Shown here: in pieces, positions 1-64,000 of the stretch | Numbering within the stretch: position 1 is the first letter of the stretch | How the letters are laid out: each line of letters opens with the position of its first letter | Assembly: GCF_002159915.1 (NCBI RefSeq) | Contig: NZ_NFJP01000015.1 | Coordinates: forward strand, 1-64,000 | From: Gordonibacter sp. An230 | GTDB lineage: Bacteria > Actinomycetota > Coriobacteriia > Coriobacteriales > Eggerthellaceae | Direction of reading: 5' to 3' | Length of the DNA stretch: 64,000 nt | Made by a program: the position numbers and the translations under genes | The notes under the pieces: model-generated | The model's input: the letters and a program-made list of their open reading frames with translations, nothing else | What the model was told of the DNA's origin: nothing | Databases searched by the model: none

Positions 1-1
1 C

Positions 2-472
2 GCGAGGGCGGCCAGCCCCCGCCGCCGCGCCGCCCTCGCGGCCGCCGCCGTCCTCGCGCTCCCCCTCTGCCCGCCCGGCTGGCTCCTCCCGCTCGCCGTC
101 CAGCGCGCCATGGGCCCCTCGGCCGAGGCGGCCATCGAGTACGCGAACTGGACCAACGGCGGGGATCTGAGCTACGTCCTGGAGTCCGAGAGGACCGAGC
201 CCGACGGCTCGGTGGTCTACCGCCTCGCCTCGACGACCGAGCCGACCGTGCACTACGAGGCGCGCTACGGCTTCCGGTGGCTCCCCTGGGAGGACATCCC
301 CCAGGGCGGCATGATGCTGCCCTTCGTCCCCCCGCTGGAGAACCCCGGCCCCTACTACGAGCTGGTGAACGAGAGCGAGTTCCTCAAGGAGTACAACGAA
401 TGGCGCAGCGAGAACGTGTTCTCCCGCAAGTGGGAGGCCGCCGAGGGGGCCTCTTCCGAGGAGAGGGGGTGA
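2..472 (+). CDS. Small membrane-anchored protein, tandem copy 1 (5' partial)
   Basis: I do not recognise the family. The reading frame is open from the left edge of the window, so the start codon lies outside it. The visible 156 residues open with an arginine-rich stretch and one hydrophobic segment (about residues 10-36), like the N-terminal anchors of the two following copies. The soluble part that follows shares the blocks GPSAEAAI, YGFRWLPWEDIPQGGM and ENPGPYYEL with its neighbours. The ATG at 110 would remove the anchor and is not the likely start. The stop overlaps the next unit's conserved GTG (GTGA), so the copies are probably co-translated. Function unknown. Confidence 0.6.
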   Translation, partial: ARAASPRRRAALAAAAVLALPLCPPGWLLPLAVQRAMGPSAEAAIEYANWTNGGDLSYVLESERTEPDGSVVYRLASTTEPTVHYEARYGFRWLPWEDIPQGGMMLPFVPPLENPGPYYELVNESEFLKEYNEWRSENVFSRKWEAAEGASSEERG

Positions 473-477
473 GCGCC

Positions 478-993
478 GTGCCCGATGCCCGCCCCGGCGC
501 CCCTGCCCGCGCCCGCATGCGCCGCCGCGCGCTCGCGATCTCCCTGGTCTGCGCGCTGGCCGCCCCGCTCGCCCTTCCAGCCCCGGCCGTCCTGTACTTC
601 GCCCCGCTCGCGCTCCAGCGCGCCATGGGCCCCTCGGCCGAGGCGGCCATCGCGCAGGCGGACAGGGGGGCCCATGGCGATTTCACTTACTCCCTCGAGC
701 GCGAGTACTCGGACGCCGAGGGCCGCACGGTCTACCGCCTCGTCTCGGACTCCGACCCCGCCCTGCACCTGGAGCTGCGCTACGGCTTCCGGTGGCTCCC
801 CTGGGAGGACATCCCCCAGGGCGGCATGAAGCTGCCCTTCGTCCCCCCCCCGCTGGAGAACCCCGGCCCCTACTACGAGATGGTGAAAGGCGAGGAGTGG
901 CGCGGCGAGCTCGCGGAGTGGAGCCAGGTGCACGAGCTCCCCCACCAGCCCGGCGCCCGAGGAGGGGCCTCCGATTCCGAGGGGCGGGGGTGA
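478..993 (+). CDS. Small membrane-anchored protein, tandem copy 2
   Basis: This 171-residue paralogue of the preceding gene has unknown function. I chose GTG 478 because a purine-rich Shine-Dalgarno stretch (458-469) lies at good distance. The GTG at 469, which overlaps the upstream stop, and the ATG at 517 (MRRRALAIS) are alternatives. An Arg-rich N-terminus precedes a hydrophobic segment (about residues 18-42). The soluble region carries GPSAEAAI, YGFRWLPWEDIPQGGM and ENPGPYYEM. Long stretches match copy 1 almost base for base, and a C run at 843-851 gives one extra proline relative to copy 1. This points to recent duplication or gene conversion. Confidence 0.6.
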   Translation: MPDARPGAPARARMRRRALAISLVCALAAPLALPAPAVLYFAPLALQRAMGPSAEAAIAQADRGAHGDFTYSLEREYSDAEGRTVYRLVSDSDPALHLELRYGFRWLPWEDIPQGGMKLPFVPPPLENPGPYYEMVKGEEWRGELAEWSQVHELPHQPGARGGASDSEGRG

Positions 994-998
994 GCGCC

Positions 999-1460
999 GT
1001 GCCCGATGCCCGCCCCGGCGCCCCTGCCCGCGCCCGCATGCGCCGCCGCAAGATCGCCGCCGCGCTCTGCGCCGCAGTGGCCCTCGGCGCCCCCGCGGCC
1101 TACCTCGCCCCGCTCGCCGCCCAGTACGCCGAGGGCCCCTCGGCGGAGGCGGCCATCGCGGATGCGAACGAGAAAGCCGGGGACCGCTACGCCTACTCCC
1201 TCGAATCCGAGAGGACCGAGCCCGACGGCTCGACCGTCTACCGCCTCGTGTCGGACTCCGATCCCGCCATCCACCAGGAGCTGCGCTACGGTTTCCGGTG
1301 GCTCCCGAACGTCGGCCTCACCCCGGTCGTGCCCACCCCGTACGTCGACCCGCCCGGCCCCTACTACGAGCTCGCCAACGAGGACGAGTACTTCAAGGAG
1401 TTCGACGCGTGGGACGAGGAGCGGGAGTGTTGCGAGGACGGCCCTGGGGAGAGGGGGTGA
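999..1460 (+). CDS. Small membrane-anchored protein, tandem copy 3
   Basis: This third paralogue (153 residues from GTG 999; ATG 1038 is the alternative start) repeats the plan of Arg-rich start, one hydrophobic anchor and short soluble domain. It keeps EGPSAEAAIADAN, SDSDPAIHQELRYGFRWLP and PGPYYEL. The middle is diverged: the WEDIPQGGM block is replaced by NVGLTPVVPTPYVD, and the C-terminus gains a CC pair (ERECCEDG). The unit boundary GTGAGCGCCGTGCCCGATG at its start is shared with copy 2. The function is unknown; an extracytoplasmic location is inferred from the single anchor. Confidence 0.6.
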   Translation: MPDARPGAPARARMRRRKIAAALCAAVALGAPAAYLAPLAAQYAEGPSAEAAIADANEKAGDRYAYSLESERTEPDGSTVYRLVSDSDPAIHQELRYGFRWLPNVGLTPVVPTPYVDPPGPYYELANEDEYFKEFDAWDEERECCEDGPGERG

Positions 1461-1511
1461 GCGCCGTGCCCGATGCTCGCCCCGGCGCCCCGGCCCGCGC
1501 TCGCGTGCGGG
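1451..1511 (+). pseudogene. Remnant of a fourth tandem copy
   Basis: Immediately after copy 3 the unit-start sequence recurs: a GAGGGGG Shine-Dalgarno, GTGAGCGCCGTGCCCGATG, and codons for a PDARPGAPARAR-like leader. Similarity then stops at about 1511 and no paralogous body follows. I read this as the 5' stub of a lost fourth unit or the scar of a recombination within the array. Confidence 0.5.
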
Positions 1512-1717
1512 TTGGTGGAAAGGAGGTCGTTCATGAGAGGTCGCCACAGGGTTTCCTCATGTTTCCGAACCGGTTCGTCCGATCTGCCATGCGGGAGGCA
1601 GCATGGTGCATTGTGCGCGCCATCGTTAGCTGATGCGGGATGCTCAAGAGAATCGCAGGTGATCGCGTTCGTTTCGCGTGTCCGATGGCTCGGCGACACC
1701 CGGACGCCCGGGCCCTT

Positions 1718-3382
1718 CTATGCGCGCTCGCGTTCGCGCACGGAGTCCACGAGGTCGATCAGCTCTTGTTTGCTGTGCACGCCCAGCTTGGCGTACACGC
1801 GCTTCGTGTGCATTTTAATGGTATTGCGCGAGATCGTGAAATGCTCCTCCATGAAAGCGAGGTCACGTCCTTGCGCAAGCTGCTCGAGCACCTCCGTCTC
1901 GCGCGGCGTGAGCTCGCAGTCTTCGGCGACAAGTGCGCAGGGGTGTTTCCAGTAGAGGAGGTCGGCGGGCGCGAGGTCGGCGGGCGCTGCGCTTCCGGGC
2001 GCGAGGTCGCGGTCGGGTGCGGGATCGGCGGGGGCGGGCGTGTGCGCAGGTTCCGAAGTGCCGCCCAAAGCGACTTTCCGATCGGCTCTTTTGTTGTGGC
2101 CTGCGCTTCTGCGAACGGCATTTCGCGTCGACAAGACGCTTCGCAGCGTTTCGTCGCCCGAGAGATACAGCAATCCCACCACGTACGCGAACACGAGGGC
2201 GAGCGATGCCGCCTCCTCGGCTTGGGGTATCGCGTCGCCGACGGCCGTTGCCGCCGTTGCGACGACCGAGCCCAGCAAATGCCCTGAAACGGCCGCCAGG
2301 CGCGTCGCCGCTGCGGCGCGCAGCCGGTTGCCGCACGAGCCGACGATGGTCGCCGAGGTCGTCCACACGACGATTTCGAACAGAGTTGTGCCTACTCCGG
2401 CGAGCAGCTGCTCCGCATCGGGCGCGATGGGGGAGAGGACGGGGTCGAGCAAGAAGCCTGCCGCGGCGCACACGACGGCTGCGCGGAACAGCTCGTGGAT
2501 CTCGAGCGCGGCGAACCGTCCCGTTGCGAAGAGGCCGGCGACCAGCACGACGAGGGCCGGCGCCACCCCCATGTCCGCCCCGGGGAAGCCTTCCGTGCGC
2601 ATGAACCCCAGCAGCATGACCGTTCCTGCGATGCCGATCAGCGTGCTTTTGGTGAGGAGACCTTCGGAAGGGGGTTTCCGAGATCTGCTGGTTGCCGAGA
2701 CGCTCTCGTCGCGCTCTCGCGTCGTCGGCCCGTTCTCGGCCGCGATGGCGGTGCGGTTTTCAGGGGAGGCGGGGCGGGTCGGCGCTTCGCGAAAGGGGCA
2801 TCGCGCGGCAGCGAGCCCCGTCGTTGCGCGCGAGCACGCCCATCCTGCCCCGCCGAGCAGGGCTGCGCCCATCGCCAGGAGCGCTTCCGGGCCCCATCCA
2901 ACTGCGGCGACCAAGGTTTGCGCCGTCGGCTCGACGGCGAACGCGCATGCGAGCGAGATCGTGGAGACGGTCGTTGCCGTGCGGCGCGCCAAGGTCGAAA
3001 ACGATGCGAGAAGGGGTATGCTCAGAAGGGGTCCGATGCATTTCGTAAGCGCGAGGGGAGCGAGGACGGTGGCATCGGCGTTCTGCCCGCGAAGCGCGAG
3101 CACGCCCGCCGTCCCGAGGGCGAAGAGCCCGCATCCCAAGGCGATCCACCGCTCGAACCGCATTGCGCCACGGCGGTTGCCTCGAAGCTCGCGCCGCTCC
3201 TCGACCCTCAGTGCGACGAACAGGGCAGCATAGGCTGCGAGCGAGAACACGCGGACGGGAAGGTAGCCGCCCGGGGGGTGCGCGAGGCCGATGAGCGCGC
3301 TATCGCTTGTCCAAATGCCCGCGAACAGAAGGAAGAGCCCGATGCCGGGAATGGCGCCGGGCTTCGAGAAGACGGACGCCAT
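1718..3382 (-). CDS. LuxR-family regulator with multi-pass membrane domain (LuxR1)
   Basis: This 554-residue protein has about twelve hydrophobic segments in two groups, separated by a polar Arg/Ser/Glu-rich loop at roughly residues 190-240. A C-terminal LuxR helix-turn-helix occupies about 490-554 (LTPRETEVLEQLAQG, then SRNTIKMHTKRVYAKLGVHS). I infer that the membrane part senses a substrate or redox signal and the helix-turn-helix activates the divergent flavoprotein gene. ATG 3382 was chosen because an AGGAGG-type site sits just upstream, interrupted by an 11-G run. An in-frame ATG at 3490 would place that G run inside the coding sequence but overlaps the putative operator. The family plan is common in Eggerthellaceae; the ligand is unknown. 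Confidence 0.85.
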   Translation of the reverse strand: MASVFSKPGAIPGIGLFLLFAGIWTSDSALIGLAHPPGGYLPVRVFSLAAYAALFVALRVEERRELRGNRRGAMRFERWIALGCGLFALGTAGVLALRGQNADATVLAPLALTKCIGPLLSIPLLASFSTLARRTATTVSTISLACAFAVEPTAQTLVAAVGWGPEALLAMGAALLGGAGWACSRATTGLAAARCPFREAPTRPASPENRTAIAAENGPTTRERDESVSATSRSRKPPSEGLLTKSTLIGIAGTVMLLGFMRTEGFPGADMGVAPALVVLVAGLFATGRFAALEIHELFRAAVVCAAAGFLLDPVLSPIAPDAEQLLAGVGTTLFEIVVWTTSATIVGSCGNRLRAAAATRLAAVSGHLLGSVVATAATAVGDAIPQAEEAASLALVFAYVVGLLYLSGDETLRSVLSTRNAVRRSAGHNKRADRKVALGGTSEPAHTPAPADPAPDRDLAPGSAAPADLAPADLLYWKHPCALVAEDCELTPRETEVLEQLAQGRDLAFMEEHFTISRNTIKMHTKRVYAKLGVHSKQELIDLVDSVRERERA

Positions 3383-3386
3383 CCTG

Positions 3387-3397
3387 CCCCCCCCCCC
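3387..3397 (-). repeat. Poly-G tract (11 G) in the leader of LuxR1
   Basis: On the coding strand eleven consecutive G separate GAGGA from CAGG-ATG. The homopolymer therefore sits inside the ribosome-binding region, four bases from the start codon. Length changes by strand slippage would alter the spacing between AGGAGG and ATG. That this is phase-variable is an inference. Confidence 0.6.
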
Positions 3398-3485
3398 TCC
3401 TCTTTCGGAGTCTTTTTCTTCACGCGTGCTCCTCGCTTTTCCAACAGGTGCGCTCTTCGACTTTAGTATAAGCCATTTTATCAAT

Positions 3486-3504
3486 AACACCCACTATGGG
3501 TGTT
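3486..3504. promoter_or_regulatory. Operator-like palindrome between LuxR1 and flavoprotein
   Basis: A perfect inverted repeat, AACACCCA-CTA-TGGGTGTT, lies near the middle of the divergent gap. On the minus strand a TATACT -10 (3465-3470) stands 17 bp from position 3488, so the LuxR1 -35 region falls in the left arm. On the plus strand TATGGT (3525-3530) places the flavoprotein -35 region at 3502-3507, overlapping the right arm. A dimeric regulator bound here could control both promoters. LuxR1 as the binder is inferred. Confidence 0.6.
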
Positions 3505-3616
3505 TGCTTCGAAAGGCGTTTGGGTATGGTGGACACTGCTTCGGCACGGTCTTTCGGTCGGCGTTTTCGGAAAAGGCGCCAGGCGACGTGCCGCGATAGA
3601 GAGGGAGGAATGCATT

Positions 3617-5131
3617 ATGAGCGAATATCGGGAAAACGGGGCAAGCGGGCAAAAGCGCTCCTATCGTTTGACGCGTCGCAGCTTCGTTGCAGGCGTGGGT
3701 GCGATGGGCGCCCTCGGCGTGCTGGGCAGCTTCGGCTTGACGGGCTGCGCGCCGTCGGGCGACAAGGCGGCCGACGGTGCGGACGAGGGCGCAGGAGAGT
3801 CGTACGACGCGGTGATCGTCGGCACGGGCGGCGCGGGCCTCTCGGCGGCCATCGCCGCGTACGACAAGGGCCTCACGAACATCGTGATCCTTGAGAAGAT
3901 GGCCGTGAACGGCGGCAACACGAACTTCTCGTCGAGCGGCATGAACGCCTCCGAGACGAAGTTCCAGAAGGAGCAGGGCATCGAGGACAGCAACGACCTG
4001 TTTGCCCAGGAAACGCTCGACGGCGGCCACAACACGGGCGATCCCGAGCTCGTCCAGTTCATGTGCGACAATTCGGCCGGCGCCATCGATTGGCTCGACG
4101 GCTTGGGCGTGAAGCTGGACAACATCACGCTGACCGGCGGCATGTCGGTCAAGCGCTGCCATCGTCCGACGGACGGCTCGGCGGTGGGGTTGACCCTCAT
4201 CCCCGGGCTTTTGGCCGCGGTGGAAGAGCGCGGAATCCCCACCAAGATGAGTTGCGAGGCCAAGGAGCTGGTGAAGGACGGCGACGCAGTGACGGGCGTC
4301 AAAGTTGATCTCGACGGCAAGGAGACGGTGATCGGCGCGAAGGCAGTCATTCTTGCCACGGGCGGCCTCGGCGCGAATGCCGAGATGGTGACGAAGTATC
4401 GCCCCGACCTCGAAGGCTATGTCACCACGAACCAGCCCGGTGCGACCGGCGACGGCTACACGATGGCCGAGCAGGCTGGCGCCGAGCTCGTGCAGATGGA
4501 GCAGATCCAGATCCATCCGACCGTCGAGCAGGAGACGTCCACGCTCATCGCCGAAGGCGTGCGCGGCGGCGGCGCGATCCTCGTGAACAGCGAGGGCAAC
4601 CGCTTCTTCGACGAGATGTCCACGCGCGACAAGGTGTCGGCGGCGGAACTTGAGCAGCCGGGTGGTTTCGCCTGGTGCGTGTTCGACCAGCAGGTGTACG
4701 ACGCGAACACCGCCATCGCGAAGTACGAGAAGTCCGGCCTTGTGCAGAAGGGCGGCAACGTGGCCGAGCTGGCCGAGGCTATCGAGGTGGATCCGGCTGC
4801 GCTCCAAGCCACCATCGACGCGTACAACGCCATCACCACCGACGGTGCAGCCGACGAGTTCGGTCGCACCGAGGGCTGCATCGCCTTCGCCGACGGCAAC
4901 ATGTACGCCATCAAGGTGGCTCCGGGCATCCATCACGAGATGGGCGGCGTGAAGATCAACGAGAAGAACGAGGCGCTCGACGCGTCCGGCAACCCGATCC
5001 CCGGCCTGTACGCGGCCGGCGAGGTGACGGGCGGCATCCACGGTGATAACCGCATCGGCGGCAACGCGGTGTGCGACATCATCGTGTTCGGCAGGAACGT
5101 TGGCGAAGTGGTGGCCGACGCTCTGGCGTAG
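3617..5131 (+). CDS. TAT-exported fumarate-reductase-like flavoprotein
   Basis: This 504-residue FAD enzyme resembles the flavin domain of flavocytochrome c fumarate reductases but has no haem domain. The N-terminus has a twin-arginine signal (TRRSFVAG) and a lipobox (LTGC), so it is probably anchored outside the membrane. A Rossmann glycine motif (GTGGAGLSAA) binds FAD. The catalytic signature is intact: QIHPT, LIAEGVRGGGA, STRDK (candidate proton-donor Arg), GIHHEMGG and HGDNRIGGNA. It therefore probably reduces fumarate or a similar unsaturated acid. The start follows GAGGGAGGA at 3601. The gene is divergent from LuxR1, and the next gene is not co-directional, so electrons must come from partners encoded elsewhere. 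Confidence 0.85.
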   Translation: MSEYRENGASGQKRSYRLTRRSFVAGVGAMGALGVLGSFGLTGCAPSGDKAADGADEGAGESYDAVIVGTGGAGLSAAIAAYDKGLTNIVILEKMAVNGGNTNFSSSGMNASETKFQKEQGIEDSNDLFAQETLDGGHNTGDPELVQFMCDNSAGAIDWLDGLGVKLDNITLTGGMSVKRCHRPTDGSAVGLTLIPGLLAAVEERGIPTKMSCEAKELVKDGDAVTGVKVDLDGKETVIGAKAVILATGGLGANAEMVTKYRPDLEGYVTTNQPGATGDGYTMAEQAGAELVQMEQIQIHPTVEQETSTLIAEGVRGGGAILVNSEGNRFFDEMSTRDKVSAAELEQPGGFAWCVFDQQVYDANTAIAKYEKSGLVQKGGNVAELAEAIEVDPAALQATIDAYNAITTDGAADEFGRTEGCIAFADGNMYAIKVAPGIHHEMGGVKINEKNEALDASGNPIPGLYAAGEVTGGIHGDNRIGGNAVCDIIVFGRNVGEVVADALA

Positions 5132-5152
5132 ACGTTCGAGTTGTTTTCTCCT

Positions 5153-5187
5153 GCGGGCCGCGGCTTACGCTGCGGCCCGCGTGCTTT
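5153..5187 (+). terminator. Rho-independent terminator after flavoprotein
   Basis: A GC-rich hairpin (GCGGGCCGC, 10-nt loop, GCGGCCCGC) is followed by GTGCTTTTGC, 21 bp beyond the flavoprotein stop. The rest of the gap to 5468 shows no convincing gene. Confidence 0.6.
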
Positions 5188-5468
5188 TGCGTGAGGGCCG
5201 CGAGGGCGTCTTGGGGCCCGCCGCTTGTCCGTTCGGCATGTTCGCGACAAAGCGCGGCGTTGAATCGCGCCCGCAGCTGCGGGCGCGAGGGCGAACGCGC
5301 ACCGGACGGCCGAGGAGCCCCGCCTGTGCAACCGAGTCCGCCGAGGTGCGCGACGCTTCGGGCGCCTCCTCGAACGCGCGGCATCCGCCATGCGCAAGCC
5401 GCGGGGGCATGCAGCCATCCTGCGGATGGGGAAGGGGCTGTTCTTTCAGCTCCTGCGAGCAGGTGCCT

Positions 5469-5864
5469 CTACGCGTAGATCTCTTTCTCCACCACGAGGT
5501 CGTTTTTGATCGTGCCGACGAGTTTTTGCAGCGCGTCGATGCAGTTCGGCCTGATGTCGGCGCCGATGAGCACGTACATGATGGATTCGCCCACCTCGAG
5601 TGCGCCTTCGTTGAGCCACACGCGAACGTAGTGCACGCCAGGCCAGGTGAGCGCTTCGGCGACGGCCGCGTCGACGCCGGCGGCGTCGTAGGAGAACTCT
5701 ACGCGGACGACGTCGCCCAGCCCTTCGACGCCTTCGCGCACCTGCTTTTTCGGGGTTACGCGCACCACGCCGTTGTGCGTGAGGAACATGCCGCACTGCG
5801 CGGCCTTCGGATCCTGCTTCGCCTCGGCGAGCCACTGATCGATGGACGGTTCCTGCTTGGCCAT
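5469..5864 (-). CDS. moaE: MoaE-like molybdopterin synthase large subunit
   Basis: This 131-residue protein fits the MoaE fold: an N-terminal strand (GMFLTHNGVVR), a central helix, then WPGVHYVRVWLNEGALEVG and a C-terminal helix ending in KNDLVVEKEIY. MoaE with MoaD inserts the dithiolene sulfurs into precursor Z to make molybdopterin. The start ATG 5864 has a GAGGGCC site upstream; earlier in-frame codons have none. The gene stands alone between two reductase cassettes, but the window encodes two molybdopterin enzymes that need the cofactor. Similarity to classical MoaE is moderate, and the usual lysine-rich active site is not obvious to me. Confidence 0.65.
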   Translation of the reverse strand: MAKQEPSIDQWLAEAKQDPKAAQCGMFLTHNGVVRVTPKKQVREGVEGLGDVVRVEFSYDAAGVDAAVAEALTWPGVHYVRVWLNEGALEVGESIMYVLIGADIRPNCIDALQKLVGTIKNDLVVEKEIYA

Positions 5865-6071
5865 GGGCCCTCCTCGATGTCGCGCCCGTCTGCGCGTGCG
5901 CGACGGGGTTCCGTATTCGATGGCGACCATTGTAGCGGTTTTAGCTTTGGAAAAGCGAAGGAAGGCACCAAGCGCGCGGATTTGAAAAAGCCCGTCGTAC
6001 CACGAACTCGCGGAGTGGCGGGCTACGTCGTGGAAGCCGCCTTCGTAGATCGTCCGGCTGGATCTCGGGGG

Positions 6072-6227
6072 CTAGATGCCGTTCGCGGCGTTCTTGGCGG
6101 CAACGTATCCGTAGAATAGCGCCATCGAACGACTCGCGCCCTTCAACGCGACTGGACACTGCACAGGGAAGCGGCCTCCCTGCGCGTTTCCGGCTGCATA
6201 CAGGCCGGGAATGATTTCGCGCTTCAT
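6072..6227 (-). pseudogene. C-terminal remnant of an FAD-dependent reductase
   Basis: Translation gives about 50 residues (IIPGLYAAGNAQGG, then QCPVALKGASRSMALFYG) matching the last segment of exported FAD_binding_2 reductases, where the GLYAAGN motif contacts the flavin. No catalytic or N-terminal part exists upstream; the frame runs into unrelated sequence by about 6240. It is the stub of a deleted flavoprotein gene and may have belonged to the adjacent LuxR2 cassette. Nothing further is recognisable in 6228-6595. Confidence 0.65.
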
Positions 6228-6595
6228 GTTGCGCGCATGACTTTCTCCGTTGGATCCGAGGCTATCATGGGTGCGTAGCAGCAAAAATGGCCTCATTTTG
6301 GCACAGTGGAAGGAGACGTGACGATGAGGGGGCAGGCGATCTGCGCGTTTGCCGAGAATCGCCATCCTTTCAAGGGGCGTAGGGGGCATTGCCGTCGCGC
6401 TGCTGGCCCTTGCGTTTTCGCAGCGTTTTGTTCACTCGTTGTTTGGCGGAGGGACGTTGTGCAACTTGTTCTGTCAGGACGGAGGGCGCGCCGTGGGTGC
6501 TCCGCGCTCTTTTTGAGGATGCTCGGGTCTGTATTTGAGACATGTGGAAGACGCGTTGGATTCGCATGGGGTCGAAGTTCGCTTGTCTTCGAAAA

Positions 6596-8002
6596 TCAAT
6601 CGCGCTCGTTCACCAGGTCGATAAGCTCTTGCTTGGAATGCACGCCGAGCTTCCGGTAGATATGCTTTGCGTGCCCCTGCACTGTGCCAATGGAGATGAA
6701 CAGCGTTTCGCCTATCTTTTTCAGACTGTGTCCCTGCGCGATCATGCTCATGACCTCCTTCTCGCGCGGGGTGAGGTTCGCTTCTGCAGCGATTTGGGCG
6801 CATGCGTCTATCTTGGAAAGGAGGGGGCTCTTGGTGGAATCGTTCGGCGTTTCTGCGGCGCTTGGAAGCACGAACGCATGCGTATTCAAAAGTACGACCG
6901 TGAGTACAACCAGCATAAACGTCATAACAGCTACGAATGCTGCCGTGTAGTCGATTAGGCGGAGATCGAGCCATTCGAAAAGCGAGGGAAGCAGAAGTTT
7001 GGCCACCCCTACGGGAATCGTCTTGAGCAAAAGAAATCCTCCGCAGAATGCGAACACTGGCGACAGGCGTGTTTGGCGAACGCTGAACGCAAGAAGGATC
7101 CAGAAGAAGGTTTCGAAACAGCTCAGCTCGGCTGCGATGATGCCGGTTCCCAGGTGGTACGAATCGGGTCCGATACACAGTACGAGAAATGCGGCCGCGA
7201 GGTAAAACGTTGCGAGCATCACCCACTCTTTCTCGAGCAGCTTGTCGGCTGCAGACGATTTCGCCAGCAAGACGGCCACGAAAAGCAATGTTGCGGACGA
7301 AAGAACCGTGGTGATAAGCCGTTCGGAAACAGGGATGAACCCATCTGTCTGGTACAAGGCTCCTACGATGAGATGGCCCACAATAATAAACAGGCCGAAT
7401 ATGCCGATGGCCGACAAAGGCAGCTGCTTGCGCAGCGAAAAGAGGGCGTCTCGACGGAACTCTATCGGAGGGTCCAACGGCAGCGAAAGCCATGCTGCCA
7501 CTGAGATGAGGGGCGAGGCGACAGCAAGCACCAAAGAGGTGGGCTCTGGCAGCAAAATGGCTAGCGAGAGCAGCGAACTTATGGGGAGCGATATCGCAAT
7601 GCAGATGAGGGGCCTATTGCCATGCTGGCTGGTGATGAGAACCGCCCAGATGCAAGTGAGCGCAACGGACCCAAGACCAAGCAGCGTCGAGGCGATGACG
7701 GTTGCGGGCAAGGAGGGGACAAGAAGCAGCAGAAGGTAGCCTGCTGCGCTTGCGCACGAAGCGAGGCCTGCGAGAGGACGATTGGAGGCGATGAAGCGTT
7801 CGATGGGCTTATGCGCCGCGATCGCTGCGATGGCGAACGTGGCGCATAAGCCCATAACCAAAGCGTAGGACAGAAGCATGTCTTGATCGGCGTTCGGCCT
7901 CGCCATGAAGAAGAGGGAGAATTCAAAGCGGCGAAAGAACGGCCAGTAGCAAGCCAATCCGAGCGTCGTCAAAACGACGAATCCAGCGCTACGTTGCCTC
8001 AT
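6596..8002 (-). CDS. LuxR-family regulator with multi-pass membrane domain (LuxR2)
   Basis: This 468-residue protein has about twelve hydrophobic segments and a C-terminal LuxR helix-turn-helix (LTPREKEVMSMIAQG, ISIGTVQGHAKHIYRKLG, HSKQELIDLV). It is divergent from the cytochrome/flavoprotein pair at 8228-10455 and is inferred to control it. The ATG at 8002 is preceded by GAGGAAAAGG, a 10-G run and TA. An upstream ATG (8030 on this strand) opens a nine-codon leader whose TAA overlaps the LuxR2 start (TAATG), so translation may be coupled. A TATAAT hexamer lies at 8035-8040. The ligand is unknown. Confidence 0.85.
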   Translation of the reverse strand: MRQRSAGFVVLTTLGLACYWPFFRRFEFSLFFMARPNADQDMLLSYALVMGLCATFAIAAIAAHKPIERFIASNRPLAGLASCASAAGYLLLLLVPSLPATVIASTLLGLGSVALTCIWAVLITSQHGNRPLICIAISLPISSLLSLAILLPEPTSLVLAVASPLISVAAWLSLPLDPPIEFRRDALFSLRKQLPLSAIGIFGLFIIVGHLIVGALYQTDGFIPVSERLITTVLSSATLLFVAVLLAKSSAADKLLEKEWVMLATFYLAAAFLVLCIGPDSYHLGTGIIAAELSCFETFFWILLAFSVRQTRLSPVFAFCGGFLLLKTIPVGVAKLLLPSLFEWLDLRLIDYTAAFVAVMTFMLVVLTVVLLNTHAFVLPSAAETPNDSTKSPLLSKIDACAQIAAEANLTPREKEVMSMIAQGHSLKKIGETLFISIGTVQGHAKHIYRKLGVHSKQELIDLVNERD

Positions 8003-8004
8003 TA

Positions 8005-8014
8005 CCCCCCCCCC
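8005..8014 (-). repeat. Poly-G tract (10 G) in the leader of LuxR2
   Basis: Ten G lie directly upstream of TAATG. They form the end of a short leader frame starting ATG-GCG-AGG-AAA-AGG-CAG. With ten G the leader stops on the TAA overlapping the LuxR2 ATG. Eleven G would fuse the leader in frame to LuxR2, and nine would shift it elsewhere. Slippage is inferred, not shown. Confidence 0.6.
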
Positions 8015-8099
8015 TGCCTTTTCCTCGCCATTCGATTATACCTCTACGTGCAGGCTCGGGATTGAGCGGGGGCGTCGCATCGTCGTGTCCAAGCTCAAA

Positions 8100-8119
8100 A
8101 CACCCTGTTTTGTGGGTGT
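8100..8119. promoter_or_regulatory. Operator-like inverted repeat between LuxR2 and cytochrome gene
   Basis: ACACCC and GGGTGT are separated by 8 nt in the divergent gap, centred 107 bp from the LuxR2 start and 118 bp from the cytochrome start. The half-site ACACCC matches the palindrome at 3486-3504, but the spacing differs. A LuxR2 binding site is inferred. Confidence 0.45.
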
Positions 8120-8227
8120 CCATCTTGCAAAACGTCGAGTTTCATGAGGCGCGCTCGCGGGATGGACCTTTCATCATCAAAGCGCGGTTTATACGAAGAA
8201 GCCGGAGATGGGAACAGGAGGTTTTGC

Positions 8228-8857
8228 ATGGAAAACAATGCTATCCACCAAGACGTCGAAGGGCATGAGATGGGCGAAGGCGGTGAAGAAAGGCTGCGAT
8301 TGAAAACGAGGGCGAAAGGAAGGAGGCGCAAATTGGTTGCGGCTGCAGCGGTAGTTGTGGCAGTTGTTGCGCTTGGAGCAGGAATGTGGGTGTGGCACGA
8401 GCAGCCGTCGTTTTGCGGGACGGCGTGCCACAACGTGATGGGCTCTTATGTGGAAGGCTATAAGTCGGGGGATGCGAATCTGATGGTGGTCGACCATGCC
8501 CAGCAAAACTACGATTGCCTGGATTGCCACGAACCCACCATCGAAGAGCAGGTTAGCGAGCTTGTAACGTATGTCAAGGGCGACTACTCCATTCCTCTTG
8601 AAGATTCTGGGTTGGGCACGCGCGAATTCTGCATGAGGTCCGGGTGCCATGACGATTGGGAAAAGATTGTGGAGGCTACATCCGACTGGCAGGGCACGAA
8701 GACCGTCTACAACCCCGAAGGCGTCTATAACCCGCACGACAATCATCGTGGCGATGGGAACTGCGGCGATTGCCATAAAGCGCATGGGCGATCCACTTTG
8801 TATTGCGTGGAGTGCCACAACATGGAGGTTCCCGAAGGTTGGGTAGGGTTCGAATAG
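8228..8857 (+). CDS. Membrane-anchored multihaem cytochrome c (NapC/NrfH-like)
   Basis: This 209-residue protein has one N-terminal membrane segment (about residues 36-55) after a basic cytoplasmic tail, then five candidate haem c sites: CGTACH (CX3CH), CLDCH, CMRSGCH (CX4CH), CGDCH and CVECH. Two depart from the standard CX2CH spacing. Such proteins pass electrons from membrane quinol to exported reductases. The following flavoprotein starts 11 bp downstream, so this cytochrome is its likely donor. The start ATG 8228 has CAGGAGG upstream; an earlier in-frame ATG at 8144 has no such site. The pairing resembles the Cgr1/Cgr2 arrangement of Eggerthella lenta in plan, but I do not claim the same substrate. 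Confidence 0.85.
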   Translation: MENNAIHQDVEGHEMGEGGEERLRLKTRAKGRRRKLVAAAAVVVAVVALGAGMWVWHEQPSFCGTACHNVMGSYVEGYKSGDANLMVVDHAQQNYDCLDCHEPTIEEQVSELVTYVKGDYSIPLEDSGLGTREFCMRSGCHDDWEKIVEATSDWQGTKTVYNPEGVYNPHDNHRGDGNCGDCHKAHGRSTLYCVECHNMEVPEGWVGFE

Positions 8858-8868
8858 GAGGAGGCAGC

Positions 8869-10455
8869 ATGACTGCGATATCTCGACGTGGTTTTATCAA
8901 AGCTTCTGTGGTGGCGGGAGCAGGGGTGTTGGGGTCGACCGTCCTTGCGGGATGCAGTGATGCGGCTTATGCCGACGAGGAGGCGAAGTCTGAACCCACC
9001 GAATTCTTCGAAGGGGATGTGGTGGTATGCGGCACGGGGACATCGGGGCTATGCGCGGCCTCCCGTGCTGCTGAGTTGGGAGCAAACGTTGTGGTTGTGG
9101 AAGCACTGACCGAAAACGGATTAGGCGGCAATTCGAAGTATGTCGAAGCTTGCTGGGTGCCGGCGAATGAGGGCGTGATCGAAGACACATATGCGACGTT
9201 GGTCGATTACCACAAAAATGCGCTCAACACCCATATCGCGCGCAGATGGGTGAACGAGGCGCTCGACATTTTCGATTGGACCATCCATTCGCAAGGCGTG
9301 AAGTTCGCTGAGGCTTCAGGACTGGAGTCTTTGAAGGCCACTTCTCCGGCTGTGAAATATGCCGAAGACGAAGAGCGCGAGTTGTCGGCGGGCAAAGCCG
9401 CTATCGTCACGATGTACGAGTATTGCCAGAAACTTGGCGTTCGGTTCGTGTTCGATGCGCGTGCGACCGAGCTTGTTGTGAACGAGGACGGATCGATGGG
9501 CGGCGTGCGATGCGATCGTCTCTCGGGAGCTCGGATCGAGGTGAAAGCGGCGGCGGTTATCTTGGCCACGGGAGGATTCTCTGCGAACAAGGAGATGTTC
9601 GAGAGGTTCACTCATTTGAACTACGACCACTTGATTGCTTACGGGACATCGGGGTCGCAGCGTGGGGATGGCATATCCATGGGGCTTTCGGTGGATGCGG
9701 CGCTTCATCATCCCGAGGCCATCAACTTTTGCAGCCCCATTCTTCCGGGGCATTTCAACAAAGGGGCTCTTACAATATGCGGCGTGAACCAGGCCGATAC
9801 CATTTTCGTCAACGAGCGTGCTGAACGGTTCTGCGATGAGCATTGCATTTCCGACTGGGCCCTTTCGGGCAATATAGGCGCCCAGCAGGAGCACATTTAT
9901 GTAGTGATCGATCAGGATTTTGTGCAGAAAATAGAGACGCAGGGTCCGGTGACGAAGCGCACTAATTACTTTAACGCCAACGAACCGGTGCCTGAATTCG
10001 GCAGCGAGATCGAGGAGGCGCTCAAGCGCGACAATCCGCGCGTGGTGAAGGGCGACACGATAGAAGAGGTGGCCGAGCAGCTTGGACTCGATTCGCATGC
10101 GCTCAAAGACACGATAGGGAAGTGGAACGGTTTTGTCGACGAGGGTGTTGACAGGGATTTCCAGAAGAAACCTGAGTTCATGCGCAAGGTGCAGACTCCT
10201 CCTTTCTATGGCTTCAAAACGGTATTAGCCTGGTACAACAATGTAGGAGGTTTGAAGGTAGACGAATACGCCCGCGTGATCAATCGAAGCTTCCAGCCTG
10301 TTGCGGGCCTCTATGCGACTGGCTCCGATGCCGGTGGTTTGTTCGGTGGTTGCTACGATGTGTCGTGCGCGCCCGGTTCCACTCAAATGTGGGCGCGTGC
10401 TTCCGGATATTGGGCTGCTGAGCATGCAGTGGAGGAATACCTGGCAGGACGATAA
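8869..10455 (+). CDS. TAT-exported FAD-dependent reductase
   Basis: This 528-residue flavoprotein has a twin-arginine signal (SRRGFIKAS), a lipobox (LAGC) and an FAD motif (GTGTSGLCAASRAAELG). A capping domain and the C-terminal flavin contact (AGLYATGSDAGG) follow. The catalytic Arg and His signatures of fumarate reductase (TRDK, HGDNRIGGNA) are absent. The C-terminus instead reads GGCYDVSCAPG, so the substrate is probably not fumarate. It is translated from AGGAGG (8857-8862) in an operon with the cytochrome. A terminator follows at 10481. Substrate unknown. Confidence 0.8.
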   Translation: MTAISRRGFIKASVVAGAGVLGSTVLAGCSDAAYADEEAKSEPTEFFEGDVVVCGTGTSGLCAASRAAELGANVVVVEALTENGLGGNSKYVEACWVPANEGVIEDTYATLVDYHKNALNTHIARRWVNEALDIFDWTIHSQGVKFAEASGLESLKATSPAVKYAEDEERELSAGKAAIVTMYEYCQKLGVRFVFDARATELVVNEDGSMGGVRCDRLSGARIEVKAAAVILATGGFSANKEMFERFTHLNYDHLIAYGTSGSQRGDGISMGLSVDAALHHPEAINFCSPILPGHFNKGALTICGVNQADTIFVNERAERFCDEHCISDWALSGNIGAQQEHIYVVIDQDFVQKIETQGPVTKRTNYFNANEPVPEFGSEIEEALKRDNPRVVKGDTIEEVAEQLGLDSHALKDTIGKWNGFVDEGVDRDFQKKPEFMRKVQTPPFYGFKTVLAWYNNVGGLKVDEYARVINRSFQPVAGLYATGSDAGGLFGGCYDVSCAPGSTQMWARASGYWAAEHAVEEYLAGR

Positions 10456-10480
10456 ACGATAATCGCTTTGTCGCATATGG

Positions 10481-10512
10481 AAAAGCCGACGGGTTTTATC
10501 CTGTCGGCTTTT
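10481..10512 (+). terminator. Rho-independent terminator after cytochrome/flavoprotein operon
   Basis: The hairpin AAAAGCCGAC-GGG / CCT-GTCGGCTTTT has one mismatch, a short loop and a T run in its descending arm, 25 bp after the flavoprotein stop. From 10513 to 10917 I see no supported gene; the open frame there has no recognisable content. Confidence 0.75.
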
Positions 10513-10917
10513 GCTCTGTCCGATTGTTTGTCGGCAAGAGCCGGCGCTGTTTTCCATCCTTTTCGGCTTGTCGTGTTGGCTTGCGGCTTTCCGTGCTGGA
10601 ATGGGGCCGGATTTTGCTATCTGCGCAGTGCGGATGAGCGCGTTGGCTATGGTCAAGTGAGATTTTTCATCGAGGGCGCTCTTCGCCGTCTAGGCGAGGC
10701 CGATTCGTTCTTGGCCGGTGCGGATTTTCGCGGGATCCGCGCTGAGCGCGCACGGGATTTGCATCGGAGGTGCGCGAGGGCTGTGTTGGAAGCACGTAGG
10801 AGGCGCATGAGAAGCGCGTCGAATCCGCGTTGGACCGAAACGCTGTTCCGCTGGATGTGCGCCATGACGTCGCAAGACGAGGCTGGTAAGCTGATGGTTG
10901 CGATTAGATCGTAAATA

Positions 10918-10932
10918 GTATACGATATATAC
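10918..10932. promoter_or_regulatory. Palindromic operator upstream of brnT
   Basis: GTATA-CGATA-TATAC lies in an AT-rich patch just before the BrnT gene and overlaps -10-like TATA sequences. Toxin-antitoxin operons of this family are repressed by their own antitoxin, so BrnA binding is inferred. Confidence 0.5.
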
Positions 10933-10950
10933 CATCATGGAGGCGTACCT

Positions 10951-11223
10951 ATGCTTTTTGAGTACGATCCCGTAAAAAGCGCCCGCAACCGCATCAAGCA
11001 CGGCATCGATTTCGAGCAGGCGAAGCGGCTATGGGGGGATCCGCGTTTTGTGGAGGTGGACGTTGCGTACGAGGACGAAGCTCGGTATGCCGTCATAGGC
11101 ATGATCGGCGGCAAACATTGGACGGCCATCATCACGTACCGCGGCTTAGTGGTGCGCATCATTTCGGTTCGGCGCTCTCGGAAGAAGGAGGTTGCGATTT
11201 ATGGCGAAGAGCATCAAGGCTGA
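10951..11223 (+). CDS. brnT: BrnT-family toxin
   Basis: This 90-residue protein has the BrnT pattern: FEYDPVKSARNRIKHGIDFEQA at the start, a central VEVDVAYEDEARY strand and a C-terminal RIISVRRSRKKE. BrnT proteins are RelE-fold ribonucleases that stop translation when not bound by BrnA. A GGAGG site precedes ATG 10951. The antitoxin gene overlaps its 3' end by 23 bp, the toxin-first order typical of BrnTA. Confidence 0.85.
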   Translation: MLFEYDPVKSARNRIKHGIDFEQAKRLWGDPRFVEVDVAYEDEARYAVIGMIGGKHWTAIITYRGLVVRIISVRRSRKKEVAIYGEEHQG

Positions 11224-11461
11224 AGAATTCGACCGCATATTTGACGAGGGCGAGGAGGACATCGTCGAGTATCTGGACCTTTCTACCGTTCGACGTCCCA
11301 ACCTCGATACCGACCTGCGGCGGGTGAACGTGGACTTCCCCGAGTGGATAATCGACGAGCTGGACCGCGAGGCCAAACGCCTGGGCATCAACCGCCAGGC
11401 GGTCATCAAGACCTGGATCGCCGAGCGCATCGACCGCATACGCGCTGTCCGCTCGGCATAG
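11201..11461 (+). CDS. brnA: BrnA-family antitoxin
   Basis: This 86-residue protein pairs with the preceding toxin. Its N-terminal half is acidic and probably contacts BrnT. The C-terminal half (VNVDFPEWIIDELDREAKRLG, then NRQAVIKTWIAERI) is a ribbon-helix-helix DNA-binding domain. It should neutralise BrnT and repress the operon through the palindrome at 10918. ATG 11201 has AAGGAGG upstream, whereas the ATG nine bases earlier overlaps that site. Confidence 0.8.
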   Translation: MAKSIKAEEFDRIFDEGEEDIVEYLDLSTVRRPNLDTDLRRVNVDFPEWIIDELDREAKRLGINRQAVIKTWIAERIDRIRAVRSA

Positions 11462-11551
11462 GCGGCAGGCGCTATCGAACGCGCCGATCCGGACGGGCGG
11501 TTGCCCCCTCCCTCCTCTTCAGGTGCGAAATGGTTTTGAAAGATGGTTGTG

Positions 11552-11650
11552 GGACGGTCGCGGGACGACCGCAGGGCGGCTGCGGGACGGTTCGTAGGGT
11601 AGCCGCAGGCCGGCCATGGACGGTTGCAGGACGATCGCAGGGACGGTCGC
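11552..11650. repeat. Array of about nine 11-bp repeats upstream of lysA
   Basis: Degenerate units of consensus GGACGGTCGCA begin at 11552, 11563, 11574, 11585, 11597, 11608, 11618, 11629 and 11641, a spacing of 10-12 bp. No supported gene covers them. Apart from this array, the 11462-11785 gap holds only the lysA leader. Confidence 0.6.
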
Positions 11651-11785
11651 AAAGCCAAGCGCGCCGCTGATCGACCCGCAGAGGCCTTGCTTGCGGAATT
11701 CTATGATTTCACCTGTCGGACATGAAAGCGGCTGGCGGCGATGGTAGACTAGGCGCATTCTTGAAACGCACGGAAAGGAACCGCG

Positions 11786-13141
11786 GTGGCACTGCCTGCA
11801 GCCGATTTGAACAAACAACCCGACAACCGCACGACCATGGAGCTGGGCGCGGTGCTCCCCCTCACGGCCGAAGTGCGCGACGACCACCTGTTCGTGGGCG
11901 GCGTCGATATGGTGGAATTGGCGCGTGAGCAGGGCACGGCGCTCTACGTCATGGACGAGCGCGACATGCGCACGCGCATGGAAACCTACCTCAAAGCGTT
12001 TCGCAGCCGCTACAGCAACGCCGACGTCGTCTACGCCAGCAAGGCGTTCCTCAACAAGGAGGCCGCGCGCATCGTGAACGAAGAGGGCCTGTGCCTCGAC
12101 GTTTCGGGCGGCGGCGAGTTGGCGTGCGCGCTGGCGGCGGGCTTCCCGGCCGAGCGCATCTTCATGCACGGCAACAACAAGACGCCGCAGGAGCTGCGCG
12201 AGGCTATCCAGGCCGGCGTGGGCCGCATCGTCATCGACAGCCGCATCGAGCTGCGCCGCATCTCGGAGATCGCGGGCGAGCTGGGCGTCGAGCAGGCCAT
12301 CTACATGCGCATCACGCCGGGCGTGGAGGCCGACACGCACCAGTACATCCGCACGGGCTGCGAGGACTCGAAGTTCGGCTTCACCATGCGCGAGGACTTC
12401 GCCTTCAAGTGCGTGAAGGACGTGCTCGCCGCGCCCAACGTGCGCCTGGCGGGCCTGCACTGCCATATCGGCTCGCAGATCTTCGCGCTGCACTCGTACC
12501 CGGAGGCCGTCGAGGTCATGGTGGACCTCATGGCGCGCATTCGCGAAGCGTACGGCATCGAGCTTTCCGAGTTGGACATGGGCGGCGGCCTGGGCGTGGC
12601 CTACACGGCCGACGACAAGCCGGCCTCCATCGACGGGTTCGCCGAAACCATCACCGCGGCGGTGAAGGCCTCCTGCGCCAAGCACGGCATGCCCGAGCCG
12701 CGGCTGCTCGTGGAGCCGGGTCGCAGCCTGGTGGCCACGGCGGGCGTGACGCTGTACACGGTGGGCATCATCAAGACGCTGCCGAACATCCGCAAGTACG
12801 TGGCCGTGGACGGCGGCATGTCCGACAACATTCGCACGGCGCTCTACCATGCCGATTACGAGCCGGTCATCGCCAACAAGGCAGGTCAGCCGCGCACCGA
12901 GATCGTCACCATCGCCGGCAAGCATTGCGAAAGCGGCGACGCCGTGGTCATCGACATGCCCATGCAGCGCCCCGACCTGGGCGACGTCGTGGCCGTGTTC
13001 GGCACGGGCGCGTACAACCACACCATGTCGAGCAACTACAACGGCCAGCCGCGCCCGGCCGTCGTGTTCGTGAAGGATGGCGAGGCGCGCGTGACCACGC
13101 GGCGCGAAACGTACGAGGACCTGCTGGCGCGGGACATGTAG
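11786..13141 (+). CDS. lysA: Diaminopimelate decarboxylase
   Basis: This 451-residue enzyme decarboxylates meso-diaminopimelate to L-lysine, the last lysine step, in the cytoplasm. The alanine-racemase-type barrel carries the PLP lysine near residue 86 (VVYASKAF), LCLDVSGGGEL, LHCHIGSQI and the phosphate-binding EPGRSLVATAG. The C-terminal sheet domain has the partner-subunit motif CESGD. GTG 11786 is the likely start, with GGAAAGGAA just upstream. The length is normal for the family. It appears monocistronic. Confidence 0.93.
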   Translation: MALPAADLNKQPDNRTTMELGAVLPLTAEVRDDHLFVGGVDMVELAREQGTALYVMDERDMRTRMETYLKAFRSRYSNADVVYASKAFLNKEAARIVNEEGLCLDVSGGGELACALAAGFPAERIFMHGNNKTPQELREAIQAGVGRIVIDSRIELRRISEIAGELGVEQAIYMRITPGVEADTHQYIRTGCEDSKFGFTMREDFAFKCVKDVLAAPNVRLAGLHCHIGSQIFALHSYPEAVEVMVDLMARIREAYGIELSELDMGGGLGVAYTADDKPASIDGFAETITAAVKASCAKHGMPEPRLLVEPGRSLVATAGVTLYTVGIIKTLPNIRKYVAVDGGMSDNIRTALYHADYEPVIANKAGQPRTEIVTIAGKHCESGDAVVIDMPMQRPDLGDVVAVFGTGAYNHTMSSNYNGQPRPAVVFVKDGEARVTTRRETYEDLLARDM

Positions 13142-13731
13142 GGGCTCGGCGCGCGCTGTGTGAGGGCTGCGGCAGGGTTGGAATGGCTGTGTCTCTTGGA
13201 GGGCTTCGCGTTCTGCGGCGTTGCCTTTCGCTACGGTTTTGCTGCGTCCGGGGTGGTGGGGCGATGCGGCATCGGGGCTCATCATGCCGGGCGAAAGCGA
13301 ATGAGACTTTCGCGCACGGCTCGTTGGCCGGATGACACCAGAGCTCGAGTGGTTTCGAAGCGCGGTGGGCGCAAGATGCGGCGATTCAAATAGCTTCGAG
13401 GCGCGGCAAGCGAAAAGAGAGACAAAACGACACCGTTTTACTATGCCATTCCCATTTTGTAAGCAGATCTGACCGAGCGATTCGACTTCTTGCGGATTCG
13501 GCACGGCATCGTCGAGTGCGGTCGGCTTGCAGCTGTGAGGTGCTCGGCAGGCTGGAGAGAATGTGTCTCGAGTGAGGATGTCGGCGGACGAACGGTTGCC
13601 CGCCGTAGGTCCGCTGTTTGCTGCCTACGTCGGCGCTGCGCGCATCTTGCTCGAACCTTACCCGCAAGGTGCGTGATCAGGGCGCGCGCTTGCGACTGAT
13701 CGTGCATTCTGACTGATGCGTCATCCTCGCC
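13142..13731. other. Gene-free interval after lysA
   Basis: About 590 bp between the lysA stop and the terminator at 13732. Short open frames exist on both strands, but none has a ribosome-binding site together with recognisable protein content. Confidence 0.5.
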
Positions 13732-13766
13732 GAAAGCTCGACGGGGCAATCGCCCGTCGAGCTTTC
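13732..13766. terminator. Bidirectional terminator between lysA and the Dms-type operon
   Basis: A perfect 14-bp stem, GAAAGCTCGACGGG / CCCGTCGAGCTTTC, with a 7-nt loop has A and T runs at its ends, so it can act in both directions. It sits 14 bp beyond the stop of the minus-strand operon and faces lysA. Confidence 0.7.
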
Positions 13767-13779
13767 GAATGAAAGGCGT

Positions 13780-14538
13780 TTACAGCATGCTGATGGCGTA
13801 GAACGCGTAGCGCGCGACGGCAACAGCCACTACGGAGAGGACGAGCACGACCCATGAAGCGGTCGCTGGCGCGAGCTTGCCCTTCCATGCCAGGAAGTCA
13901 ACCGCCGCTGCGGCGGCGGCCAGCACAGCGCCCGCGTAGAACGCGAGGGCGTCGTGTCCTGCGGTTCCGAAGTTGACGCCGACGGCGACGAGCGACACGG
14001 CGAGCAGCGCGTCGATTGCCGTCGAAGCGCCAGCATAAGCGGCTTCGGTCCGCTTGTCGGCGTGGAAGGTGGCGTACAATGCGAAGCCCATGGCGAGGTC
14101 TCCAACAATGAAAAGTGGGAATGTGGAGAAGTCGGCCCACGCTGCGTTTGTCTTGCTGGTGAAGTAGGCGTTGGCCATCACGAACATCAAACCAACCGAC
14201 GCTAGCGCCGCGCCTACCCGCAGTACGAGCAGCGAGGTTTTACGGACGAATGCGATGACGATGTCGGCTGCCAGGAAAACACACAGTGCGATCGACCAGT
14301 ACGCCTCCTGCGCGATCATGGCCGACGGGTTCGACAGGGCCAACCAGAACAGCTCGGGCCTTTGCAGATGCCCGAGGACACCGAGCAGTCCTATGCCTAA
14401 AAGCGCTAGGCATACGAGGGGGAGCAGCCATGCGCGCTTCGCGTGGCCGTTGCGCCCAAACGCCGCAGCGGCCACGCTTGCGCCTGCGGCGAGCCCGCCA
14501 AGCGTCGTGAACATGAAAAGGGGGAATTCGGTAATCAT
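13780..14538 (-). CDS. DmsC-like membrane anchor subunit
   Basis: This 252-residue hydrophobic protein has about eight membrane helices and starts TEFPLFMFTTLGGLAAG, the usual opening of DmsC/NrfD-type anchors (compare EWPLMIFT in DmsC). It should bind menaquinol and pass electrons to the Fe-S subunit encoded 93 bp upstream on the same strand. It is the last gene of the minus-strand operon A-B-C. Confidence 0.8.
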   Translation of the reverse strand: MITEFPLFMFTTLGGLAAGASVAAAAFGRNGHAKRAWLLPLVCLALLGIGLLGVLGHLQRPELFWLALSNPSAMIAQEAYWSIALCVFLAADIVIAFVRKTSLLVLRVGAALASVGLMFVMANAYFTSKTNAAWADFSTFPLFIVGDLAMGFALYATFHADKRTEAAYAGASTAIDALLAVSLVAVGVNFGTAGHDALAFYAGAVLAAAAAAVDFLAWKGKLAPATASWVVLVLSVVAVAVARYAFYAISML

Positions 14539-14631
14539 GTCAATGGTCCTCGTTTCTTGGCCACCGGGGCTCGCCCCGGCGGCATTCGGCTATAGGCTTG
14601 CGGGTTCGAACGGAGGCTTGTTGCTGCCCGT

Positions 14632-15237
14632 TCACAGATCCCGAGCCACTTCCACGGGGTCGTTCTGCCATGCGGCGATCTTTGGCGACAGAATGTAGGC
14701 GGTGGAGGGTTTGAGGTTCGACGGATCGGGGAGGTAGTGCACGTTGTCTCCTGCTGCCGCGATGGCCTTTGCCGCATCCGACTCGGGATCGTCCAAGTCG
14801 CCGAAGAAGCGCGCGCCGGTGCAGCAGTCGGCCACGCAGACGGGCTTCCAGTTAGGCTCGTCGTGGTACTGGAAGCACAGCGAGCATTTCGTGACCGTGC
14901 CGCTATCCGGATTCAGCGTGCGCACGCCGTACGGGCAGCCCTGCATGCAGGCGCGGCAGCCGATGCATGCTTCCTCGTTGATGAGCACGACGCCCGTCTC
15001 CTCGTCGCGATACGACGCGCCCGTGGGGCAGGCCTCTATGCAGCCGGGGTTCTCGCACTGTTGACAGGCGATGGGCAGCCAGTACTGTTCGATATCGGGG
15101 AACGTACCGGTGGGGCCCACTACGTTCACGCGGGTGTTGCGCACTCCGAGCGGCAGGCTATTTTCGTATTTGCATGCAGTGATGCACGTGTCGCATCCGG
15201 TGCAGCGGTCAAGGTCGACGACGATGGCATATCTCAT
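14632..15237 (-). CDS. DmsB-like four-cluster ferredoxin subunit
   Basis: This 201-residue electron-transfer subunit has four cysteine sets for [4Fe-4S] clusters: CTGCDTCITAC, CQQCENPGCIEACP, CIGCRACMQGCP and CSLC with a later VCVADC. It relays electrons from the anchor to the molybdopterin subunit. It has no signal peptide and is expected to ride with the catalytic subunit through TAT. Its ATG (15237) overlaps the upstream stop by one base (TGATG), indicating translational coupling. Confidence 0.9.
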   Translation of the reverse strand: MRYAIVVDLDRCTGCDTCITACKYENSLPLGVRNTRVNVVGPTGTFPDIEQYWLPIACQQCENPGCIEACPTGASYRDEETGVVLINEEACIGCRACMQGCPYGVRTLNPDSGTVTKCSLCFQYHDEPNWKPVCVADCCTGARFFGDLDDPESDAAKAIAAAGDNVHYLPDPSNLKPSTAYILSPKIAAWQNDPVEVARDL

Positions 15238-18071
15238 CAGATCACATCCTTCGTGACGGGCTCTGATTGCAGGGTGGGCATGAACGGTTGGAACTCCCTG
15301 GCCTCGGTCCAGATGTTGGCGGGTTTCTCGCCCTTCTCGATTTTCACGGTGAATCCGCGGTTGGTGTAGGTGCCGATAGCCGGATTGAACGGCGCGTCGC
15401 TCTTCGTGAGGACGTTGACGTTGCATTCGCGCCAGCCAGCGGTTTTGTTTGGCTGGGACTCGTCGAAGCACTCGGGGTTCCAGAAGCGCTCCATCCACAC
15501 GCAGCGCGGGTTCACGCCTTCGGTGAGGTAGGCTCGCGCCGATATGCTGCCGCGACGGCTGGACACCTTCACCCAGTCCATGTGCGCGATTCCGTGCTCG
15601 GCGGCCGTTGCTGGGTTGATACGGATCTCCGCAGTGGGAAACAGCTCGCGGGCGAATGCCGAATGGCGCATCGTTCCGTGGTGGAAGTACGGTACGCGCC
15701 CGGAGGTGAGGACGAGCGGGAACTCCTCATCGGTAAGGGGGCTTTCGGCGGGCTCCACGTAGGTGCAGATGGGGCTGTAATCATCGCAGGGATCTTGCGG
15801 CTCAGGATAGGTGTACGGATATCCGGTTCGCGCCAGCTTGAGGTACAGCGAAGCGTAGGGTTCAAGCTTGCGCGATTCCGTGCCGAAGCCTGCGGGCAGT
15901 CCGTCGTCGACGATCATCTCGTGCTGGTTGTACACGTAGTATTTGTCTTCGGGCGTGACTTTGGGAACGTACGTGTCGATGTTAGCCTGCAGGTCGTCCC
16001 AGCTTTCCGCGCCGAAGGTCTTGGCGCAGCTTGCCTTGACGGCCTCCTCGGTGGCTTCGCCGACGTACGCGTTGGGGACGCCGGGAAGCGTGCCGCCCCA
16101 CTTCTCCTTGCACCTCTCCAAGATCTGTGCGGTGGGAATGGAGTGCGACACCGTCTCGCCGATATGGGTGCATTCGTTTTGCAGAAACACCATGTTGAGG
16201 TGCTTGTGGTCGGTGAGCGGCTCCTCAAGCCATTCGCGCGTGGGGAACACGAGGTCGGCCGCCTCCACGTGAAACGAGGTGAGCATGGGGTATTGGCAGA
16301 TGCAGTAGTCGATCTCCGAGATGGCGTCGTACCACGACGAGGCATTGGCCAGCATGGCCAGCTTGTTGCCCGACACGTCGAACCACAGCCGCGGTTTGTA
16401 GGGCTCGCCGGTGGTGATGGCTTGCAGCACTGAGGGGATGTGCACCATGAACCAGGTATGCAGGCCCTTGTGGGCGGTGGTGCCTAGGCCGTCTTTGTAC
16501 ATTTGGTTGACCATCTTTTGGATTTCGGGCATCTCTTGCGCGGCTTTCTCCATACGCGCCTGGTTCGCGGCATCCGACAGCCCCGGAATGGCGCAGCAGC
16601 CGTATTTGGTCATCGTTTGAGGGGCGTTTTGCGTCGTGCGCTTCATCGGGATGCTCGCCGGGCCCTTCTTGGTGATCGACGCGCCGGGCTTGTTGATATA
16701 GCCCATGATGATGTCGAGGCCGATGGCGCCGATGGATGCTTCGGACGACTGCGGGTGTTGGTCGGTCGCCACGCCGTGGCAGATGCCGCCGGTGGTGCCG
16801 TCGTCATCGGCGTGGGTGTACAGGCGGATAGCCGCTTCGATCTTGTCGGCCTCGAGCCAGCAGATATCGGCTGTGTGCTCGAGCGTCCAGGGGTCGGCCT
16901 CGTCGGCGTATATCTTGCCTGCGGTGCGGTAGGTCTTGCCGTTCACTTCGCCCTCCCAGAACACCTCGGGATCGACCAGGGCATCCTTGGGAGCCGAGAA
17001 CTCGAAGGGGGTTAGTGCGTTGGTCTTGAGGTCGAAGCAGACATAGGCGGGCGTGTCGTCGGGCGTGGATTGCGCGAAATCGGGGAACAGCTCGCTGGCC
17101 AGCACGGGCAGCTTCGTGTCCGGATCGATGAGGAAGGGCAGGTTCGTCCAGTACTTCGTGAACTCTTTGTTGTAGAGCTTGTTCTCGAAGATGTAGCGGA
17201 ACCAGCACAGCATGAGCGCGGTGTCGGTGCCTGGCCGGATGGGCAGCCACACATCGGCTTTGGTGGCATCGGGGCTGAAATTCGGGTCGATGACGACGGT
17301 CTTCACGCCGTTCGCGCGCAGTTCGGCCATGCCGCGACCGGATTGCGCGGTCTGCGAGACAGACGGCTGCGCACCCCAGATCACGATCACCTCGGATGCG
17401 TTGTCGTTGACCTTGAAGAACTCGGTGGACATGCTGTCCGCCACCGATTGGGTCTGATTGTCGCCAACCATGAACACGGTCGCGCAAACGCGCGGCATCA
17501 GGCATTGGGCGGCTCCCGGTTCGAAAATGTTGGGGGAGCCCAGCGACACGCAGGTGGTTTTGATCTGGTTGGACGAGTACGATCCGCCACCGCCTGTACT
17601 ACCAAAGAACGCATAGGGGCCGTACTTGTCGATGGTGTCGACGATGTGGGTGGCTGCCTCCTCGATGGCTTCGTCCCAAGAGATGATCTCCCATTTGTTT
17701 TCGCCGCGCTCGCCCGCACGGCGCAGGGGATGCAGGATGCGGCGCGGACTGTACATGGTTTGCAACTGGTTGAGGCATTTGGGGCAGATGGAACCGCGCG
17801 ACTCTCCGCCGTTGGGATCCCCCATGAGCTTGACTACCACGCCGTCTTTCAGGTAGGCGAGTACGGGACAGTGGCCCAGGCAGCCATGACAGCAGGTTTT
17901 CTTTATCTCGTCGTACTCAACCTTCTTGCGCTGGTCGCCTGCGCCAATCGTCGCCGAACTCGACGACGACTCCGTCATGCAGCCGCTCATGCTTGCGCCA
18001 ACGGCCGCAGCCGCGCCCGCAAGCAGCGCGCCTTGGACGAACGTACGGCGTGACAGATTCGCTCTCGTCAT
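15237..18071 (-). CDS. TAT-exported molybdopterin oxidoreductase, DMSO reductase family
   Basis: This 944-residue catalytic subunit has a twin-arginine signal (SRRTFVQGALL) and a possible lipobox (MSGC). Its N-terminal [4Fe-4S] motif is CX2CX3C (CHGCLGHC) with a fourth Cys in ICPKC. Molybdopterin-guanine-dinucleotide domains follow (GTDTALMLCWF; C-terminal DEEFPLVLTSGR and MDWVKVSSRRG). The Cys in GAAQCLMPR is a candidate Mo ligand. ATG 18071 follows AAGGAGGAGACGCT. The acceptor is not evident: it may be an S- or N-oxide, or an arsenate- or polysulfide-type substrate. The divergent operon supplies a TorD-like chaperone, fitting maturation of this enzyme. Confidence 0.87.
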   Translation of the reverse strand: MTRANLSRRTFVQGALLAGAAAAVGASMSGCMTESSSSSATIGAGDQRKKVEYDEIKKTCCHGCLGHCPVLAYLKDGVVVKLMGDPNGGESRGSICPKCLNQLQTMYSPRRILHPLRRAGERGENKWEIISWDEAIEEAATHIVDTIDKYGPYAFFGSTGGGGSYSSNQIKTTCVSLGSPNIFEPGAAQCLMPRVCATVFMVGDNQTQSVADSMSTEFFKVNDNASEVIVIWGAQPSVSQTAQSGRGMAELRANGVKTVVIDPNFSPDATKADVWLPIRPGTDTALMLCWFRYIFENKLYNKEFTKYWTNLPFLIDPDTKLPVLASELFPDFAQSTPDDTPAYVCFDLKTNALTPFEFSAPKDALVDPEVFWEGEVNGKTYRTAGKIYADEADPWTLEHTADICWLEADKIEAAIRLYTHADDDGTTGGICHGVATDQHPQSSEASIGAIGLDIIMGYINKPGASITKKGPASIPMKRTTQNAPQTMTKYGCCAIPGLSDAANQARMEKAAQEMPEIQKMVNQMYKDGLGTTAHKGLHTWFMVHIPSVLQAITTGEPYKPRLWFDVSGNKLAMLANASSWYDAISEIDYCICQYPMLTSFHVEAADLVFPTREWLEEPLTDHKHLNMVFLQNECTHIGETVSHSIPTAQILERCKEKWGGTLPGVPNAYVGEATEEAVKASCAKTFGAESWDDLQANIDTYVPKVTPEDKYYVYNQHEMIVDDGLPAGFGTESRKLEPYASLYLKLARTGYPYTYPEPQDPCDDYSPICTYVEPAESPLTDEEFPLVLTSGRVPYFHHGTMRHSAFARELFPTAEIRINPATAAEHGIAHMDWVKVSSRRGSISARAYLTEGVNPRCVWMERFWNPECFDESQPNKTAGWRECNVNVLTKSDAPFNPAIGTYTNRGFTVKIEKGEKPANIWTEAREFQPFMPTLQSEPVTKDVI

Positions 18072-18184
18072 AGCGTCTCCTCCTTTTTGGTGCCGTGGAT
18101 AGAACGTGTAAGCGCAGTATGGCAACCGCGGCAGAAGGGTGAAACGCCCAAACTGAACCGAAGTCAGAGAATGCGTTGGGGCGA

Positions 18185-18203
18185 CCGACCCAATTTGTGT
18201 CGG
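18185..18203. promoter_or_regulatory. Operator-like inverted repeat in the Dms-type divergent gap
   Basis: CCGAC and GTCGG flank a nearly symmetric core (CCAATTTGT) in the gap between the molybdopterin gene (start 114 bp away) and the divergent operon. The position matches the inverted repeats of the other cassettes, but the sequence differs. LuxR3 as binder is inferred. Confidence 0.4.
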
Positions 18204-18353
18204 TTTGAGGTGGGTTGGCTGCGAAAAGCACGCAGCGTGCGTCTGGCCAGCGGAACCGAGAGGCCGCACAATGCCGGACGAGAGGCGGACTCGCATCGGG
18301 TTCTACGGACGGGGGCGATCTGTGCACGTACGTAGACGCAGATAGGAGGAGAC

Positions 18354-19043
18354 ATGGACGCAATGCGAAGCAAGGCGGTCGAAGCTGCGGTCGGCGAATG
18401 CGTACTTGAGAGTTTGGAGAGCACGGTCAAACGGCATCCGCTCAATCGGGAGATCATGATCAAGGTGCTCCGGTACTGTTTCGAGGAACGCGTCTTGCAT
18501 GACGTGGAGAAGGAAATTCAAACGTATCCCGAGTTCGCCCAATGCACGCAGAACCCTTACCGGCTCGTGCGATTCCTTGTCGAGGCGGGCGGCTTGGATG
18601 AGGTGGAGAGGGCTGAAGATGGATCGATTGTACGTTCCGAGGACAAAGAAGGACTTACCGAGGACGAGGTGGACGATCTCGTGTGCGAAGTGGGCTATAT
18701 GACCACGGAGGCGGGCCGCGTCTTGGTCGAGGTGAACCTTCCTGAAGCGCGTCTGCGTGCGCTTTTGGGACTTGTTCCGGAACGCGAGGACGCTTATTGC
18801 GAAGTGCTCGAGTTCATTGCGCAGACTCCGCGGTCGTATGCAGAAGTCAAGGAGTTTTTGGCGGGGCGACCCGTGCTCGAGGTGACCATCGACGGCGTGC
18901 GGCAGACCATGCAGCCGAGTGTGTTCGTGGACAAGCTGGAGCGCGCCGGGGCGCTTGTGTGGGATGGGGAATGGAGATTGTCGGACGGCGGACTTCGGTT
19001 CCTTGAAGAGTCGAAGGCCATCGGGGAAGGAGGGATGAGATGA
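18354..19043 (+). CDS. Unknown protein in the Dms-type cluster
   Basis: I do not recognise this 229-residue, acidic, mostly helical soluble protein. No signal peptide or membrane segment is visible. The last 75 residues (SYAEVKEFLAGRP, QPSVFVDKLERAGALVWDGEWRLSDGG) look like a winged-helix fold, and the first half is helical. ATG 18354 has AGGAGGA upstream. The stop overlaps the TorD-like gene by four bases (ATGA), so the two are co-translated. A role in maturation or regulation of the molybdoenzyme is likely from position only. Confidence 0.65.
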   Translation: MDAMRSKAVEAAVGECVLESLESTVKRHPLNREIMIKVLRYCFEERVLHDVEKEIQTYPEFAQCTQNPYRLVRFLVEAGGLDEVERAEDGSIVRSEDKEGLTEDEVDDLVCEVGYMTTEAGRVLVEVNLPEARLRALLGLVPEREDAYCEVLEFIAQTPRSYAEVKEFLAGRPVLEVTIDGVRQTMQPSVFVDKLERAGALVWDGEWRLSDGGLRFLEESKAIGEGGMR

Positions 19044-19789
19044 CGGACGGGTGCGAGGAAACGCGGGAGGCCGGCTGTATCGACGAGCAGATAGCGGTTG
19101 CGCTGGAGGGGCGGCGGTCGTTCTATGACCTTTTGGCGGCACTGTATTTCAGGCCGCTTACGGCTGAGCAGATCGATCGGTTCGCGGTGTTCGACTGGTC
19201 GTGCTACGCCGAAGTGAACGAACGGTTTGCTGCTGGGGCGAACGATGTGCAACGTTATCTACGCAAACGCAACACGGGCACGCGGCAGGAGCTGGCGGTC
19301 GACTTCACCGGGTCGTTCGGCGGCACGTCGACGTGGGAGGGCCGCTACGCCGTTCCTTATGAGTCTGTGTTCACCTCCGAGGATGGCCTTATGTGCCAGG
19401 AGTCGTACCATGAGGTGCATGCGCTGTTCAGAGAATCGGGTGTGGCGCGGGCCGAAGGCTACGACTATCCCGACGACCATCTGTCGTTTATGTTCGAGTA
19501 TCTAGGCGTGCTGTCCGACCGTATGGAAGGTGGCGTGCGATGCGGCGCATGGGAAGAGGTTTTGAACTGGGCCGAGACGTCTGCTCGATTCGTGGACGAG
19601 CACGTCCTATCGTGGTTTGACGATTTCAAGGGCGTGGCTCTTCGGCTTGTGCGGACGAGGTTCTATCGGGGGTTCCTCGGTATCACCGAGGGGTTTTTAC
19701 GGTTCGACCGCGAATTACTCGATGACGTGGCCGACGTGGCGCGCCTACGTGCCGCCGAGTGCGTATCTGGACTTGCGGAGGCGATGTGA
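19040..19789 (+). CDS. TorD/DmsD-family molybdoenzyme chaperone
   Basis: This 249-residue all-helical cytoplasmic protein has TorD-family landmarks: RRSFYDLLAALYFRPL near the N-terminus, PYESVF in the middle and the signature YDYPDDHLSFMFEYLGVL. Such chaperones bind the TAT signal and core of one molybdoenzyme, hold it for cofactor insertion and delay export. The obvious client is the divergently encoded oxidoreductase at 15237-18071. Its start overlaps the preceding stop, and the next gene begins 2 bp later. Confidence 0.8.
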   Translation: MTDGCEETREAGCIDEQIAVALEGRRSFYDLLAALYFRPLTAEQIDRFAVFDWSCYAEVNERFAAGANDVQRYLRKRNTGTRQELAVDFTGSFGGTSTWEGRYAVPYESVFTSEDGLMCQESYHEVHALFRESGVARAEGYDYPDDHLSFMFEYLGVLSDRMEGGVRCGAWEEVLNWAETSARFVDEHVLSWFDDFKGVALRLVRTRFYRGFLGITEGFLRFDRELLDDVADVARLRAAECVSGLAEAM

Positions 19790-19790
19790 C

Positions 19791-20477
19791 ATGGCGTTTC
19801 TCGTGACGCTTGCATGCAGCTTCGTTGCAGTGCTGCTACTGCGCAAGCCCATTGCCAAGGCTCCGCTTGCGTTCTACGCGTTGTCTGCGGCGACGGTCGT
19901 TGCGTGCGTGGCTTCGGCGGTGTTCGACATGCCGCGACTCGTGTGGACGGCGCTGTTCGTTTTGGAGCAGAAGTGCATCCTTCCGCTCGCATTGTTCACT
20001 ATCGTGATGTTCGTCGGATGCTTCTCGACGGATTCGTTCGTGTCTCGTTGTATCCGACCCATACGCTCGGAGCTCTCTATCATCGCATGGATACTATCGC
20101 TCGCGCATGTGGCAGTGTATGTACAGGGGTATGTGCCGCGCATCCTCGGCGGGGGCGCGCTGGCGGGTAATGTGGCGGTGTCGTTCGGTGTGGCCGCAGT
20201 TTTGCTTGCGGTTTTGCTCGTGCTGGGCGTGACATCGTTTCATGTAGTGAAGAGGTGCATGCCCACCGCGTTATGGACTAAGGTGCAGAGAGGGGCGTAC
20301 GTGTTCTTCGGTTTGGCGTTCGTGCACGTGTCGCTCATGTTGACGCCTTCTGCCCTGCAGGGAGGGCGGGTCGCTCAGGTGAGCATAGCGGTGTACGTAG
20401 CGGTGTTCGCGCTGTACGCGTGCTTGCGCATTGCGCGTGCCCTCCATGATCGCGGTGATCGAGACAGGGCTGCCTGA
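19791..20477 (+). CDS. Ferric-reductase-like (YedZ/MsrQ-type) haem membrane protein
   Basis: This 228-residue integral membrane protein has about six helices. Histidines at matching helix positions (SLAHVAVYV, TSFHVVKR, FVHVSLML) could bind haem b as in ferric-reductase-like proteins. Such proteins move electrons across the membrane to exported enzymes. Its place in the chaperone operon suggests it is a second electron-entry route for the Dms-type enzyme, beside the DmsC-like anchor. ATG 19791 follows a GGAGG at about 19776. Confidence 0.7.
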   Translation: MAFLVTLACSFVAVLLLRKPIAKAPLAFYALSAATVVACVASAVFDMPRLVWTALFVLEQKCILPLALFTIVMFVGCFSTDSFVSRCIRPIRSELSIIAWILSLAHVAVYVQGYVPRILGGGALAGNVAVSFGVAAVLLAVLLVLGVTSFHVVKRCMPTALWTKVQRGAYVFFGLAFVHVSLMLTPSALQGGRVAQVSIAVYVAVFALYACLRIARALHDRGDRDRAA

Positions 20478-20514
20478 GGCGCACCTGCATATGCGTACTT
20501 GCGCGCTCGGAAGC

Positions 20515-20546
20515 TTGCGGGGGGGGGGTCGGGGCTATGGTATAGT
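20515..20546 (+). promoter_or_regulatory. LuxR3 promoter with poly-G spacer
   Basis: TTGCGG (20515-20520) and TATAGT (20541-20546) flank a 20-bp spacer. A run of ten G (20519-20528) spans the end of the -35 and the spacer. Loss of about three G would restore a 17-bp spacer. The ATG of LuxR3 is 61 bp downstream. Promoter assignment is by sequence only. Confidence 0.5.
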
Positions 20547-20607
20547 CGGTGTTTGTCGGCGCGCAGGTGTTTGTTTGCCGCCGATGGATTTCGGCGAGGG
20601 GGATCGC

Positions 20608-22143
20608 ATGGGGAAGAGCACGTTTGAAACCAAGGTGTTGGAAGCGTTGCCGATAGCGCCGTTTCTGGCGTTTGGCCTCATCGTGGCATGGTCGCAGATC
20701 CCCGGCAGCGGAAGCGTGCAGCTGCCGAGGATGTGCGAGAGCGCTGCGGGCGCGTCATTGGAGTCCTCGATTGAGGCACTTGCCAATGGTATCGCCCTCA
20801 TCGTGGCGGGGCTGGTCGCCCGGAAGCTCGGGCGGCCCGTCTTGGAACCGCGTCTGGTGTTCGCGGCGGGCGTTGTGGCTGCTGCTGGCTGCGCTGTCCT
20901 GCTGGCCATCGGGCCGCTCGGGCTGCCCGCTGCGTTGTCATTTGCGTTGGCGGCGCTTGCTCACTGCGTCTGCGGGGCCGCTACTGCCATCATCTTTCTC
21001 AAGGCGGGCGAGTTGTACGGCAGTTTGTCGGGCCGTGCCGCCGTCACGAGGCTCGCGTGGTCGCACGTTATGGCGGGGCTCATCTTCTTCCTCGTGGTGG
21101 GGATGGGCGTGTGGATGGTTCCCGGCACGGGCGACACGCTGGTCGGTGCCGCCGCGTACGTGGGGTTGCCGCTGGCGGCAGCTGCGTGCGCAAACATGGC
21201 CCCTTTGGAAGGCGGTGACGCACCGTACGTGGAAAGCGATAGGGGCGTTCCTACGGTATTCTGGAAGCTGATCGCCGTCATATTCGTGCTGTGCTCCGTG
21301 ATGATAGCAGTGAGCACCGCCACCTCGTCGCTGTACCCCCATGATGTGGTGGTCGAGGGGTCGCATGTGAGCAACTTTGTGCGTATCGCTCTGGCTTTTT
21401 TGCTGATTTGGAGCACGCTTTCGCTCGGTGCGGAGGATTTTGCGCTTGGGCGCGCCTACGTAGCCATCATGCTGTTCTCCATCGCGTTGGTTACCATGTC
21501 GCCGGTGATGGTGGAGGTATCTTCTGCGTGGGGCTATCTTTCGAATGTGGTCATGCTGCTGTTTCGTATGCTTCATTGGGTTATTTTGAGCCTCATCGTG
21601 TGTCAGAAGCATCTCTCTCCGGTGCTCGTGTTCGGTTTGGGGTGCGGCACACAAACGCTCGGCAGGGCCATCGGCGGATTCACGGGGTACGCGCTTGCTG
21701 ACGGCTTCGGCGATCCGTCGTTCCGCTTTGCCGTGTGCATTGTGCTCACGCTAGCTATCGTGTCTTGCGCGTTCCTCGTGTTCTCCGAGAAGTCCCTCGA
21801 TGAGCTGTTCGCCCCCTCGAGTGCCTCCGAGATCACGCTCGTCGATCTGTTCGGCACTGTGACGCATCCCGTGGTCGATTTGGAAGCCGAGGCTCCTGTT
21901 GCCAAGCGGCGGTTCGCAGAAAGCATCGACAAGCTGTCCGAACAACATGGCCTGTCGAAGAGGGAAAAGGAGGTGTTCCGTTATTTGGCGATGGGCTACA
22001 ATCCCAACATGATCGCCGAGAAGCTCCATATCTCTTGGAACACCGTGCGGGGCCATTCGCGTAATGTGTATGCAAAGCTCGGCGTCCACACAAGGCAGGA
22101 TCTTATGGAGCTGGTGGAGGATGCGAAGGGCGCTGCCGGATGA
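20608..22143 (+). CDS. LuxR-family regulator with multi-pass membrane domain (LuxR3)
   Basis: This 511-residue protein has about twelve hydrophobic segments. A cytoplasmic linker and a C-terminal LuxR helix-turn-helix (LSKREKEVFRYLAMG, HISWNTVRGHSRNVYAKLG, HTRQDLMEL) follow. ATG 20608 was chosen for the GAGGGGG at 20596-20602; ATG 20584 in the same frame is possible. It follows the chaperone/haem-protein operon in the same direction, 130 bp later, with its own promoter carrying a G run. It is presumed to regulate the Dms-type cluster. Confidence 0.85.
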   Translation: MGKSTFETKVLEALPIAPFLAFGLIVAWSQIPGSGSVQLPRMCESAAGASLESSIEALANGIALIVAGLVARKLGRPVLEPRLVFAAGVVAAAGCAVLLAIGPLGLPAALSFALAALAHCVCGAATAIIFLKAGELYGSLSGRAAVTRLAWSHVMAGLIFFLVVGMGVWMVPGTGDTLVGAAAYVGLPLAAAACANMAPLEGGDAPYVESDRGVPTVFWKLIAVIFVLCSVMIAVSTATSSLYPHDVVVEGSHVSNFVRIALAFLLIWSTLSLGAEDFALGRAYVAIMLFSIALVTMSPVMVEVSSAWGYLSNVVMLLFRMLHWVILSLIVCQKHLSPVLVFGLGCGTQTLGRAIGGFTGYALADGFGDPSFRFAVCIVLTLAIVSCAFLVFSEKSLDELFAPSSASEITLVDLFGTVTHPVVDLEAEAPVAKRRFAESIDKLSEQHGLSKREKEVFRYLAMGYNPNMIAEKLHISWNTVRGHSRNVYAKLGVHTRQDLMELVEDAKGAAG

Positions 22144-22305
22144 GCGCCTCCCTTGTGCCTCTCCGGCGCTCTCTTCCCGTCCTTTGTCGGGCGGTACAGT
22201 GGAGGTTCGCCGCTTTTCTTTCCAGGATGCGGCATCCGGCGGCGATGTTGCCCTACAGTAGTGCAACGCGTCATCGCGACGCTGTTGGCGAGGAAGGGAA
22301 CTGAC

Positions 22306-23589
22306 ATGACGGTTAAGCTGGGGCTCGTGGGCACGGGCACCGTGGGCGGCGGGTGCATCGACATCCTGAAGAGCCATCGCGAAGACTTCAAGCGCCACTA
22401 CGGCATCGACGTGGAGCTTGCGTGCGTGTGCTCGCGCAATCCCGAACAGGCCATCGCGCACGGCGTGGAGGATCTGTTCACGCAAGATTATCGCGACATC
22501 TTGGACGACCCGGACATCGACATCGTCATCGAGCTCATCGGCGGCACCACCGTGGCGCGCGACGTGGTGCTGGGCGCCCTGCGCGCCGGCAAGAACGTGG
22601 TCACGGCGAACAAGGCGCTCATGGCCACGCATGGCGAAGAGGTCATGCGCGCGGCCGAGGAAGCGGGCAAGGAGATCGCGTTCGAGGCCAGCGTGGGCGG
22701 CGGCATCCCCATCATCGATCCGATGAAGCACTCGCTCATCGCCAACGAGGTGAGTTCGGTCATGGGCATCGTGAACGGCACGACGAACTACATGCTCACC
22801 CGCATGGTGGAGGACGGGCTGAGCTACGACGATGCCCTGCGCGAGGCTCAAGAGAAGGGCTTCGCCGAAGCCGATCCCTCCGCTGACGTGGACGGATTCG
22901 ACGCCGCCGCGAAAATAGCCATTCTCGCATCCATCGCGTTCAACTCGCGCGTGACCATCGGCGACGTGCACACCGAGGGCATTCGCTCCGTCACGACGAT
23001 GGATCTGGACGCTGCGCGCGACATGGGCTATTGCGTGAAGCTGCTGGCTCTCGCGCATCGCACGCCGCAGGGCATCGACGTGCGCGTGCATCCCACCATG
23101 CTGCCGCTGTCGCATCAGCTTGCCACCGTGAACGGTGTGTACAACGCCATTTACGTGACGGGCGACGCTGTGGGCGAGACGATGTTCTTCGGCGAAGGCG
23201 CGGGAGCCGGCCCGGCTGCGAGCGCCGTCATGGGCGACGTGCTGGAGGTGGCGCGCCACGTGCAGCAGGGCATCGGGCCCGTCGTGGGTTGCACGTGCAC
23301 CGACGATCTGCCTATCGTGCCGATGGACGAGCTCAAAACCAGGTACTACATCCGTTTCAGGGTGGCCGACCGCTCCGGCGTGCTGGCCGCGATGGCGGGA
23401 GTGTTCGCAAAGCACAACGTGAGCGTGTACTCGGTGGTGCAGCGCGGCAAGAAGGACGGCTGCTCGGTGGACATCGTGTACGTCACGCACACGGCGCGCG
23501 AGAAGAGCGTGCGCGATGTGCTGGCCGAGATCGCCGAACTCGACGACGTGCTGCGAGACGAGCCGAGCGTCATCCGCGTCGAAGACTAG
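22306..23589 (+). CDS. hom: Homoserine dehydrogenase
   Basis: This 427-residue enzyme reduces aspartate semialdehyde to homoserine with NAD(P)H, feeding threonine and the methionine pathway encoded at 47-51 kb. It shows the Rossmann motif GLVGTGTVGGG at residues 5-15, the catalytic region GIVNGTTNYMLTRM and GFAEADPSADVDG, and a C-terminal ACT domain (about 345-427) for feedback control, probably by threonine. ATG 22306 has AGGAAGGGAA upstream; an in-frame start at 22153 would add an unrelated leader. Confidence 0.93.
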   Translation: MTVKLGLVGTGTVGGGCIDILKSHREDFKRHYGIDVELACVCSRNPEQAIAHGVEDLFTQDYRDILDDPDIDIVIELIGGTTVARDVVLGALRAGKNVVTANKALMATHGEEVMRAAEEAGKEIAFEASVGGGIPIIDPMKHSLIANEVSSVMGIVNGTTNYMLTRMVEDGLSYDDALREAQEKGFAEADPSADVDGFDAAAKIAILASIAFNSRVTIGDVHTEGIRSVTTMDLDAARDMGYCVKLLALAHRTPQGIDVRVHPTMLPLSHQLATVNGVYNAIYVTGDAVGETMFFGEGAGAGPAASAVMGDVLEVARHVQQGIGPVVGCTCTDDLPIVPMDELKTRYYIRFRVADRSGVLAAMAGVFAKHNVSVYSVVQRGKKDGCSVDIVYVTHTAREKSVRDVLAEIAELDDVLRDEPSVIRVED

Positions 23590-24300
23590 GTCGTACAGGG
23601 CAAGGGGCGCCGGGTAGCGCGGTCGTCTCCGATCCCGAGGCGTTGCGGCGCGGGGCCTCGATGGCGGGCGCGGAGAGATCGCGTGGTTGCTGCCGTGCAG
23701 GCACACGGGCGCGCCGAGCGCCTCGGCAGTGTTTCACGGAGCGGGCGGCCTTGGCGTTTTCGACACGCGGACTGTGGTTGCTTTGTGACCGCGGCGTGTC
23801 GGTTCGTTGACAGACGCATTGCGGCGGCGAAGCGGCGGTCTTGGTTCAATACCATACGCCCGAGAGGGCAACGGCGGCGTGCCCCTTCGAGGCCGCGCTC
23901 GCTTGCGGGCGTTCAGCGCGATGCTGCGCGATGGGCGCTCCTCCGCTTTCGCCGCACGTCGGGCGCTTTTGACTTTTGCTCGTCGCGCGCGATGCGGGCG
24001 GTCTCCTGCATGCGGATCGGACGGCGTTCTTCCGAACCGGATGCGTCGCCGGGCCAGGGCGCAAAACCTGCCAAGGGCGCATGCGGATGAGGGCATGCGG
24101 ATGAGGATCAGCAGAGGGCTGTCGTGCGTTCGCTCGCGCGGCTTATTGGCGGCGTGCTCGTCTGCGTGCGCCTCGCCCTGACGGTTGAGGCCGAGGCGCG
24201 CCTCGCCCGACCGCCACTCGGCGCGCAATGTGCGGCATGCGCTGCTCTTTTATGGCGAGCGGAGAGCGAAGAAGGCGAAGAGACGGAAAGAAGGCGTTTT
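23590..24300. other. Gene-free interval between hom and the zinc-ribbon gene
   Basis: About 710 bp of GC-rich sequence. Open frames run through it on both strands, as expected from base composition, but none shows domain content or a start-site context that I can support. Confidence 0.45.
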
Positions 24301-24717
24301 GTGAAGGGCTTTCTCGAGCGTTTGCAATGGAAGCTTGCGGACATGATGCAGGGAAGGCGCGGAGCCGACACTCTGTCGAGTTTCCTTGTGGTCGTGGCCA
24401 TCGTTCTGCTACTCGCGTCGGTCGTTCCCGGGCTTGATGCGCTATCGTGGGTGGCTCTAGCTGCGCTGGCGTACTCGTTGTTCCGCACGTATTCGAGGAA
24501 CGTTGCGGCACGTGATCGCGAAAACGCCGCGTTCGAGCGCGTCGTGGAAAAGCCTCGCAAGCAGCTTTCGCTTGCGTGCAAGGCGTGGACGAACCGCAAG
24601 ACCACGCGCTATTTCAAGTGCAAAGGCTGCGGGCAGGTGCTGTCGGTGCCGCGCGGCAAAGGGACGCTGCGCGTGGTGTGCCCCAAATGCAAGACCGAGA
24701 GCACGATGAAGTCGTAA
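24301..24717 (+). CDS. Membrane protein with C-terminal zinc ribbon
   Basis: This 138-residue protein starts at GTG 24301, seven bases after AAAGAAGG. Two adjacent hydrophobic helices (about residues 25-60) are followed by a basic helix and a zinc ribbon, CKGCG then CPKCK, about 16 residues apart. It is probably a small membrane protein with a cytoplasmic metal-binding tail. It leads a same-strand group with a DUF5685 protein and DnaJ/DnaK-like chaperones, so a related role is possible. The gap 24718-25091 that follows holds nothing I can support. Confidence 0.7.
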   Translation: MKGFLERLQWKLADMMQGRRGADTLSSFLVVVAIVLLLASVVPGLDALSWVALAALAYSLFRTYSRNVAARDRENAAFERVVEKPRKQLSLACKAWTNRKTTRYFKCKGCGQVLSVPRGKGTLRVVCPKCKTESTMKS

Positions 24718-25091
24718 GGGCGCGCTGTGGGCACCGACGTTTTCAAACGCGAGTCGTTCTCGGCCATGCGCGATGCGCGGAGGACTTCGCACGCGTCGAG
24801 GCTCGCCGCAGCTTCGCCGAGTGGCCGGATACGCGCCTTGCCCGCGGGCTTTCTCCTCATGCGCTGCAGATCGGAATCTCGCGAGCGCATGGGGCGCGGT
24901 TGCGGCGAAGCGGGCAGGCGCCCTTTGCGGCTGCGGGCGCTCGGGAAGGGACGCGCGCCGCTTGCGGGCATCGGCGGAGCGGAGCGGCGCCGCCGCGTCG
25001 GCGCGCTCGTCGTCGAACCCTCCGCAACGCACGGTGCCCTCGTCGGGGGCGTCCGGGCGCTTGGCGGGCCGTCACGAAAGCTGGCGCGCTG

Positions 25092-26087
25092 ATGTTCGGC
25101 TACGTGGCGCCTGCTTGGGACGGTTTGAGCGAGGCCGAGCGCGAACGCTACCGCGAGGCGTACTGCGGCCTCTGCCGCGCCATCGGCGAGCGCTGCGGGC
25201 AGCGATGCCGTTGTGCGCTCACCCATGACCTGGTGTTCCTGTCGTTGCTGCTGGGGTCGTTGTACGAGCCGCGCGAGCATGCGGGCGCAGGGCGCTGCGC
25301 GCCGCACCCCATGAAGCCGCATCGGTTCGTGCGCACAGAGTGCGTGGACTATGCGGCCGACGCGACCGTGGCGTTGGCGTACCACAAGGCGTTGGACGAC
25401 TGGCGTGATGACCGCAGCGTGCGAGCGCGCGCATTCGCACGTGCGCTTGCCGGGCCGTACCGCGCGGTTCGCGCACGGAACCCTCGCATGTGCGGGGCCA
25501 TCGAGGCGGGCGTGGCCGACATCGCTGCCATCGAGGAGGCCGCGCGCGGGGTAGCCGTGCGCGCGCAGGGCGCGACGGATGAGGCGAAGCGGATGGAAGG
25601 CGCCGCGGCTGCGCAGGGCGCCTCGCGCGCAGGGCGCGTCGTGCGCGCGGGAGGCGCCGCGAACGACGAAGGCGGTGCGCATGCTCGCGACGCGGCGCCT
25701 TGCGCAGGCGCTGCTCCCGCCCCTGACGCCGCCGCCAACCGCTTCGGCGTTCTGATGGGCGAGCTGTTCGCGTATCGTCCGGACGATTTTTGGTCCGACG
25801 ACCTGCGCCGACTTGGCGCGCGGTTGGGGAAATTCGTGTACGTGATGGACGCGGCGATGGACTACGAGGACGACAGGGTGTCGGGCAGCTACAACCCGCT
25901 GGTGGCCATCGGAGCCGACGCGGAGGACGTGCGCGAGGACCTGACCCTGCTCATGGCCGGCGTGGCCGAGGCGTTCGAACGGTTGCCGCTCGAACGCGAC
26001 CTGCGCCTTTTGCGCAGCGTGGTGTACGCGGGCGTGTGGCGGAAATACAATGCGAGGGAAAACGACAAGGAGAAGCGCCGTGGTTGA
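25092..26087 (+). CDS. DUF5685-family protein
   Basis: This 331-residue protein begins MFGYVAPAWDGLSEAERERY and carries YCGLCRAIGERCG, LTHDLVFLSLLLGSLY, RCAPHPMKP and YHKALDDWRDD, the pattern of DUF5685, whose function is unknown. The Asp-rich helices and cysteines suggest metal binding. Residues of about 150-215 are an Ala/Gly/Arg-rich low-complexity insert not needed for the fold. A conserved C-terminal helical half (DFWSDDLRRLGARLGKFVYVMDA) follows. The 3' end overlaps the DnaJ-like gene by 8 bp, so the two are co-translated. Confidence 0.75.
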   Translation: MFGYVAPAWDGLSEAERERYREAYCGLCRAIGERCGQRCRCALTHDLVFLSLLLGSLYEPREHAGAGRCAPHPMKPHRFVRTECVDYAADATVALAYHKALDDWRDDRSVRARAFARALAGPYRAVRARNPRMCGAIEAGVADIAAIEEAARGVAVRAQGATDEAKRMEGAAAAQGASRAGRVVRAGGAANDEGGAHARDAAPCAGAAPAPDAAANRFGVLMGELFAYRPDDFWSDDLRRLGARLGKFVYVMDAAMDYEDDRVSGSYNPLVAIGADAEDVREDLTLLMAGVAEAFERLPLERDLRLLRSVVYAGVWRKYNARENDKEKRRG

Positions 26088-26850
26088 GGATCCCTACGAC
26101 GTGCTGGGCGTGAGTCGCGATGCGTCCGCCGACGAGGTGAAGAAGGCGTATCGCAAAAAGGCGCGCGAGAACCATCCGGATCTGAACCCGAACGATCCCG
26201 CTGCGGCGGACCGGATGAACAAGATCAACGAGGCGTACGACCGCATCGTGAACCCGGAGAAGTACGCTGCGCGCGATCGGCGCGCAGGCGCGGCGGCGGG
26301 CCGTCCGGGCCCGGGAGGCGGCGGCGCTGGCTACGGCGGCGCGGGGCAAGGAGCGGGCGGATACGGCACGGAGGGTCCTTACGGCTGGACGGGCGGCTTC
26401 GGGTTCGACTTCGACGACCTGTTCGGTTTTGGCGGGGCGGGCTATGGTTCGCGGGAGCCCATCCACCCCGAAGCCGCTGCGGGCGACAGCGCCCAAATGC
26501 GCAGCGCCATCGACGCCATCAATGCGGGACGCGGCCGGCAGGCGGTCGACATCCTCAACACGGTGACGAGCGACGGCCGCTCGGCACGATGGTACTACCT
26601 CAGCGCGCTCGCCAACGACGCTGCGGGCAACACGCTCATGGCGCTCGAGCAGATCAGGCGTGCGGTGCGCATGGACCCGGACAACCTCGACTATCAGCGA
26701 GCGCAGCGGCAGTTCCAGCAGGCGGGGCAGGCGTACCAGCAGGAAAGCCAGTCGCAAGGGTTCAGCGTGGGCGTCGATCCCAGCTTCGTCTGCTGCAGCG
26801 TCTGGTGCCTGGGTCCCATGCTGTGCCGCTTCTGCGGTATGCCGCTGTGA
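26080..26850 (+). CDS. DnaJ-domain protein with cysteine-rich tail
   Basis: This 256-residue co-chaperone starts at GTG 26080 after AAGGAG. Residues 4-65 form a J domain (DPYDVLGVSRDASADEVKKAY) with the HPD motif near residue 32 (ENHPDLN), which triggers Hsp70 ATPase. A Gly-rich linker with FDFDDLFGFGG follows, then a TPR-like helical region (ARWYYLSALANDAAG). The C-terminal 19 residues contain six cysteines (CCSVWCLGP, LCRFCGMPL). The zinc-finger and CTD domains of classical DnaJ are absent. The likely partner is the DnaK-like protein encoded 384 bp downstream. Confidence 0.85.
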   Translation: MVEDPYDVLGVSRDASADEVKKAYRKKARENHPDLNPNDPAAADRMNKINEAYDRIVNPEKYAARDRRAGAAAGRPGPGGGGAGYGGAGQGAGGYGTEGPYGWTGGFGFDFDDLFGFGGAGYGSREPIHPEAAAGDSAQMRSAIDAINAGRGRQAVDILNTVTSDGRSARWYYLSALANDAAGNTLMALEQIRRAVRMDPDNLDYQRAQRQFQQAGQAYQQESQSQGFSVGVDPSFVCCSVWCLGPMLCRFCGMPL

Positions 26851-27234
26851 CGGCTTTCCCGGCATACCGGTTTGAGGGCCGCGCTCGCGTTCGGAGCGGC
26901 TGCGGCGTTCGCTTCCCGCGCTCTTTCGAAGCGTTTCGTCTCGCGCTCGTCGCCCGACGCATGGTCGCTCGCGTACAGGGCGCGGCATCGGTTGGCTCGC
27001 GGGGGCGTCCGGCGCCTTTCGTGCCCCATCGGCGCGACGCCTTCGCTCCCGGAGGTTTCCGACGCCGAGGGCGCCGCGCGTCCGCGAGAGGGTTTGCGCG
27101 CCGATCGATCGGCGCGCTGCGTGCTCCTCGCTGCCGGCATCGTGGCGATGGCGCGTGGGCATGCCGCTCGCGATCAGGATGACGCGGCTCTTCGATTGCT
27201 TCGCATCACGTAATCCCGACCCGAAAGGACGCAC
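26851..27234. other. Gene-free interval between DnaJ-like and DnaK-like genes
   Basis: 384 bp without a supported gene or clear terminator. The last bases hold the GAAAGGA ribosome-binding site of the DnaK-like gene. Confidence 0.4.
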
Positions 27235-29004
27235 ATGGCAACGATCGGAATCGACCTTGGAACGACGAACAGCTGCGTGGCGACGGTGGAGGGAGGGCGG
27301 CCGACCGTCGTGCCGAACGCGGAGGGCGAGCGCACCACCCCGAGTGTGGTGGCGTTCTCGAAGGACGGCGAACGCTTGGTGGGCACCGTCGCCCGCCGTC
27401 AGGCGGCGATGAACCCCGACCGCACCATCGGATCGGTCAAGCGCCACATGGGAAGCGACTGGCGCGCCGACATCGATGGGAGGCCGTATTCGCCGCAGGA
27501 GCTTTCGGCGATGATCCTACGCAAGCTCCGGCGCGATGCGGAGGCGTTTCTCGACCAAGAGGCTACGCAGGCCGTCATCACGGTTCCCGCGTACTTCGAC
27601 GACGCGCAGCGCCAGGCCACGAAGGATGCCGGGCGCATCGCCGGCCTTGACGTGCTGCGTATCATCAACGAGCCCACAGCCGCTGCGCTCGCATACGGGC
27701 TGGACAACGGAGACCCGCAGAAGGTGATGGTGTACGATCTGGGAGGCGGCACGTTCGACGTGTCCGTCATCGAGATCGGCGACGACGTCATCGAGGTGCT
27801 GGCGACGTCGGGCGACAACCATCTGGGCGGCGACGACTTCGACGAGCGCGTGACCGCGTATTTGCTTGATGTGTTTCAGCGAGAGCACGGCATCGATCTG
27901 CGACGCGACACGATGGCGCTGCAGCGCGTGGCCGAAGCGGCGCGCGAGGCGAAAAAGGAGCTTTCGACGCTTGAATCCACGCAGGTCAACCTTCCGTTTC
28001 TGGCGCAAGGACCTGCCGGTCCCGCGCACCTCGAGGCAACGCTCTCGCGTGCCGCGTTCAACGACATGACGCATGATTTGGTGGAGCGCACCTCCGGACC
28101 CGTGCAGACCGCCCTCAACGACGCGGGCATCGCCGCGTCCGAACTGGGATGCGTGCTTCTGGTGGGCGGCTCCACGCGCATCCCCGCCGTGCAGGACCAC
28201 GTGCGCAGGCTCACAGGCAAGGAGCCGTCCGCGTCCATCAACCCTGACGAGTGCGTGGCCATGGGCGCTGCTCTTCAAGCGGCCACGCTTTCCGGCGCGT
28301 CGACGGGTTTGGTGAAGGCCGACAACAGCATCCTTCTGCTCGATGTGACGCCGCTCAGCCTGTCCGTCGAGACGGTGGGCGGCGTGGCCACGCGCTTGGT
28401 GGAGCGCAACACCACGCTGCCCGTGCATTACTCGCAGGTGTTCAGCACCGCGGCTGCGTTCCAGACCAGTGTCGAGATCCGCGTGCTGCAGGGCGAGCGG
28501 CCCCTGGCGAAGGACAACAAGGCCATCGGCACGTTTCGGCTGAAGGGCATCAAGCGCGCGCCGGCCGGCGTGCCGCAGATCGAGGTGACGTTCGACATCG
28601 ACGCGAACGGCATCCTCACCGTGTCGGCGAAGGACTTGGACACGGGCAAGGCGCAGTCGATCACCATCGACGACTCGGGGCGCATGTCCGACGACGAGAT
28701 CGAGCGCGCCATCCGCGATGCAGAGCAGTATGCCGCCCAGGATGGTCTGCGCCGCGACTTCATGGCGGCGCGCGACGAAGCGCACACCTTGCTCGCCGAG
28801 GCCGACCGCGCGCTCGCGCAGGTGGGCAAGCAGCTGGAGAAGGACGAGAAGAAGCGGATCAAAGCCGATGCGGCTGCGCTGCGCAAGCTGGTCGGCAAGA
28901 AGCTGGACGCGCTGTCGGCCGCCGACGTGAGCGAACTGAAATCCGCGAAGGACCAACTGGAGCGTTCGAGCGCCCGCGCACGCGCCCTGCTGCCGCGCGG
29001 CTGA
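27235..29004 (+). CDS. DnaK-like Hsp70 chaperone
   Basis: This 589-residue Hsp70 has the ATPase signatures [13 protein letters not shown] (residues 3-15), [17 protein letters not shown] and [14 protein letters not shown] substrate-binding domain ([33 protein letters not shown]) and a short helical lid follow. It is some 20-50 residues shorter than typical DnaK and ends in a basic tail without an acidic C-terminus. No grpE, hrcA or full-length dnaJ is adjacent, so this looks like a secondary Hsp70 dedicated to the nearby J protein. This is inferred from context. Confidence 0.88.
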
Positions 29005-29343
29005 CGCCTCAAGGCACCGTGCGGCGTGATCGCGAACGGGCGTAAGGGCATGGGACGGGAACGCGGCGGGCGCGGGCCGGGAGCGCGGGCCGGGCGGTGC
29101 GGCTGGGGCGCAGGATGGGAGTGCGGGCGCGCGAAGACGTGCTGGTCGAGAGCGCAAGCGGGTGTGCGGACGGTTGCGGCCCTGGTCGGGCAATCCGTGC
29201 GTCCGCTTGCGTTTTGCGGAGGTTGCCTTCGCATCCATCCTGCGCAACATCATAGGCGCGTTCGCGCCGTCTGGTAAAATCGCTTCTGGGCGTTTCAAAT
29301 TACATTTTTCTGCTTTCAGGTTCCAAAGATGGGAAGGTTGGGC
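29005..29343. other. Gene-free interval before the restriction island
   Basis: 339 bp. GC-rich to about 29200, then more AT-rich towards hsdM (around 29270-29340), which may hold the hsd promoter. No gene or strong hairpin seen. Confidence 0.4.
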
Positions 29344-31167
29344 ATGGCGGACAATATGGTGGCCGGCAGCGAGGCAGATTCTCTCATCGACTCCGTAGGA
29401 TTTCGCGCCCAAGAAAAGGCTGCGCTCATCTGGAACATCGCCGACACGTTGCGCGGGCTTTACAAACCGCAGGATTACGGCAAGGTCATACTGCCCATGA
29501 CGGTCATCAAGCGCTTCCACGATTGTCTGGCCCCCACGCACGACAAGCAGATCGAAGCCTCCAAGGCAACAGCCGGCCTTGAGGTGCGCGACGGCTTCAT
29601 GCGCCGCGCCTCCCGCTGCAGCTTCTGGAACGACTCCGAGTTCACCTGGAAGACGCTGCTTGCCGACCCGGCCAACATCGCGAACAACTTCAACGATTAC
29701 CTAGCCCATTTCTCGCCCAACGTCACTGAGTTGCTTTTCCAAAACGGCATGAAGTTCCAAAACGAGATTGAGACCATGGCCCAAGCCGGCGTGCTCTACC
29801 AGGTTATCAAGGATTTCGGCGGCGCGAAAGGCGATTTCTCGCCCGAAAGCGTAACCGAGGTGGACATGGGCAACATCTTCGAGAACCTTGTAAGCCGCTT
29901 CTCGGAGGGAGACGAAGCGGGCGAGCACTTCACCAGCCGAGACATCGTCTACCTCATGACCGATCTTGCGATCGCGGCCGACCCGCGCGTTTTCGATGAC
30001 GGGCGCATCCGCAAAACGGTGTACGACGGCTCCATGGGTACCTCGCAGATGCTCTCCTGCATGCGGGAGCGCCTGATCGCCCTCGACTCCGAGGCGAGCG
30101 TCACCACGTTCGGCCAGGAGCTGAACCCTTTCACCTTCGCCATCGCCAAAGCCTCGGCTCTCATACGCGGCGAGGATGCCGACAACATGCGCGCGGGCAA
30201 CACCTATGACAACGACCAGTTTAAGGGCTGCACGTTCGACTATGTGATCCAGAACCCCCCTTTCGGCGTGTCGTTCGCCGCGCAGGCGGATGCCATCCGC
30301 GCTGAGCATGCGAGGGGCGAAATCGGACGCTTCCCCTGCGAGCTGCCCAGCACGAGCGATGGCCAGACGCTCTTCGTCATGAACGGCCTTGCCAAGCTTA
30401 AAGAAGACGGCATCATGGCCATCGTCCAAGATGCGAGCCCCCTGTACAAGGGCGCTCCCGGCAAAGCCGAAGACGACTACCGGCGCTATATCTTGGAGAA
30501 CGACTGGCTCGATGCCATCGTTCAGCTTCCCACCAACTCCTTCGCGAACACGGGCATAGCCACCTACATCTGGCTCTTCGACAAGGACAAAGCGCCCGGG
30601 CATCGCGACAAAGTGCTGCTGGTGGACGCGAAAGGCGCCTTCGTGAAGCGCCGCAAGGGCATCGGCGACAAGAAAAACGACATCACCGACGCCTGCCGCG
30701 AGCTTATCGTGCAGGCGTACGGCGCCTATCGCGACGGCACGTGGAAGGGCGAGGCCGAGGACGGCACGGCCATCACCGTGGAGGCCAGGCTTTTCAACTC
30801 GGTGGACTTCGGCTTCCACCGCATCACCGTATACACGCCCGAGCGCGACGAGGCGGGAGAGATCGTGCGCGACCGCAAAGGCACGCCCAAGGTTGCCGTG
30901 GACGAGAACGGCAAGAAGCTCGTTGACACCGAGGACGTGCCCTTGGATGAGGATATCGACGCCTACCTGGCGCGCGAGGTGGAGCCCTACAACCCCGGTG
31001 CCTGGTACGACCCCAAGAAAGTGCAAGAAGGCTACACCATCCCCTTCACACGGGCGTTCTACAAGTACAAAGAGCTGGAACCCGCCGACACGATTGCCGC
31101 ACGCATCCTCGAACACGAAGCCGCCCTCGAGCAAAGCCTCAAATCCCTCTTCGGCGAGGAGCGGTAG
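29344..31167 (+). CDS. hsdM: Type I restriction-modification DNA methyltransferase subunit (HsdM)
   Basis: This 607-residue N6-adenine methyltransferase has an N-terminal HsdM helical domain (residues 10-150). AdoMet motif I follows in a variant form (YDGSMGTSQMLSCM), and the catalytic NPPF motif lies in YVIQNPPFGVSF. It ends with the subunit-interaction region. With HsdS it methylates the recognition site and protects host DNA. The start ATG 29344 has GGGAAGG upstream. hsdS follows after 3 bp. Confidence 0.93.
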   Translation: MADNMVAGSEADSLIDSVGFRAQEKAALIWNIADTLRGLYKPQDYGKVILPMTVIKRFHDCLAPTHDKQIEASKATAGLEVRDGFMRRASRCSFWNDSEFTWKTLLADPANIANNFNDYLAHFSPNVTELLFQNGMKFQNEIETMAQAGVLYQVIKDFGGAKGDFSPESVTEVDMGNIFENLVSRFSEGDEAGEHFTSRDIVYLMTDLAIAADPRVFDDGRIRKTVYDGSMGTSQMLSCMRERLIALDSEASVTTFGQELNPFTFAIAKASALIRGEDADNMRAGNTYDNDQFKGCTFDYVIQNPPFGVSFAAQADAIRAEHARGEIGRFPCELPSTSDGQTLFVMNGLAKLKEDGIMAIVQDASPLYKGAPGKAEDDYRRYILENDWLDAIVQLPTNSFANTGIATYIWLFDKDKAPGHRDKVLLVDAKGAFVKRRKGIGDKKNDITDACRELIVQAYGAYRDGTWKGEAEDGTAITVEARLFNSVDFGFHRITVYTPERDEAGEIVRDRKGTPKVAVDENGKKLVDTEDVPLDEDIDAYLAREVEPYNPGAWYDPKKVQEGYTIPFTRAFYKYKELEPADTIAARILEHEAALEQSLKSLFGEER

Positions 31168-31170
31168 CAT

Positions 31171-32388
31171 ATGCGGGAGATGAAAGACAGCGGTTTCGAC
31201 TATCTCGGCACGATTCCCAACTCGTGGAACACCATCTCCTTGCGGTATCTCTTCCGCCCATCTGCAATTACCGGTCGGCCCAACGCCACCGTTCTATCTC
31301 TTTACCGGGATCATGGCATCGTTCCCAAGGACAGCCGCGATGACAACCACAACGTTACTTCGCTAGACACCTCAAAGTACAAGTTCGTTAGAATCGGCGA
31401 TTTCGTCATCAACAAGATGAAGGGCTGGCAAGGTTCTATGGCCCTCTCGGGTTACGAGGGGATCGTCAGCCCCGCCTACCATGTATTTAAATTCATCAGC
31501 AACAAGCTTGAACCAAAATATGCCCATTATCTATTGCGTTCGCGCTCCTATACTGATGAATGGCACAAGCTTTCGACAGGTCTGCGAGTTGGACAGTGGG
31601 ACTTGCATACCAACGACTTCTTGAAGACAGTCGTTCCTTTGCCACCCCTTGACGAGCAGCGACGCATCGCCGACCACCTCGATGCCAAGTGCGCCGAAAT
31701 CGACCGCGCCGTCGCCTCCGCTGAAGCTTCGATTGAGGAATACAAAGAGTACGAAAGAGTCATCATCTCCGAAGCCGCATCCGGCCCTTGGCCTCGCGTC
31801 CGCCTCAATCGCATCGCATCGTTTCACAACGGCGATAGAAGCTCTGAATACCCATCGGGGAACGATATCGTTTCGAAGGGCGTGCCCTTCGTCACCTCAG
31901 ACGCACTTCGCGGACGATACATCGCCCGCCAGTTTCCCAAGCATATTACTCGAATAAAGTACAATCGCCTACATGGAGCGAAGATTAGGCTCAACGATGT
32001 GGTTTTCTGCTTGCGCGGCAGTGTGGGCAACTGCACTTTCAACGACTTTCTTGACGAGGGAGCCCTCGCCTCTTCCTTAACCATCGCAAGACCCCAAAGA
32101 TGCGAGGGTAGATGGCTAAACTATGTCTTGAGCGCCTCAACGACTATGGATCAAGCCGTGGCAAGTGCAATTGGGGCGACAAGCCAGAATTTGGCAGCAA
32201 ATCAACTGGGGCAAGTCTATGTCTCCCTTCCACCCCTCGATGAGCAGCGCCGTATCGCCGACTATCTCGACGAAAAGTGCGCTGCCATCGCAAGCGCCAT
32301 CGCTGCCAAGCAATCCATCATCGATGACCTCAAAGTCTACAAGCAGTCGCTCATCTACGAGGTTGTCACCGGCAAGAGGGAGGTCTAG
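31171..32388 (+). CDS. hsdS: Type I restriction specificity subunit (HsdS)
   Basis: This 405-residue protein has two target-recognition domains (about residues 10-165 and 205-365), each followed by a coiled-coil spacer introduced by the same peptide, PPLDEQRRIAD (about residues 158 and 356). Each recognition domain reads one half of a bipartite DNA site, and the spacers set the gap. The target sequence cannot be deduced by eye. The repeated spacer DNA could support domain exchange by recombination. Base composition is less GC-rich than the backbone. Confidence 0.92.
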   Translation: MREMKDSGFDYLGTIPNSWNTISLRYLFRPSAITGRPNATVLSLYRDHGIVPKDSRDDNHNVTSLDTSKYKFVRIGDFVINKMKGWQGSMALSGYEGIVSPAYHVFKFISNKLEPKYAHYLLRSRSYTDEWHKLSTGLRVGQWDLHTNDFLKTVVPLPPLDEQRRIADHLDAKCAEIDRAVASAEASIEEYKEYERVIISEAASGPWPRVRLNRIASFHNGDRSSEYPSGNDIVSKGVPFVTSDALRGRYIARQFPKHITRIKYNRLHGAKIRLNDVVFCLRGSVGNCTFNDFLDEGALASSLTIARPQRCEGRWLNYVLSASTTMDQAVASAIGATSQNLAANQLGQVYVSLPPLDEQRRIADYLDEKCAAIASAIAAKQSIIDDLKVYKQSLIYEVVTGKREV

Positions 32389-32455
32389 CGTGGGAAAGCT
32401 CTTGCATCATAGTGCGCCATTCGAGATGACGCGATTCGTGAAGCGGACAACGTCT

Positions 32456-32486
32456 GCAATTGCGCCAACGCCATTGGCGCAATTGC
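32456..32486. repeat. 13-bp inverted repeat after hsdS
   Basis: GCAATTGCGCCAA and TTGGCGCAATTGC are perfect complements around a 5-nt loop, 68 bp after the hsdS stop. There is no T run, so a classical terminator is unlikely. It may attenuate or separate hsdMS from hsdR transcripts, or be a protein-binding site. Confidence 0.6.
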
Positions 32487-32499
32487 CCATGGCCGATGC

Positions 32500-32536
32500 T
32501 GCTGAATTGTCTCATTCCGAATTAGACAATTCAGCA
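32500..32536. repeat. Second 13-bp inverted repeat after hsdS
   Basis: TGCTGAATTGTCT and AGACAATTCAGCA are perfect complements around an 11-nt loop, 14 bp after the first hairpin and 25 bp before the next gene. The two hairpins share no arm sequence. Confidence 0.6.
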
Positions 32537-32561
32537 ACCCCTGTAATTTGAGGTGAAGCCA

Positions 32562-34082
32562 ATGGAAAAGCTCGAAGCCCTTGTGCACGACCTCACAGCC
32601 TATCCGACCGAAGAGGACTGGTTCGAGTTCAAGGCCAACTGGCACGAGCCGACCGTCATCGGCGAGTACATCTCTTCGCTCTCGAACGCCGCCGCCTTCA
32701 AAGGGCGAAAAGAGGGATATCTCATCTGGGGTGTCGATGATGTCTCGCATGAGATTGTCGGCACCGACTTCAACTTTCATGGGAATGTCAAGGGCGAGCC
32801 GCTTGAGCATTGGCTTGTCCGACAGCTCGCGCCCGATATAGCCTTCCGCTTCGGCGAAACTGAAATCACAGGCAAGCGCGTCGTCGTTCTTGCCATCCCG
32901 GCAGCCAAGACCGTCCCCACGTCGTTTGCGGGCGAGCGCTACCTGCGTATCGGGTCGAGCAAGGTGAAGCTTGCCAAGTATCCCGAACGCGAAGCCCATC
33001 TGTTCTGGATTCTGCGCGACGGGCTTCCCACGGCCGAGAACATCCCGGCCTCCAACCAAGAACTCAGCTTCGAGCAGCTCTTCACCTTCTATGCCGGACG
33101 CGGCATCTCGCTTAAACGGGAGACCTTCGAGCGCAACCTTGGCCTTCTCCTCGATGACGGTCGCTACAACCTGCTCGCCCAGCTGCTCTCCGACAACAGC
33201 GGCATCGCCATGCGCGTATCGAGGTTCGCTGGCGCCAACAAGGCCGCTCGACTCATTTCAATCCGCGAATTCGGCTACGAGTGCCTGCTCGTGTCGCTCG
33301 GCAAGATCCTCGACTATGGCGACGTGCTCAACGACGTGCAGGTAGACGAGCGCGACCGCAAGCTGTTCCGCAAGGATGTGCGGCTCTTTAGCGAGGAAGC
33401 CTTTCGCGAGGGAATCATCAATGCCTTTGTTCATAACTCATGGGTTGGCGAGAATGCTCCCATGATCACGGTGTACGATAACCGAATCGAAATCCTCTCG
33501 CATGGTACGCTTGCTCCCGAGCAAACCATCGAGGGCTTCTTCGCCGGACAATCCATTCCCGTGAACAAAAGGCTCTCCGACATCTTCCTCCAAATGCACA
33601 TCAGCGAGCGCTCCGGACGCGGCGTGCCCGCCATCACGGATGTTTACGGACGCGGTGCCTATGAGTTCCGCGAAAACGCCATCGTGCTCACCATTCCGTT
33701 TGAGTTCGCCGAAGGGTTGACGATAACAGCAGGTGATGGTTCCATGGTTGTTCCGAAGTTCGACGAGGAGTTTCGGAACAGTTCGGAGGTTGTCGTTTTC
33801 CCCGATTCCGCCAATTCCGATTCCGCCGATTTTCAAAATCGGCGGAAAGGATCGGCGGAAAGGATCGGCGGAAAGGTGGCGCAAAACAAGTCTGCCATCA
33901 CGAGCTACCTAAGCGCTGCTGGGCCGTCGTCCCCTCGGGCCATCTCCAATGCCGTGGGGTTGGGAATGTCGAGGACCCGCGCATTGCTTGGCGAGCTCGT
34001 CAGGGAAGGCATTCTCGTAGCGAATGGGTCGACGAGGGACAGAACATATCGTATAGTGAAAGAGGTTCCCGATGGCGAATGA
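32562..34082 (+). CDS. AlbA_2/Schlafen-like DNA-binding ATPase-fold protein
   Basis: This 506-residue protein begins with an AlbA_2 (Schlafen AAA-4) domain: EDWFEFKANW, then YISSLSNAAAFKGRKEGYLIWGVDD and LAIPAAKTVPTSFAGERYLRIGS. A RecG-like C-terminal HATPase-type region (AFREGIINAFVHNSW, VYDNRIEILSHG) and a terminal winged helix (about 450-506) follow. Proteins of this plan occur in many type I restriction loci, but the role is not settled. ATG 32562 follows GAGGTGAA; its stop overlaps hsdR by 11 bp, so the two are coupled. Confidence 0.8.
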   Translation: MEKLEALVHDLTAYPTEEDWFEFKANWHEPTVIGEYISSLSNAAAFKGRKEGYLIWGVDDVSHEIVGTDFNFHGNVKGEPLEHWLVRQLAPDIAFRFGETEITGKRVVVLAIPAAKTVPTSFAGERYLRIGSSKVKLAKYPEREAHLFWILRDGLPTAENIPASNQELSFEQLFTFYAGRGISLKRETFERNLGLLLDDGRYNLLAQLLSDNSGIAMRVSRFAGANKAARLISIREFGYECLLVSLGKILDYGDVLNDVQVDERDRKLFRKDVRLFSEEAFREGIINAFVHNSWVGENAPMITVYDNRIEILSHGTLAPEQTIEGFFAGQSIPVNKRLSDIFLQMHISERSGRGVPAITDVYGRGAYEFRENAIVLTIPFEFAEGLTITAGDGSMVVPKFDEEFRNSSEVVVFPDSANSDSADFQNRRKGSAERIGGKVAQNKSAITSYLSAAGPSSPRAISNAVGLGMSRTRALLGELVREGILVANGSTRDRTYRIVKEVPDGE

Positions 34083-37000
34083 AGCTAAAGAACGCAACCT
34101 CGAAGAGGACATCGAGGCATTCCTCTGTTCGGAGGAGGGCGGATGGCTCAAAGCCACCGACAGGCAGTCGTTCCTCTACATCGAAGATGGCAGCTACCAA
34201 GCATGGGACGACCACGGCTACGCCGACAACCCCGGCCGCGGCGTCGATATAAAAACGCTTGCGAGCTATGTACAGGCAACGCAGCCTAAAACCTGGGCGC
34301 TCTTCGAGAAGCGCTGCGGCGCGGCCGATCCAGAGCGCATGTTCCTCAAATGCTTCACCGAAGCCGTAAGCGGCAAAGGCATCGTCGATGTGCTCAAACA
34401 CGGCTTCAAACATCGGGGCCTCACCTTCAAGGTTGTATCCTTCAGGCCCGAGAGCAGCCTCAACGCGAAAGACGCCGCCCTCTACCGTAAGAATTGCCTG
34501 CGCTGCATCCGCCAGTTCCACTATTCCGCTGCGAAAACGCAGAACACCGTGGATATAGTGCTTGACATAAACGGCATCCCCGTGGTGGCCATAGAACTGA
34601 AAGACCAGTTCACAGGGCAGTCCATAACAGATGCCCGCCGCCAATGGAGAGAAGATCGCGACCCGCGCGAGGAAATCTTCCGCTTCAACTCCCGCGTGGT
34701 GGCCTTTTTCGCAGTGGATCTCACCGAATGCTGGATAGCCACCAAACTTGCAGGTGAGGACACGCGCTTTTTGCCCTTCAACCAAGGCAGCAACGGGGCG
34801 GGCGAGCCGGGAGATGCCGGCAACCCACCCAACGAGCACGGATACATGACATCGCATCTGTGGGAGAAGGTGCTTCAGGCCGACTCGTTGCTCGACATTC
34901 TCAACCGCTATGTGCACCTCGAGGTGAGGGAAGAGACGGTGCTAGAGGACGGCCAGAAGCGTACGTGCGCGAAGAGGGCCGTGGTCTTCCCCCGTTACCA
35001 TCAGCTTGACGCGGTGCGCAGAATCTGCGCCGATGTGCGGGAGTCGGGCCCCGGCAAGAGTTACCTTGTGCAGCATAGCGCGGGCTCGGGAAAATCGAAC
35101 TCCATCGCCTGGTGCGCCTACCAGCTCTCGACGATGTTCGATGCGCGAAACCGCCCCGTCTTCGACTCCGTGGTGGTGGTGACCGACCGCACCGTGCTCG
35201 ACCGGCAGCTTCAAGAGACCATCGGCGGGAAGGACCACATAGCCGGACAGGTTGTCGTCATCGACGACAGATGCAGCTCGCAGGATCTTAAAAACGCGCT
35301 CAACGACGGTGCGAGGCTGATTGTCTCAACGCTGCAGAAATACTCTGTGATCTGCAGCGATGTTGCAAGTCTCGGCAAAACCTTCTGCGTGATCATAGAC
35401 GAGGCCCACAGCTCGCAAACCGGCTCCCATGCCGAAAACCTCAGACGCGCCCTTGCCGATCCGGCAGATGCGCTCGCCGAGTTCGCCGATTACGACGAGC
35501 AATGGGAGGACGCGAGCGAGGCCGAACGCGACGGGATGCTTGAAAGCATGCTCGCGCACGGAAGGCACGCCAACCTCACGTTCCTCGCCTTCACGGCCAC
35601 GCCCAAAGACAAGACGCTCGAGCTCTTCGGCATCCAGCAGCCAGATGGCAGCTTCAAGCCCTTTCACGTGTACAGCATGATGCAGGCGATACGGGAAGGC
35701 TTCATCCTCGACCCGCTGGCGAATTACGTCACGTACAAAGAGGCGCTTGAGATAGCCAAGAAAGTGCCCGACAACCCCGATTGTCCCACCTCCCCCACGC
35801 TGAAGCTCCTTCGCAAGTACACCGAGCTTCATCCCTATGCTCTGGCGCAGAAGAGCCGCATCATCGTGGAGACGTATCGCGAAGTGACGCGCAAGAAGAT
35901 CGGTGGGCGCGGCAAGATGATGGTGGTCACGAACTCGCGCCTTGCCGCCGTGCGCTACTACCACGAGATCAAGCGCTACATGGACAGCCAAGGCTACGAC
36001 GACATGGAGGTGCTGGTGGCTTTCTCGGGTGTCATCTCCGACCCCAGCGACGGGCCGGGCGGCCCGGAGTACACCGAAGGCGGGATGAACGTGGGCCACG
36101 ATGGCCGGCGTGTCAGGGAATCGCAGACGAAAGCGGAGTTCCACACCTGGGGAAGCATCCTTGTGGTGGCCGAGAAGTACCAGACGGGCTTCGACGAGCC
36201 GCTGTTGCACACGCTCATCGTCGACAAGAGGCTGCGCCGCGAGAAGGCGGTGCAGACCATCTGCCGCATCGACCGCACCTGCCCGGGCAAAAACGACACG
36301 CTGGTCATCGACTTCGCAAACGACCGCGAGGATATCCTCAAGGCGTTCCAGCCCTTCTACACCGAAACCGACCTCTGCGAGCCGGTGGATACCGACCGCA
36401 TCTACCCCCTTCTGGAGGAGATTCGCGGATACGGGGTCTACACCGATGAGGACGTGACGGCGGCTGTTGAGATCGAATTCGGAAAAAACAGAGAGAACGT
36501 GCAGGGGCGTATGGCGGGCGTCCTCATACCGGGTATCCGGCGCTATAACGCACTCGATGACGAGGAGCGCTATCAATTCCGACGCAAAGTGCGCAACTTC
36601 CGCAAGTGGTACGCCTACGTAACCCAGCTCGTGCGCATGTTCGACCGCGAGATGCAACGCGAGTATGTGTATCTGGGGTACCTCTCCCACCTGCTTTCGG
36701 CCGAGAAGGTGGAGCTTGGCATCGTGGATCAGATGGTGCGACTCGATTACTACAAGCTGGAGCGCACATGGGAGGGCTCCATCGAGCTGGCCGACAAAAA
36801 GGGCGAGATCGAGCAGGGAAAGCGCAATGTCAATTCCATGCTCGATAAGCGCACGGATCCGCTGGAGGAGCTCATAGCGCGCATAAACCGGGAGTATGCC
36901 GGCAACCTCACCGAAGATGACAAGGTGGTCATCACCTCCATCCTCCGCCACTCGGAGGCAGACCAACGCGTGCGCGACTCGCTTGCCTACGACGACGAGG

Positions 37001-37176
37001 CCATCTTCACCCAGAGCATCTGGCCGAAGGTCTTCGGCGATGCCGCCATGGATGCCTACATGCGCGACACCGAAGCCTATGCGAGCCTCTTCGAAGACAA
37101 GGCCAAGTACAACGCGGTGATGAAAGCCGTGGGCGAGCTTCTATTAACGCAGCATAGAAAGGGTATTGACTTATGA
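34072..37176 (+). CDS. hsdR: Type I restriction endonuclease subunit (HsdR)
   Basis: This 1034-residue motor and nuclease has an N-terminal PD-(D/E)XK nuclease (VDIVLDINGIPVVAIELKD, residues of about 165-185). A superfamily 2 helicase carries Walker A HSAGSGKSNS near residue 335 and IIDEAHSSQTG near 440. The C-terminal HsdR region assembles on HsdM and HsdS. It translocates unmethylated DNA and cuts at a distance. The length is normal and no damage is seen. The start overlaps the AlbA-like gene. Confidence 0.93.
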   Translation: MANEAKERNLEEDIEAFLCSEEGGWLKATDRQSFLYIEDGSYQAWDDHGYADNPGRGVDIKTLASYVQATQPKTWALFEKRCGAADPERMFLKCFTEAVSGKGIVDVLKHGFKHRGLTFKVVSFRPESSLNAKDAALYRKNCLRCIRQFHYSAAKTQNTVDIVLDINGIPVVAIELKDQFTGQSITDARRQWREDRDPREEIFRFNSRVVAFFAVDLTECWIATKLAGEDTRFLPFNQGSNGAGEPGDAGNPPNEHGYMTSHLWEKVLQADSLLDILNRYVHLEVREETVLEDGQKRTCAKRAVVFPRYHQLDAVRRICADVRESGPGKSYLVQHSAGSGKSNSIAWCAYQLSTMFDARNRPVFDSVVVVTDRTVLDRQLQETIGGKDHIAGQVVVIDDRCSSQDLKNALNDGARLIVSTLQKYSVICSDVASLGKTFCVIIDEAHSSQTGSHAENLRRALADPADALAEFADYDEQWEDASEAERDGMLESMLAHGRHANLTFLAFTATPKDKTLELFGIQQPDGSFKPFHVYSMMQAIREGFILDPLANYVTYKEALEIAKKVPDNPDCPTSPTLKLLRKYTELHPYALAQKSRIIVETYREVTRKKIGGRGKMMVVTNSRLAAVRYYHEIKRYMDSQGYDDMEVLVAFSGVISDPSDGPGGPEYTEGGMNVGHDGRRVRESQTKAEFHTWGSILVVAEKYQTGFDEPLLHTLIVDKRLRREKAVQTICRIDRTCPGKNDTLVIDFANDREDILKAFQPFYTETDLCEPVDTDRIYPLLEEIRGYGVYTDEDVTAAVEIEFGKNRENVQGRMAGVLIPGIRRYNALDDEERYQFRRKVRNFRKWYAYVTQLVRMFDREMQREYVYLGYLSHLLSAEKVELGIVDQMVRLDYYKLERTWEGSIELADKKGEIEQGKRNVNSMLDKRTDPLEELIARINREYAGNLTEDDKVVITSILRHSEADQRVRDSLAYDDEAIFTQSIWPKVFGDAAMDAYMRDTEAYASLFEDKAKYNAVMKAVGELLLTQHRKGIDL

Positions 37177-37192
37177 AACGATGTGATTGCTC

Positions 37193-39231
37193 ATGATCAG
37201 GGCGGATCTTCATATACACACAATCGCAACACCTTGGGATGAGCCGTTCGATTTCAATTTCGAACAGTTGCGACAACATATCGAGGAGAACCGACTTGAT
37301 GTTATCGCCATCACCAACCACAATACCTTCGACAAGGCCCAGTACGAGGTCGTTGCCCAAAAACTCTCCGATCTGTGCATGGTATATCCAGGTGTAGAGG
37401 TCAATGCACTAGGCTGTCATATCCTCATCGTTTGCAAGCCCGAAGAAGCTGCCAACCTTGAACTTGCATGCTCAGAAGTCGACAAAATACTTGGCGGAAA
37501 TATACAGGCCTCCCTTGATCTCAATCAGCTATTTGTTGCTTTTCCTTCGCTCAATGAGCTTATCGTCATACCGCATTACGAGAAGAACCCTGCAATCAGT
37601 TTAGAAAACCTGAGCGAACTTGGTGAGTATGTTTCCGCAGTTGAAGTATCAAGCCTTGCAAAGGCAATCAGGCTCAACAAAATTCACTCTCTGCCGCACC
37701 CAGCCGTATTCTTTACCGACTATCGTTTCGGATGCGAGAGTGCTGACGGTGCGCGAGAAAGATACCGACCTGGAGGCATCTATCTAAAGGCCGCCTCCAA
37801 AAGCTTTCAAGCTGTTCGAGACGCATTCAATTTCGATGACCTACTGCTTAGTGCAAGCGGCAACGACGACTTCGAATTTTTCCCAGGCGCTACGGTCATT
37901 AGCGGCATGAACCTTATTCTCGGCAAGAGATCAACAGGGAAAACATTTAGCCTTGATAGGATTTTTCACTTTGCGGCAAAGGCGAAGCATATTACATCAA
38001 GCAAGGAGAGCTCGTCGACTCCAGTCAAGAGAGCCGCTTTTATAAGAACCTCGCCAGTCGCTTCTCGAGCGTAGCTCACGCCTATCGCAAACTATGGGAA
38101 CCCATTCTCTCCGAGGCCTCCCAGCGTGGCACCAAAGCTGCAAGGAAAGAATCTATCCGCAGCTACCTCGCTGCTCTCAAGAAGCATGCCGAAACTTCGA
38201 CAATGGAAGACATCTACTCGAAATGCCGCCTCTTCAATGCCGACGCAATCGACCTCCCATCCGAGGGCGACGCAAAGGAACTCATCAAGGCAACCGTCGT
38301 CCTGCTCTCTTCCCAAGAGCATGCAGCGTTGATTGACGAAATTGTTGGACGCAACCGTCTAATTGATCTTCTTAAGCGCCTTGTTGGCGAGGCTCATGCC
38401 ATGGAAAAGGAATGCTTGGCGATTCAAGAAACCAACAAAATAGTGAACGCGGCGAAGAGGAGGCTTAGCATCTCTTCCGTTGAATTGAAGCCGGAACCCA
38501 TCATGAATTCCGTCTTTGAGGATGAAGCGTTTTTCCGGAAGACCGCATCTTTGCTGGAATGCTGCTGGAAAGAAAAGAAAATTTGCGATGACGGCGGCGA
38601 CACCTTTTTCAAGTACTCTGTCATCGCAACGCGGAAGCGCTACGCAAAAGCTCAAGATATCAAAGATGCCCTACGCCTGGGCAAAGAGATTTCCCTTGCT
38701 GGAGTGACAAGCCTCAATTGCATAGATTACATAGACAAACTCCTATCCCTTGACGGCATCGATTCCCTCGCCCCCGCTCTCTTCGATGTGGAAATCGGCG
38801 TAAGAGACGACAAAGACGCTGAGCCTTCTGGGGGACAGCGGACAGAGTGTGTGTTCCTCGGGAGGCTGGCAGAAGCAACTGGTTCGAAATATATCCTCAT
38901 CGACGAGCCCGAATCTTCTTTCGACAACCCGTTCCTCGACGAGGTTATTGCAATCAAGATACGGGAGCTTGCTCGGAATGCCACCGTCGTAGTCGCAACG
39001 CATAATCAAGTGCTCGGCCTCGCGTTGCAACCAAATAAACTGCTGCTCACAACATATGATCGCGATACGAATCACTACGGAATAGCTTCCGGTGGCTTAC
39101 GGGAAGAAATCCTAAAGTTGGAAACTGGCGACATCGGTCCCGACACCCGCACCTCAGTGCTCGACATACTTGAGGCGGGAAGAGAATCCTACAAGCAACG
39201 CAAGGCCTACTATGAGGAGACGAGACAATGA
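37193..39231 (+). pseudogene. PHP-domain AAA/ABC-type ATPase, frameshifted
   Basis: The first frame (37193-38074) encodes a PHP phosphoesterase (ADLHIHT, ITNHNTF, PGVEVNA, VIPHYEKN) and a Walker A (GKRSTGKT, about residue 243), then 30 unrelated residues and a stop. The rest continues in another frame from about 37980 (YYIKQGELVDSSQESRFY) to 39231, with the ABC signature EPSGGQR, Walker B YILIDEPESS and the H-loop VVATHNQ. One missing G in AAAGG at 37978-37982 would join them into a protein of about 680 residues. The plan resembles TrlF-like PHP-ATPases of defence loci. Either the gene is disabled or this is a sequencing error or slippery site. Confidence 0.8.
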
Positions 39232-39593
39232 TGAAAGTTCTGATTCTTGAGGAGCACGGAGCTTCCTATCGCACATCAGAGGATGGCGCACCACATCCCA
39301 TCTCCGACATCTCCGAAGAAGATATTCTCGCAATCGTAAATCTTATCCTCGATGGCGCAGAATTCAAAATGGACGAGCCTCCAGAGAACGACAACGCCAG
39401 AAACGCAGCTGAACTTGTGATTTATCGTGAGTTGTACAAGCAATTCACCGATCTCGTTTCCAAACGCGACGAGAAGTTAAAAAAGATAGACGATAAGTTC
39501 AAGGATGCTGAAGCCTTCTACAACGATGAAGAACTAAAGAATAGTCTCATCAACCTTGGACAAAACGAGGTGGGCGAAAACGAGCTTGGGTGA
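39228..39593 (+). CDS. Small protein coupled to the PHP-ATPase
   Basis: I do not recognise this 121-residue acidic, helical protein. It has no membrane segment. Residues of about 80-105 (VSKRDEKLKKIDDKFKDAEAF) look like a charged coiled coil. Its ATG overlaps the ATPase stop by four bases (ATGA), so it is translated with the ATPase and is probably its partner. The region 37.2-39.6 kb is less GC-rich than its surroundings, in line with acquisition by transfer. Confidence 0.65.
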   Translation: MMKVLILEEHGASYRTSEDGAPHPISDISEEDILAIVNLILDGAEFKMDEPPENDNARNAAELVIYRELYKQFTDLVSKRDEKLKKIDDKFKDAEAFYNDEELKNSLINLGQNEVGENELG

Positions 39594-40327
39594 TCGTGGC
39601 CCAGTGATTTCTGATGCTTGCTTAGGGCTGTTCATGACGGCATGTAGAGTTGCGTCTGACCGTTGGTAGCATTGGCTCACAAAATAGGGAAAGATGCGAA
39701 GATGGGCGGCGGATCGCTTGGCGAGGGTCTTTCGGAAATGCAATTCAAAGTCGAGGAACGGGTTTTAACTTCGGGGTATCAGGTGACCGTTCGCCGCCGG
39801 TTCTGTTGGGCGGATTAGAGGATTCGTTCTGATTTCTGCAGACTGATTCCGTATGAAGCCCGGGTCGCCATGAGCCATCCAGTCTTGATGCGAGCGTTTC
39901 GGAGTCATATTTGGCACCAGTCGACCTTGATCGCGGATTTAGATGTCTCGGTTTCTTGCGGTTGCGTTTGCCGTCGAATGTTCGTGCAAGGTACATGCGA
40001 GTGCATGGTTGATGGCTTTCTTCGCAATATGGATGTCCGCGCGTGAAATGGGTTGTTTGACTTGAGATATGGAAGGCGCAAGCGGAACGTGCGGTGCAAT
40101 TGAGTCGTAAGGTGCAAGCGCAGCTGCGACTCGTAGGAAGGTTGCGGTCCGTCGGAGGGCGGTAGTTACGGCCTGCGAAGGGGATATTTCACCGGAGGAT
40201 CGCCGCGCCCCGTGAGAGGCCGTCGCCGCAAGGCGCAAGCCTTGACGTGCCCGAGGGGAGCGGCTTCTAGTATCATGGTTGCGACAAGCGTGCCCGCCGC
40301 GCGGACGATTCGGAGAAAGGGACGGCC
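39594..40327. other. Gene-free interval between defence island and pyrE
   Basis: About 730 bp, the first 500 less GC-rich than average. No gene, integrase, tRNA or direct repeat marking an island boundary could be identified. It may contain eroded island sequence. Confidence 0.45.
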
Positions 40328-41008
40328 ATGGAGCAGTACAAGCAGGAATTCATCGAGTTCATGGTGGAGAGCGAGGTGCTCAAGTTCGGCGAGTTCACTT
40401 TGAAGAGCGGCCGCAAGTCCCCCTTCTTCATGAACGCGGGCGCCTACGTGACGGGCGACCAGCTGCATCGCCTCGGCCTGTTCTACGCGCGCGCCATCCA
40501 CGACAACTTCGGGTTGGACTTCGACGTGGTGTTCGGCCCGGCGTACAAGGGCATTCCGCTGTCGGTGATCACCGCGATGGGCATCTCCGAGTTGTACGGC
40601 AAGCAGGTGAGGTACTGCTCCAACCGCAAGGAGGTCAAAGACCACGGCGCGGATGCGGGCAATCTGCTGGGCTCCGAGCTGCATGATGGCGACCGCGTGG
40701 TCATGGTGGAGGACGTGACAACCTCCGGCAAGTCCATCGACGAGACGTATCCCATCCTGAAGGGTGCGGCCGATGTGGACATCAAGGGCCTGATCGTGTC
40801 GCTCAACCGCATGGAGGTGGGCAAAGGGGGCGTCGTGACGGCGCAGCGGGAAATGCAGGAGAAGTACGGATTCCCCGTTGCGTCCATCGTGTCCATGGCC
40901 GAGGTGGTCGAGTGCCTGCACAACCGCGAGGTGCAGGGGCGTGTGGTCATCGACGACGCGGTGAAGGGGGCGCTCGATCGGTACTACGCGCAGTACGGTG
41001 CGAAGTAG
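40328..41008 (+). CDS. pyrE: Orotate phosphoribosyltransferase
   Basis: This 226-residue enzyme joins orotate to PRPP to give OMP, the fifth step of UMP synthesis. It has the type I PRTase fold with LKSGRKSPFF for orotate, FGPAYKGIPLS, and the PRPP loop VMVEDVTTSGKS at about residues 125-136. ATG 40328 follows GAGAAAGGGA. No other pyr gene is adjacent. A terminator lies at 41071. Confidence 0.93.
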   Translation: MEQYKQEFIEFMVESEVLKFGEFTLKSGRKSPFFMNAGAYVTGDQLHRLGLFYARAIHDNFGLDFDVVFGPAYKGIPLSVITAMGISELYGKQVRYCSNRKEVKDHGADAGNLLGSELHDGDRVVMVEDVTTSGKSIDETYPILKGAADVDIKGLIVSLNRMEVGKGGVVTAQREMQEKYGFPVASIVSMAEVVECLHNREVQGRVVIDDAVKGALDRYYAQYGAK

Positions 41009-41070
41009 GTTCGCGCCTTCAGGGCTCCGGGCGAATCGAGCTTGCGTGCGAGCGCCTCGCGAACGGATCG

Positions 41071-41114
41071 AAAGCCCGCCCGGCGCGTGCGACGGTGCCG
41101 GGCGGGCTTTTTTC
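41071..41114 (+). terminator. Rho-independent terminator after pyrE
   Basis: AAAGCCCGCCCGGC and GCCGGGCGGGCTTT form a perfect 14-bp stem around a 12-nt loop, ending in a run of six T. Confidence 0.85.
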
Positions 41115-41224
41115 AGGCGAAGCGCTCGAGGGCTGCCGTTCCTCCGGACGCGGGCGCCGAAGACGGCCGAGCGGGCCATTCGGAGCGAGGTCCTCAAGGC
41201 TCTCGGGGCTTTCGAGGACCTCGC

Positions 41225-42907
41225 TTACTCCGCCAGGCTTTTCGCGATCATGCGGGCGAATGTGACCGTGCGTCCGCAGGCGTTGCCGGTGGAGAGGTTC
41301 GGGTAGGTCATGGAGTAGTATCCGCCCGAATCGTTGCCGGTCACGTAGAGGCCTTCGATCACGCTGCCATCCGCGCGCAGCGCTTGCCCTCGGGTGTTGA
41401 TGCGGACGCCGTCCAAGGTGCACAGCAGCATGCCGGTGTTGCGGATGCCGTAGAACGGAGGGTTGCGCACAGGGGAGAGGCGGAACGGCTCTTTGCCGAA
41501 GTCGGGATCATTCTGGTTGTCGTAGTTCTCGTTGTTGCGCTCCACGGTTGCCGCGAGCGCATCGGCCGGCAGGCCGAGCTTCTCGGCTAGCTCTTCGATG
41601 GTGTCGGCCTTCTGGATGTAGCCTTTGGCCTCGAGCTCTTCGTTCATGCCCGAGATCGCCTGGATGGGGATGTTCGGCGCGGCGCCGTTGTCGAAGGGAA
41701 AGAGGCGCGAGCATCCATGCATGTCGAACTGCTCGGCATAAGTTGCGAAATCGGCGTCCCACAGCGTGACGTGGATGGAGCCGGGTTGCTGGGCGTCGGA
41801 ATGCAGCACGAAGTCGTAGGTGCCGGATTCGTTGCAGAAACGCTCGCCGTTCAGGTTCACCTTGAGCCACGGTTGGCTTCCCATCCAGAACAGCGCGCCC
41901 ACGCCGCAATCCGCTCCGCCGAGCGAGTCGGCCGGCAGGCCGCCGCGGTCGAACAGCATGCTGTAGTGCGTGTCGTCCATTTTCGCGCCCGCCCACAGGC
42001 ACGCTTTGATGCCGTCTCCCTCGCAGCCGGGCTGAGCGGAGTTGAACCCGTATATGCTCGTGGTGTGCGGTTGCAGAGCTTTCTGCATATCGACGTTGAT
42101 GCCGTAGCCTCCGGTGGACACGAGCACGCCTTTGCTGGCGTTCACCTTGACGTACCCGTCTTCGCCTTTCCCGATGGCGCCGACCACCTTCTCATCTTCC
42201 ATTACCAGTTTGACCATGGGGGTGTTGTAGCGAAACGTCACATGCCCGGTTTTCTCTGCGTAGTCGGTGAGCACGGTGAAGCCGTCAAGCGATTCGTCTT
42301 CCGGCCAGGCGGGCGAATGGCCGGTTGCCCAATGCTTGTAGTTCGTCTCGTGCTTTTCGTCGGCTGCTTCGTGCCACAGCTTCACGCCGTATTGGCTGAG
42401 AACGGTTTCGTACCAGTCGATGGTCTCTCCCGACCTCTCGAACCAAGTTCTGTGGAGGTCGAGATTGCATTGGCCTGCGGCATAGTGGTTCATGTCGAGC
42501 AGGTATTCCTGCAGGTCCATCGTGTAGCCGCTTTCTTGCTGAAGGCGGGAGTTCACGCCTCCGACATCGTCTCGCACAACGCCGCCGTTGTACTTCTCCA
42601 GGACGAACGTTTCGACGCCCTCTTCTCCGGCGGCGCATGCGGCGAACAAGCCGCCTGTTCCGGCGCCGACGATCAAGAACTCGGTGTCGACGGTTTCGAC
42701 GATGTCGCTTTCCTCGATGACTGGCTCTGAGCCGAGCCAGTCGACAGAAGAGCTGCCGTTCTCGGCCTCTTCCTTCTGCAGGTCGCTTTTCTGCTTCGGT
42801 GCGCATCCGGCCAATCCCAGAACGGCGCCGGTGCTTGCCAAGGCGGTCGTTGCAAGGAAGCTTCGTCGAGAGAGGCCTCGTGTCCGTGGTTGGCTTTTGG
42901 TGCTCAT
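41225..42907 (-). CDS. TAT-exported FAD-dependent reductase
   Basis: This 560-residue flavoprotein has a twin-arginine signal (LSRRSFLATT), a lipobox (LAGC), an FAD motif (LIVGAGTGGLFAACAA) and a C-terminal flavin contact (IEGLYVTGNDSGGYYS). The fumarate reductase Arg/His motifs are missing: after the flavin contact it reads YPNLSTGNACGRTVTF. It belongs with the flavoprotein at 54550 rather than that at 3617. ATG 42907 follows AAAGGAGAAAA. It is divergent from LuxR4, which probably regulates it. No cytochrome lies in the cassette. Substrate unknown. Confidence 0.82.
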   Translation of the reverse strand: MSTKSQPRTRGLSRRSFLATTALASTGAVLGLAGCAPKQKSDLQKEEAENGSSSVDWLGSEPVIEESDIVETVDTEFLIVGAGTGGLFAACAAGEEGVETFVLEKYNGGVVRDDVGGVNSRLQQESGYTMDLQEYLLDMNHYAAGQCNLDLHRTWFERSGETIDWYETVLSQYGVKLWHEAADEKHETNYKHWATGHSPAWPEDESLDGFTVLTDYAEKTGHVTFRYNTPMVKLVMEDEKVVGAIGKGEDGYVKVNASKGVLVSTGGYGINVDMQKALQPHTTSIYGFNSAQPGCEGDGIKACLWAGAKMDDTHYSMLFDRGGLPADSLGGADCGVGALFWMGSQPWLKVNLNGERFCNESGTYDFVLHSDAQQPGSIHVTLWDADFATYAEQFDMHGCSRLFPFDNGAAPNIPIQAISGMNEELEAKGYIQKADTIEELAEKLGLPADALAATVERNNENYDNQNDPDFGKEPFRLSPVRNPPFYGIRNTGMLLCTLDGVRINTRGQALRADGSVIEGLYVTGNDSGGYYSMTYPNLSTGNACGRTVTFARMIAKSLAE

Positions 42908-43000
42908 GGGTTTTCTCCTTTTGGTTTCCTTTGGCTTTTGCGGGCCTGGTGTGCCGCGATTCGGGAACGCATCCTAGGGCCGTTTCGGCGCAGCTGCATC

Positions 43001-43013
43001 ACCCACAGTGGGT
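43001..43013. promoter_or_regulatory. Operator-like palindrome between flavoprotein and LuxR4
   Basis: ACCCAC-A-GTGGGT is a perfect palindrome 94 bp from the flavoprotein start and 74 bp from the LuxR4 start. A TAGGAT -10 for the flavoprotein (42971-42976, minus strand) would put its -35 directly beside the palindrome. Binding by LuxR4 is inferred. Confidence 0.5.
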
Positions 43014-43086
43014 AATTTTTCATGCGACCAGATGAGAAGCTTGTTTCGTCGGTTTTGGGAAAAGGGGATTCGGCTACAATGGGAGC

Positions 43087-44547
43087 ATGTTGAAATCGCA
43101 TGGCAGGAGGGAAAAGGGGTTTGCGCTGTCGGGGCGCTTGTCTGTCCTTGGACGGAGTTTCGCGCTGGCGTTGTTGGCGCTGAGCAGCTGGTCGTTGAAT
43201 GCCCATCTGTTCCCGTTGTACGACACGCAGCTGTCCTCCATTCGGGAGCTGTGCACGTTGTCGAACGGCGTCGCGCTTGCGCTGTTCGCCGTCGTGTCGA
43301 CCTGCCGTCCGCGCATGCTGCGCAATCAGGTGCTCGCGTGCGTGGCGTCGTGCGGCGTTGTTGGGGGCTCCCTGCTCGTGTGGGCTGGCGACCAATCGGG
43401 GTTGGCGGGGGTCATGCTGGCAGGGGCCTGCCTCATCTCTGTTGCGGAGGGCGCATGCACGATCCTCGTGGGCATCTTTCTGTGCTCGATTCCGAAAAAG
43501 CCTGCGGCTGCGAGCATAGTTGCGGGCCTGCTGCTCTGCGACGCAGCGAAGCAGGTGTGCCCGGTTGGCTACTCCGAGCTCGCGCTTGCGGTTCACGCCG
43601 CCCTTCTGCTCGGGGCGATCCTCCTGGCGAATCCGACAGCCCGGGAAACGGTGGAGAAGCTGTCGCAGGGCGAATCGCCGCACGACATGGCGATCACGCA
43701 GCCCCTGTCGTTCCTGCCGTTCGGACATCGGCTGTTCATGTGCCTGCTCCTGTTCAGCGCCGTGCAGGGGTTCATGCTTACGTTCGGCGAAACCGGCGGC
43801 ATCCCCGCAGTATCGCCTTGGAGCCTAGCGGTTCTCCTCCTGTTGCTTGCGACCGCCTGCTGGTTTCCCCGTCGGTTGACGTCAGACGCTCTGCTGAAGC
43901 TTGCCATGCTGCTTGCCATTGCGGGGCTTTTGTTGGTTCCCGCCTCCGGCTTGACGGGGTTCTTTGTTTCGAATGGTCTGATCAGTTGCGGTATAGCGGT
44001 GTTCAGCGTGTTTCAGTGGATCGTGCTCACGACGTTGGCTCGGCGCAATGCGCACGGCGCCGTCTCCGCGTTCGCGTGGGGCTCTGCGATGCATGCGGTG
44101 GGAGTCATCCTAGGAGCGAACGCCGGTCGATTCGTGAACCATTACTGGACCAGCGACGTCCAAGTGGTGGTCTTGGCGGTGGCGGTCATCGTGTTTTGCC
44201 TGGTGGCGTTTATGACGATCCTCCTACAGCATGTGAGTTTCGAAAAGACTATCAGCGAAGTTCGCGAAAGCGCCCCTCTCGTCATCGCCGCCCCTGCCGA
44301 AGACGCGGTTGAGGAAAGGGCTTTGACCATCGATGAGCGATGCGATGCCGTCTCCCGGCAACACGGGCTGACGAAACGGGAGACCGAGGTTCTTCGCCTG
44401 CTGGCGCGTGGGAGGACGGGGGTGTTCATCCGGCATGAGCTGTGCGTGTCGTACAACACGGTCAAGGCGCATGTGAAGCACATATATCAAAAGCTGGACG
44501 TTCACACCCATCAAGAGCTGATCGACCTGGTCGAGGACTACGAGTGA
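43087..44547 (+). CDS. LuxR-family regulator with multi-pass membrane domain (LuxR4)
   Basis: This 486-residue protein has about twelve hydrophobic segments and a C-terminal LuxR helix-turn-helix (LTKRETEVLRLLARG, VSYNTVKAHVKHIYQKLD, HTHQELIDLVED). It is divergent from the flavoprotein at 41225-42907. ATG 43087 has GGGAGC three bases upstream, a compact site. No G run is present here, unlike LuxR1-3. A long open frame in another phase over the same DNA is composition-driven and not a gene. Confidence 0.85.
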   Translation: MLKSHGRREKGFALSGRLSVLGRSFALALLALSSWSLNAHLFPLYDTQLSSIRELCTLSNGVALALFAVVSTCRPRMLRNQVLACVASCGVVGGSLLVWAGDQSGLAGVMLAGACLISVAEGACTILVGIFLCSIPKKPAAASIVAGLLLCDAAKQVCPVGYSELALAVHAALLLGAILLANPTARETVEKLSQGESPHDMAITQPLSFLPFGHRLFMCLLLFSAVQGFMLTFGETGGIPAVSPWSLAVLLLLLATACWFPRRLTSDALLKLAMLLAIAGLLLVPASGLTGFFVSNGLISCGIAVFSVFQWIVLTTLARRNAHGAVSAFAWGSAMHAVGVILGANAGRFVNHYWTSDVQVVVLAVAVIVFCLVAFMTILLQHVSFEKTISEVRESAPLVIAAPAEDAVEERALTIDERCDAVSRQHGLTKRETEVLRLLARGRTGVFIRHELCVSYNTVKAHVKHIYQKLDVHTHQELIDLVEDYE

Positions 44548-44683
44548 CCATGTGCTCCGGCCCGCGGCGGCATGGCGCCGATCGGGGCCGCGTGCGGAGC
44601 TTGGCGAGGGGCGTCTGCTATCCTGTCGAGGAGGCAGGAAACGTTCGGAATGCGCGTCCGACGCGCTTGAAAGGGGTTTTTGC

Positions 44684-45385
44684 ATGACCGCAATGCGCAT
44701 CGGCGTCATCTTCGACTGCGATGGGACGCTGCTCGATTCGGCTGGCGTGTGGCGCGAGGTGGAGGACGAACTTGCGCGGCGCGTCGGCGTGCGATTGGCG
44801 AAGGCCGACACCGACGAGCTGACCACCCTCACCATTCCCGAGGCGGGAGCGTTTTTCCATGAACGTTTCGGGCTGGGGAGGGATGCCGCAGACGTGGTGG
44901 GCATGATCGACGAACTCATGCTGGCGTACTATCGCGAGCGCGCATGCGAACGGCCTGGGGCGCTCGCGTTCGTGCGGGCGCTCGCCGAGCGCGGCGTGGC
45001 GATGAGCGTGGCGTCCTCGAGCCCGCAAGCGTACCTGCAAACCGGCCTTGCGACGGCGGGGTTCCTGCCGTATCTTGACGCCGTCGTGTCGGTGGACGAT
45101 GTGGGGAGGTCGAAGAGGGAGCCGGCCGTGTATGATCACGCCCGTGCGCTCATGGGCACCTCCCTGCGATACACCTGGGGATTCGAGGATTCCGCATACG
45201 CGGTGCGCACGCTGCGTGCAGCCGGCTACCGCACGGTGGGTGTGTACGATTGCGACCTTGCGGGTGCCTACGAAGAGCTTGCCGCGCTCTGCGACCATGC
45301 GGTGCGCGGATTCGACGAATTGGATGCGGACGAGTTCGTCACCTGGGGTGCTGCGCTGTCGGTTTCTCCGTCTTTTTCCTCTTGA
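44684..45385 (+). CDS. HAD-superfamily sugar-phosphatase-like hydrolase
   Basis: This 233-residue HAD phosphatase has motif I DCDGTLLDS (nucleophile Asp 11, acid/base Asp 13), a helical cap (about residues 17-85), motif II SVASSSPQAY, the motif III lysine in SKREPAVYDHA and motif IV WGFEDSAYAV. The cap type points to beta-phosphoglucomutase or a small phosphatase, but the substrate cannot be read from sequence. ATG 44684 follows GAAAGGGG. It stands alone after LuxR4, 136 bp on. Confidence 0.85.
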   Translation: MTAMRIGVIFDCDGTLLDSAGVWREVEDELARRVGVRLAKADTDELTTLTIPEAGAFFHERFGLGRDAADVVGMIDELMLAYYRERACERPGALAFVRALAERGVAMSVASSSPQAYLQTGLATAGFLPYLDAVVSVDDVGRSKREPAVYDHARALMGTSLRYTWGFEDSAYAVRTLRAAGYRTVGVYDCDLAGAYEELAALCDHAVRGFDELDADEFVTWGAALSVSPSFSS

Positions 45386-45407
45386 ACTGCGTCGTCAATG
45401 CGTTGAA

Positions 45408-45445
45408 GCGGATGGAGGGCGATGCGCGCATCGCCCTCCATCCGC
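45408..45445. repeat. Perfect 38-bp palindrome after the HAD gene
   Basis: The arm GCGGATGGAGGGCGATGCG (45408-45426) is followed at once by its exact complement, with no loop. It lies 23 bp beyond the HAD stop and has no T run. It may end transcription or form a cruciform. The remaining gap to 45825 holds no supported gene. Confidence 0.65.
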
Positions 45446-45825
45446 CGTCGGTTGAAGCTGGTCGGCCATTCAGGTGGTGGATTCGTCATATCCCATCGAC
45501 CCGCTTGCGAGGGTCAAGACGATGCGGCGGTCTTTTTGCGACGAGGCCTGAGCCGTATCCCGCCCGGCTTAGAAAACATGACGATGCATGGCGCGCTCAC
45601 GCGCTTGTCGCCGTCTGTGAACGGGCGGCTCTTGGCGGTTCCACAAGCGCATCGTGTTGCTTTTACGGCTCTACCCCATCGAATGCGCGACCGATTACGC
45701 AGAATGGCATGGTATATGCAACGAAGAAAAAACGCGGAGAAGGGGGTGGCCCATGGTTGCTCTGGGGAAAATCAGGATAGTGCAGTATACTGGCGATAAA
45801 TGGTAGGAAGAAAAAGGTCGATACA

Positions 45826-46884
45826 ATGAGTGGTAATTATAACGCATCGCCGGACGATCCCTGCGGGGCCTTGGAGCCTGCGGGGCCTTCCGATTCGCCC
45901 GCCGCACCCGCTTTTGCGGATTCGCGCGGCGCTTCTGCACCCTTTCCGGTTCCGCTTCCTCCGCCTCTGGTGAGCCCCTCGTCGGCTTCCTGTTCAGGGT
46001 CGGCTCCACCCGGCAGTGGGTACGCGTCTCCTCAGTCGCCCTTTCCCCCTTCCGTTATGCGCGCGCCGAGCGAAGGGAAGGCGGTTGCGGCGCTTATCTG
46101 CGGTATCGTGGCTATCCTTTTGTCGTGGACCATCTTCATGGGCGTCGCGTTCGGCATTGTGGCCGTCGTTTTGGCATCGCAATTCTCCAAGTCGTGCGGC
46201 AATAACGGGAAAGCGGCGGGAGGCAAGGTGTGTGGCATCGTCGGCATCGCGTTCAGCGTTATCTCGCTCGTCACATGCTTGACGCTCGGCGTGCTGACCT
46301 TGATTGTTGCCGAATACGCCATTCCGTACGAGCTTGTGAGCGCAGGCTCAACGAGTCCCGCTCCGTCCGTTTCCGACGATGCCGAGACCATGGAAGCGCG
46401 CTCCGCGGCCGAAGAAGCGCTGGCGAAGGTGGTAGGCAAAGACGATGTCGTCGTTGCGACCGTTGCGGAGAAAGCCGACCGCGCATTCGATAATTCGTTC
46501 GGCTGCTCCTTGTCCGACATGGGCATCGATCCTACCGATTTCGCAGTCTGGTTGATGGAAGGCTCGACATTCGCGATCGGCGATTACGATGTGCGCACGT
46601 ACTCGGACGGAACCGGTGCGGTGGTCGCCACCGTCGAGGCGCGGAGCATCTACGGGGTGATGGGAGCGCTGCTTGACGGGTTGATGGCTCTTGGCGGCGA
46701 TGGGTTCATCTCCGATGAGGAGCGGAATGCGAAGCTGGCGGAGCTGCTGCCGCAGGCGCAAGACCAGGCTGCGGCGGAGAGGGGCGAGTCGTTTCTCACG
46801 CTCGAGCTTGTGCGTGCTGATGGGGTGTGGACGGTTGATGAGGCCTCGTTGGAAAACGCCCTCGACCAAGTGTTTTTCTCTTGA
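45826..46884 (+). CDS. DUF4190-type membrane protein
   Basis: This 352-residue protein has a Pro/Ser/Ala-rich cytoplasmic tail (1-82). Two membrane helices (about 86-113 and 128-157) fit DUF4190 (KAVAALICGIVAILLSW; GKVCGIVGIAFSVISLV). An extracytoplasmic domain of about 190 residues (VWLMEGSTFAIGDYDV, GFISDEERNAKLAELL) follows. The outer domain resembles secreted domains of unknown role in actinobacteria. ATG 45826 has AAAAAGG upstream. Not in an operon. Confidence 0.75.
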   Translation: MSGNYNASPDDPCGALEPAGPSDSPAAPAFADSRGASAPFPVPLPPPLVSPSSASCSGSAPPGSGYASPQSPFPPSVMRAPSEGKAVAALICGIVAILLSWTIFMGVAFGIVAVVLASQFSKSCGNNGKAAGGKVCGIVGIAFSVISLVTCLTLGVLTLIVAEYAIPYELVSAGSTSPAPSVSDDAETMEARSAAEEALAKVVGKDDVVVATVAEKADRAFDNSFGCSLSDMGIDPTDFAVWLMEGSTFAIGDYDVRTYSDGTGAVVATVEARSIYGVMGALLDGLMALGGDGFISDEERNAKLAELLPQAQDQAAAERGESFLTLELVRADGVWTVDEASLENALDQVFFS

Positions 46885-46985
46885 CGGTATCGGCGTGCGC
46901 AGGCGAGGAGCTTGTGGCGAGCCGATAGGGCCATGCGCCGTGGGCGCCGAGAAGGTGGCGTGCCGCGGTTTGGCGCATGCGAATC

Positions 46986-47007
46986 GGGGCCGCCATCGGG
47001 CGGCCCC
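46986..47007. terminator. Hairpin between convergent genes
   Basis: GGGGCCGCC and GGCGGCCCC pair around a 4-nt loop, directly beyond the stop of the minus-strand small gene. It lacks a T run and is a weak terminator candidate for either direction. Confidence 0.45.
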
Positions 47008-47008
47008 G

Positions 47009-47245
47009 TCAGTTCCAGGGATCTTTTTGGAATTGGGGCTCGGGCGCGGCGGGCCGGTCGGAGAAAGGGTCGTATCCATCGTCGTCCTCCGTTTCGGGCC
47101 GGACGAAGCTGCGCGCGTCCGGGTCCGCAAGCACGCTCGTGTCATGCGCGCATGTGCTTCTGCCCTTGCCGCGGGCGCCCATGCCCGCATGCGAGGGCAG
47201 CGGCTTCATGACGGGCCGCACGCGATAACGGGGTCCGTCAGCCAT
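47009..47245 (-). CDS. Small protein translationally coupled to metA
   Basis: I do not recognise this 78-residue hydrophilic protein ([19 protein letters not shown], ending [12 protein letters not shown]). It has no membrane helix. Its ATG at 47245 lies 8 bp inside the 3' end of metA, suggesting coupling. Pro/Asp/Arg richness suggests disorder. It could be a real accessory protein or a chance frame; the overlap and absence of another gene here favour the former. Confidence 0.5.
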
Positions 47246-48212
47246 CGAGGCCGCTCCGATCGCCTTGACCGGGCTGTTCGCGCCGTTTCTGATCGCTGCC
47301 CACTTCGGCCAGGTCGTAGGGCGTGGTTTGGTACACGTAGTAGTTCAGCCAGTTCGTGTACAGAAGCTGAGCGTGCGCGCGCCAGGTGGCGTGCGGTGCT
47401 TGCGCAGGATCGTCGTTCGGGAAGTAATGGCGCGGCAGCGGCATGTCGATGCCCTTCGCGATGTCGCGTTCGTACTCGGCCATAAGGGTTTCGGCGTCGT
47501 ACTCGGGATGGCCGAACACGAAGAAGTGGCGGCTGTCGGTGCTTTTCGCGATGTAAACGCCCGCTTCGTCCGACACGGCGATCAGCTCGAGATCGGGATG
47601 CGCTTCGATGTCGGCCGCATGCACTTCGGTATAGCGGGAGTGCGGTGCGCAGAACGTGTCGTTGAATCCCCGCACGAGCGGCGAGGACGGCTTCACCACC
47701 TCGTGGTCGAACACGCCGAAAATCTTCTCGGGCAATTCGTATTTTGGAACGCCGTAGTGATAGTAGATGCCGGCTTGCGCGCCCCAGCAAATGTGGAACG
47801 TGGAATGAACGTTCGTGGCTGACCATGCCATGATGCGGGTGAGCTCGTCCCAGTAGTCCACGTCCTCGAAGTCGAGCAGTTCGACGGGCGCGCCGGTGAT
47901 GATCATGCCGTCGAAGTGCTGGTCTTTGATCTTGTCGAACGTGGTGTAGAACGCGTCGAGGTGCTGTTCGGAAACGTTCTTCGCCGTGTGGCTGGCCGTT
48001 TGCAGCAGGCTGACCTCGATTTGCAAGGGGGTGTTCGAGAGCTTGCGCAAGATTTGCGTCTCGGTGACGATCTTGGTGGGCATAAGGTTGAGCAGAACGA
48101 GCTTCAACGGGCGGATGTCCTGGTGGATGGCCCGGTACTCAGTCATCACGAAGATGTTCTCGCTTTTAAGGACATCGGTGGCGGGCAGGGCGTCTGGTAT
48201 CTTGATGGGCAT
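47238..48212 (-). CDS. metA: Homoserine O-acyltransferase, probably acetyl-specific (MetA)
   Basis: This 324-residue enzyme activates homoserine for methionine synthesis. The catalytic Cys is at about 142 ([10 protein letters not shown]) and the His/Glu pair lies in FGHPEYD. Residue 111 is Glu (TGAPVE). In characterised MetA proteins Glu at 111 favours acetyl-CoA and Gly favours succinyl-CoA, so the product is probably O-acetylhomoserine, the substrate of MetY encoded divergently at 49408. ATG 48212 follows GGAGG. No S-adenosylmethionine riboswitch was recognised upstream. Confidence 0.9.
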
Positions 48213-49407
48213 GGGAAACCTCCGATGAGCTGGGTTGGATGCAGAGGGGCGGTCGTGTACGGTGCGAACCATGATACCGGATAATCAGATGACCTGCATA
48301 TCTTAATAATCGATGGCGCGTTATCGACGGGGTCAATCGGGGTGCGTCCGATCCTCGCGGTCGAAGCGGGCATGAAGGGGCGAGCTTGTAGCTTGCAGGA
48401 TGGCAAGAGGCTTCGCGGCTTGCCGTCCAGTCAATTGCATTCGCGGTTTGCCGTTCGGCAGGAGTGCTCGTAGCTTGCGAGATGGCGGCAGGAGGGCGCA
48501 CGATGCGGCTCGGCGCGGATCGCGCTCCGAACTGGCACAGATCGCGCGTTGTGCATAGAACGGAAAGGGTTTTCTAGGGCATGTTCCTCTGATCAAAATA
48601 AGCGACCTGGGGAAACGCGAATTCGAAGGTTGCTTGCGGTATCGAACGGGCTAAGAATCTATGCACAAAGCGACATCTGTGCCATTTTCGAGCGCGTGCC
48701 GCGCCAAGGTTTCGCGCTGTAGTCGATGAATGCGCACGGTGCTTGATGGGCGTTTGGGGGAGCGGGTTCCCTTCGCGAGGGCGAGGCTGTAGGGGAATAG
48801 GGCCCTTTCAAAAGAGGAGGGCCTCATGCGCTTCATTCGTGCTCCCAGCTTTGCCCAGGGCATGCATTCGTCTTGCGCGGGGCGTGCAAGTTGAAATGCC
48901 GGGGCGCATGGTGGCGGTTTCGCTCCCAGGGATTCTTTCTCGCGGGTGCGCCGCGAGGAGGAATCCGAAGCGAGCGAGCTTGCGCGCCCCTGCGGCATGG
49001 AGGGATCGTCGGGAACGAGGCCCCTCCGCCTCCTCCGTTCTTGTGGAAGCCTCTGCTCGACCGAGTCTGCAAGATGATTCCACGCATGCGCCCCATGTCT
49101 TTGTTATCTGAATAACAGATTACTCAGTATCAGAAAGAAACGCTATCGAGATAGAGGGAAGGTCGCTATACTAGGTCGGGCGCAATGTCGAGGCCATACC
49201 GGTTTTCCGATTGGAAGAACGGTTCGCCTTGCAAGGCCCATCAGGGCTCATGCGCGCTAACAAGCCAGCTGGCGTGCTGGCGGATCGCACAGTCGGCTAC
49301 GATTCGGAGGCATGTGGATGCCGGACCGTCGAAACGACCGACCGTCCACCAGTTGTCCGGCTGATGCGTCTTCCGACCAACCAACGAGCGAACCCAAGGA
49401 GCATCCC
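48213..49407. other. Long intergenic region between metA and metY
   Basis: About 1.2 kb without a supported gene. A TATACT -10 candidate at 49167-49172 may serve metY, although its -35 is poor. TGTTA-TCTGAA-TAACA (49102-49117) is a small inverted repeat upstream of it. Open frames at 48700-49115 on both strands overlap each other and show no protein features. A long leader or small RNA is possible but not visible by eye. Confidence 0.45.
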
Positions 49408-50697
49408 ATGAGCGATCGAGTCGAATCCATCGGCACCACCTGCGTGCAGGGCGGTTACCGTCCGGGCGATGGCGAGCCGCGTCAACTGCCCATCTACCAG
49501 TCCACCACCTGGAAGTTCGACACGAGCGAGCATATGGGCCGCCTGTTCGACCTCGAGGAAGCCGGATACTTCTACACGCGCCTGCAAAATCCCACCAACG
49601 ATGCCGTGGCAGCGAAGATCGCCGAGCTTGAAGGCGGCGCGTCAGCTATGCTCACATCGTCGGGCCAGGCTGCGAACTTCTTCGCCGTGTTCAACATTGC
49701 GGGAGCGGGCGATCATGTGGTTGCCAGCTCTGCCATTTACGGCGGCACCTACAATCTGCTCGCGCACACGATGCGCCGCATGGGTCTCGAGTGCACGTTC
49801 GTCGCGCCGGACTGCACCGACGAGGAGCTGGAGGCTGCATTCCGTCCGAATACGAAGGCGGTGTTCGGTGAAACCATCGCGAATCCGGCGCTCGCGGTGC
49901 TCGACCTGGAACGGTTCGCCGCGGCCGCGCATGCGCATGGGGTGCCGCTTATCGTGGACAACACGTTCCCCACGCCGGTGAACTGCCGTCCCATCGAGTG
50001 GGGCGCCGACATCGTGACGCATTCCACCACGAAGTACCTGGACGGACACGGTGCGAGTGTCGGCGGAGCCATCGTGGACTCCGGACGCTTCGACTGGACG
50101 GCCCATGCCGACAAGTTCCCCGGCCTCACCACGCCGGACGAGAGCTACCACGGCGTGGTGTACACGGAGCGCTTCGGGTTGGAAGGGGCGTTCATCACGA
50201 AGGCGACAGCGCAGCTCATGCGGGATCTCGGTTCCATCCAGTCTCCGCAGAACGCATTCTACTTGAACTTGGGGCTGGAGAGCCTGCACCTGCGCATGGC
50301 GCAGCACAACAAGAACGGTTTGGCGATGGCCGAGCATCTGGCCGCGCATCCGAAGGTGGCCTGGGTGCGCTATCCTGGCCTGCCCGGCGACTCCCAGCAC
50401 GAGTTGGCGCGCAAATACCTGCCCGGCGGCGCAAGCGGCGTGGTGAGCTTCGGCGTGGCCGGCGGTCGTGCGGCAGCCGAGACGTTCATGAAGCGCCTTG
50501 GGCTGGCGCAGATCGCCACGCATGTGGCCGATGCGCGCACGTGCGTGCTGCATCCTGCGAACACGACGCATCGTCAGATGAACGATGCCGAGCTGGTGGC
50601 CGCCGGCATCACGCCCGACCTCGTGCGTCTCTCGTGTGGCATCGAGGCCACCGAAGATTTGATCGCCGACGTCGACCAAGCGCTTGAAGCAGTGTAG
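49408..50697 (+). CDS. metY: O-acetylhomoserine sulfhydrylase (Cys/Met PLP family)
   Basis: This 429-residue PLP enzyme replaces the acetyl group of O-acetylhomoserine with sulfide to give homocysteine. Family motifs are YQSTTWKFD, YTRLQNPTNDAVAAKIAELEGG, SSAIYGGTYNLL and the PLP lysine in THSTTKYLDGHG; the length fits MetY rather than the shorter MetB/MetC. ATG 49408 follows AAGGAGC. MetA at 47238 makes its substrate and Hom at 22306 feeds MetA. A cystathionine-type activity is a less likely alternative. Confidence 0.88.
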   Translation: MSDRVESIGTTCVQGGYRPGDGEPRQLPIYQSTTWKFDTSEHMGRLFDLEEAGYFYTRLQNPTNDAVAAKIAELEGGASAMLTSSGQAANFFAVFNIAGAGDHVVASSAIYGGTYNLLAHTMRRMGLECTFVAPDCTDEELEAAFRPNTKAVFGETIANPALAVLDLERFAAAAHAHGVPLIVDNTFPTPVNCRPIEWGADIVTHSTTKYLDGHGASVGGAIVDSGRFDWTAHADKFPGLTTPDESYHGVVYTERFGLEGAFITKATAQLMRDLGSIQSPQNAFYLNLGLESLHLRMAQHNKNGLAMAEHLAAHPKVAWVRYPGLPGDSQHELARKYLPGGASGVVSFGVAGGRAAAETFMKRLGLAQIATHVADARTCVLHPANTTHRQMNDAELVAAGITPDLVRLSCGIEATEDLIADVDQALEAV

Positions 50698-51012
50698 CAG
50701 AGGGTGCGATCGGAAGCGCGATGCGCTTGTGGACCCGGGAGGTTCGGGGCGTACGGGGCGCGTGGGGAGGCGTGCGAACGAACGGCTTCGAAGAGGGTTT
50801 GCGTGCGAGCGCAAATGACGTTCGGGCGCGTGCGAGCGCAGGTGGTTAGCGGCGACGAGTGCGACGCGTCCTCCCGCTCCTACGTGTGCGCGGCGCGCGA
50901 CCCGGGCGAGCCGCATCCGCCGGCGCCTTCGCCCCTCTCCCTCCTACGTGCGTGCGGCGTATGGGCGCAAGAAGGGCGCCGTCCTTCTTCTATTCTCGGT
51001 AGGACCTGTTGG

Positions 51013-51046
51013 GAAGGCCCCGTCGGCTACGGTCGACGGGGCCTTC
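51013..51046 (+). terminator. Hairpin terminator downstream of metY
   Basis: GAAGGCCCCGTCG and CGACGGGGCCTTC form a perfect 13-bp stem with an 8-nt loop and a short CTT end, 315 bp after metY. The interval 50698-51398 otherwise holds no supported gene. A second G/C-rich hairpin (about 51360-51400) abuts the stop of the convergent gene. Confidence 0.55.
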
Positions 51047-51398
51047 TGCCGGTGCCCTTTTGTCGAGCGGCAGTGATCGAGGAAGGAATGCGGGTGCCGA
51101 GGCGATCATCAGGAGGGCGATGTCAATGGCGGCGAACGACCTCAAACGAAGCGATGATCCGCCGTCGATCCGAGGGGCATTGCAGGGTGATTGCCGAAGC
51201 GCTCCGATGAAGGGCAGATCGCCGAAGTAGCCGAACGCATGGCGCAGGCTGCCGCCGAGAGGGGTTCGGGCTTCGGATGGGCGATCAGGGCGCCATCCGG
51301 GAAAGCGGACGCGCTTGCGCCAAGGGTCCTCTGCTCGCAAGCTTTTTTGGCGGGGTCTTCGGGGAGAGGGGACGGGGAAGCGCCCTTCCCCTCTCCCG

Positions 51399-52124
51399 TC
51401 AGCCGACGATGACCACCTCGGGATTCGAGCGGTCTACGATGGCACGCACCTCGATGGACGCTCCGAGGTAGCGCTCCATGAGCTGGGAGAACTCGTCGAG
51501 CGCCGCGCGCAAATCGTCGATGCGCGACGGAACGACGCACTCGATGATGAAAAACGCGCTTTCCGAATCGTCGGTGAGCGCGGTTCGTTGACCATCGCGC
51601 CAGTTCCAACAACGACACACCGCCCCCGCGTTATCGCGGTAGCACAGCTCTCCAGGCAGCGTGGGATCGTCTTCGTCTTCGCCGAGCGCGCGGAAGGCAT
51701 CGCCTCCCTCGGTGATGCCGAGGCGCAGGTCGCCCTCGAACGCGTCGATGTCCTCGCCGCCCACTGGCAGCGCGTATTTGAGCGACACGGCGTTGTAGAT
51801 GTCGACTGTTGGCGTGATGGAGCCGACGGGGTTGCCCTTCAGCACGCGCTTGAGCAGGTTTTCGATGGAGCAGCGCGCCCCTTTCTTCGTTTTGAACTGC
51901 TGATACGCTTCGCGCCACACGCGCACGGCGTCGTTTTGCGAGATGGTGTTGCTTGTGAGGTGGCGGTCGGCTTGCGCGTTCGCCTCTCTCAGGAGCGCGG
52001 CGATTGCCGCTGCGTCCTCGACGGGCACCTCGCTGGTCGGCTTCATTCCGCGTGCGACGATCACCCCGATCGCCGCCTCGGGAAACAGCTTCCAGAACGA
52101 CTCCTCTGCGATGAACTTCTGCAT
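51399..52124 (-). CDS. B3/B4 tRNA-binding-domain protein
   Basis: This 241-residue protein matches the B3/B4 domain of the phenylalanyl-tRNA synthetase beta subunit as a stand-alone unit: VWREAYQQFKTKKGARCSIE, LKRVLKGNPVGSITPTVDIYNAVSLKYALPVGGED and a C-terminal hydrophobic sheet. In synthetases this domain edits mischarged tRNA; free-standing copies may edit in trans, but that is unproven here. ATG 52124 follows AAGGAGG. It appears monocistronic. Confidence 0.82.
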   Translation of the reverse strand: MQKFIAEESFWKLFPEAAIGVIVARGMKPTSEVPVEDAAAIAALLREANAQADRHLTSNTISQNDAVRVWREAYQQFKTKKGARCSIENLLKRVLKGNPVGSITPTVDIYNAVSLKYALPVGGEDIDAFEGDLRLGITEGGDAFRALGEDEDDPTLPGELCYRDNAGAVCRCWNWRDGQRTALTDDSESAFFIIECVVPSRIDDLRAALDEFSQLMERYLGASIEVRAIVDRSNPEVVIVG

Positions 52125-52259
52125 GACGCCTCCTTGTGGTCACTTCTTCCGCTTCTCCGATTGTACTCCATGCTCTGCACGCTTCGATGCGCCGCCCTCG
52201 GGAAAGGGCTTTGTGCGGGGCGTGCCGTAAAGGACGGAGATGCCGTCGCATTCGTCCGC

Positions 52260-52315
52260 GTTGTCGCCCGAAACGGTCGGTTTTCGCGTCGAAAGCGACC
52301 GTTTCGGGCGACAAC
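52260..52315. repeat. 20-bp perfect inverted repeat
   Basis: The arm at 52260-52279 (starting GTTGTCGCCCGAAACG) is exactly complementary to 52296-52315, around a 16-nt loop that itself can pair (TTTCG-CGT-CGAAA). It lies about 190 bp beyond the LuxR5 stop, without a T run. It may be a terminator of unusual type or a mobile palindromic element. Nothing else is evident in 52125-52507. Confidence 0.65.
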
Positions 52316-52507
52316 GATCCATGTAGCGGATCCGTGCGGGAGGAGGGCAAGGGGGCGAGGGGCGAGTAGGGCAAGGAGGGGTTGGCATGAGGGGGCGGGT
52401 TTGTGGCTAGGACTGCGGAGGCCCAAGCGGAAGGGGTGGCCGCGCTTTTTCGCGTTCGTCTGGCGCCGACGGATCGTCTGCGCATCGCGCGCGAAGGCGC
52501 TGCCGTA

Positions 52508-54022
52508 TCATTCCCAGCCGGGCTTGCCCACGCCTCCCTGCTCGATGGTGTCGAGCAGCCCCTGCCGGTCGAACACGCCCACTTTTCGGTAGATGCTGCT
52601 CACGTGGTGTTTCGCCGTGCCTTGGGCGATGGAGAGCTTGTCGCAGATGGCGCGCACGGTGCGTCCGCGCGCCAATAGCACGAGCACTTCGGCCTCGCGG
52701 TTCGTGAGGCGGCACATCTGTGCGATGCGGCCGCATTTCTCTTCGAGGCTCGCATCGATCGGTTCGGCGTGCGGTGTGGCGTAAAGCTTCTGCACGTCGG
52801 TTTGCGTGAGAAACAGCATGCCCACCAGCACGAGCGCCAGCACCCCGACGAGAAGCGCCGCGGAGCGCGTCTCGTCCGACCACAGTGCCGAGTTCAGCAG
52901 CCCGTCCGCGCCGATGGAGCCGACGAGCGTTCCCGTGCGTGCGCAAAGGATGACCAACCCGAACGACAACGCCACGGGAATGCGCCCCCGAAAGGCCACG
53001 TCGGTGGACACGAGCATCATGAGCATGTCGAGGCAGTACACCCCCATGATGACGAGCCCTGCGCCCAAAAAGCGGTATGGCTCGGGCAGCAGCAACAGCA
53101 GGATGAGGCCCGCCGCCATGGCGGGGATGACGGGGCGGTACAGCGCAATAGGCTCGGCTTCGGAGGGTGCCACCGCCATCGACAGCGTGATCGCGGCAAG
53201 GGCGAGCCCGGCAAACAGCATCGTTTTGAACATGAAGGGCCCGTCGTCGCTGGCGAACGTGTTCACCATGCCTTGCGAAAGGCCGTACACCATGCTGATA
53301 ACCACGATGCAGCAAAGGATGCGCACTGTGGGTACGGTGCGCATATCGATCGGCAGCACCGAAGGCTCGCGGCGCGGTTCTTGCTTGCAAGCCGCAAGGA
53401 CCGCAGCCGACACGATGGGAAGCGCTGCCGTGAACGCCGCACCTGCTGCGCTGGGCAGCGCGGACGCTATGAAGAACAACACGAAGGCGAATGTGTAGGA
53501 CACGTAGAGGTGTCGCCCGACGCGACCGGTTGCGAGCGCGCTCCACAGTTCGCCCCACATGATGAGCAGGAGCGCATTGCCTGCGGACGCGGCGATTGCG
53601 GCAGCGAGGAAGCAGGCGAAGCCCGCTGCGCCCGAGCATGCCGAGAGCGACGCCGGCAGCAGCGCGGTGCCCGCGGCGGTCAGCCCTCCGGCCAATGCGA
53701 GGCACGGGCGACGGATGAGAAACGGAGAGAGCCTCCGCGACAGCGTCACCACCCCCACGTATCCTGCGGTGGTGAGCGCGAGCACCCAAAGGGTCGTGTT
53801 TCCGGCGGTGGGGTAGTGCTCGGTAGTGGGCAGCACGATGCCCGTGCACATGCTGATCATCCACCATGCCTGCCAAAATCCCAAGCCGAGCAATCGCCAG
53901 CCGGAGAACCCCGAGCGGCCCTTGCCGCTCTCGCGCCGTGTCCGCTCTGCGAGACTGCCCGTCCCTTCGCGCTGCGTGTGCTCTGCGGACCTTTCTGTTC
54001 CCTCGCATTGCGTTCGTCCCAT
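52508..54022 (-). CDS. LuxR-family regulator with multi-pass membrane domain (LuxR5)
   Basis: This 504-residue protein has about twelve hydrophobic segments. Its C-terminal LuxR domain (LTNREAEVLVLLARG, IAQGTAKHHVSSIYRKVG, FDRQGLLDTIEQ) is more diverged than in the other five, especially in the recognition helix and the final helix. ATG 54022 has GAGGGGTGGGGA upstream. TTGCAT and TAGGTT with a 17-bp spacer (54064-54092, minus strand) form a good promoter. It is divergent from the flavoprotein at 54550 and inferred to regulate it. Confidence 0.85.
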   Translation of the reverse strand: MGRTQCEGTERSAEHTQREGTGSLAERTRRESGKGRSGFSGWRLLGLGFWQAWWMISMCTGIVLPTTEHYPTAGNTTLWVLALTTAGYVGVVTLSRRLSPFLIRRPCLALAGGLTAAGTALLPASLSACSGAAGFACFLAAAIAASAGNALLLIMWGELWSALATGRVGRHLYVSYTFAFVLFFIASALPSAAGAAFTAALPIVSAAVLAACKQEPRREPSVLPIDMRTVPTVRILCCIVVISMVYGLSQGMVNTFASDDGPFMFKTMLFAGLALAAITLSMAVAPSEAEPIALYRPVIPAMAAGLILLLLLPEPYRFLGAGLVIMGVYCLDMLMMLVSTDVAFRGRIPVALSFGLVILCARTGTLVGSIGADGLLNSALWSDETRSAALLVGVLALVLVGMLFLTQTDVQKLYATPHAEPIDASLEEKCGRIAQMCRLTNREAEVLVLLARGRTVRAICDKLSIAQGTAKHHVSSIYRKVGVFDRQGLLDTIEQGGVGKPGWE

Positions 54023-54112
54023 AAGCCGTCCCCACCCCTCGCGTCCCGTATCGCTTCGACGAGAACCTAGCAAATCGGTTAGTCGGATGCAAGCGCGCAA
54101 AAAGCCGAATGG

Positions 54113-54133
54113 TATGGGCCACTGTGGCCCATA
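54113..54133. promoter_or_regulatory. Perfect 21-bp palindrome between LuxR5 and flavoprotein
   Basis: TATGGGCCAC and GTGGCCCATA flank a central T. The site lies 91 bp from the LuxR5 start and 20 bp upstream of its -35, but over 400 bp from the flavoprotein start. The core CCAC-N-GTGG is shared with the palindrome at 43001. The stretch 54134-54549 contains no supported gene and may be a long leader. Confidence 0.6.
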
Positions 54134-54549
54134 TGCCGTTGTTCTGCGAAAATGGGTCGTTTTGTTCGATGACCGGATCACTTCGCTTGTGCAGCATGGA
54201 CGGCGAAGGAAGAAGGCCGTCCGTCGGGCTGCGGTGCGGTTCGACGCGCGGCGTCGCAACTTGCTCGTAGCTTTCGTATCCGTTCGGGCGCGATGCCGGG
54301 TTTGCGGCCGAGGTTCAGCGCATCGCTCGCTGACGTGTGGCGTGTCGAAGGTGCTGCGTCGTTGCATCGGCGGTTGCGTGATGGTGCGATCTGCCCGTAA
54401 TTGCGGTGCTTCCCGACGCAGTGCTTACGGGACCTGCGCGCTAGTTCGCGGAGGGTTCCCGGCGTTGCTCGCGCCGCGTGTCGGAGGTCTCCTTCCCAGC
54501 GTTGTTGACGGGGCTGAGGGGTCTCGCGATCGAACGAAAGGGGTTTCTC

Positions 54550-56220
54550 ATGACGAAAAGCTTGAAGGGCGGGTTGTCCCGCCGCGCGTTTCTCGGGCTG
54601 GGCGTCACTGCGGCTGTCGCCGCCGGAGCCGGCTTGGCCGGCTGTGCACCCGCGACGAACACGGGCGACGGCGCGAAGGGGGCTGGCGACGGTGCGTCCG
54701 GCACCGGGTCGGGCGAAGCGCGCTACGCGTGGGAGGTTGCGCCCGAGCCCATCACCGACATCGCCAACACGGTGGACACCGACACCCTCGTCATCGGCGC
54801 GGGCCTGGCCGGTTGCGCGTGCGCTGCTGCGGCGGCCGAGAAGGGCGGCAAGGTGACCGTCGTCGAGAAGACGTCCAGCTGGAACGGCCGCGGCGGCGGT
54901 TTCGGCGCCATCAACTCGCACTACATGGACGAGCTGGGCATCAAGGTGGACAAAGTGAACGCCAAGCAGCACTGGATCGCCCAGTGCGCGAGCCGCGCGA
55001 ACGAGGATCTCATCACGAAGTTCTTCAACAACTCCGAGGAGGCGTCGAACTGGCTGCTGGCGAAGGCCGAGGCTGTGGGCGGCACCGCGATGGTGGGCGC
55101 GTTCTACAGCCACGACGACGTGTATGCCGAGCAGCCTGGATACCACATGCTCACGATTCCCGAGGAAGCGGGCCTCACCTCTACGGGCTTCGCCGGCGCC
55201 GAGCTGTGCTACAACGACGCCGTGCGCGACGGGGCCGAGTTCGTGTTCGATTCGCCAGCCGTTCAGCTGGTGAAAGAGGGCGCGAAGGTCGTCGGCTGCA
55301 TCTGCGAGACGGACGACGGCTACGTGCGGTACAACGCCAGCAAGGGCGTGGTGCTGTGCACGGGCGACATCGGCGGCGATGCCGAGATGGTGAAGGCGTA
55401 CGCCCCCATCTGCGCCGAGTACGGTCAGCCCCGCAGCCAGTACACGCCGGTGGGCGTGAACACGGGCGACGGCCACAAGATGGGCATGTGGGCCGGCGCG
55501 CAGCTCCAGGACCTGCCGCTTCCCACGATGATGCACCCGCAGGCGTTCTGCTGGTTCCACGGGCCGTTTTTGTTCGTGAACGACAACGGCGAGCGCTTCA
55601 TGTGCGAGGACACCTGGGTGCAGGGCAAGTCGCTGGCCATCAACCGCCAGCCCAACGGCGAGGCGTGGTCCATCTTCGACGCCAACTGGAAGGCCGACCT
55701 CGTGAACGGCCTGCCCTACGGCGGCGGCATGTTCTGGGACTCCTTCCGTCCCTACGGCAGCGACTTGGAGTTGGCGCCCCAGTACTTCGAGACGCAGATT
55801 CCCACCTACATCGAGGCCGGAAACGCGTACCAGGCCGACACGCTCGACGAGCTGGCCGAGAAGATCGGCTGCGACGCGGACACCTTCAAGGCCACGGTCG
55901 AGCGCTACAACGGCATGTGCGAGGCGGGCGAGGACACCGACTACTACAAAAAGCCCGTGTTCCTGACCCCGGTGAAGGAAGGGCCGTTCTATGCGCTGAA
56001 GGTCGGTCCGGCTTTGCTGGCCATCCCCGGAGGCCTGCGCACGAACGTCGACTTCCAGTGCCTTGATGCCGAGGGCCAGCCCATCGAGGGCCTGTACGCG
56101 CTCGGCAACGTGATGGGCGACATCTGCGCCGTGGACTACCCCATCAACGTGGCCGGCAACAGCCATGGACGCTGCATCACCTACGGGTATCTTCTGGGTC
56201 ACGAGCTGGCCGGGGCGTAA
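54550..56220 (+). CDS. TAT-exported FAD-dependent reductase
   Basis: This 556-residue flavoprotein has a twin-arginine signal (LSRRAFLGLG), a lipobox (LAGC), a Ser/Gly/Asp linker, an FAD motif (LVIGAGLAGCACAAAAAEKGG) and a C-terminal flavin contact (IEGLYALGNVMG). As in the flavoprotein at 41225, the fumarate reductase catalytic Arg motifs are absent; the end reads YPINVAGNSHGRCITYG. Substrate unknown. ATG 54550 has GAAAGGGG upstream. It stands alone between the LuxR5 gap and a terminator, so electrons come from outside the cassette. Confidence 0.83.
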   Translation: MTKSLKGGLSRRAFLGLGVTAAVAAGAGLAGCAPATNTGDGAKGAGDGASGTGSGEARYAWEVAPEPITDIANTVDTDTLVIGAGLAGCACAAAAAEKGGKVTVVEKTSSWNGRGGGFGAINSHYMDELGIKVDKVNAKQHWIAQCASRANEDLITKFFNNSEEASNWLLAKAEAVGGTAMVGAFYSHDDVYAEQPGYHMLTIPEEAGLTSTGFAGAELCYNDAVRDGAEFVFDSPAVQLVKEGAKVVGCICETDDGYVRYNASKGVVLCTGDIGGDAEMVKAYAPICAEYGQPRSQYTPVGVNTGDGHKMGMWAGAQLQDLPLPTMMHPQAFCWFHGPFLFVNDNGERFMCEDTWVQGKSLAINRQPNGEAWSIFDANWKADLVNGLPYGGGMFWDSFRPYGSDLELAPQYFETQIPTYIEAGNAYQADTLDELAEKIGCDADTFKATVERYNGMCEAGEDTDYYKKPVFLTPVKEGPFYALKVGPALLAIPGGLRTNVDFQCLDAEGQPIEGLYALGNVMGDICAVDYPINVAGNSHGRCITYGYLLGHELAGA

Positions 56221-56375
56221 GCGCTTCGCGGGCGCGGCGCTTCGCGTGGCAGGTCGCCGTTTCATCGTGCGGGATGCGGTCGATCCGATCACGGAACGCA
56301 GCTGACCCGGACGACATACCCTCTTCGAACCCTACTCCTCGCGTCTGCGGCGCGCTCAGCCTGCAGCCCTCTTCG

Positions 56376-56411
56376 AGCCCTGCGCCACCTCTCTCCCGGC
56401 GCAGGGCTTTT
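56376..56411 (+). terminator. Rho-independent terminator
   Basis: AGCCCTGCGCC and GGCGCAGGGCT form a perfect 11-bp stem with an 11-nt loop followed by TTTTCG, 155 bp after the flavoprotein stop. Confidence 0.75.
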
Positions 56412-56441
56412 CGTGCCCCGCCTGCCCAAATGTCCCACTTC

Positions 56442-56463
56442 GAATGTTTCACGTGAAACATTC
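56442..56463. promoter_or_regulatory. parS chromosome-partition site
   Basis: The 16-bp core TGTTTCACGTGAAACA (56445-56460) is exactly the consensus bacterial parS bound by ParB, and flanking GAA/TTC extend the symmetry to 22 bp. ParB loaded here spreads and recruits SMC/ParA for chromosome segregation. No parAB genes are in the window; parS sites usually cluster near the replication origin. Confidence 0.85.
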
Positions 56464-56477
56464 GTTCGCTTGCGGCG

Positions 56478-56798
56478 TCAATTGCCGAAATGGATGCGGC
56501 TGAAATCTGCCTTCGAGTGGAGGATGCGCTCTACGTAGACTGTGTTGGTTTCGTCGTCAACCCAATAGAACGCCGCGTATTTTCCGACAAGGAGTTTTCG
56601 CCTCGGTGCATCGGTGAATCCGTACGGTTTTTCGGGGATGCGTGCAGGGAAGGCGCTCAAGCCACTCGAAATGGACTCCATAAGCTCGTCGATGCGGGCC
56701 TGAGCCCTTTCGGTCGAAAAGGTGTATTGCGCCTCGTAGATTGTCAAGAACGACAGATCCTCGATGGCCCCTTCCGTGAATGAGACATCATAGCTCAT
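56478..56798 (-). CDS. RelE/ParE-family toxin
   Basis: This 106-residue protein has the RelE/ParE fold pattern: VSFTEGAIEDLSFLTIYEA, a helical hairpin with RAQARIDELMESISSGLSAFP, then the sheet KLLVGKYAAFYWVDDETNTVYVERILHSKADF. Such toxins cut mRNA at the ribosome or inhibit gyrase; which one cannot be told from sequence. ATG 56798 lies inside the 3' end of the antitoxin gene (11-bp overlap), so the two are co-translated. Confidence 0.8.
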   Translation of the reverse strand: MSYDVSFTEGAIEDLSFLTIYEAQYTFSTERAQARIDELMESISSGLSAFPARIPEKPYGFTDAPRRKLLVGKYAAFYWVDDETNTVYVERILHSKADFSRIHFGN

Positions 56799-57075
56799 GG
56801 TTATCGCCCAGCCTTTGCGCAACGCGGCGGTGCACTTCCGCTTTCGCTTCCTCGAGAGTGTACGTTTTAGGGTGCTTCTTGTTGTGCTCGACGGCTTCGT
56901 CGATCGCCAGTCCCACGTACCTGTCGTAATCGAACGCGGCTGCGTCCATAACCACGAGCGACGCGCGGCCGTTCTTCGTGAGGTAGATAGGCTTGCCGGT
57001 TTCCTTGGCGAGCGCCTCAATACTGTTGTAGTTGCGGCGGATGTCGGTGGAGGAGCGGATGATGGGTGCGGACAT
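56788..57075 (-). CDS. Phd/YefM-family antitoxin
   Basis: This 95-residue antitoxin has an N-terminal DNA-binding Phd/YefM domain (IIRSSTDIRRNYNSIEALAKE, then PIYLTKNGRASLVVMDAAAFD) and a C-terminal acidic, helical toxin-binding tail (TYTLEEAKAEVHRRVAQRLG). ATG 57075 has AAAAGGAGA upstream. It should neutralise the toxin encoded just downstream and repress the operon through the palindrome at 57104-57127. Confidence 0.85.
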   Translation of the reverse strand: MSAPIIRSSTDIRRNYNSIEALAKETGKPIYLTKNGRASLVVMDAAAFDYDRYVGLAIDEAVEHNKKHPKTYTLEEAKAEVHRRVAQRLGDNHEL

Positions 57076-57103
57076 AACGATCTCCTTTTCGCGTATGCTG
57101 AGA

Positions 57104-57127
57104 ATAAGCATACTATACTATGCTTAT
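57104..57127. promoter_or_regulatory. Autoregulatory operator and promoter of the toxin-antitoxin pair
   Basis: ATAAGCATA and TATGCTTAT are perfect complements around CTATAC, 29 bp upstream of the antitoxin start. TATA-type -10 sequences lie in the centre. This is the usual operator layout of Phd/YefM systems. Confidence 0.65.
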
Positions 57128-57285
57128 GAGTAGATTAAAAGGTGCTTTAACGCCATGGCTGGCATAGAGGGAGGGATGCGCGGGTTCCGTCTGGGAGGTT
57201 CAGGTTCGGGTGATCGGCAGTCCAGGCCCAATGACCTCAAGTCCGGTTCCTTTATGCAGATCGCGCGCAACGTCGGGGAATCCCG

Positions 57286-57315
57286 TTGACTTCAACGCAG
57301 CGCGCTGTTTATACT
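57286..57315 (+). promoter_or_regulatory. rplM-rpsI promoter
   Basis: TTGACT and TATACT are separated by 18 bp, a close match to the housekeeping sigma consensus. Transcription would begin near 57322, leaving a leader of about 225 nt before rplM. No ligand-binding fold was recognised in the leader. Confidence 0.7.
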
Positions 57316-57547
57316 GCAAAGGTTCGCTTTCAAAGCCCCGTGCATGCAGCGAGAAGCGGAAGCGCTAGCGAGGGAGTCCAGGCCCGAGGCAGCGTGTCGG
57401 CGTAGGAACCCGGCATCCGATCGACCTGCGCTTTTGAAACCGATCATCCGTCGTGTCGCGGCGATTCGGCCTTCGGGCCAAAGCGCCAAGATGCAACGGG
57501 AATCCCGCCCCGCACGGCGGGGCAGGACAGGATTTTGGAGGAAGACA

Positions 57548-57982
57548 GTGAAGACGTATTACGCGAAGCCCAACGAAGTTGAGCGCGAATGGGTCTTGAT
57601 CGACGCCACCGACCAGGTGCTCGGCCGCGTCGCCGCCAAGGCTGCGCAAATCCTCAAGGGCAAGCACAAGCCGCAGTACACGCCGCACGTGGACACCGGC
57701 GATTTCGTGATCGTCATCAACGCGGACAAGATCCGCGTGACGGGCGCGAAGGCCGCCGCGAAGACCTACTATCGCCACAGCGGGTTCCCCGGCGGGCTGA
57801 AGTCTGAGACCTTCGAGCAGGCCATGGCGAAGCATCCCGAGCGCGTCATCGAGCACGCTGTCAAGGGCATGCTGCCGAAGAACACGCTGGGTCGCGCCAT
57901 GGGCAAGAAGCTCAAGGTGTACGCGGGTGCCGAGCATCCGCACATGGCTCAGCAGCCCCGCGAGATCAAGATGGAGGGTTAA
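57548..57982 (+). CDS. rplM: Ribosomal protein L13 (uL13)
   Basis: This 144-residue large-subunit protein has the family pattern [65 protein letters not shown] and the end [14 protein letters not shown] 57548 is the start, with GGAGGA 57537-57542 at good spacing; the long frame upstream is leader. rpsI follows after 3 bp, the standard rplM-rpsI operon. Confidence 0.96.
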
Positions 57983-57985
57983 CCC

Positions 57986-58378
57986 ATGGCAGGTGAAGCT
58001 TTGTACTACGGCACGGGCCGTCGCAAGAACGCTGTCGCCCGCGTGCGTCTCGTTCCCGGCACCGGCAAGGTCACGATCAACGGTCGCGAGGCTCAGCAGT
58101 ACTTCGGTCGCGAAGCGCTGGTGAACTACGCGCTGACGCCGTTCAAGGTGACGGACACTATCGGCCACTTCGACGTGATCGCCCGCATCAACGGCGGCGG
58201 CATTTCGGGACAGGCCGGCGCGCTGCGCCACGGCATCTCCCGCGCCCTGCTGGAGGCCGGCGACTACCGCGCCGAGCTCAAGAAGGCCGGCTACCTCACG
58301 CGCGACGCTCGTATGGTTGAGCGCAAGAAGTACGGCCTGAAGAAGGCCCGCAAGCGCCCGCAGTTCTCGAAGCGCTAG
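57986..58378 (+). CDS. rpsI: Ribosomal protein S9 (uS9)
   Basis: This 130-residue small-subunit protein has [19 protein letters not shown] at the start, [22 protein letters not shown] in the middle and the basic tail [17 protein letters not shown] that reaches the P-site tRNA. It is complete and normal in length. Second gene of the operon, ended by the terminator at 58410. Confidence 0.97.
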
Positions 58379-58409
58379 TTCGCTTTCGCGAGCAGCACGC
58401 GCGTTTTCC

Positions 58410-58444
58410 AAAAGCGCCCGTCTCGTTGGAGGCGGGCGCTTTTT
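58410..58444 (+). terminator. Rho-independent terminator after rpsI
   Basis: AAAAGCGCCCG and CGGGCGCTTTT pair around a 12-nt loop with five T in and after the descending arm. Confidence 0.85.
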
Positions 58445-58672
58445 CGTAGGATGGAGGGGACGGATGGCTCAGGGCGGATGGGCAAGGGCTGACGAGGTGC
58501 TGATCGTGCATGCACTGGTCGCGTAGCCGCGGTTTCCTGGACGCGGGCTTGCGCGGTGGCTCATGGAGGAGGGGTCGTTGCTGCACGCGAGGCGGGTGCG
58601 AGGGCGCATCGGCGGGCGAGCCGTGCCAACGCTTCTTGGAAGCCGCGGGGTTTGGAGGGCGATCCGCGAAGC

Positions 58673-60115
58673 CTACTGGGGTTTCTCGATGAGGTTTATC
58701 AGCTCTTGCTGCGAATGGATGTCCAGTTTGCGATATATGTGCTGTCGATGCATCGAGACCGTGCTTTTGGAAACGCAGAGCGCGGTGCGGATGTAGTCGA
58801 GGTTGCGTCCCTTGGCGAACAGGATCATCACCTCGGTCTCTCGGTTCGACAGTCCGTGTTTTTCTGCGAGCGATGTGCAGCGTTGCATGAACTGTCCGCT
58901 TGGGATGCGCTGTCGGCTTGCCGTGAGCTTTTTGAGGTCGCTTTCGGTGAACAGCGTCAGATACGAGAGCAGCAGCAGTAGCGTGCTCGTCAGCATGAGC
59001 GGGAAATAGAAGGTGGATGCCTCGGACGTCGCGTTCGCAAAGCGCCAGATCCCGTGCCCTGCGCACGAACCCACGAAAAGGAGCGACTGGGTCAGGCAGA
59101 AGACGCGCACGCGCCCCTGCGCGCCTTGTCGGGGCATGCAGAGCACGATAGCCCAGGAAAAGCACATCGCACACCGAAACACCGCCATGTGGATCGGCAG
59201 CCATAATGCGGCGTGAAGCGCCGGGTCGATCGGAGCGAGCGGAAGGAGCTGCGCGGCGATGCACGCGAAAACCACGACTCGGTAACATGGCGCAAGCCAC
59301 GAATCGTCTTTGGATCGCGCGGCCGCCATGCCGATGGCCGCTACGCCGAGCACCGTTGTGAGCGTGTACAGCCCTTCCCATACGGTGCCGGAGATGGGGA
59401 TGCCGTTCGCGTCCATCAAGCTGTAGTATCCGATGCGCGCGTTGTCGTGGGCCACGCCGACGACGGAGAGCGCAGCGCCGAGGCGGATTGCGGGACGCAG
59501 CCGTTCCCGGTCGACGCCTGAGAGGAAGGCGGGGGAGGGCGCGGTCCGATCCGGGGGTTCGTCAGAGGGCAGATCGTCGGCCGAGAGCTTTCGCGAGGCA
59601 AGAAACGATCCTAAGAACAGCGCGAGGTACAGGGTGTTCGCCGATTGGGCAAACTGCTCTGGAAGGAGGGAGACGATGAGCGTGAGCACTGCGGCAAGAA
59701 TGAACCCCAGGCAGCAAATCGTGACGGAAGGGGCGGCTTTCCGCTTGGCGAGTTCGGCGAACTCCCCGATGATGCAGAGCGAGACGCATGCGCTCGCTGC
59801 GCACGAGCAAGCCGTCGCTGCAAGCGCGTTGTTTCCGGAGAGTGCGGCTTCCATGATGCCTGCGGCATAGAATGCAGCCACTGCAAGGATGATGAAAGAG
59901 CGGCTTCGTCTGAGCGCGCGCAGGATGCGGTTCGGTGCGCAGGCTGCGATCGCGAAGCAGAGCGTGGAGGCGAGCATCGTCGCGGTGAGGGGCCGCTGTC
60001 CGATCTGCTGCGCTTGGAACTGCGAGAACGTCAGGGCCGATTGGAAGCAGATGGAAGCTGCGAGAAGCACGTCGCCTTTTCCCATGCGTGGTATCGCTGC
60101 CAGAAACGACGGCAT
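58673..60115 (-). CDS. LuxR-family regulator with multi-pass membrane domain (LuxR6)
   Basis: This 480-residue protein has about twelve hydrophobic segments and a C-terminal LuxR helix-turn-helix (LSNRETEVMILFAKG, VSKSTVSMHRQHIYRKLD, HSQQELINLIEK). ATG 60115 follows GGGGAAAGGGGG; codons further upstream add a leader without membrane character. It is divergent from a molybdenum enzyme of catechol-dehydroxylase type. Regulators of this build are known beside such genes in Eggerthella and are linked to substrate induction, so control of 60357-64000 is inferred. Confidence 0.85.
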   Translation of the reverse strand: MPSFLAAIPRMGKGDVLLAASICFQSALTFSQFQAQQIGQRPLTATMLASTLCFAIAACAPNRILRALRRSRSFIILAVAAFYAAGIMEAALSGNNALAATACSCAASACVSLCIIGEFAELAKRKAAPSVTICCLGFILAAVLTLIVSLLPEQFAQSANTLYLALFLGSFLASRKLSADDLPSDEPPDRTAPSPAFLSGVDRERLRPAIRLGAALSVVGVAHDNARIGYYSLMDANGIPISGTVWEGLYTLTTVLGVAAIGMAAARSKDDSWLAPCYRVVVFACIAAQLLPLAPIDPALHAALWLPIHMAVFRCAMCFSWAIVLCMPRQGAQGRVRVFCLTQSLLFVGSCAGHGIWRFANATSEASTFYFPLMLTSTLLLLLSYLTLFTESDLKKLTASRQRIPSGQFMQRCTSLAEKHGLSNRETEVMILFAKGRNLDYIRTALCVSKSTVSMHRQHIYRKLDIHSQQELINLIEKPQ

Positions 60116-60227
60116 GCCGCATCGCCCCCTTTCCCCTCGGCCTTGCCTGCGGCAAGTGTAGCACATTCGTTCCGTCGTGCATTTCGTGCCTTTCGATGTT
60201 GTCGAGAATCCCCAGTTCAAAGGCATT

Positions 60228-60240
60228 GTGCTAGGAGCAC
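60228..60240. promoter_or_regulatory. Short palindrome between LuxR6 and the molybdoenzyme
   Basis: GTGCT-AGG-AGCAC lies 113 bp from the LuxR6 start and 117 bp from the molybdoenzyme start, the position of operator-like repeats in the other cassettes. It is short and differs in sequence, so support is weak. Confidence 0.35.
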
Positions 60241-60356
60241 GTATTTTGTCTTCTCGCGCAAAACGTGTTCCTGGCAGGTTTTGCCGCGCGCACGGAGGCT
60301 TTAGGGTTTTGTTCGACTCCGATTGGCAAGGGGCAAGGCGAGATAAGGAGGAGGCA

Positions 60357-63317
60357 ATGGGCAAGCTTATGCTTTCAAGGCGCAGCTTCGCCAAGGCTGC
60401 GGCGGTTACCATGGCGGCAGCGGGCGTTTCCGGCACGGCGAATATCGGCGCCGCGCTTGCGGAGCAGAGCGCAGACGGCGGCGCTGGCGAGGTGAAGCGC
60501 ATTCGCTCGTGCTGCCGCGGATGCGGCAAGATGGAGTGCGGCGTGTGGGTGACCGTGCGCGATGGCCGCGTCATCAAAACGGAGGGCGACGAGAGCGCGT
60601 TCCAGTCGGCTGGCAACCACTGCGCGAAGGGTCAGGCGTCGCTGCAGGCGGCGTATCATCCGGATCGCTTGCTGTATCCCCTGAAGCGCACCAACCCCAA
60701 AGGGGAGGATCCGGGATGGGAGCGCATCTCGTGGGACGAGGCTGTCAAGATGGTCGTGCAGGGCATAGAAACATGCCAGGAGAAGTACGGCAACCCCACG
60801 TTCTTCGGCATGAGCGGTACCTCGCGCGTGTGGTCGATGGGGGGATATTCCGCCCTGCCGGCGATTTTCGATAGCCCCAACGCCATCCGTGCCGACCAGA
60901 TCTGCAAAGGCCCTCGTTATTGGGCGAGCAAGATAAACGACTGCTGGAGCTGGTACTGGATGGAGACGGTCGGGCGTCCGCGCGTGTACGTGCAGTGGGG
61001 CGGCGCCTCGGAGCTGTCGAACTACGACGACAGCTGCCGCACGACCGTCGATGTGGCGACGCGCGCCGACAAGCACATCATCGTGGACCCGCGTCAGACG
61101 AATCTGGGCAAGGAGGCCGACATCTGGGTGAATCTGCGCCCCGGCACCGACGGCGCCGTTGCGAACTGCTGGGCCCAGGTGATCATCGAGAACGACCTCA
61201 TCGACGATTTGTACGTGCGCAGATGGATGAACGCCCCGATGCTCGTGGTGGAGGAGGAGAGCTTCGAACCGACCCCGTGCTCGTCCTCGCTGCAGTCCGC
61301 GTCCATCAAGACGCGCCTTTTGAAGGAGTCGGACATCAAGGAGGGCGGATCGGACACGCGCTTCATGGTGGTCAACGAGCTGACCGGAAACTTGAGCTGG
61401 TACGATGCCAGCCTCGATACGCCCGGATGGGAGGGCGAGGACTGGAAGCCCATGACCGAGGGAACCACGCCCCATCAACCCGGCCTGGATGCGACGGGCC
61501 AGAGTCAGGGCTTCCTGCCCAATCGCTCCCAATTTCCCGAAGGCCTGTATCCGGCGCTGTTCACCGAGGAGGGCGGCCGCGAGGTCGAGCTGAAGGACGG
61601 CACGAAGGTGCACGTGCGCACCGTGTGGGAGCGCTACATCGAGTTCCTCGAAGACTACACGCCCGAGAAGGTGGAGGAGATCAGCGGCGTGAAGGCCGAC
61701 GTGCTGCGCGAGGCGGCCATCACCTATGCGACGCCGGTCGATCCGGCCACCGGCTACGGCAACGGCGGCATCCAGTACATGTTGGCCGCCGAACATGCCT
61801 GCAACGCGTTGCAGAACCAGCGCGCGTGCGATCTGCTGGTGGGTATCACGGGCAACATGGACGTCCCCGGGGGTCAACGTGGGGGTACGCTTGCTTGGGA
61901 CGGCATGATGGACATCTGCACCTCCATCCCCTTCGGGGCCATGGCGATGAAGCAGTTCAAGTACAAAGACGACGGCAGCCTGCTTCTGGGCTCTGAGCGC
62001 TTCCCGCTCATCGGCTCGGATTGCAGCGAGGGATACGCGGATGCGACCAGCGTGTACGACGCCATCGAGACGGGGAGTCCGTACAAGGTGTCGTGCGGGG
62101 CGGGCTCCGCGGGCGACTTCATGAACCAGTCCAACTCCCTGAACGCCTACGAGCAGCTCAAGAAGCTTGATTTCTGGTGCTCGATCGATCTGTGGCACAC
62201 TCCCATGGTCGATGGGATCGCCGATGTGGTCTTGCCCGCCGCGCATTGGCTGGAGATGGACTGCCTGCGCAAGAGCCAAGGCGGCGCGGGTGCCTTGGGC
62301 GCAACGGTGAAGTGCATCGAGAGCCCGGGCGAGGCGAAGCCCGATCAGGAGATACTCATGCGCTTGGCGAAGGAGAACGGCACGCCGTGGCTTCCCGGTG
62401 CGACGCCTGACGAGATGTGGCCGGTCGATAACGCTCTCTACGCCGTGAACAGCTTCGTTTTGAGCATGGGATTTCGCATCAAGGATTGGGAGGAGTACAA
62501 AAAGGAATTCCAGGAGAAGGGCTGGTTCGATCTCAAGGTGGAAAACCCCGACCATTGGGGAAGCTATCGCCGTTACGAGACGGGCAACGTCGATTTCGCT
62601 GCGAAGAACCCCGGGTGGCGCACCACTACGCACAAGCAGGAGATATGGTCGACGGTTCTCGAATCGTGGCTGATCAACGGCGTGCACAACGACGGCAAGC
62701 CGGTGAAGCTTCCCGATTCCGACGAGGAGTTTCAGCAAAACGAAGTGTTCCCCGTCTTCCGAGAGGCCCCGCATAGCCCGGTGGCCGATCCTGACGCCTA
62801 CAAAGACGACAACGCCTTCCTCATGACCACGGGACGTCGGCAAGGCACCTACTTCCACAGCGAGCATCGCCAGCTTCCGTGGTGCCGCGAGCTGTGGCCG
62901 GTGCCGCGTTTGGAGATCAACCCTCAGGATGCCGAGCGGCTGGGCATCGAGCAGGGCGACTGGGTGTGGATCGAAACGGAGCATGGCAAGATTCGCGAGG
63001 TTGCGGACCTGTACTACGGCATCGCTCCCGGCGTGGTGAACGCCGAGCATCAATGGTGGTACCCGGAAGCGAAGCAGCCTGATCGCGGCTTCAAGCTCTC
63101 CGGAGTGAACTGCTTGGTAGACCGCCATGCGCAGGATCGCATCATCGGCTCGTCCAACCTGCGCGCTTATGCGGTGAAGGTGTACAAGGCGACGCCGGAG
63201 AACAGTCCGTTCGGCAATCCGGTTCCCTGCATGGACGACGGCACGGAGGTCATCCATACAAGCGACGATCCGCGTTTGAAGGACTGGATGCCCGTCTATG
63301 AAAGGAGCGGCGAGTAA
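60357..63317 (+). CDS. TAT-exported molybdopterin enzyme, catechol-dehydroxylase-like
   Basis: This 986-residue DMSO-reductase-family enzyme has a twin-arginine signal (LSRRSFAKAAA) without lipobox. An N-terminal Fe-S motif (CCRGCGKMECGV with a later NHCAKG), AYHPDRLLYPLKRTNPKGE, VYVQWGGASELSNYDDS and DPRQTNLGKEADIWVNLRPGT follow. These blocks match, from memory, the Eggerthella/Gordonibacter catechol dehydroxylases (Dadh, Hcdh, Cldh, Dodh), which remove the para hydroxyl of catechols. The Cys in DQICKGPR is a candidate Mo ligand. Which catechol it uses cannot be told. ATG 60357 follows AAGGAGGAGG. The Fe-S partner gene overlaps its stop (TAATG). Confidence 0.8.
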   Translation: MGKLMLSRRSFAKAAAVTMAAAGVSGTANIGAALAEQSADGGAGEVKRIRSCCRGCGKMECGVWVTVRDGRVIKTEGDESAFQSAGNHCAKGQASLQAAYHPDRLLYPLKRTNPKGEDPGWERISWDEAVKMVVQGIETCQEKYGNPTFFGMSGTSRVWSMGGYSALPAIFDSPNAIRADQICKGPRYWASKINDCWSWYWMETVGRPRVYVQWGGASELSNYDDSCRTTVDVATRADKHIIVDPRQTNLGKEADIWVNLRPGTDGAVANCWAQVIIENDLIDDLYVRRWMNAPMLVVEEESFEPTPCSSSLQSASIKTRLLKESDIKEGGSDTRFMVVNELTGNLSWYDASLDTPGWEGEDWKPMTEGTTPHQPGLDATGQSQGFLPNRSQFPEGLYPALFTEEGGREVELKDGTKVHVRTVWERYIEFLEDYTPEKVEEISGVKADVLREAAITYATPVDPATGYGNGGIQYMLAAEHACNALQNQRACDLLVGITGNMDVPGGQRGGTLAWDGMMDICTSIPFGAMAMKQFKYKDDGSLLLGSERFPLIGSDCSEGYADATSVYDAIETGSPYKVSCGAGSAGDFMNQSNSLNAYEQLKKLDFWCSIDLWHTPMVDGIADVVLPAAHWLEMDCLRKSQGGAGALGATVKCIESPGEAKPDQEILMRLAKENGTPWLPGATPDEMWPVDNALYAVNSFVLSMGFRIKDWEEYKKEFQEKGWFDLKVENPDHWGSYRRYETGNVDFAAKNPGWRTTTHKQEIWSTVLESWLINGVHNDGKPVKLPDSDEEFQQNEVFPVFREAPHSPVADPDAYKDDNAFLMTTGRRQGTYFHSEHRQLPWCRELWPVPRLEINPQDAERLGIEQGDWVWIETEHGKIREVADLYYGIAPGVVNAEHQWWYPEAKQPDRGFKLSGVNCLVDRHAQDRIIGSSNLRAYAVKVYKATPENSPFGNPVPCMDDGTEVIHTSDDPRLKDWMPVYERSGE

Positions 63318-64000
63318 TGACTCAGTACGCGATCCTCACCGATCTCAGTAAATGCGTGGGTTGCTTGGCGTGCAGCGTCGCATGCAAGGTAGTGAACGAC
63401 GTTCCTTTGGGCTCGTATTGGAACAAGGTGCTGCGCGTGGGGCCGAACCCTCGCACGGAGGGCGGCCAGTGGCCCGATGTGTACATGTACTTCCTCACCA
63501 TTCAATGCCAGCACTGCAAAGAGCCCGAGTGTGTGAAGGTGTGCCCCACGGGCGCGACCCATAAGCTCGAGGACGGCACCGTCCAAGTGGACAAAGTCAA
63601 ATGCATCGGATGCCAGTTCTGCGTGATGGCCTGCCCCTACGGCGTCAGGTATCTGAACGAGAGCGAGCGCGTCGTGGAGAAGTGCACGCTGTGCGAGCAG
63701 AAGATCGCGCAAGGAGAGCTGCCCCAGTGCGTGAGCCAATGCGGGGGTCGTGCGCGATGGTTCGGAGACGTTGAGGCGGGAATCGAGAATTTCGAGGGAC
63801 CCGGAAACAATCCGGATGACCGCTCCTACGACGGCATGTCCTCTTACCGCGTGCGTTTGGGCGACGCCACGGGAGAAGGCCCCGACTTCCCGGTGAAACC
63901 GTACGAGGATTCCGAAGTGCACTACCTGCCTGACGCGGGCAACAAGCCCAGTTTCATGTACATACTGCGTGGCGAGAAATGGCAAGGGGGAGAGAACTGA
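63317..64000 (+). CDS. Four-cluster ferredoxin-type electron-transfer subunit
   Basis: This 227-residue DmsB-like partner has four [4Fe-4S] cysteine sets: CVGCLACSVAC, CQHCKEPECVKVCP, CIGCQFCVMACP and CTLC with a later QCVSQC. It should deliver electrons to the molybdenum enzyme encoded immediately upstream; the ATG overlaps that gene's TAA by one base. No signal peptide is present, so export with the catalytic subunit is expected. The gene is complete and ends exactly at the window edge; a membrane anchor gene may follow beyond it. Confidence 0.9.
   Translation: MTQYAILTDLSKCVGCLACSVACKVVNDVPLGSYWNKVLRVGPNPRTEGGQWPDVYMYFLTIQCQHCKEPECVKVCPTGATHKLEDGTVQVDKVKCIGCQFCVMACPYGVRYLNESERVVEKCTLCEQKIAQGELPQCVSQCGGRARWFGDVEAGIENFEGPGNNPDDRSYDGMSSYRVRLGDATGEGPDFPVKPYEDSEVHYLPDAGNKPSFMYILRGEKWQGGEN

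Follow-up and report, generated by a model that had tools for sequence, protein, structure and literature searches.

The end of the window (the whole 64-kb stretch of DNA that was analyzed) carries genes for a catalytic subunit (A) and an electron-transfer subunit (B), with the gene of a membrane LuxR-type regulator diverging from them across a shared promoter region (Table 1). Subunit A starts at the ATG at 60357, behind AAGGAGGAGG, with its stop at 63317. Both sequence blocks by which the preliminary description had likened it to the catechol dehydroxylases of Eggerthella were found, CCRGCGKMECGV at residues 52-63 and likewise VQWGGASELSNYD. The Tat motif SRRSFAKA lies close to the N-terminus, and the protein scored above the cut-offs of three Pfam bis-MGD domains (Molybdop_Fe4S4, Molybdopterin and Molydop_binding) and under the curated cut-offs of all 24 NCBIfam families listed. 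Among 138 family genomes, 50 have a match to A at E <= 1e-100, which together with the Pfam domains makes a chance resemblance implausible. In an AlphaFold model of A (pLDDT 84.8), the best fold match was acetylene hydratase (PDB 2e7z; Z 32.5, 690 aligned, rmsd 2.4), with polysulfide reductase (Z 31.3) and perchlorate reductase (Z 31.2) close behind. Acetylene hydratase is also the closest solved relative by sequence (E 4.2e-45, 25% identity); it hydrates acetylene and is not known to have a B or C subunit.

The four-cluster Fe-S subunit announced behind the catalytic gene is indeed there: subunit B has 16 cysteines and four [4Fe-4S]-type motifs, and is 73-78% identical to the B subunits of eCadh-clade operons. 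A third subunit gene, C, starts at the last base of the window (contig C7, about 64000-64893), and its product was assigned as a membrane anchor by similarity to other C subunits. One operon therefore combines a Tat signal on A, a 4Fe-4S subunit B and a membrane anchor C, which is the subunit layout of Eggerthella-type dehydroxylases in the description drawn on here (PMC7028382). The divergent regulator has a GerE domain (Pfam, E 7.9e-12), and a simple Kyte-Doolittle scan found 8 hydrophobic segments in it, against 9 in the E. lenta eCadh regulator. With several helices in an N-terminal membrane domain and a LuxR HTH at the C-terminus, it belongs with the 10-12-TM LuxR regulators, of which DadR, HcdR and CadR are reported to have this same order of domains and to be encoded near a dehydroxylase (PMC9734109). 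The dedicated membrane LuxR of the preliminary description thus agrees with a published arrangement.

Table 1. Features of the locus, with positions in the window.
Feature	Position	Strand	Basis
Catalytic subunit A, 986 aa, bis-MGD molybdenum catechol dehydroxylase (predicted), Tat signal	60357..63317	+	Pfam, tree, AlphaFold model
Electron-transfer subunit B, 227 aa, four [4Fe-4S] motifs	63317..64000	+	Pfam Fer4_11 and others
Membrane LuxR-type regulator, divergent, 480 aa	58673..60115	-	GerE domain
Divergent promoter region, 241 bp	60116-60356		
Residues 176-200 of A, around presumed Mo-ligand Cys183	60882..60956	+	Clustered substitutions
Regulator HTH segment STVSMHRQHIYRK	58727..58765	-	Met in place of Thr
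Candidate operator, degenerate CATSRTGC-N5-GCAYGATG	60222..60246	+	Matrix and pattern scans

Placement among characterized catechol dehydroxylases

The check proposed in the preliminary description, placement in a tree of characterized dehydroxylases, put the protein among the Eggerthella-type enzymes rather than outside their clade. Together with eCadh (Elen_0515, which acts on ring-opened (-)-epicatechin) it fell in one clade of 18 rows (SH-aLRT 100), 16 of which formed a clade at 100/100 in a more careful tree. The query and its sibling UBA5906 branch outside a core that includes the E. lenta and E. sinensis enzymes and the two other Rubneribacter enzymes; this core stands without the query at 100/100 in the careful tree, and an AU test argued against grouping the query with the Rubneribacter enzymes (p 0.009, for a group picked after the first tree). 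Identity to eCadh was 73.6% over 959 columns (71.3% by blastp, 74% in the genome search), the highest among the seven characterized E. lenta enzymes that make up our reference set (neither Gordonibacter-type enzymes nor the (-)-Eldh2 of strain A2 are among them). The others followed at 54.5% (Cadh, (+)-catechin), 51.0% (Dadh, dopamine), 48.2% (Vadh), 46.2% ((+)-Eddh), 44.0% (a partial Hcdh) and 43.5% ((-)-Eldh1); Cadh and Dadh share the Eggerthella-type architecture with the query but belong to other clades. Considering that the cut-off in print for homologues is >75% identity over 85% coverage (PMC11887054), the enzyme falls outside the eCadh orthogroup by identity as well as by core-clade membership. 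The substrate, left open in the preliminary description, is narrowed in that the nearest placed characterized enzyme is eCadh.

For the reference identities, we relied on gene counting in the E. lenta genome G055, which gave Elen_0497, 0501, 0511 and 0515 the same spacing as in print; Cadh was taken as Elen_0507 by elimination. Between references, blastp gave 52.7% for Cadh-eCadh and 51.5% for Cadh-Dadh (printed values 52 and 50.9), and the Dadh of G055 has Ser506 and matches both published dadh primers, as expected of DSM 2243. We also considered the query as a counterpart of (-)-Eldh2 of strain A2, for which 46% identity to (-)-Eldh1 is reported (PMC11887054); its 42.7% to (-)-Eldh1 by blastp speaks weakly against this. 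Six residues of the query (C183, K184, R187, W214, S221 and N222) are identical in 84 of 84 dehydroxylase rows, an arginine occupies the position equivalent to Dadh 506, as in the active Dadh variant, and 52 of the 83 residues diagnostic of eCadh are kept. Tree and layout together support assigning the locus to the Eggerthella-type catechol dehydroxylase class, with the activity as a prediction from sequence.

Divergence of the active-site segment, sensor and palindrome

Derived changes on the branch of the query and UBA5906 are clustered beside the presumed Mo ligand Cys183, which aligns with the cysteine that acetylene hydratase has at its sequence position 138. Residues 176-200 (20 eligible columns) hold 10 of the 30 derived changes, a count reached in 0 of 500 permutations. 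Because three of these ten (178, 181 and 193) also occur in the deeper row L018, we used a stricter count, which leaves 7 of 25 derived changes in the segment and was reached in 2 of 500 permutations. At the ten changed positions, the residue of the core is kept ten times in the deeper row L044 and seven times in L018. These branch changes are read from two sequences, the query and UBA5906 (a MAG, L012/L189), the latter frame-split near its 3' end.

The sensor is strongly diverged as well. In the 138 family genomes, with at most 11 candidates scored in each, its best matches were regulators from the eCadh clade and from the clade sister to it, led by those of UBA5906 (38%) and of E. lenta eCadh (33%); while it has the domain plan of DadR, HcdR and CadR, it forms a sensor lineage of its own among the candidates scored. 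Aligned with the eCadh regulator, its membrane part shows 21.8% identity, compared with 58.6-62.1% for the E. sinensis regulator and the two other Rubneribacter regulators. In the HTH segment STVSMHRQHIYRK, the query and UBA5906 have a methionine where a threonine is found in the other 15 eCadh-clade regulators examined. In a LuxR tree of 66 rows, the sensor fell outside the group of eCadh and sister regulators; a careful 28-row tree did not resolve its position, and grouping it with the eCadh-clade sensors was not rejected by the AU test (p 0.214 and 0.417). We therefore make no case for a sensor swapped in from an unrelated regulator, as fast divergence from a common origin fits equally well. 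Nor does sensor divergence alone imply a new substrate, because L059 has a similarly diverged sensor and an unchanged segment 176-200.

The promoter region contains a palindrome related to that of eCadh, with a changed right half. With an operator matrix built without the query and UBA5906 sites, the candidate operator was the top match on both strands of the window. A looser palindrome pattern matched twice in the whole genome, one match being the query site, where a control pattern matched 0 times; the control pattern matched once each in G055 and G097. The matrix lacks specificity for the eCadh clade: 23 other promoters outscore the query site (15.2), and four of these belong to the (+)-Eddh clade (19.9, 18.1, 17.4 and 15.3). 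An initial 32-base promoter match gave 18/32 at the E. lenta eCadh site, not above shuffles (maximum 19), a miss that we think is due to a one-base shift; the shorter palindrome does recover this site. When the promoters of Dadh, Cadh, Eddh, Vadh and the query were put through a simple scan for inverted repeats, none stood out clearly against shuffled sequences. The parts of the founding paper that we drew on describe no DNA target for this regulator family, and the palindrome is a candidate target for part of this large family.

Interpretation of the locus

We propose that the product of the locus is an Eggerthella-type catechol para-dehydroxylase, inducible, anchored in the membrane and built of three subunits. 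Subunit A would be exported by the Tat route and hold the bis-MGD molybdenum and one [4Fe-4S] cluster, B would relay electrons through four clusters, and C would anchor the complex; the LuxR would sense the catechol and turn on the operon by binding the palindrome. Since the active-site segment, the sensor and the operator changed on the same branch, the preferred substrate is probably not that of eCadh, and would be a related bulky polyphenol-derived catechol. We thus lean, by a narrow measure, towards a cousin of eCadh, a catechol dehydroxylase whose specificity has probably shifted. The new specificity raised in the preliminary description gains from the clustered changes and the diverged sensor, while the shift itself is what we infer from them. 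Two Gordonibacter dehydroxylases that are 74% identical are reported to differ in site selectivity (PMC11887054). Somewhat short of an even chance, in our judgment, is the wider proposal that the whole sensing and dehydroxylating module was re-specified as a unit, with a circuit insulated from that of eCadh and aimed at a polyphenol not linked to any dehydroxylase, and with CATSRTGC-N5-GCAYGATG as the operator of this membrane LuxR group. The range of plant polyphenols, neurotransmitters and drugs that gut bacteria convert depends on their catechol dehydroxylases, and a substrate is assigned for a minority of these enzymes. The query, which by its sequence belongs to a known polyphenol-dehydroxylating family and may act on a different compound than eCadh, offers a small, concrete case of specificity, in which a 25-residue segment and the sensor differ from an enzyme of known substrate.

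It is distinctly less than evenly probable, though a serious prospect, that the enzyme is nothing more than this species' own eCadh, acting on ring-opened (-)-epicatechin with a drifted sequence and a fast-evolving regulator. The close match to eCadh, the retained diagnostic residues and the sensor orthology that was not rejected all fit this, as does the genome, which holds no second match above 56%. Against it stand the identity below the printed cut-off, the position outside the core that holds both other Rubneribacter enzymes (AU test on a post hoc group), a chromosomal place other than that of the core-clade Rubneribacter enzymes, and the ten changed positions, where L044 keeps every core residue and L018 seven. 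That the enzyme belongs to this clade but is a bis-MGD reductase working on a non-catechol, be it another aromatic or a non-aromatic acceptor, strikes us as very unlikely: the fold alone is common to many reductases, and we know of no assay for any member of the query-plus-UBA5906 branch, but the query is nested among characterized catechol dehydroxylases, with the six invariant residues and the arginine of active Dadh.

Least probable of all, we consider, is a horizontally acquired cassette in decay, cut off from the accessory genes it would need and perhaps no longer expressed. The closest relative is found in a different genus (G097) and not in congeners, and the accessory genes lie on another contig than the locus, in contrast to eCadh. 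However, the A, B, C and LuxR frames are all open, a ribosome-binding site precedes A, and the operator-like palindrome is in place. Two of the accessory genes, moreover, occur in this genome: of the Eggerthella-type set (UvrD-like helicase, TorD-like chaperone, hypothetical protein and ferredoxins), the first two were searched, and genes of the eCadh-cluster type for TorD-like (80%) and UvrD-like helicase (53-56%) proteins were found on contig C31. In E. lenta, the set at the end of the cluster is reported to be required by Cadh and to have been used with the remaining enzymes of that cluster (PMC11887054). The genome analyzed here also has a separate Dadh orthologue, on contig C25. Nothing pointed to a mobile element. 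For Cber (Elen_0616), which makes the eCadh substrate, gene counting leaves two candidates rather than a single gene; the matches to one of them in Rubneribacter reach 40% at most, and the other shows 89-90% conservation across all three genomes.

Placement among characterised dehydroxylases

The preliminary description had proposed a candidate catechol dehydroxylase, to be checked by placing its catalytic subunit (the query) in a tree of characterised enzymes. From 144 distinct catalytic-subunit frames of at least 850 aa, 86 entered a quick tree, comprising the named references, own-genome paralogues, two outgroup rows, rows above 1150 bits, chosen loci and every third remaining row, with four rows excluded by name. 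There the query stands among characterised dehydroxylases, sharing an 18-row clade (SH-aLRT 100) with eCadh (Elen_0515), the E. lenta dehydroxylase of ring-opened (-)-epicatechin, to which it is 73.6% identical. It pairs with a metagenomic enzyme from UBA5906 (support 100; 81-83% identity), and this pair lies outside a 13-row core (support 100) that includes E. lenta, E. sinensis, R. badeniensis, R. avistercoris and Parvibacter enzymes. A more careful tree of 23 rows, including 16 of the 18 clade rows, concurs, with support of 100/100 for the core and 94/89 for the core joined by the query pair. An arrangement that unites this pair with the two Rubneribacter enzymes, picked after the first tree, was rejected (p-AU 0.009). 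Apart from UBA5906, no relative above 75% identity was found in the contig scan (75 loci kept), 138 family genomes and 396 genomes sampled from the class.

The reference set consists of seven E. lenta enzymes, (-)-Eldh2 and the Gordonibacter-type enzymes not having been located. In the genome used as E. lenta reference (G055; a single contig of 3,632,260 bases), genes counted over 594-674 kb, with one likely false open frame set aside, match the tag spacing of Elen_0497, Elen_0501, Elen_0511 and Elen_0515, which the available passages of PMC11887054 assign to El Vadh, (+)-Eddh, (-)-Eldh1 and eCadh. By elimination, Elen_0507 is Cadh; its blastp identities of 52.7% to eCadh and 51.5% to Dadh agree with the 52% (PMC11887054) and, for strain A2, 50.9% (PMC7028382) in the accessible text of those papers. 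The gene at 602 kb is Dadh: it matches both published dadh primers and has Ser at residue 506, as does the inactive form that the available part of PMC9734109 describes for DSM 2243. Least certain of the seven is Hcdh, a partial frame at 3.52 Mb assigned by its size and place among the matches.

Derived substitutions beside the presumed metal ligand

Among 564 columns invariant in the core (at least 12 of 13 rows), 50 differ identically in the query and UBA5906, and in 30 of these no more than one of the three deeper rows departs from the core state. Residues 176-200, with 20 eligible columns, hold 10 of the 30 derived changes (p 4.8e-9 for the best window), a number reached within any 25-residue window in none of 500 permutations; the stretch reads ANEICKGPRFYATKLNDSNAYSW in E. 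lenta vs ADQICKGPRYWASKINDCWSWYW in the query. Because the deeper row L018 has three of the ten changes too (178, 181 and 193), we also used a stricter count in which L018 must keep the core state as well, leaving 7 of 25 changes in this segment (p 7.4e-6; 2 of 500 permutations reach 7). The segment surrounds Cys183, invariant in all 84 rows. The first solved-structure match of the query's AlphaFold model, which is good (pLDDT 84.8), is acetylene hydratase, and Cys183 aligns with its sequence position 138 (Cys141 in chain numbering), which we take to be the tungsten ligand.

Operon, sensor and candidate operator

Features of the query locus and related loci (plain coordinates refer to the window; G000, query genome; C7, contig of the window; L009, query locus)
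Feature	Position	Strand	Length	Remarks
Catalytic subunit A	60357-63317	+	986 aa	Tat motif; three bis-MGD molybdenum oxidoreductase Pfam domains
Subunit B	63317-64000	+	227 aa	16 cysteines, four [4Fe-4S] motifs
C subunit (third gene)	starts at contig base 64000		about 295 aa	after B; without Pfam match
Membrane LuxR	58673-60115	-	480 aa	opposite strand to A and B
Top candidate-operator match	60222
Second bis-MGD molybdenum enzyme	15237-18296		1019 aa	distant from dehydroxylases; tree outgroup
FAD-binding reductase	52508-56220			adjoins divergent gene with LuxR HTH
FAD-binding reductase	41231-44547			adjoins divergent gene with LuxR HTH
Genes 3' of operon	L009:9927-14663 (C7, 65.9-70.7 kb)			MarR/HxlR-like regulator, EthD protein, MFS transporter, DcuC-like carrier
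Second eCadh-type copy, uncultured Parvibacter	L059:4972-6504			sensor strongly diverged; 176-200 segment unchanged
Dadh orthologue	G000:C25:25521-28565			Arg at 506-equivalent position (active variant)
Hcdh relative	G000:C11:7869-9095			support 100 (tree position)
Sister of (+)-Eddh group	G000:C12:192889-195984			tree position

Both the four-cluster Fe-S subunit and the divergent membrane LuxR of the preliminary description are borne out, and the best listed matches of the C gene, self excluded, are C subunits of other dehydroxylase operons (45-58% identity). Enzyme type, three subunits, accessory genes and membrane LuxR family are already published, as available passages of PMC11887054, PMC9734109, PMC7028382 and PMC11585353 describe. 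From their translations, the genes upstream read as ribosomal proteins L13 and S9; family scores of the MarR/HxlR-like regulator and the DcuC-like carrier downstream are weak. The reductase/LuxR pairs elsewhere in the window follow the same logic as dehydroxylase/LuxR pairs, with flavoenzymes.

A divergent LuxR lies within 0.9 kb of 72 of 113 catalytic frames, and 66 enzyme/LuxR pairs were compared after duplicate sources had been dropped and one pair added. In its membrane part the query regulator shares 14.9-21.8% identity with the 15 other regulators of the clade and 28.3% with that of UBA5906; for enzyme pairs at 72-78% identity (n = 29), the median sensor membrane-part identity is 37.1% and the minimum 17.4. 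In pairwise local alignments the query regulator reaches 34% with its UBA5906 counterpart and 30% with the regulator of E. lenta eCadh; that regulator itself shares 39-44% with sister-clade regulators. One position of the HTH segment is Met in the query and UBA5906 and Thr in the 15 other clade regulators; the only other Met among the 66 is in L065, a locus outside the clade.

CATSRTGC-N5-GCAYGATG recurs in the promoter regions of both the clade and its sister clade, the arms pairing at 6-9 of 9 positions in 12 listed sites, at 4 in the query and at 3 in UBA5906. A matrix built from 11 sites, with these two excluded, has its top match in the whole window upstream of the query (15.2 bits; next 14.4), a result that is partly circular, the sites having been found via this region's similarity; the query site ranks 24th among scanned promoters. 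A looser palindrome pattern matches twice in the whole query genome (control pattern 0) and two to three times in each of four others (controls 0, 0, 1 and 1). No description of this operator was found in the passages of PMC9734109 available or in a literature search covering few subscription journals. On the opposite strand, promoters of the (+)-Eddh clade (loci L072, L083, L084 and L015, and G055) carry CATCATGC...CATGATT, a palindrome of related form that is possibly the operator of the (+)-Eddh regulators.

Genomic place and other dehydroxylases

An accessory TorD-like gene lies about 6 kb from the core eCadh in R. badeniensis (G002:C60) and about 8 kb in R. avistercoris (G001:C75), and in E. 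lenta some 30 kb separate eCadh from the accessory genes, which stand at the opposite end of a five-enzyme cluster. The query is on C7 and its genome's accessory genes on C31. This placement suggests that the query was acquired separately or relocated and is not the resident eCadh. In a literature search on Rubneribacter and dehydroxylation, again with few subscription journals covered, the one paper listed concerned an Enterococcus strain.

None of the ten own-genome matches placed in the tree stands beside Cadh, Vadh or (-)-Eldh1. Six paralogues (on C31, C48, C34, C19, C14 and at C12:200950) have no close characterised neighbour in this tree, built without (-)-Eldh2 and Gordonibacter-type enzymes; the one on C31 is near the accessory genes. 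The Dadh orthologue, with its Arg506 equivalent, predicts that the query species would dehydroxylate dopamine.
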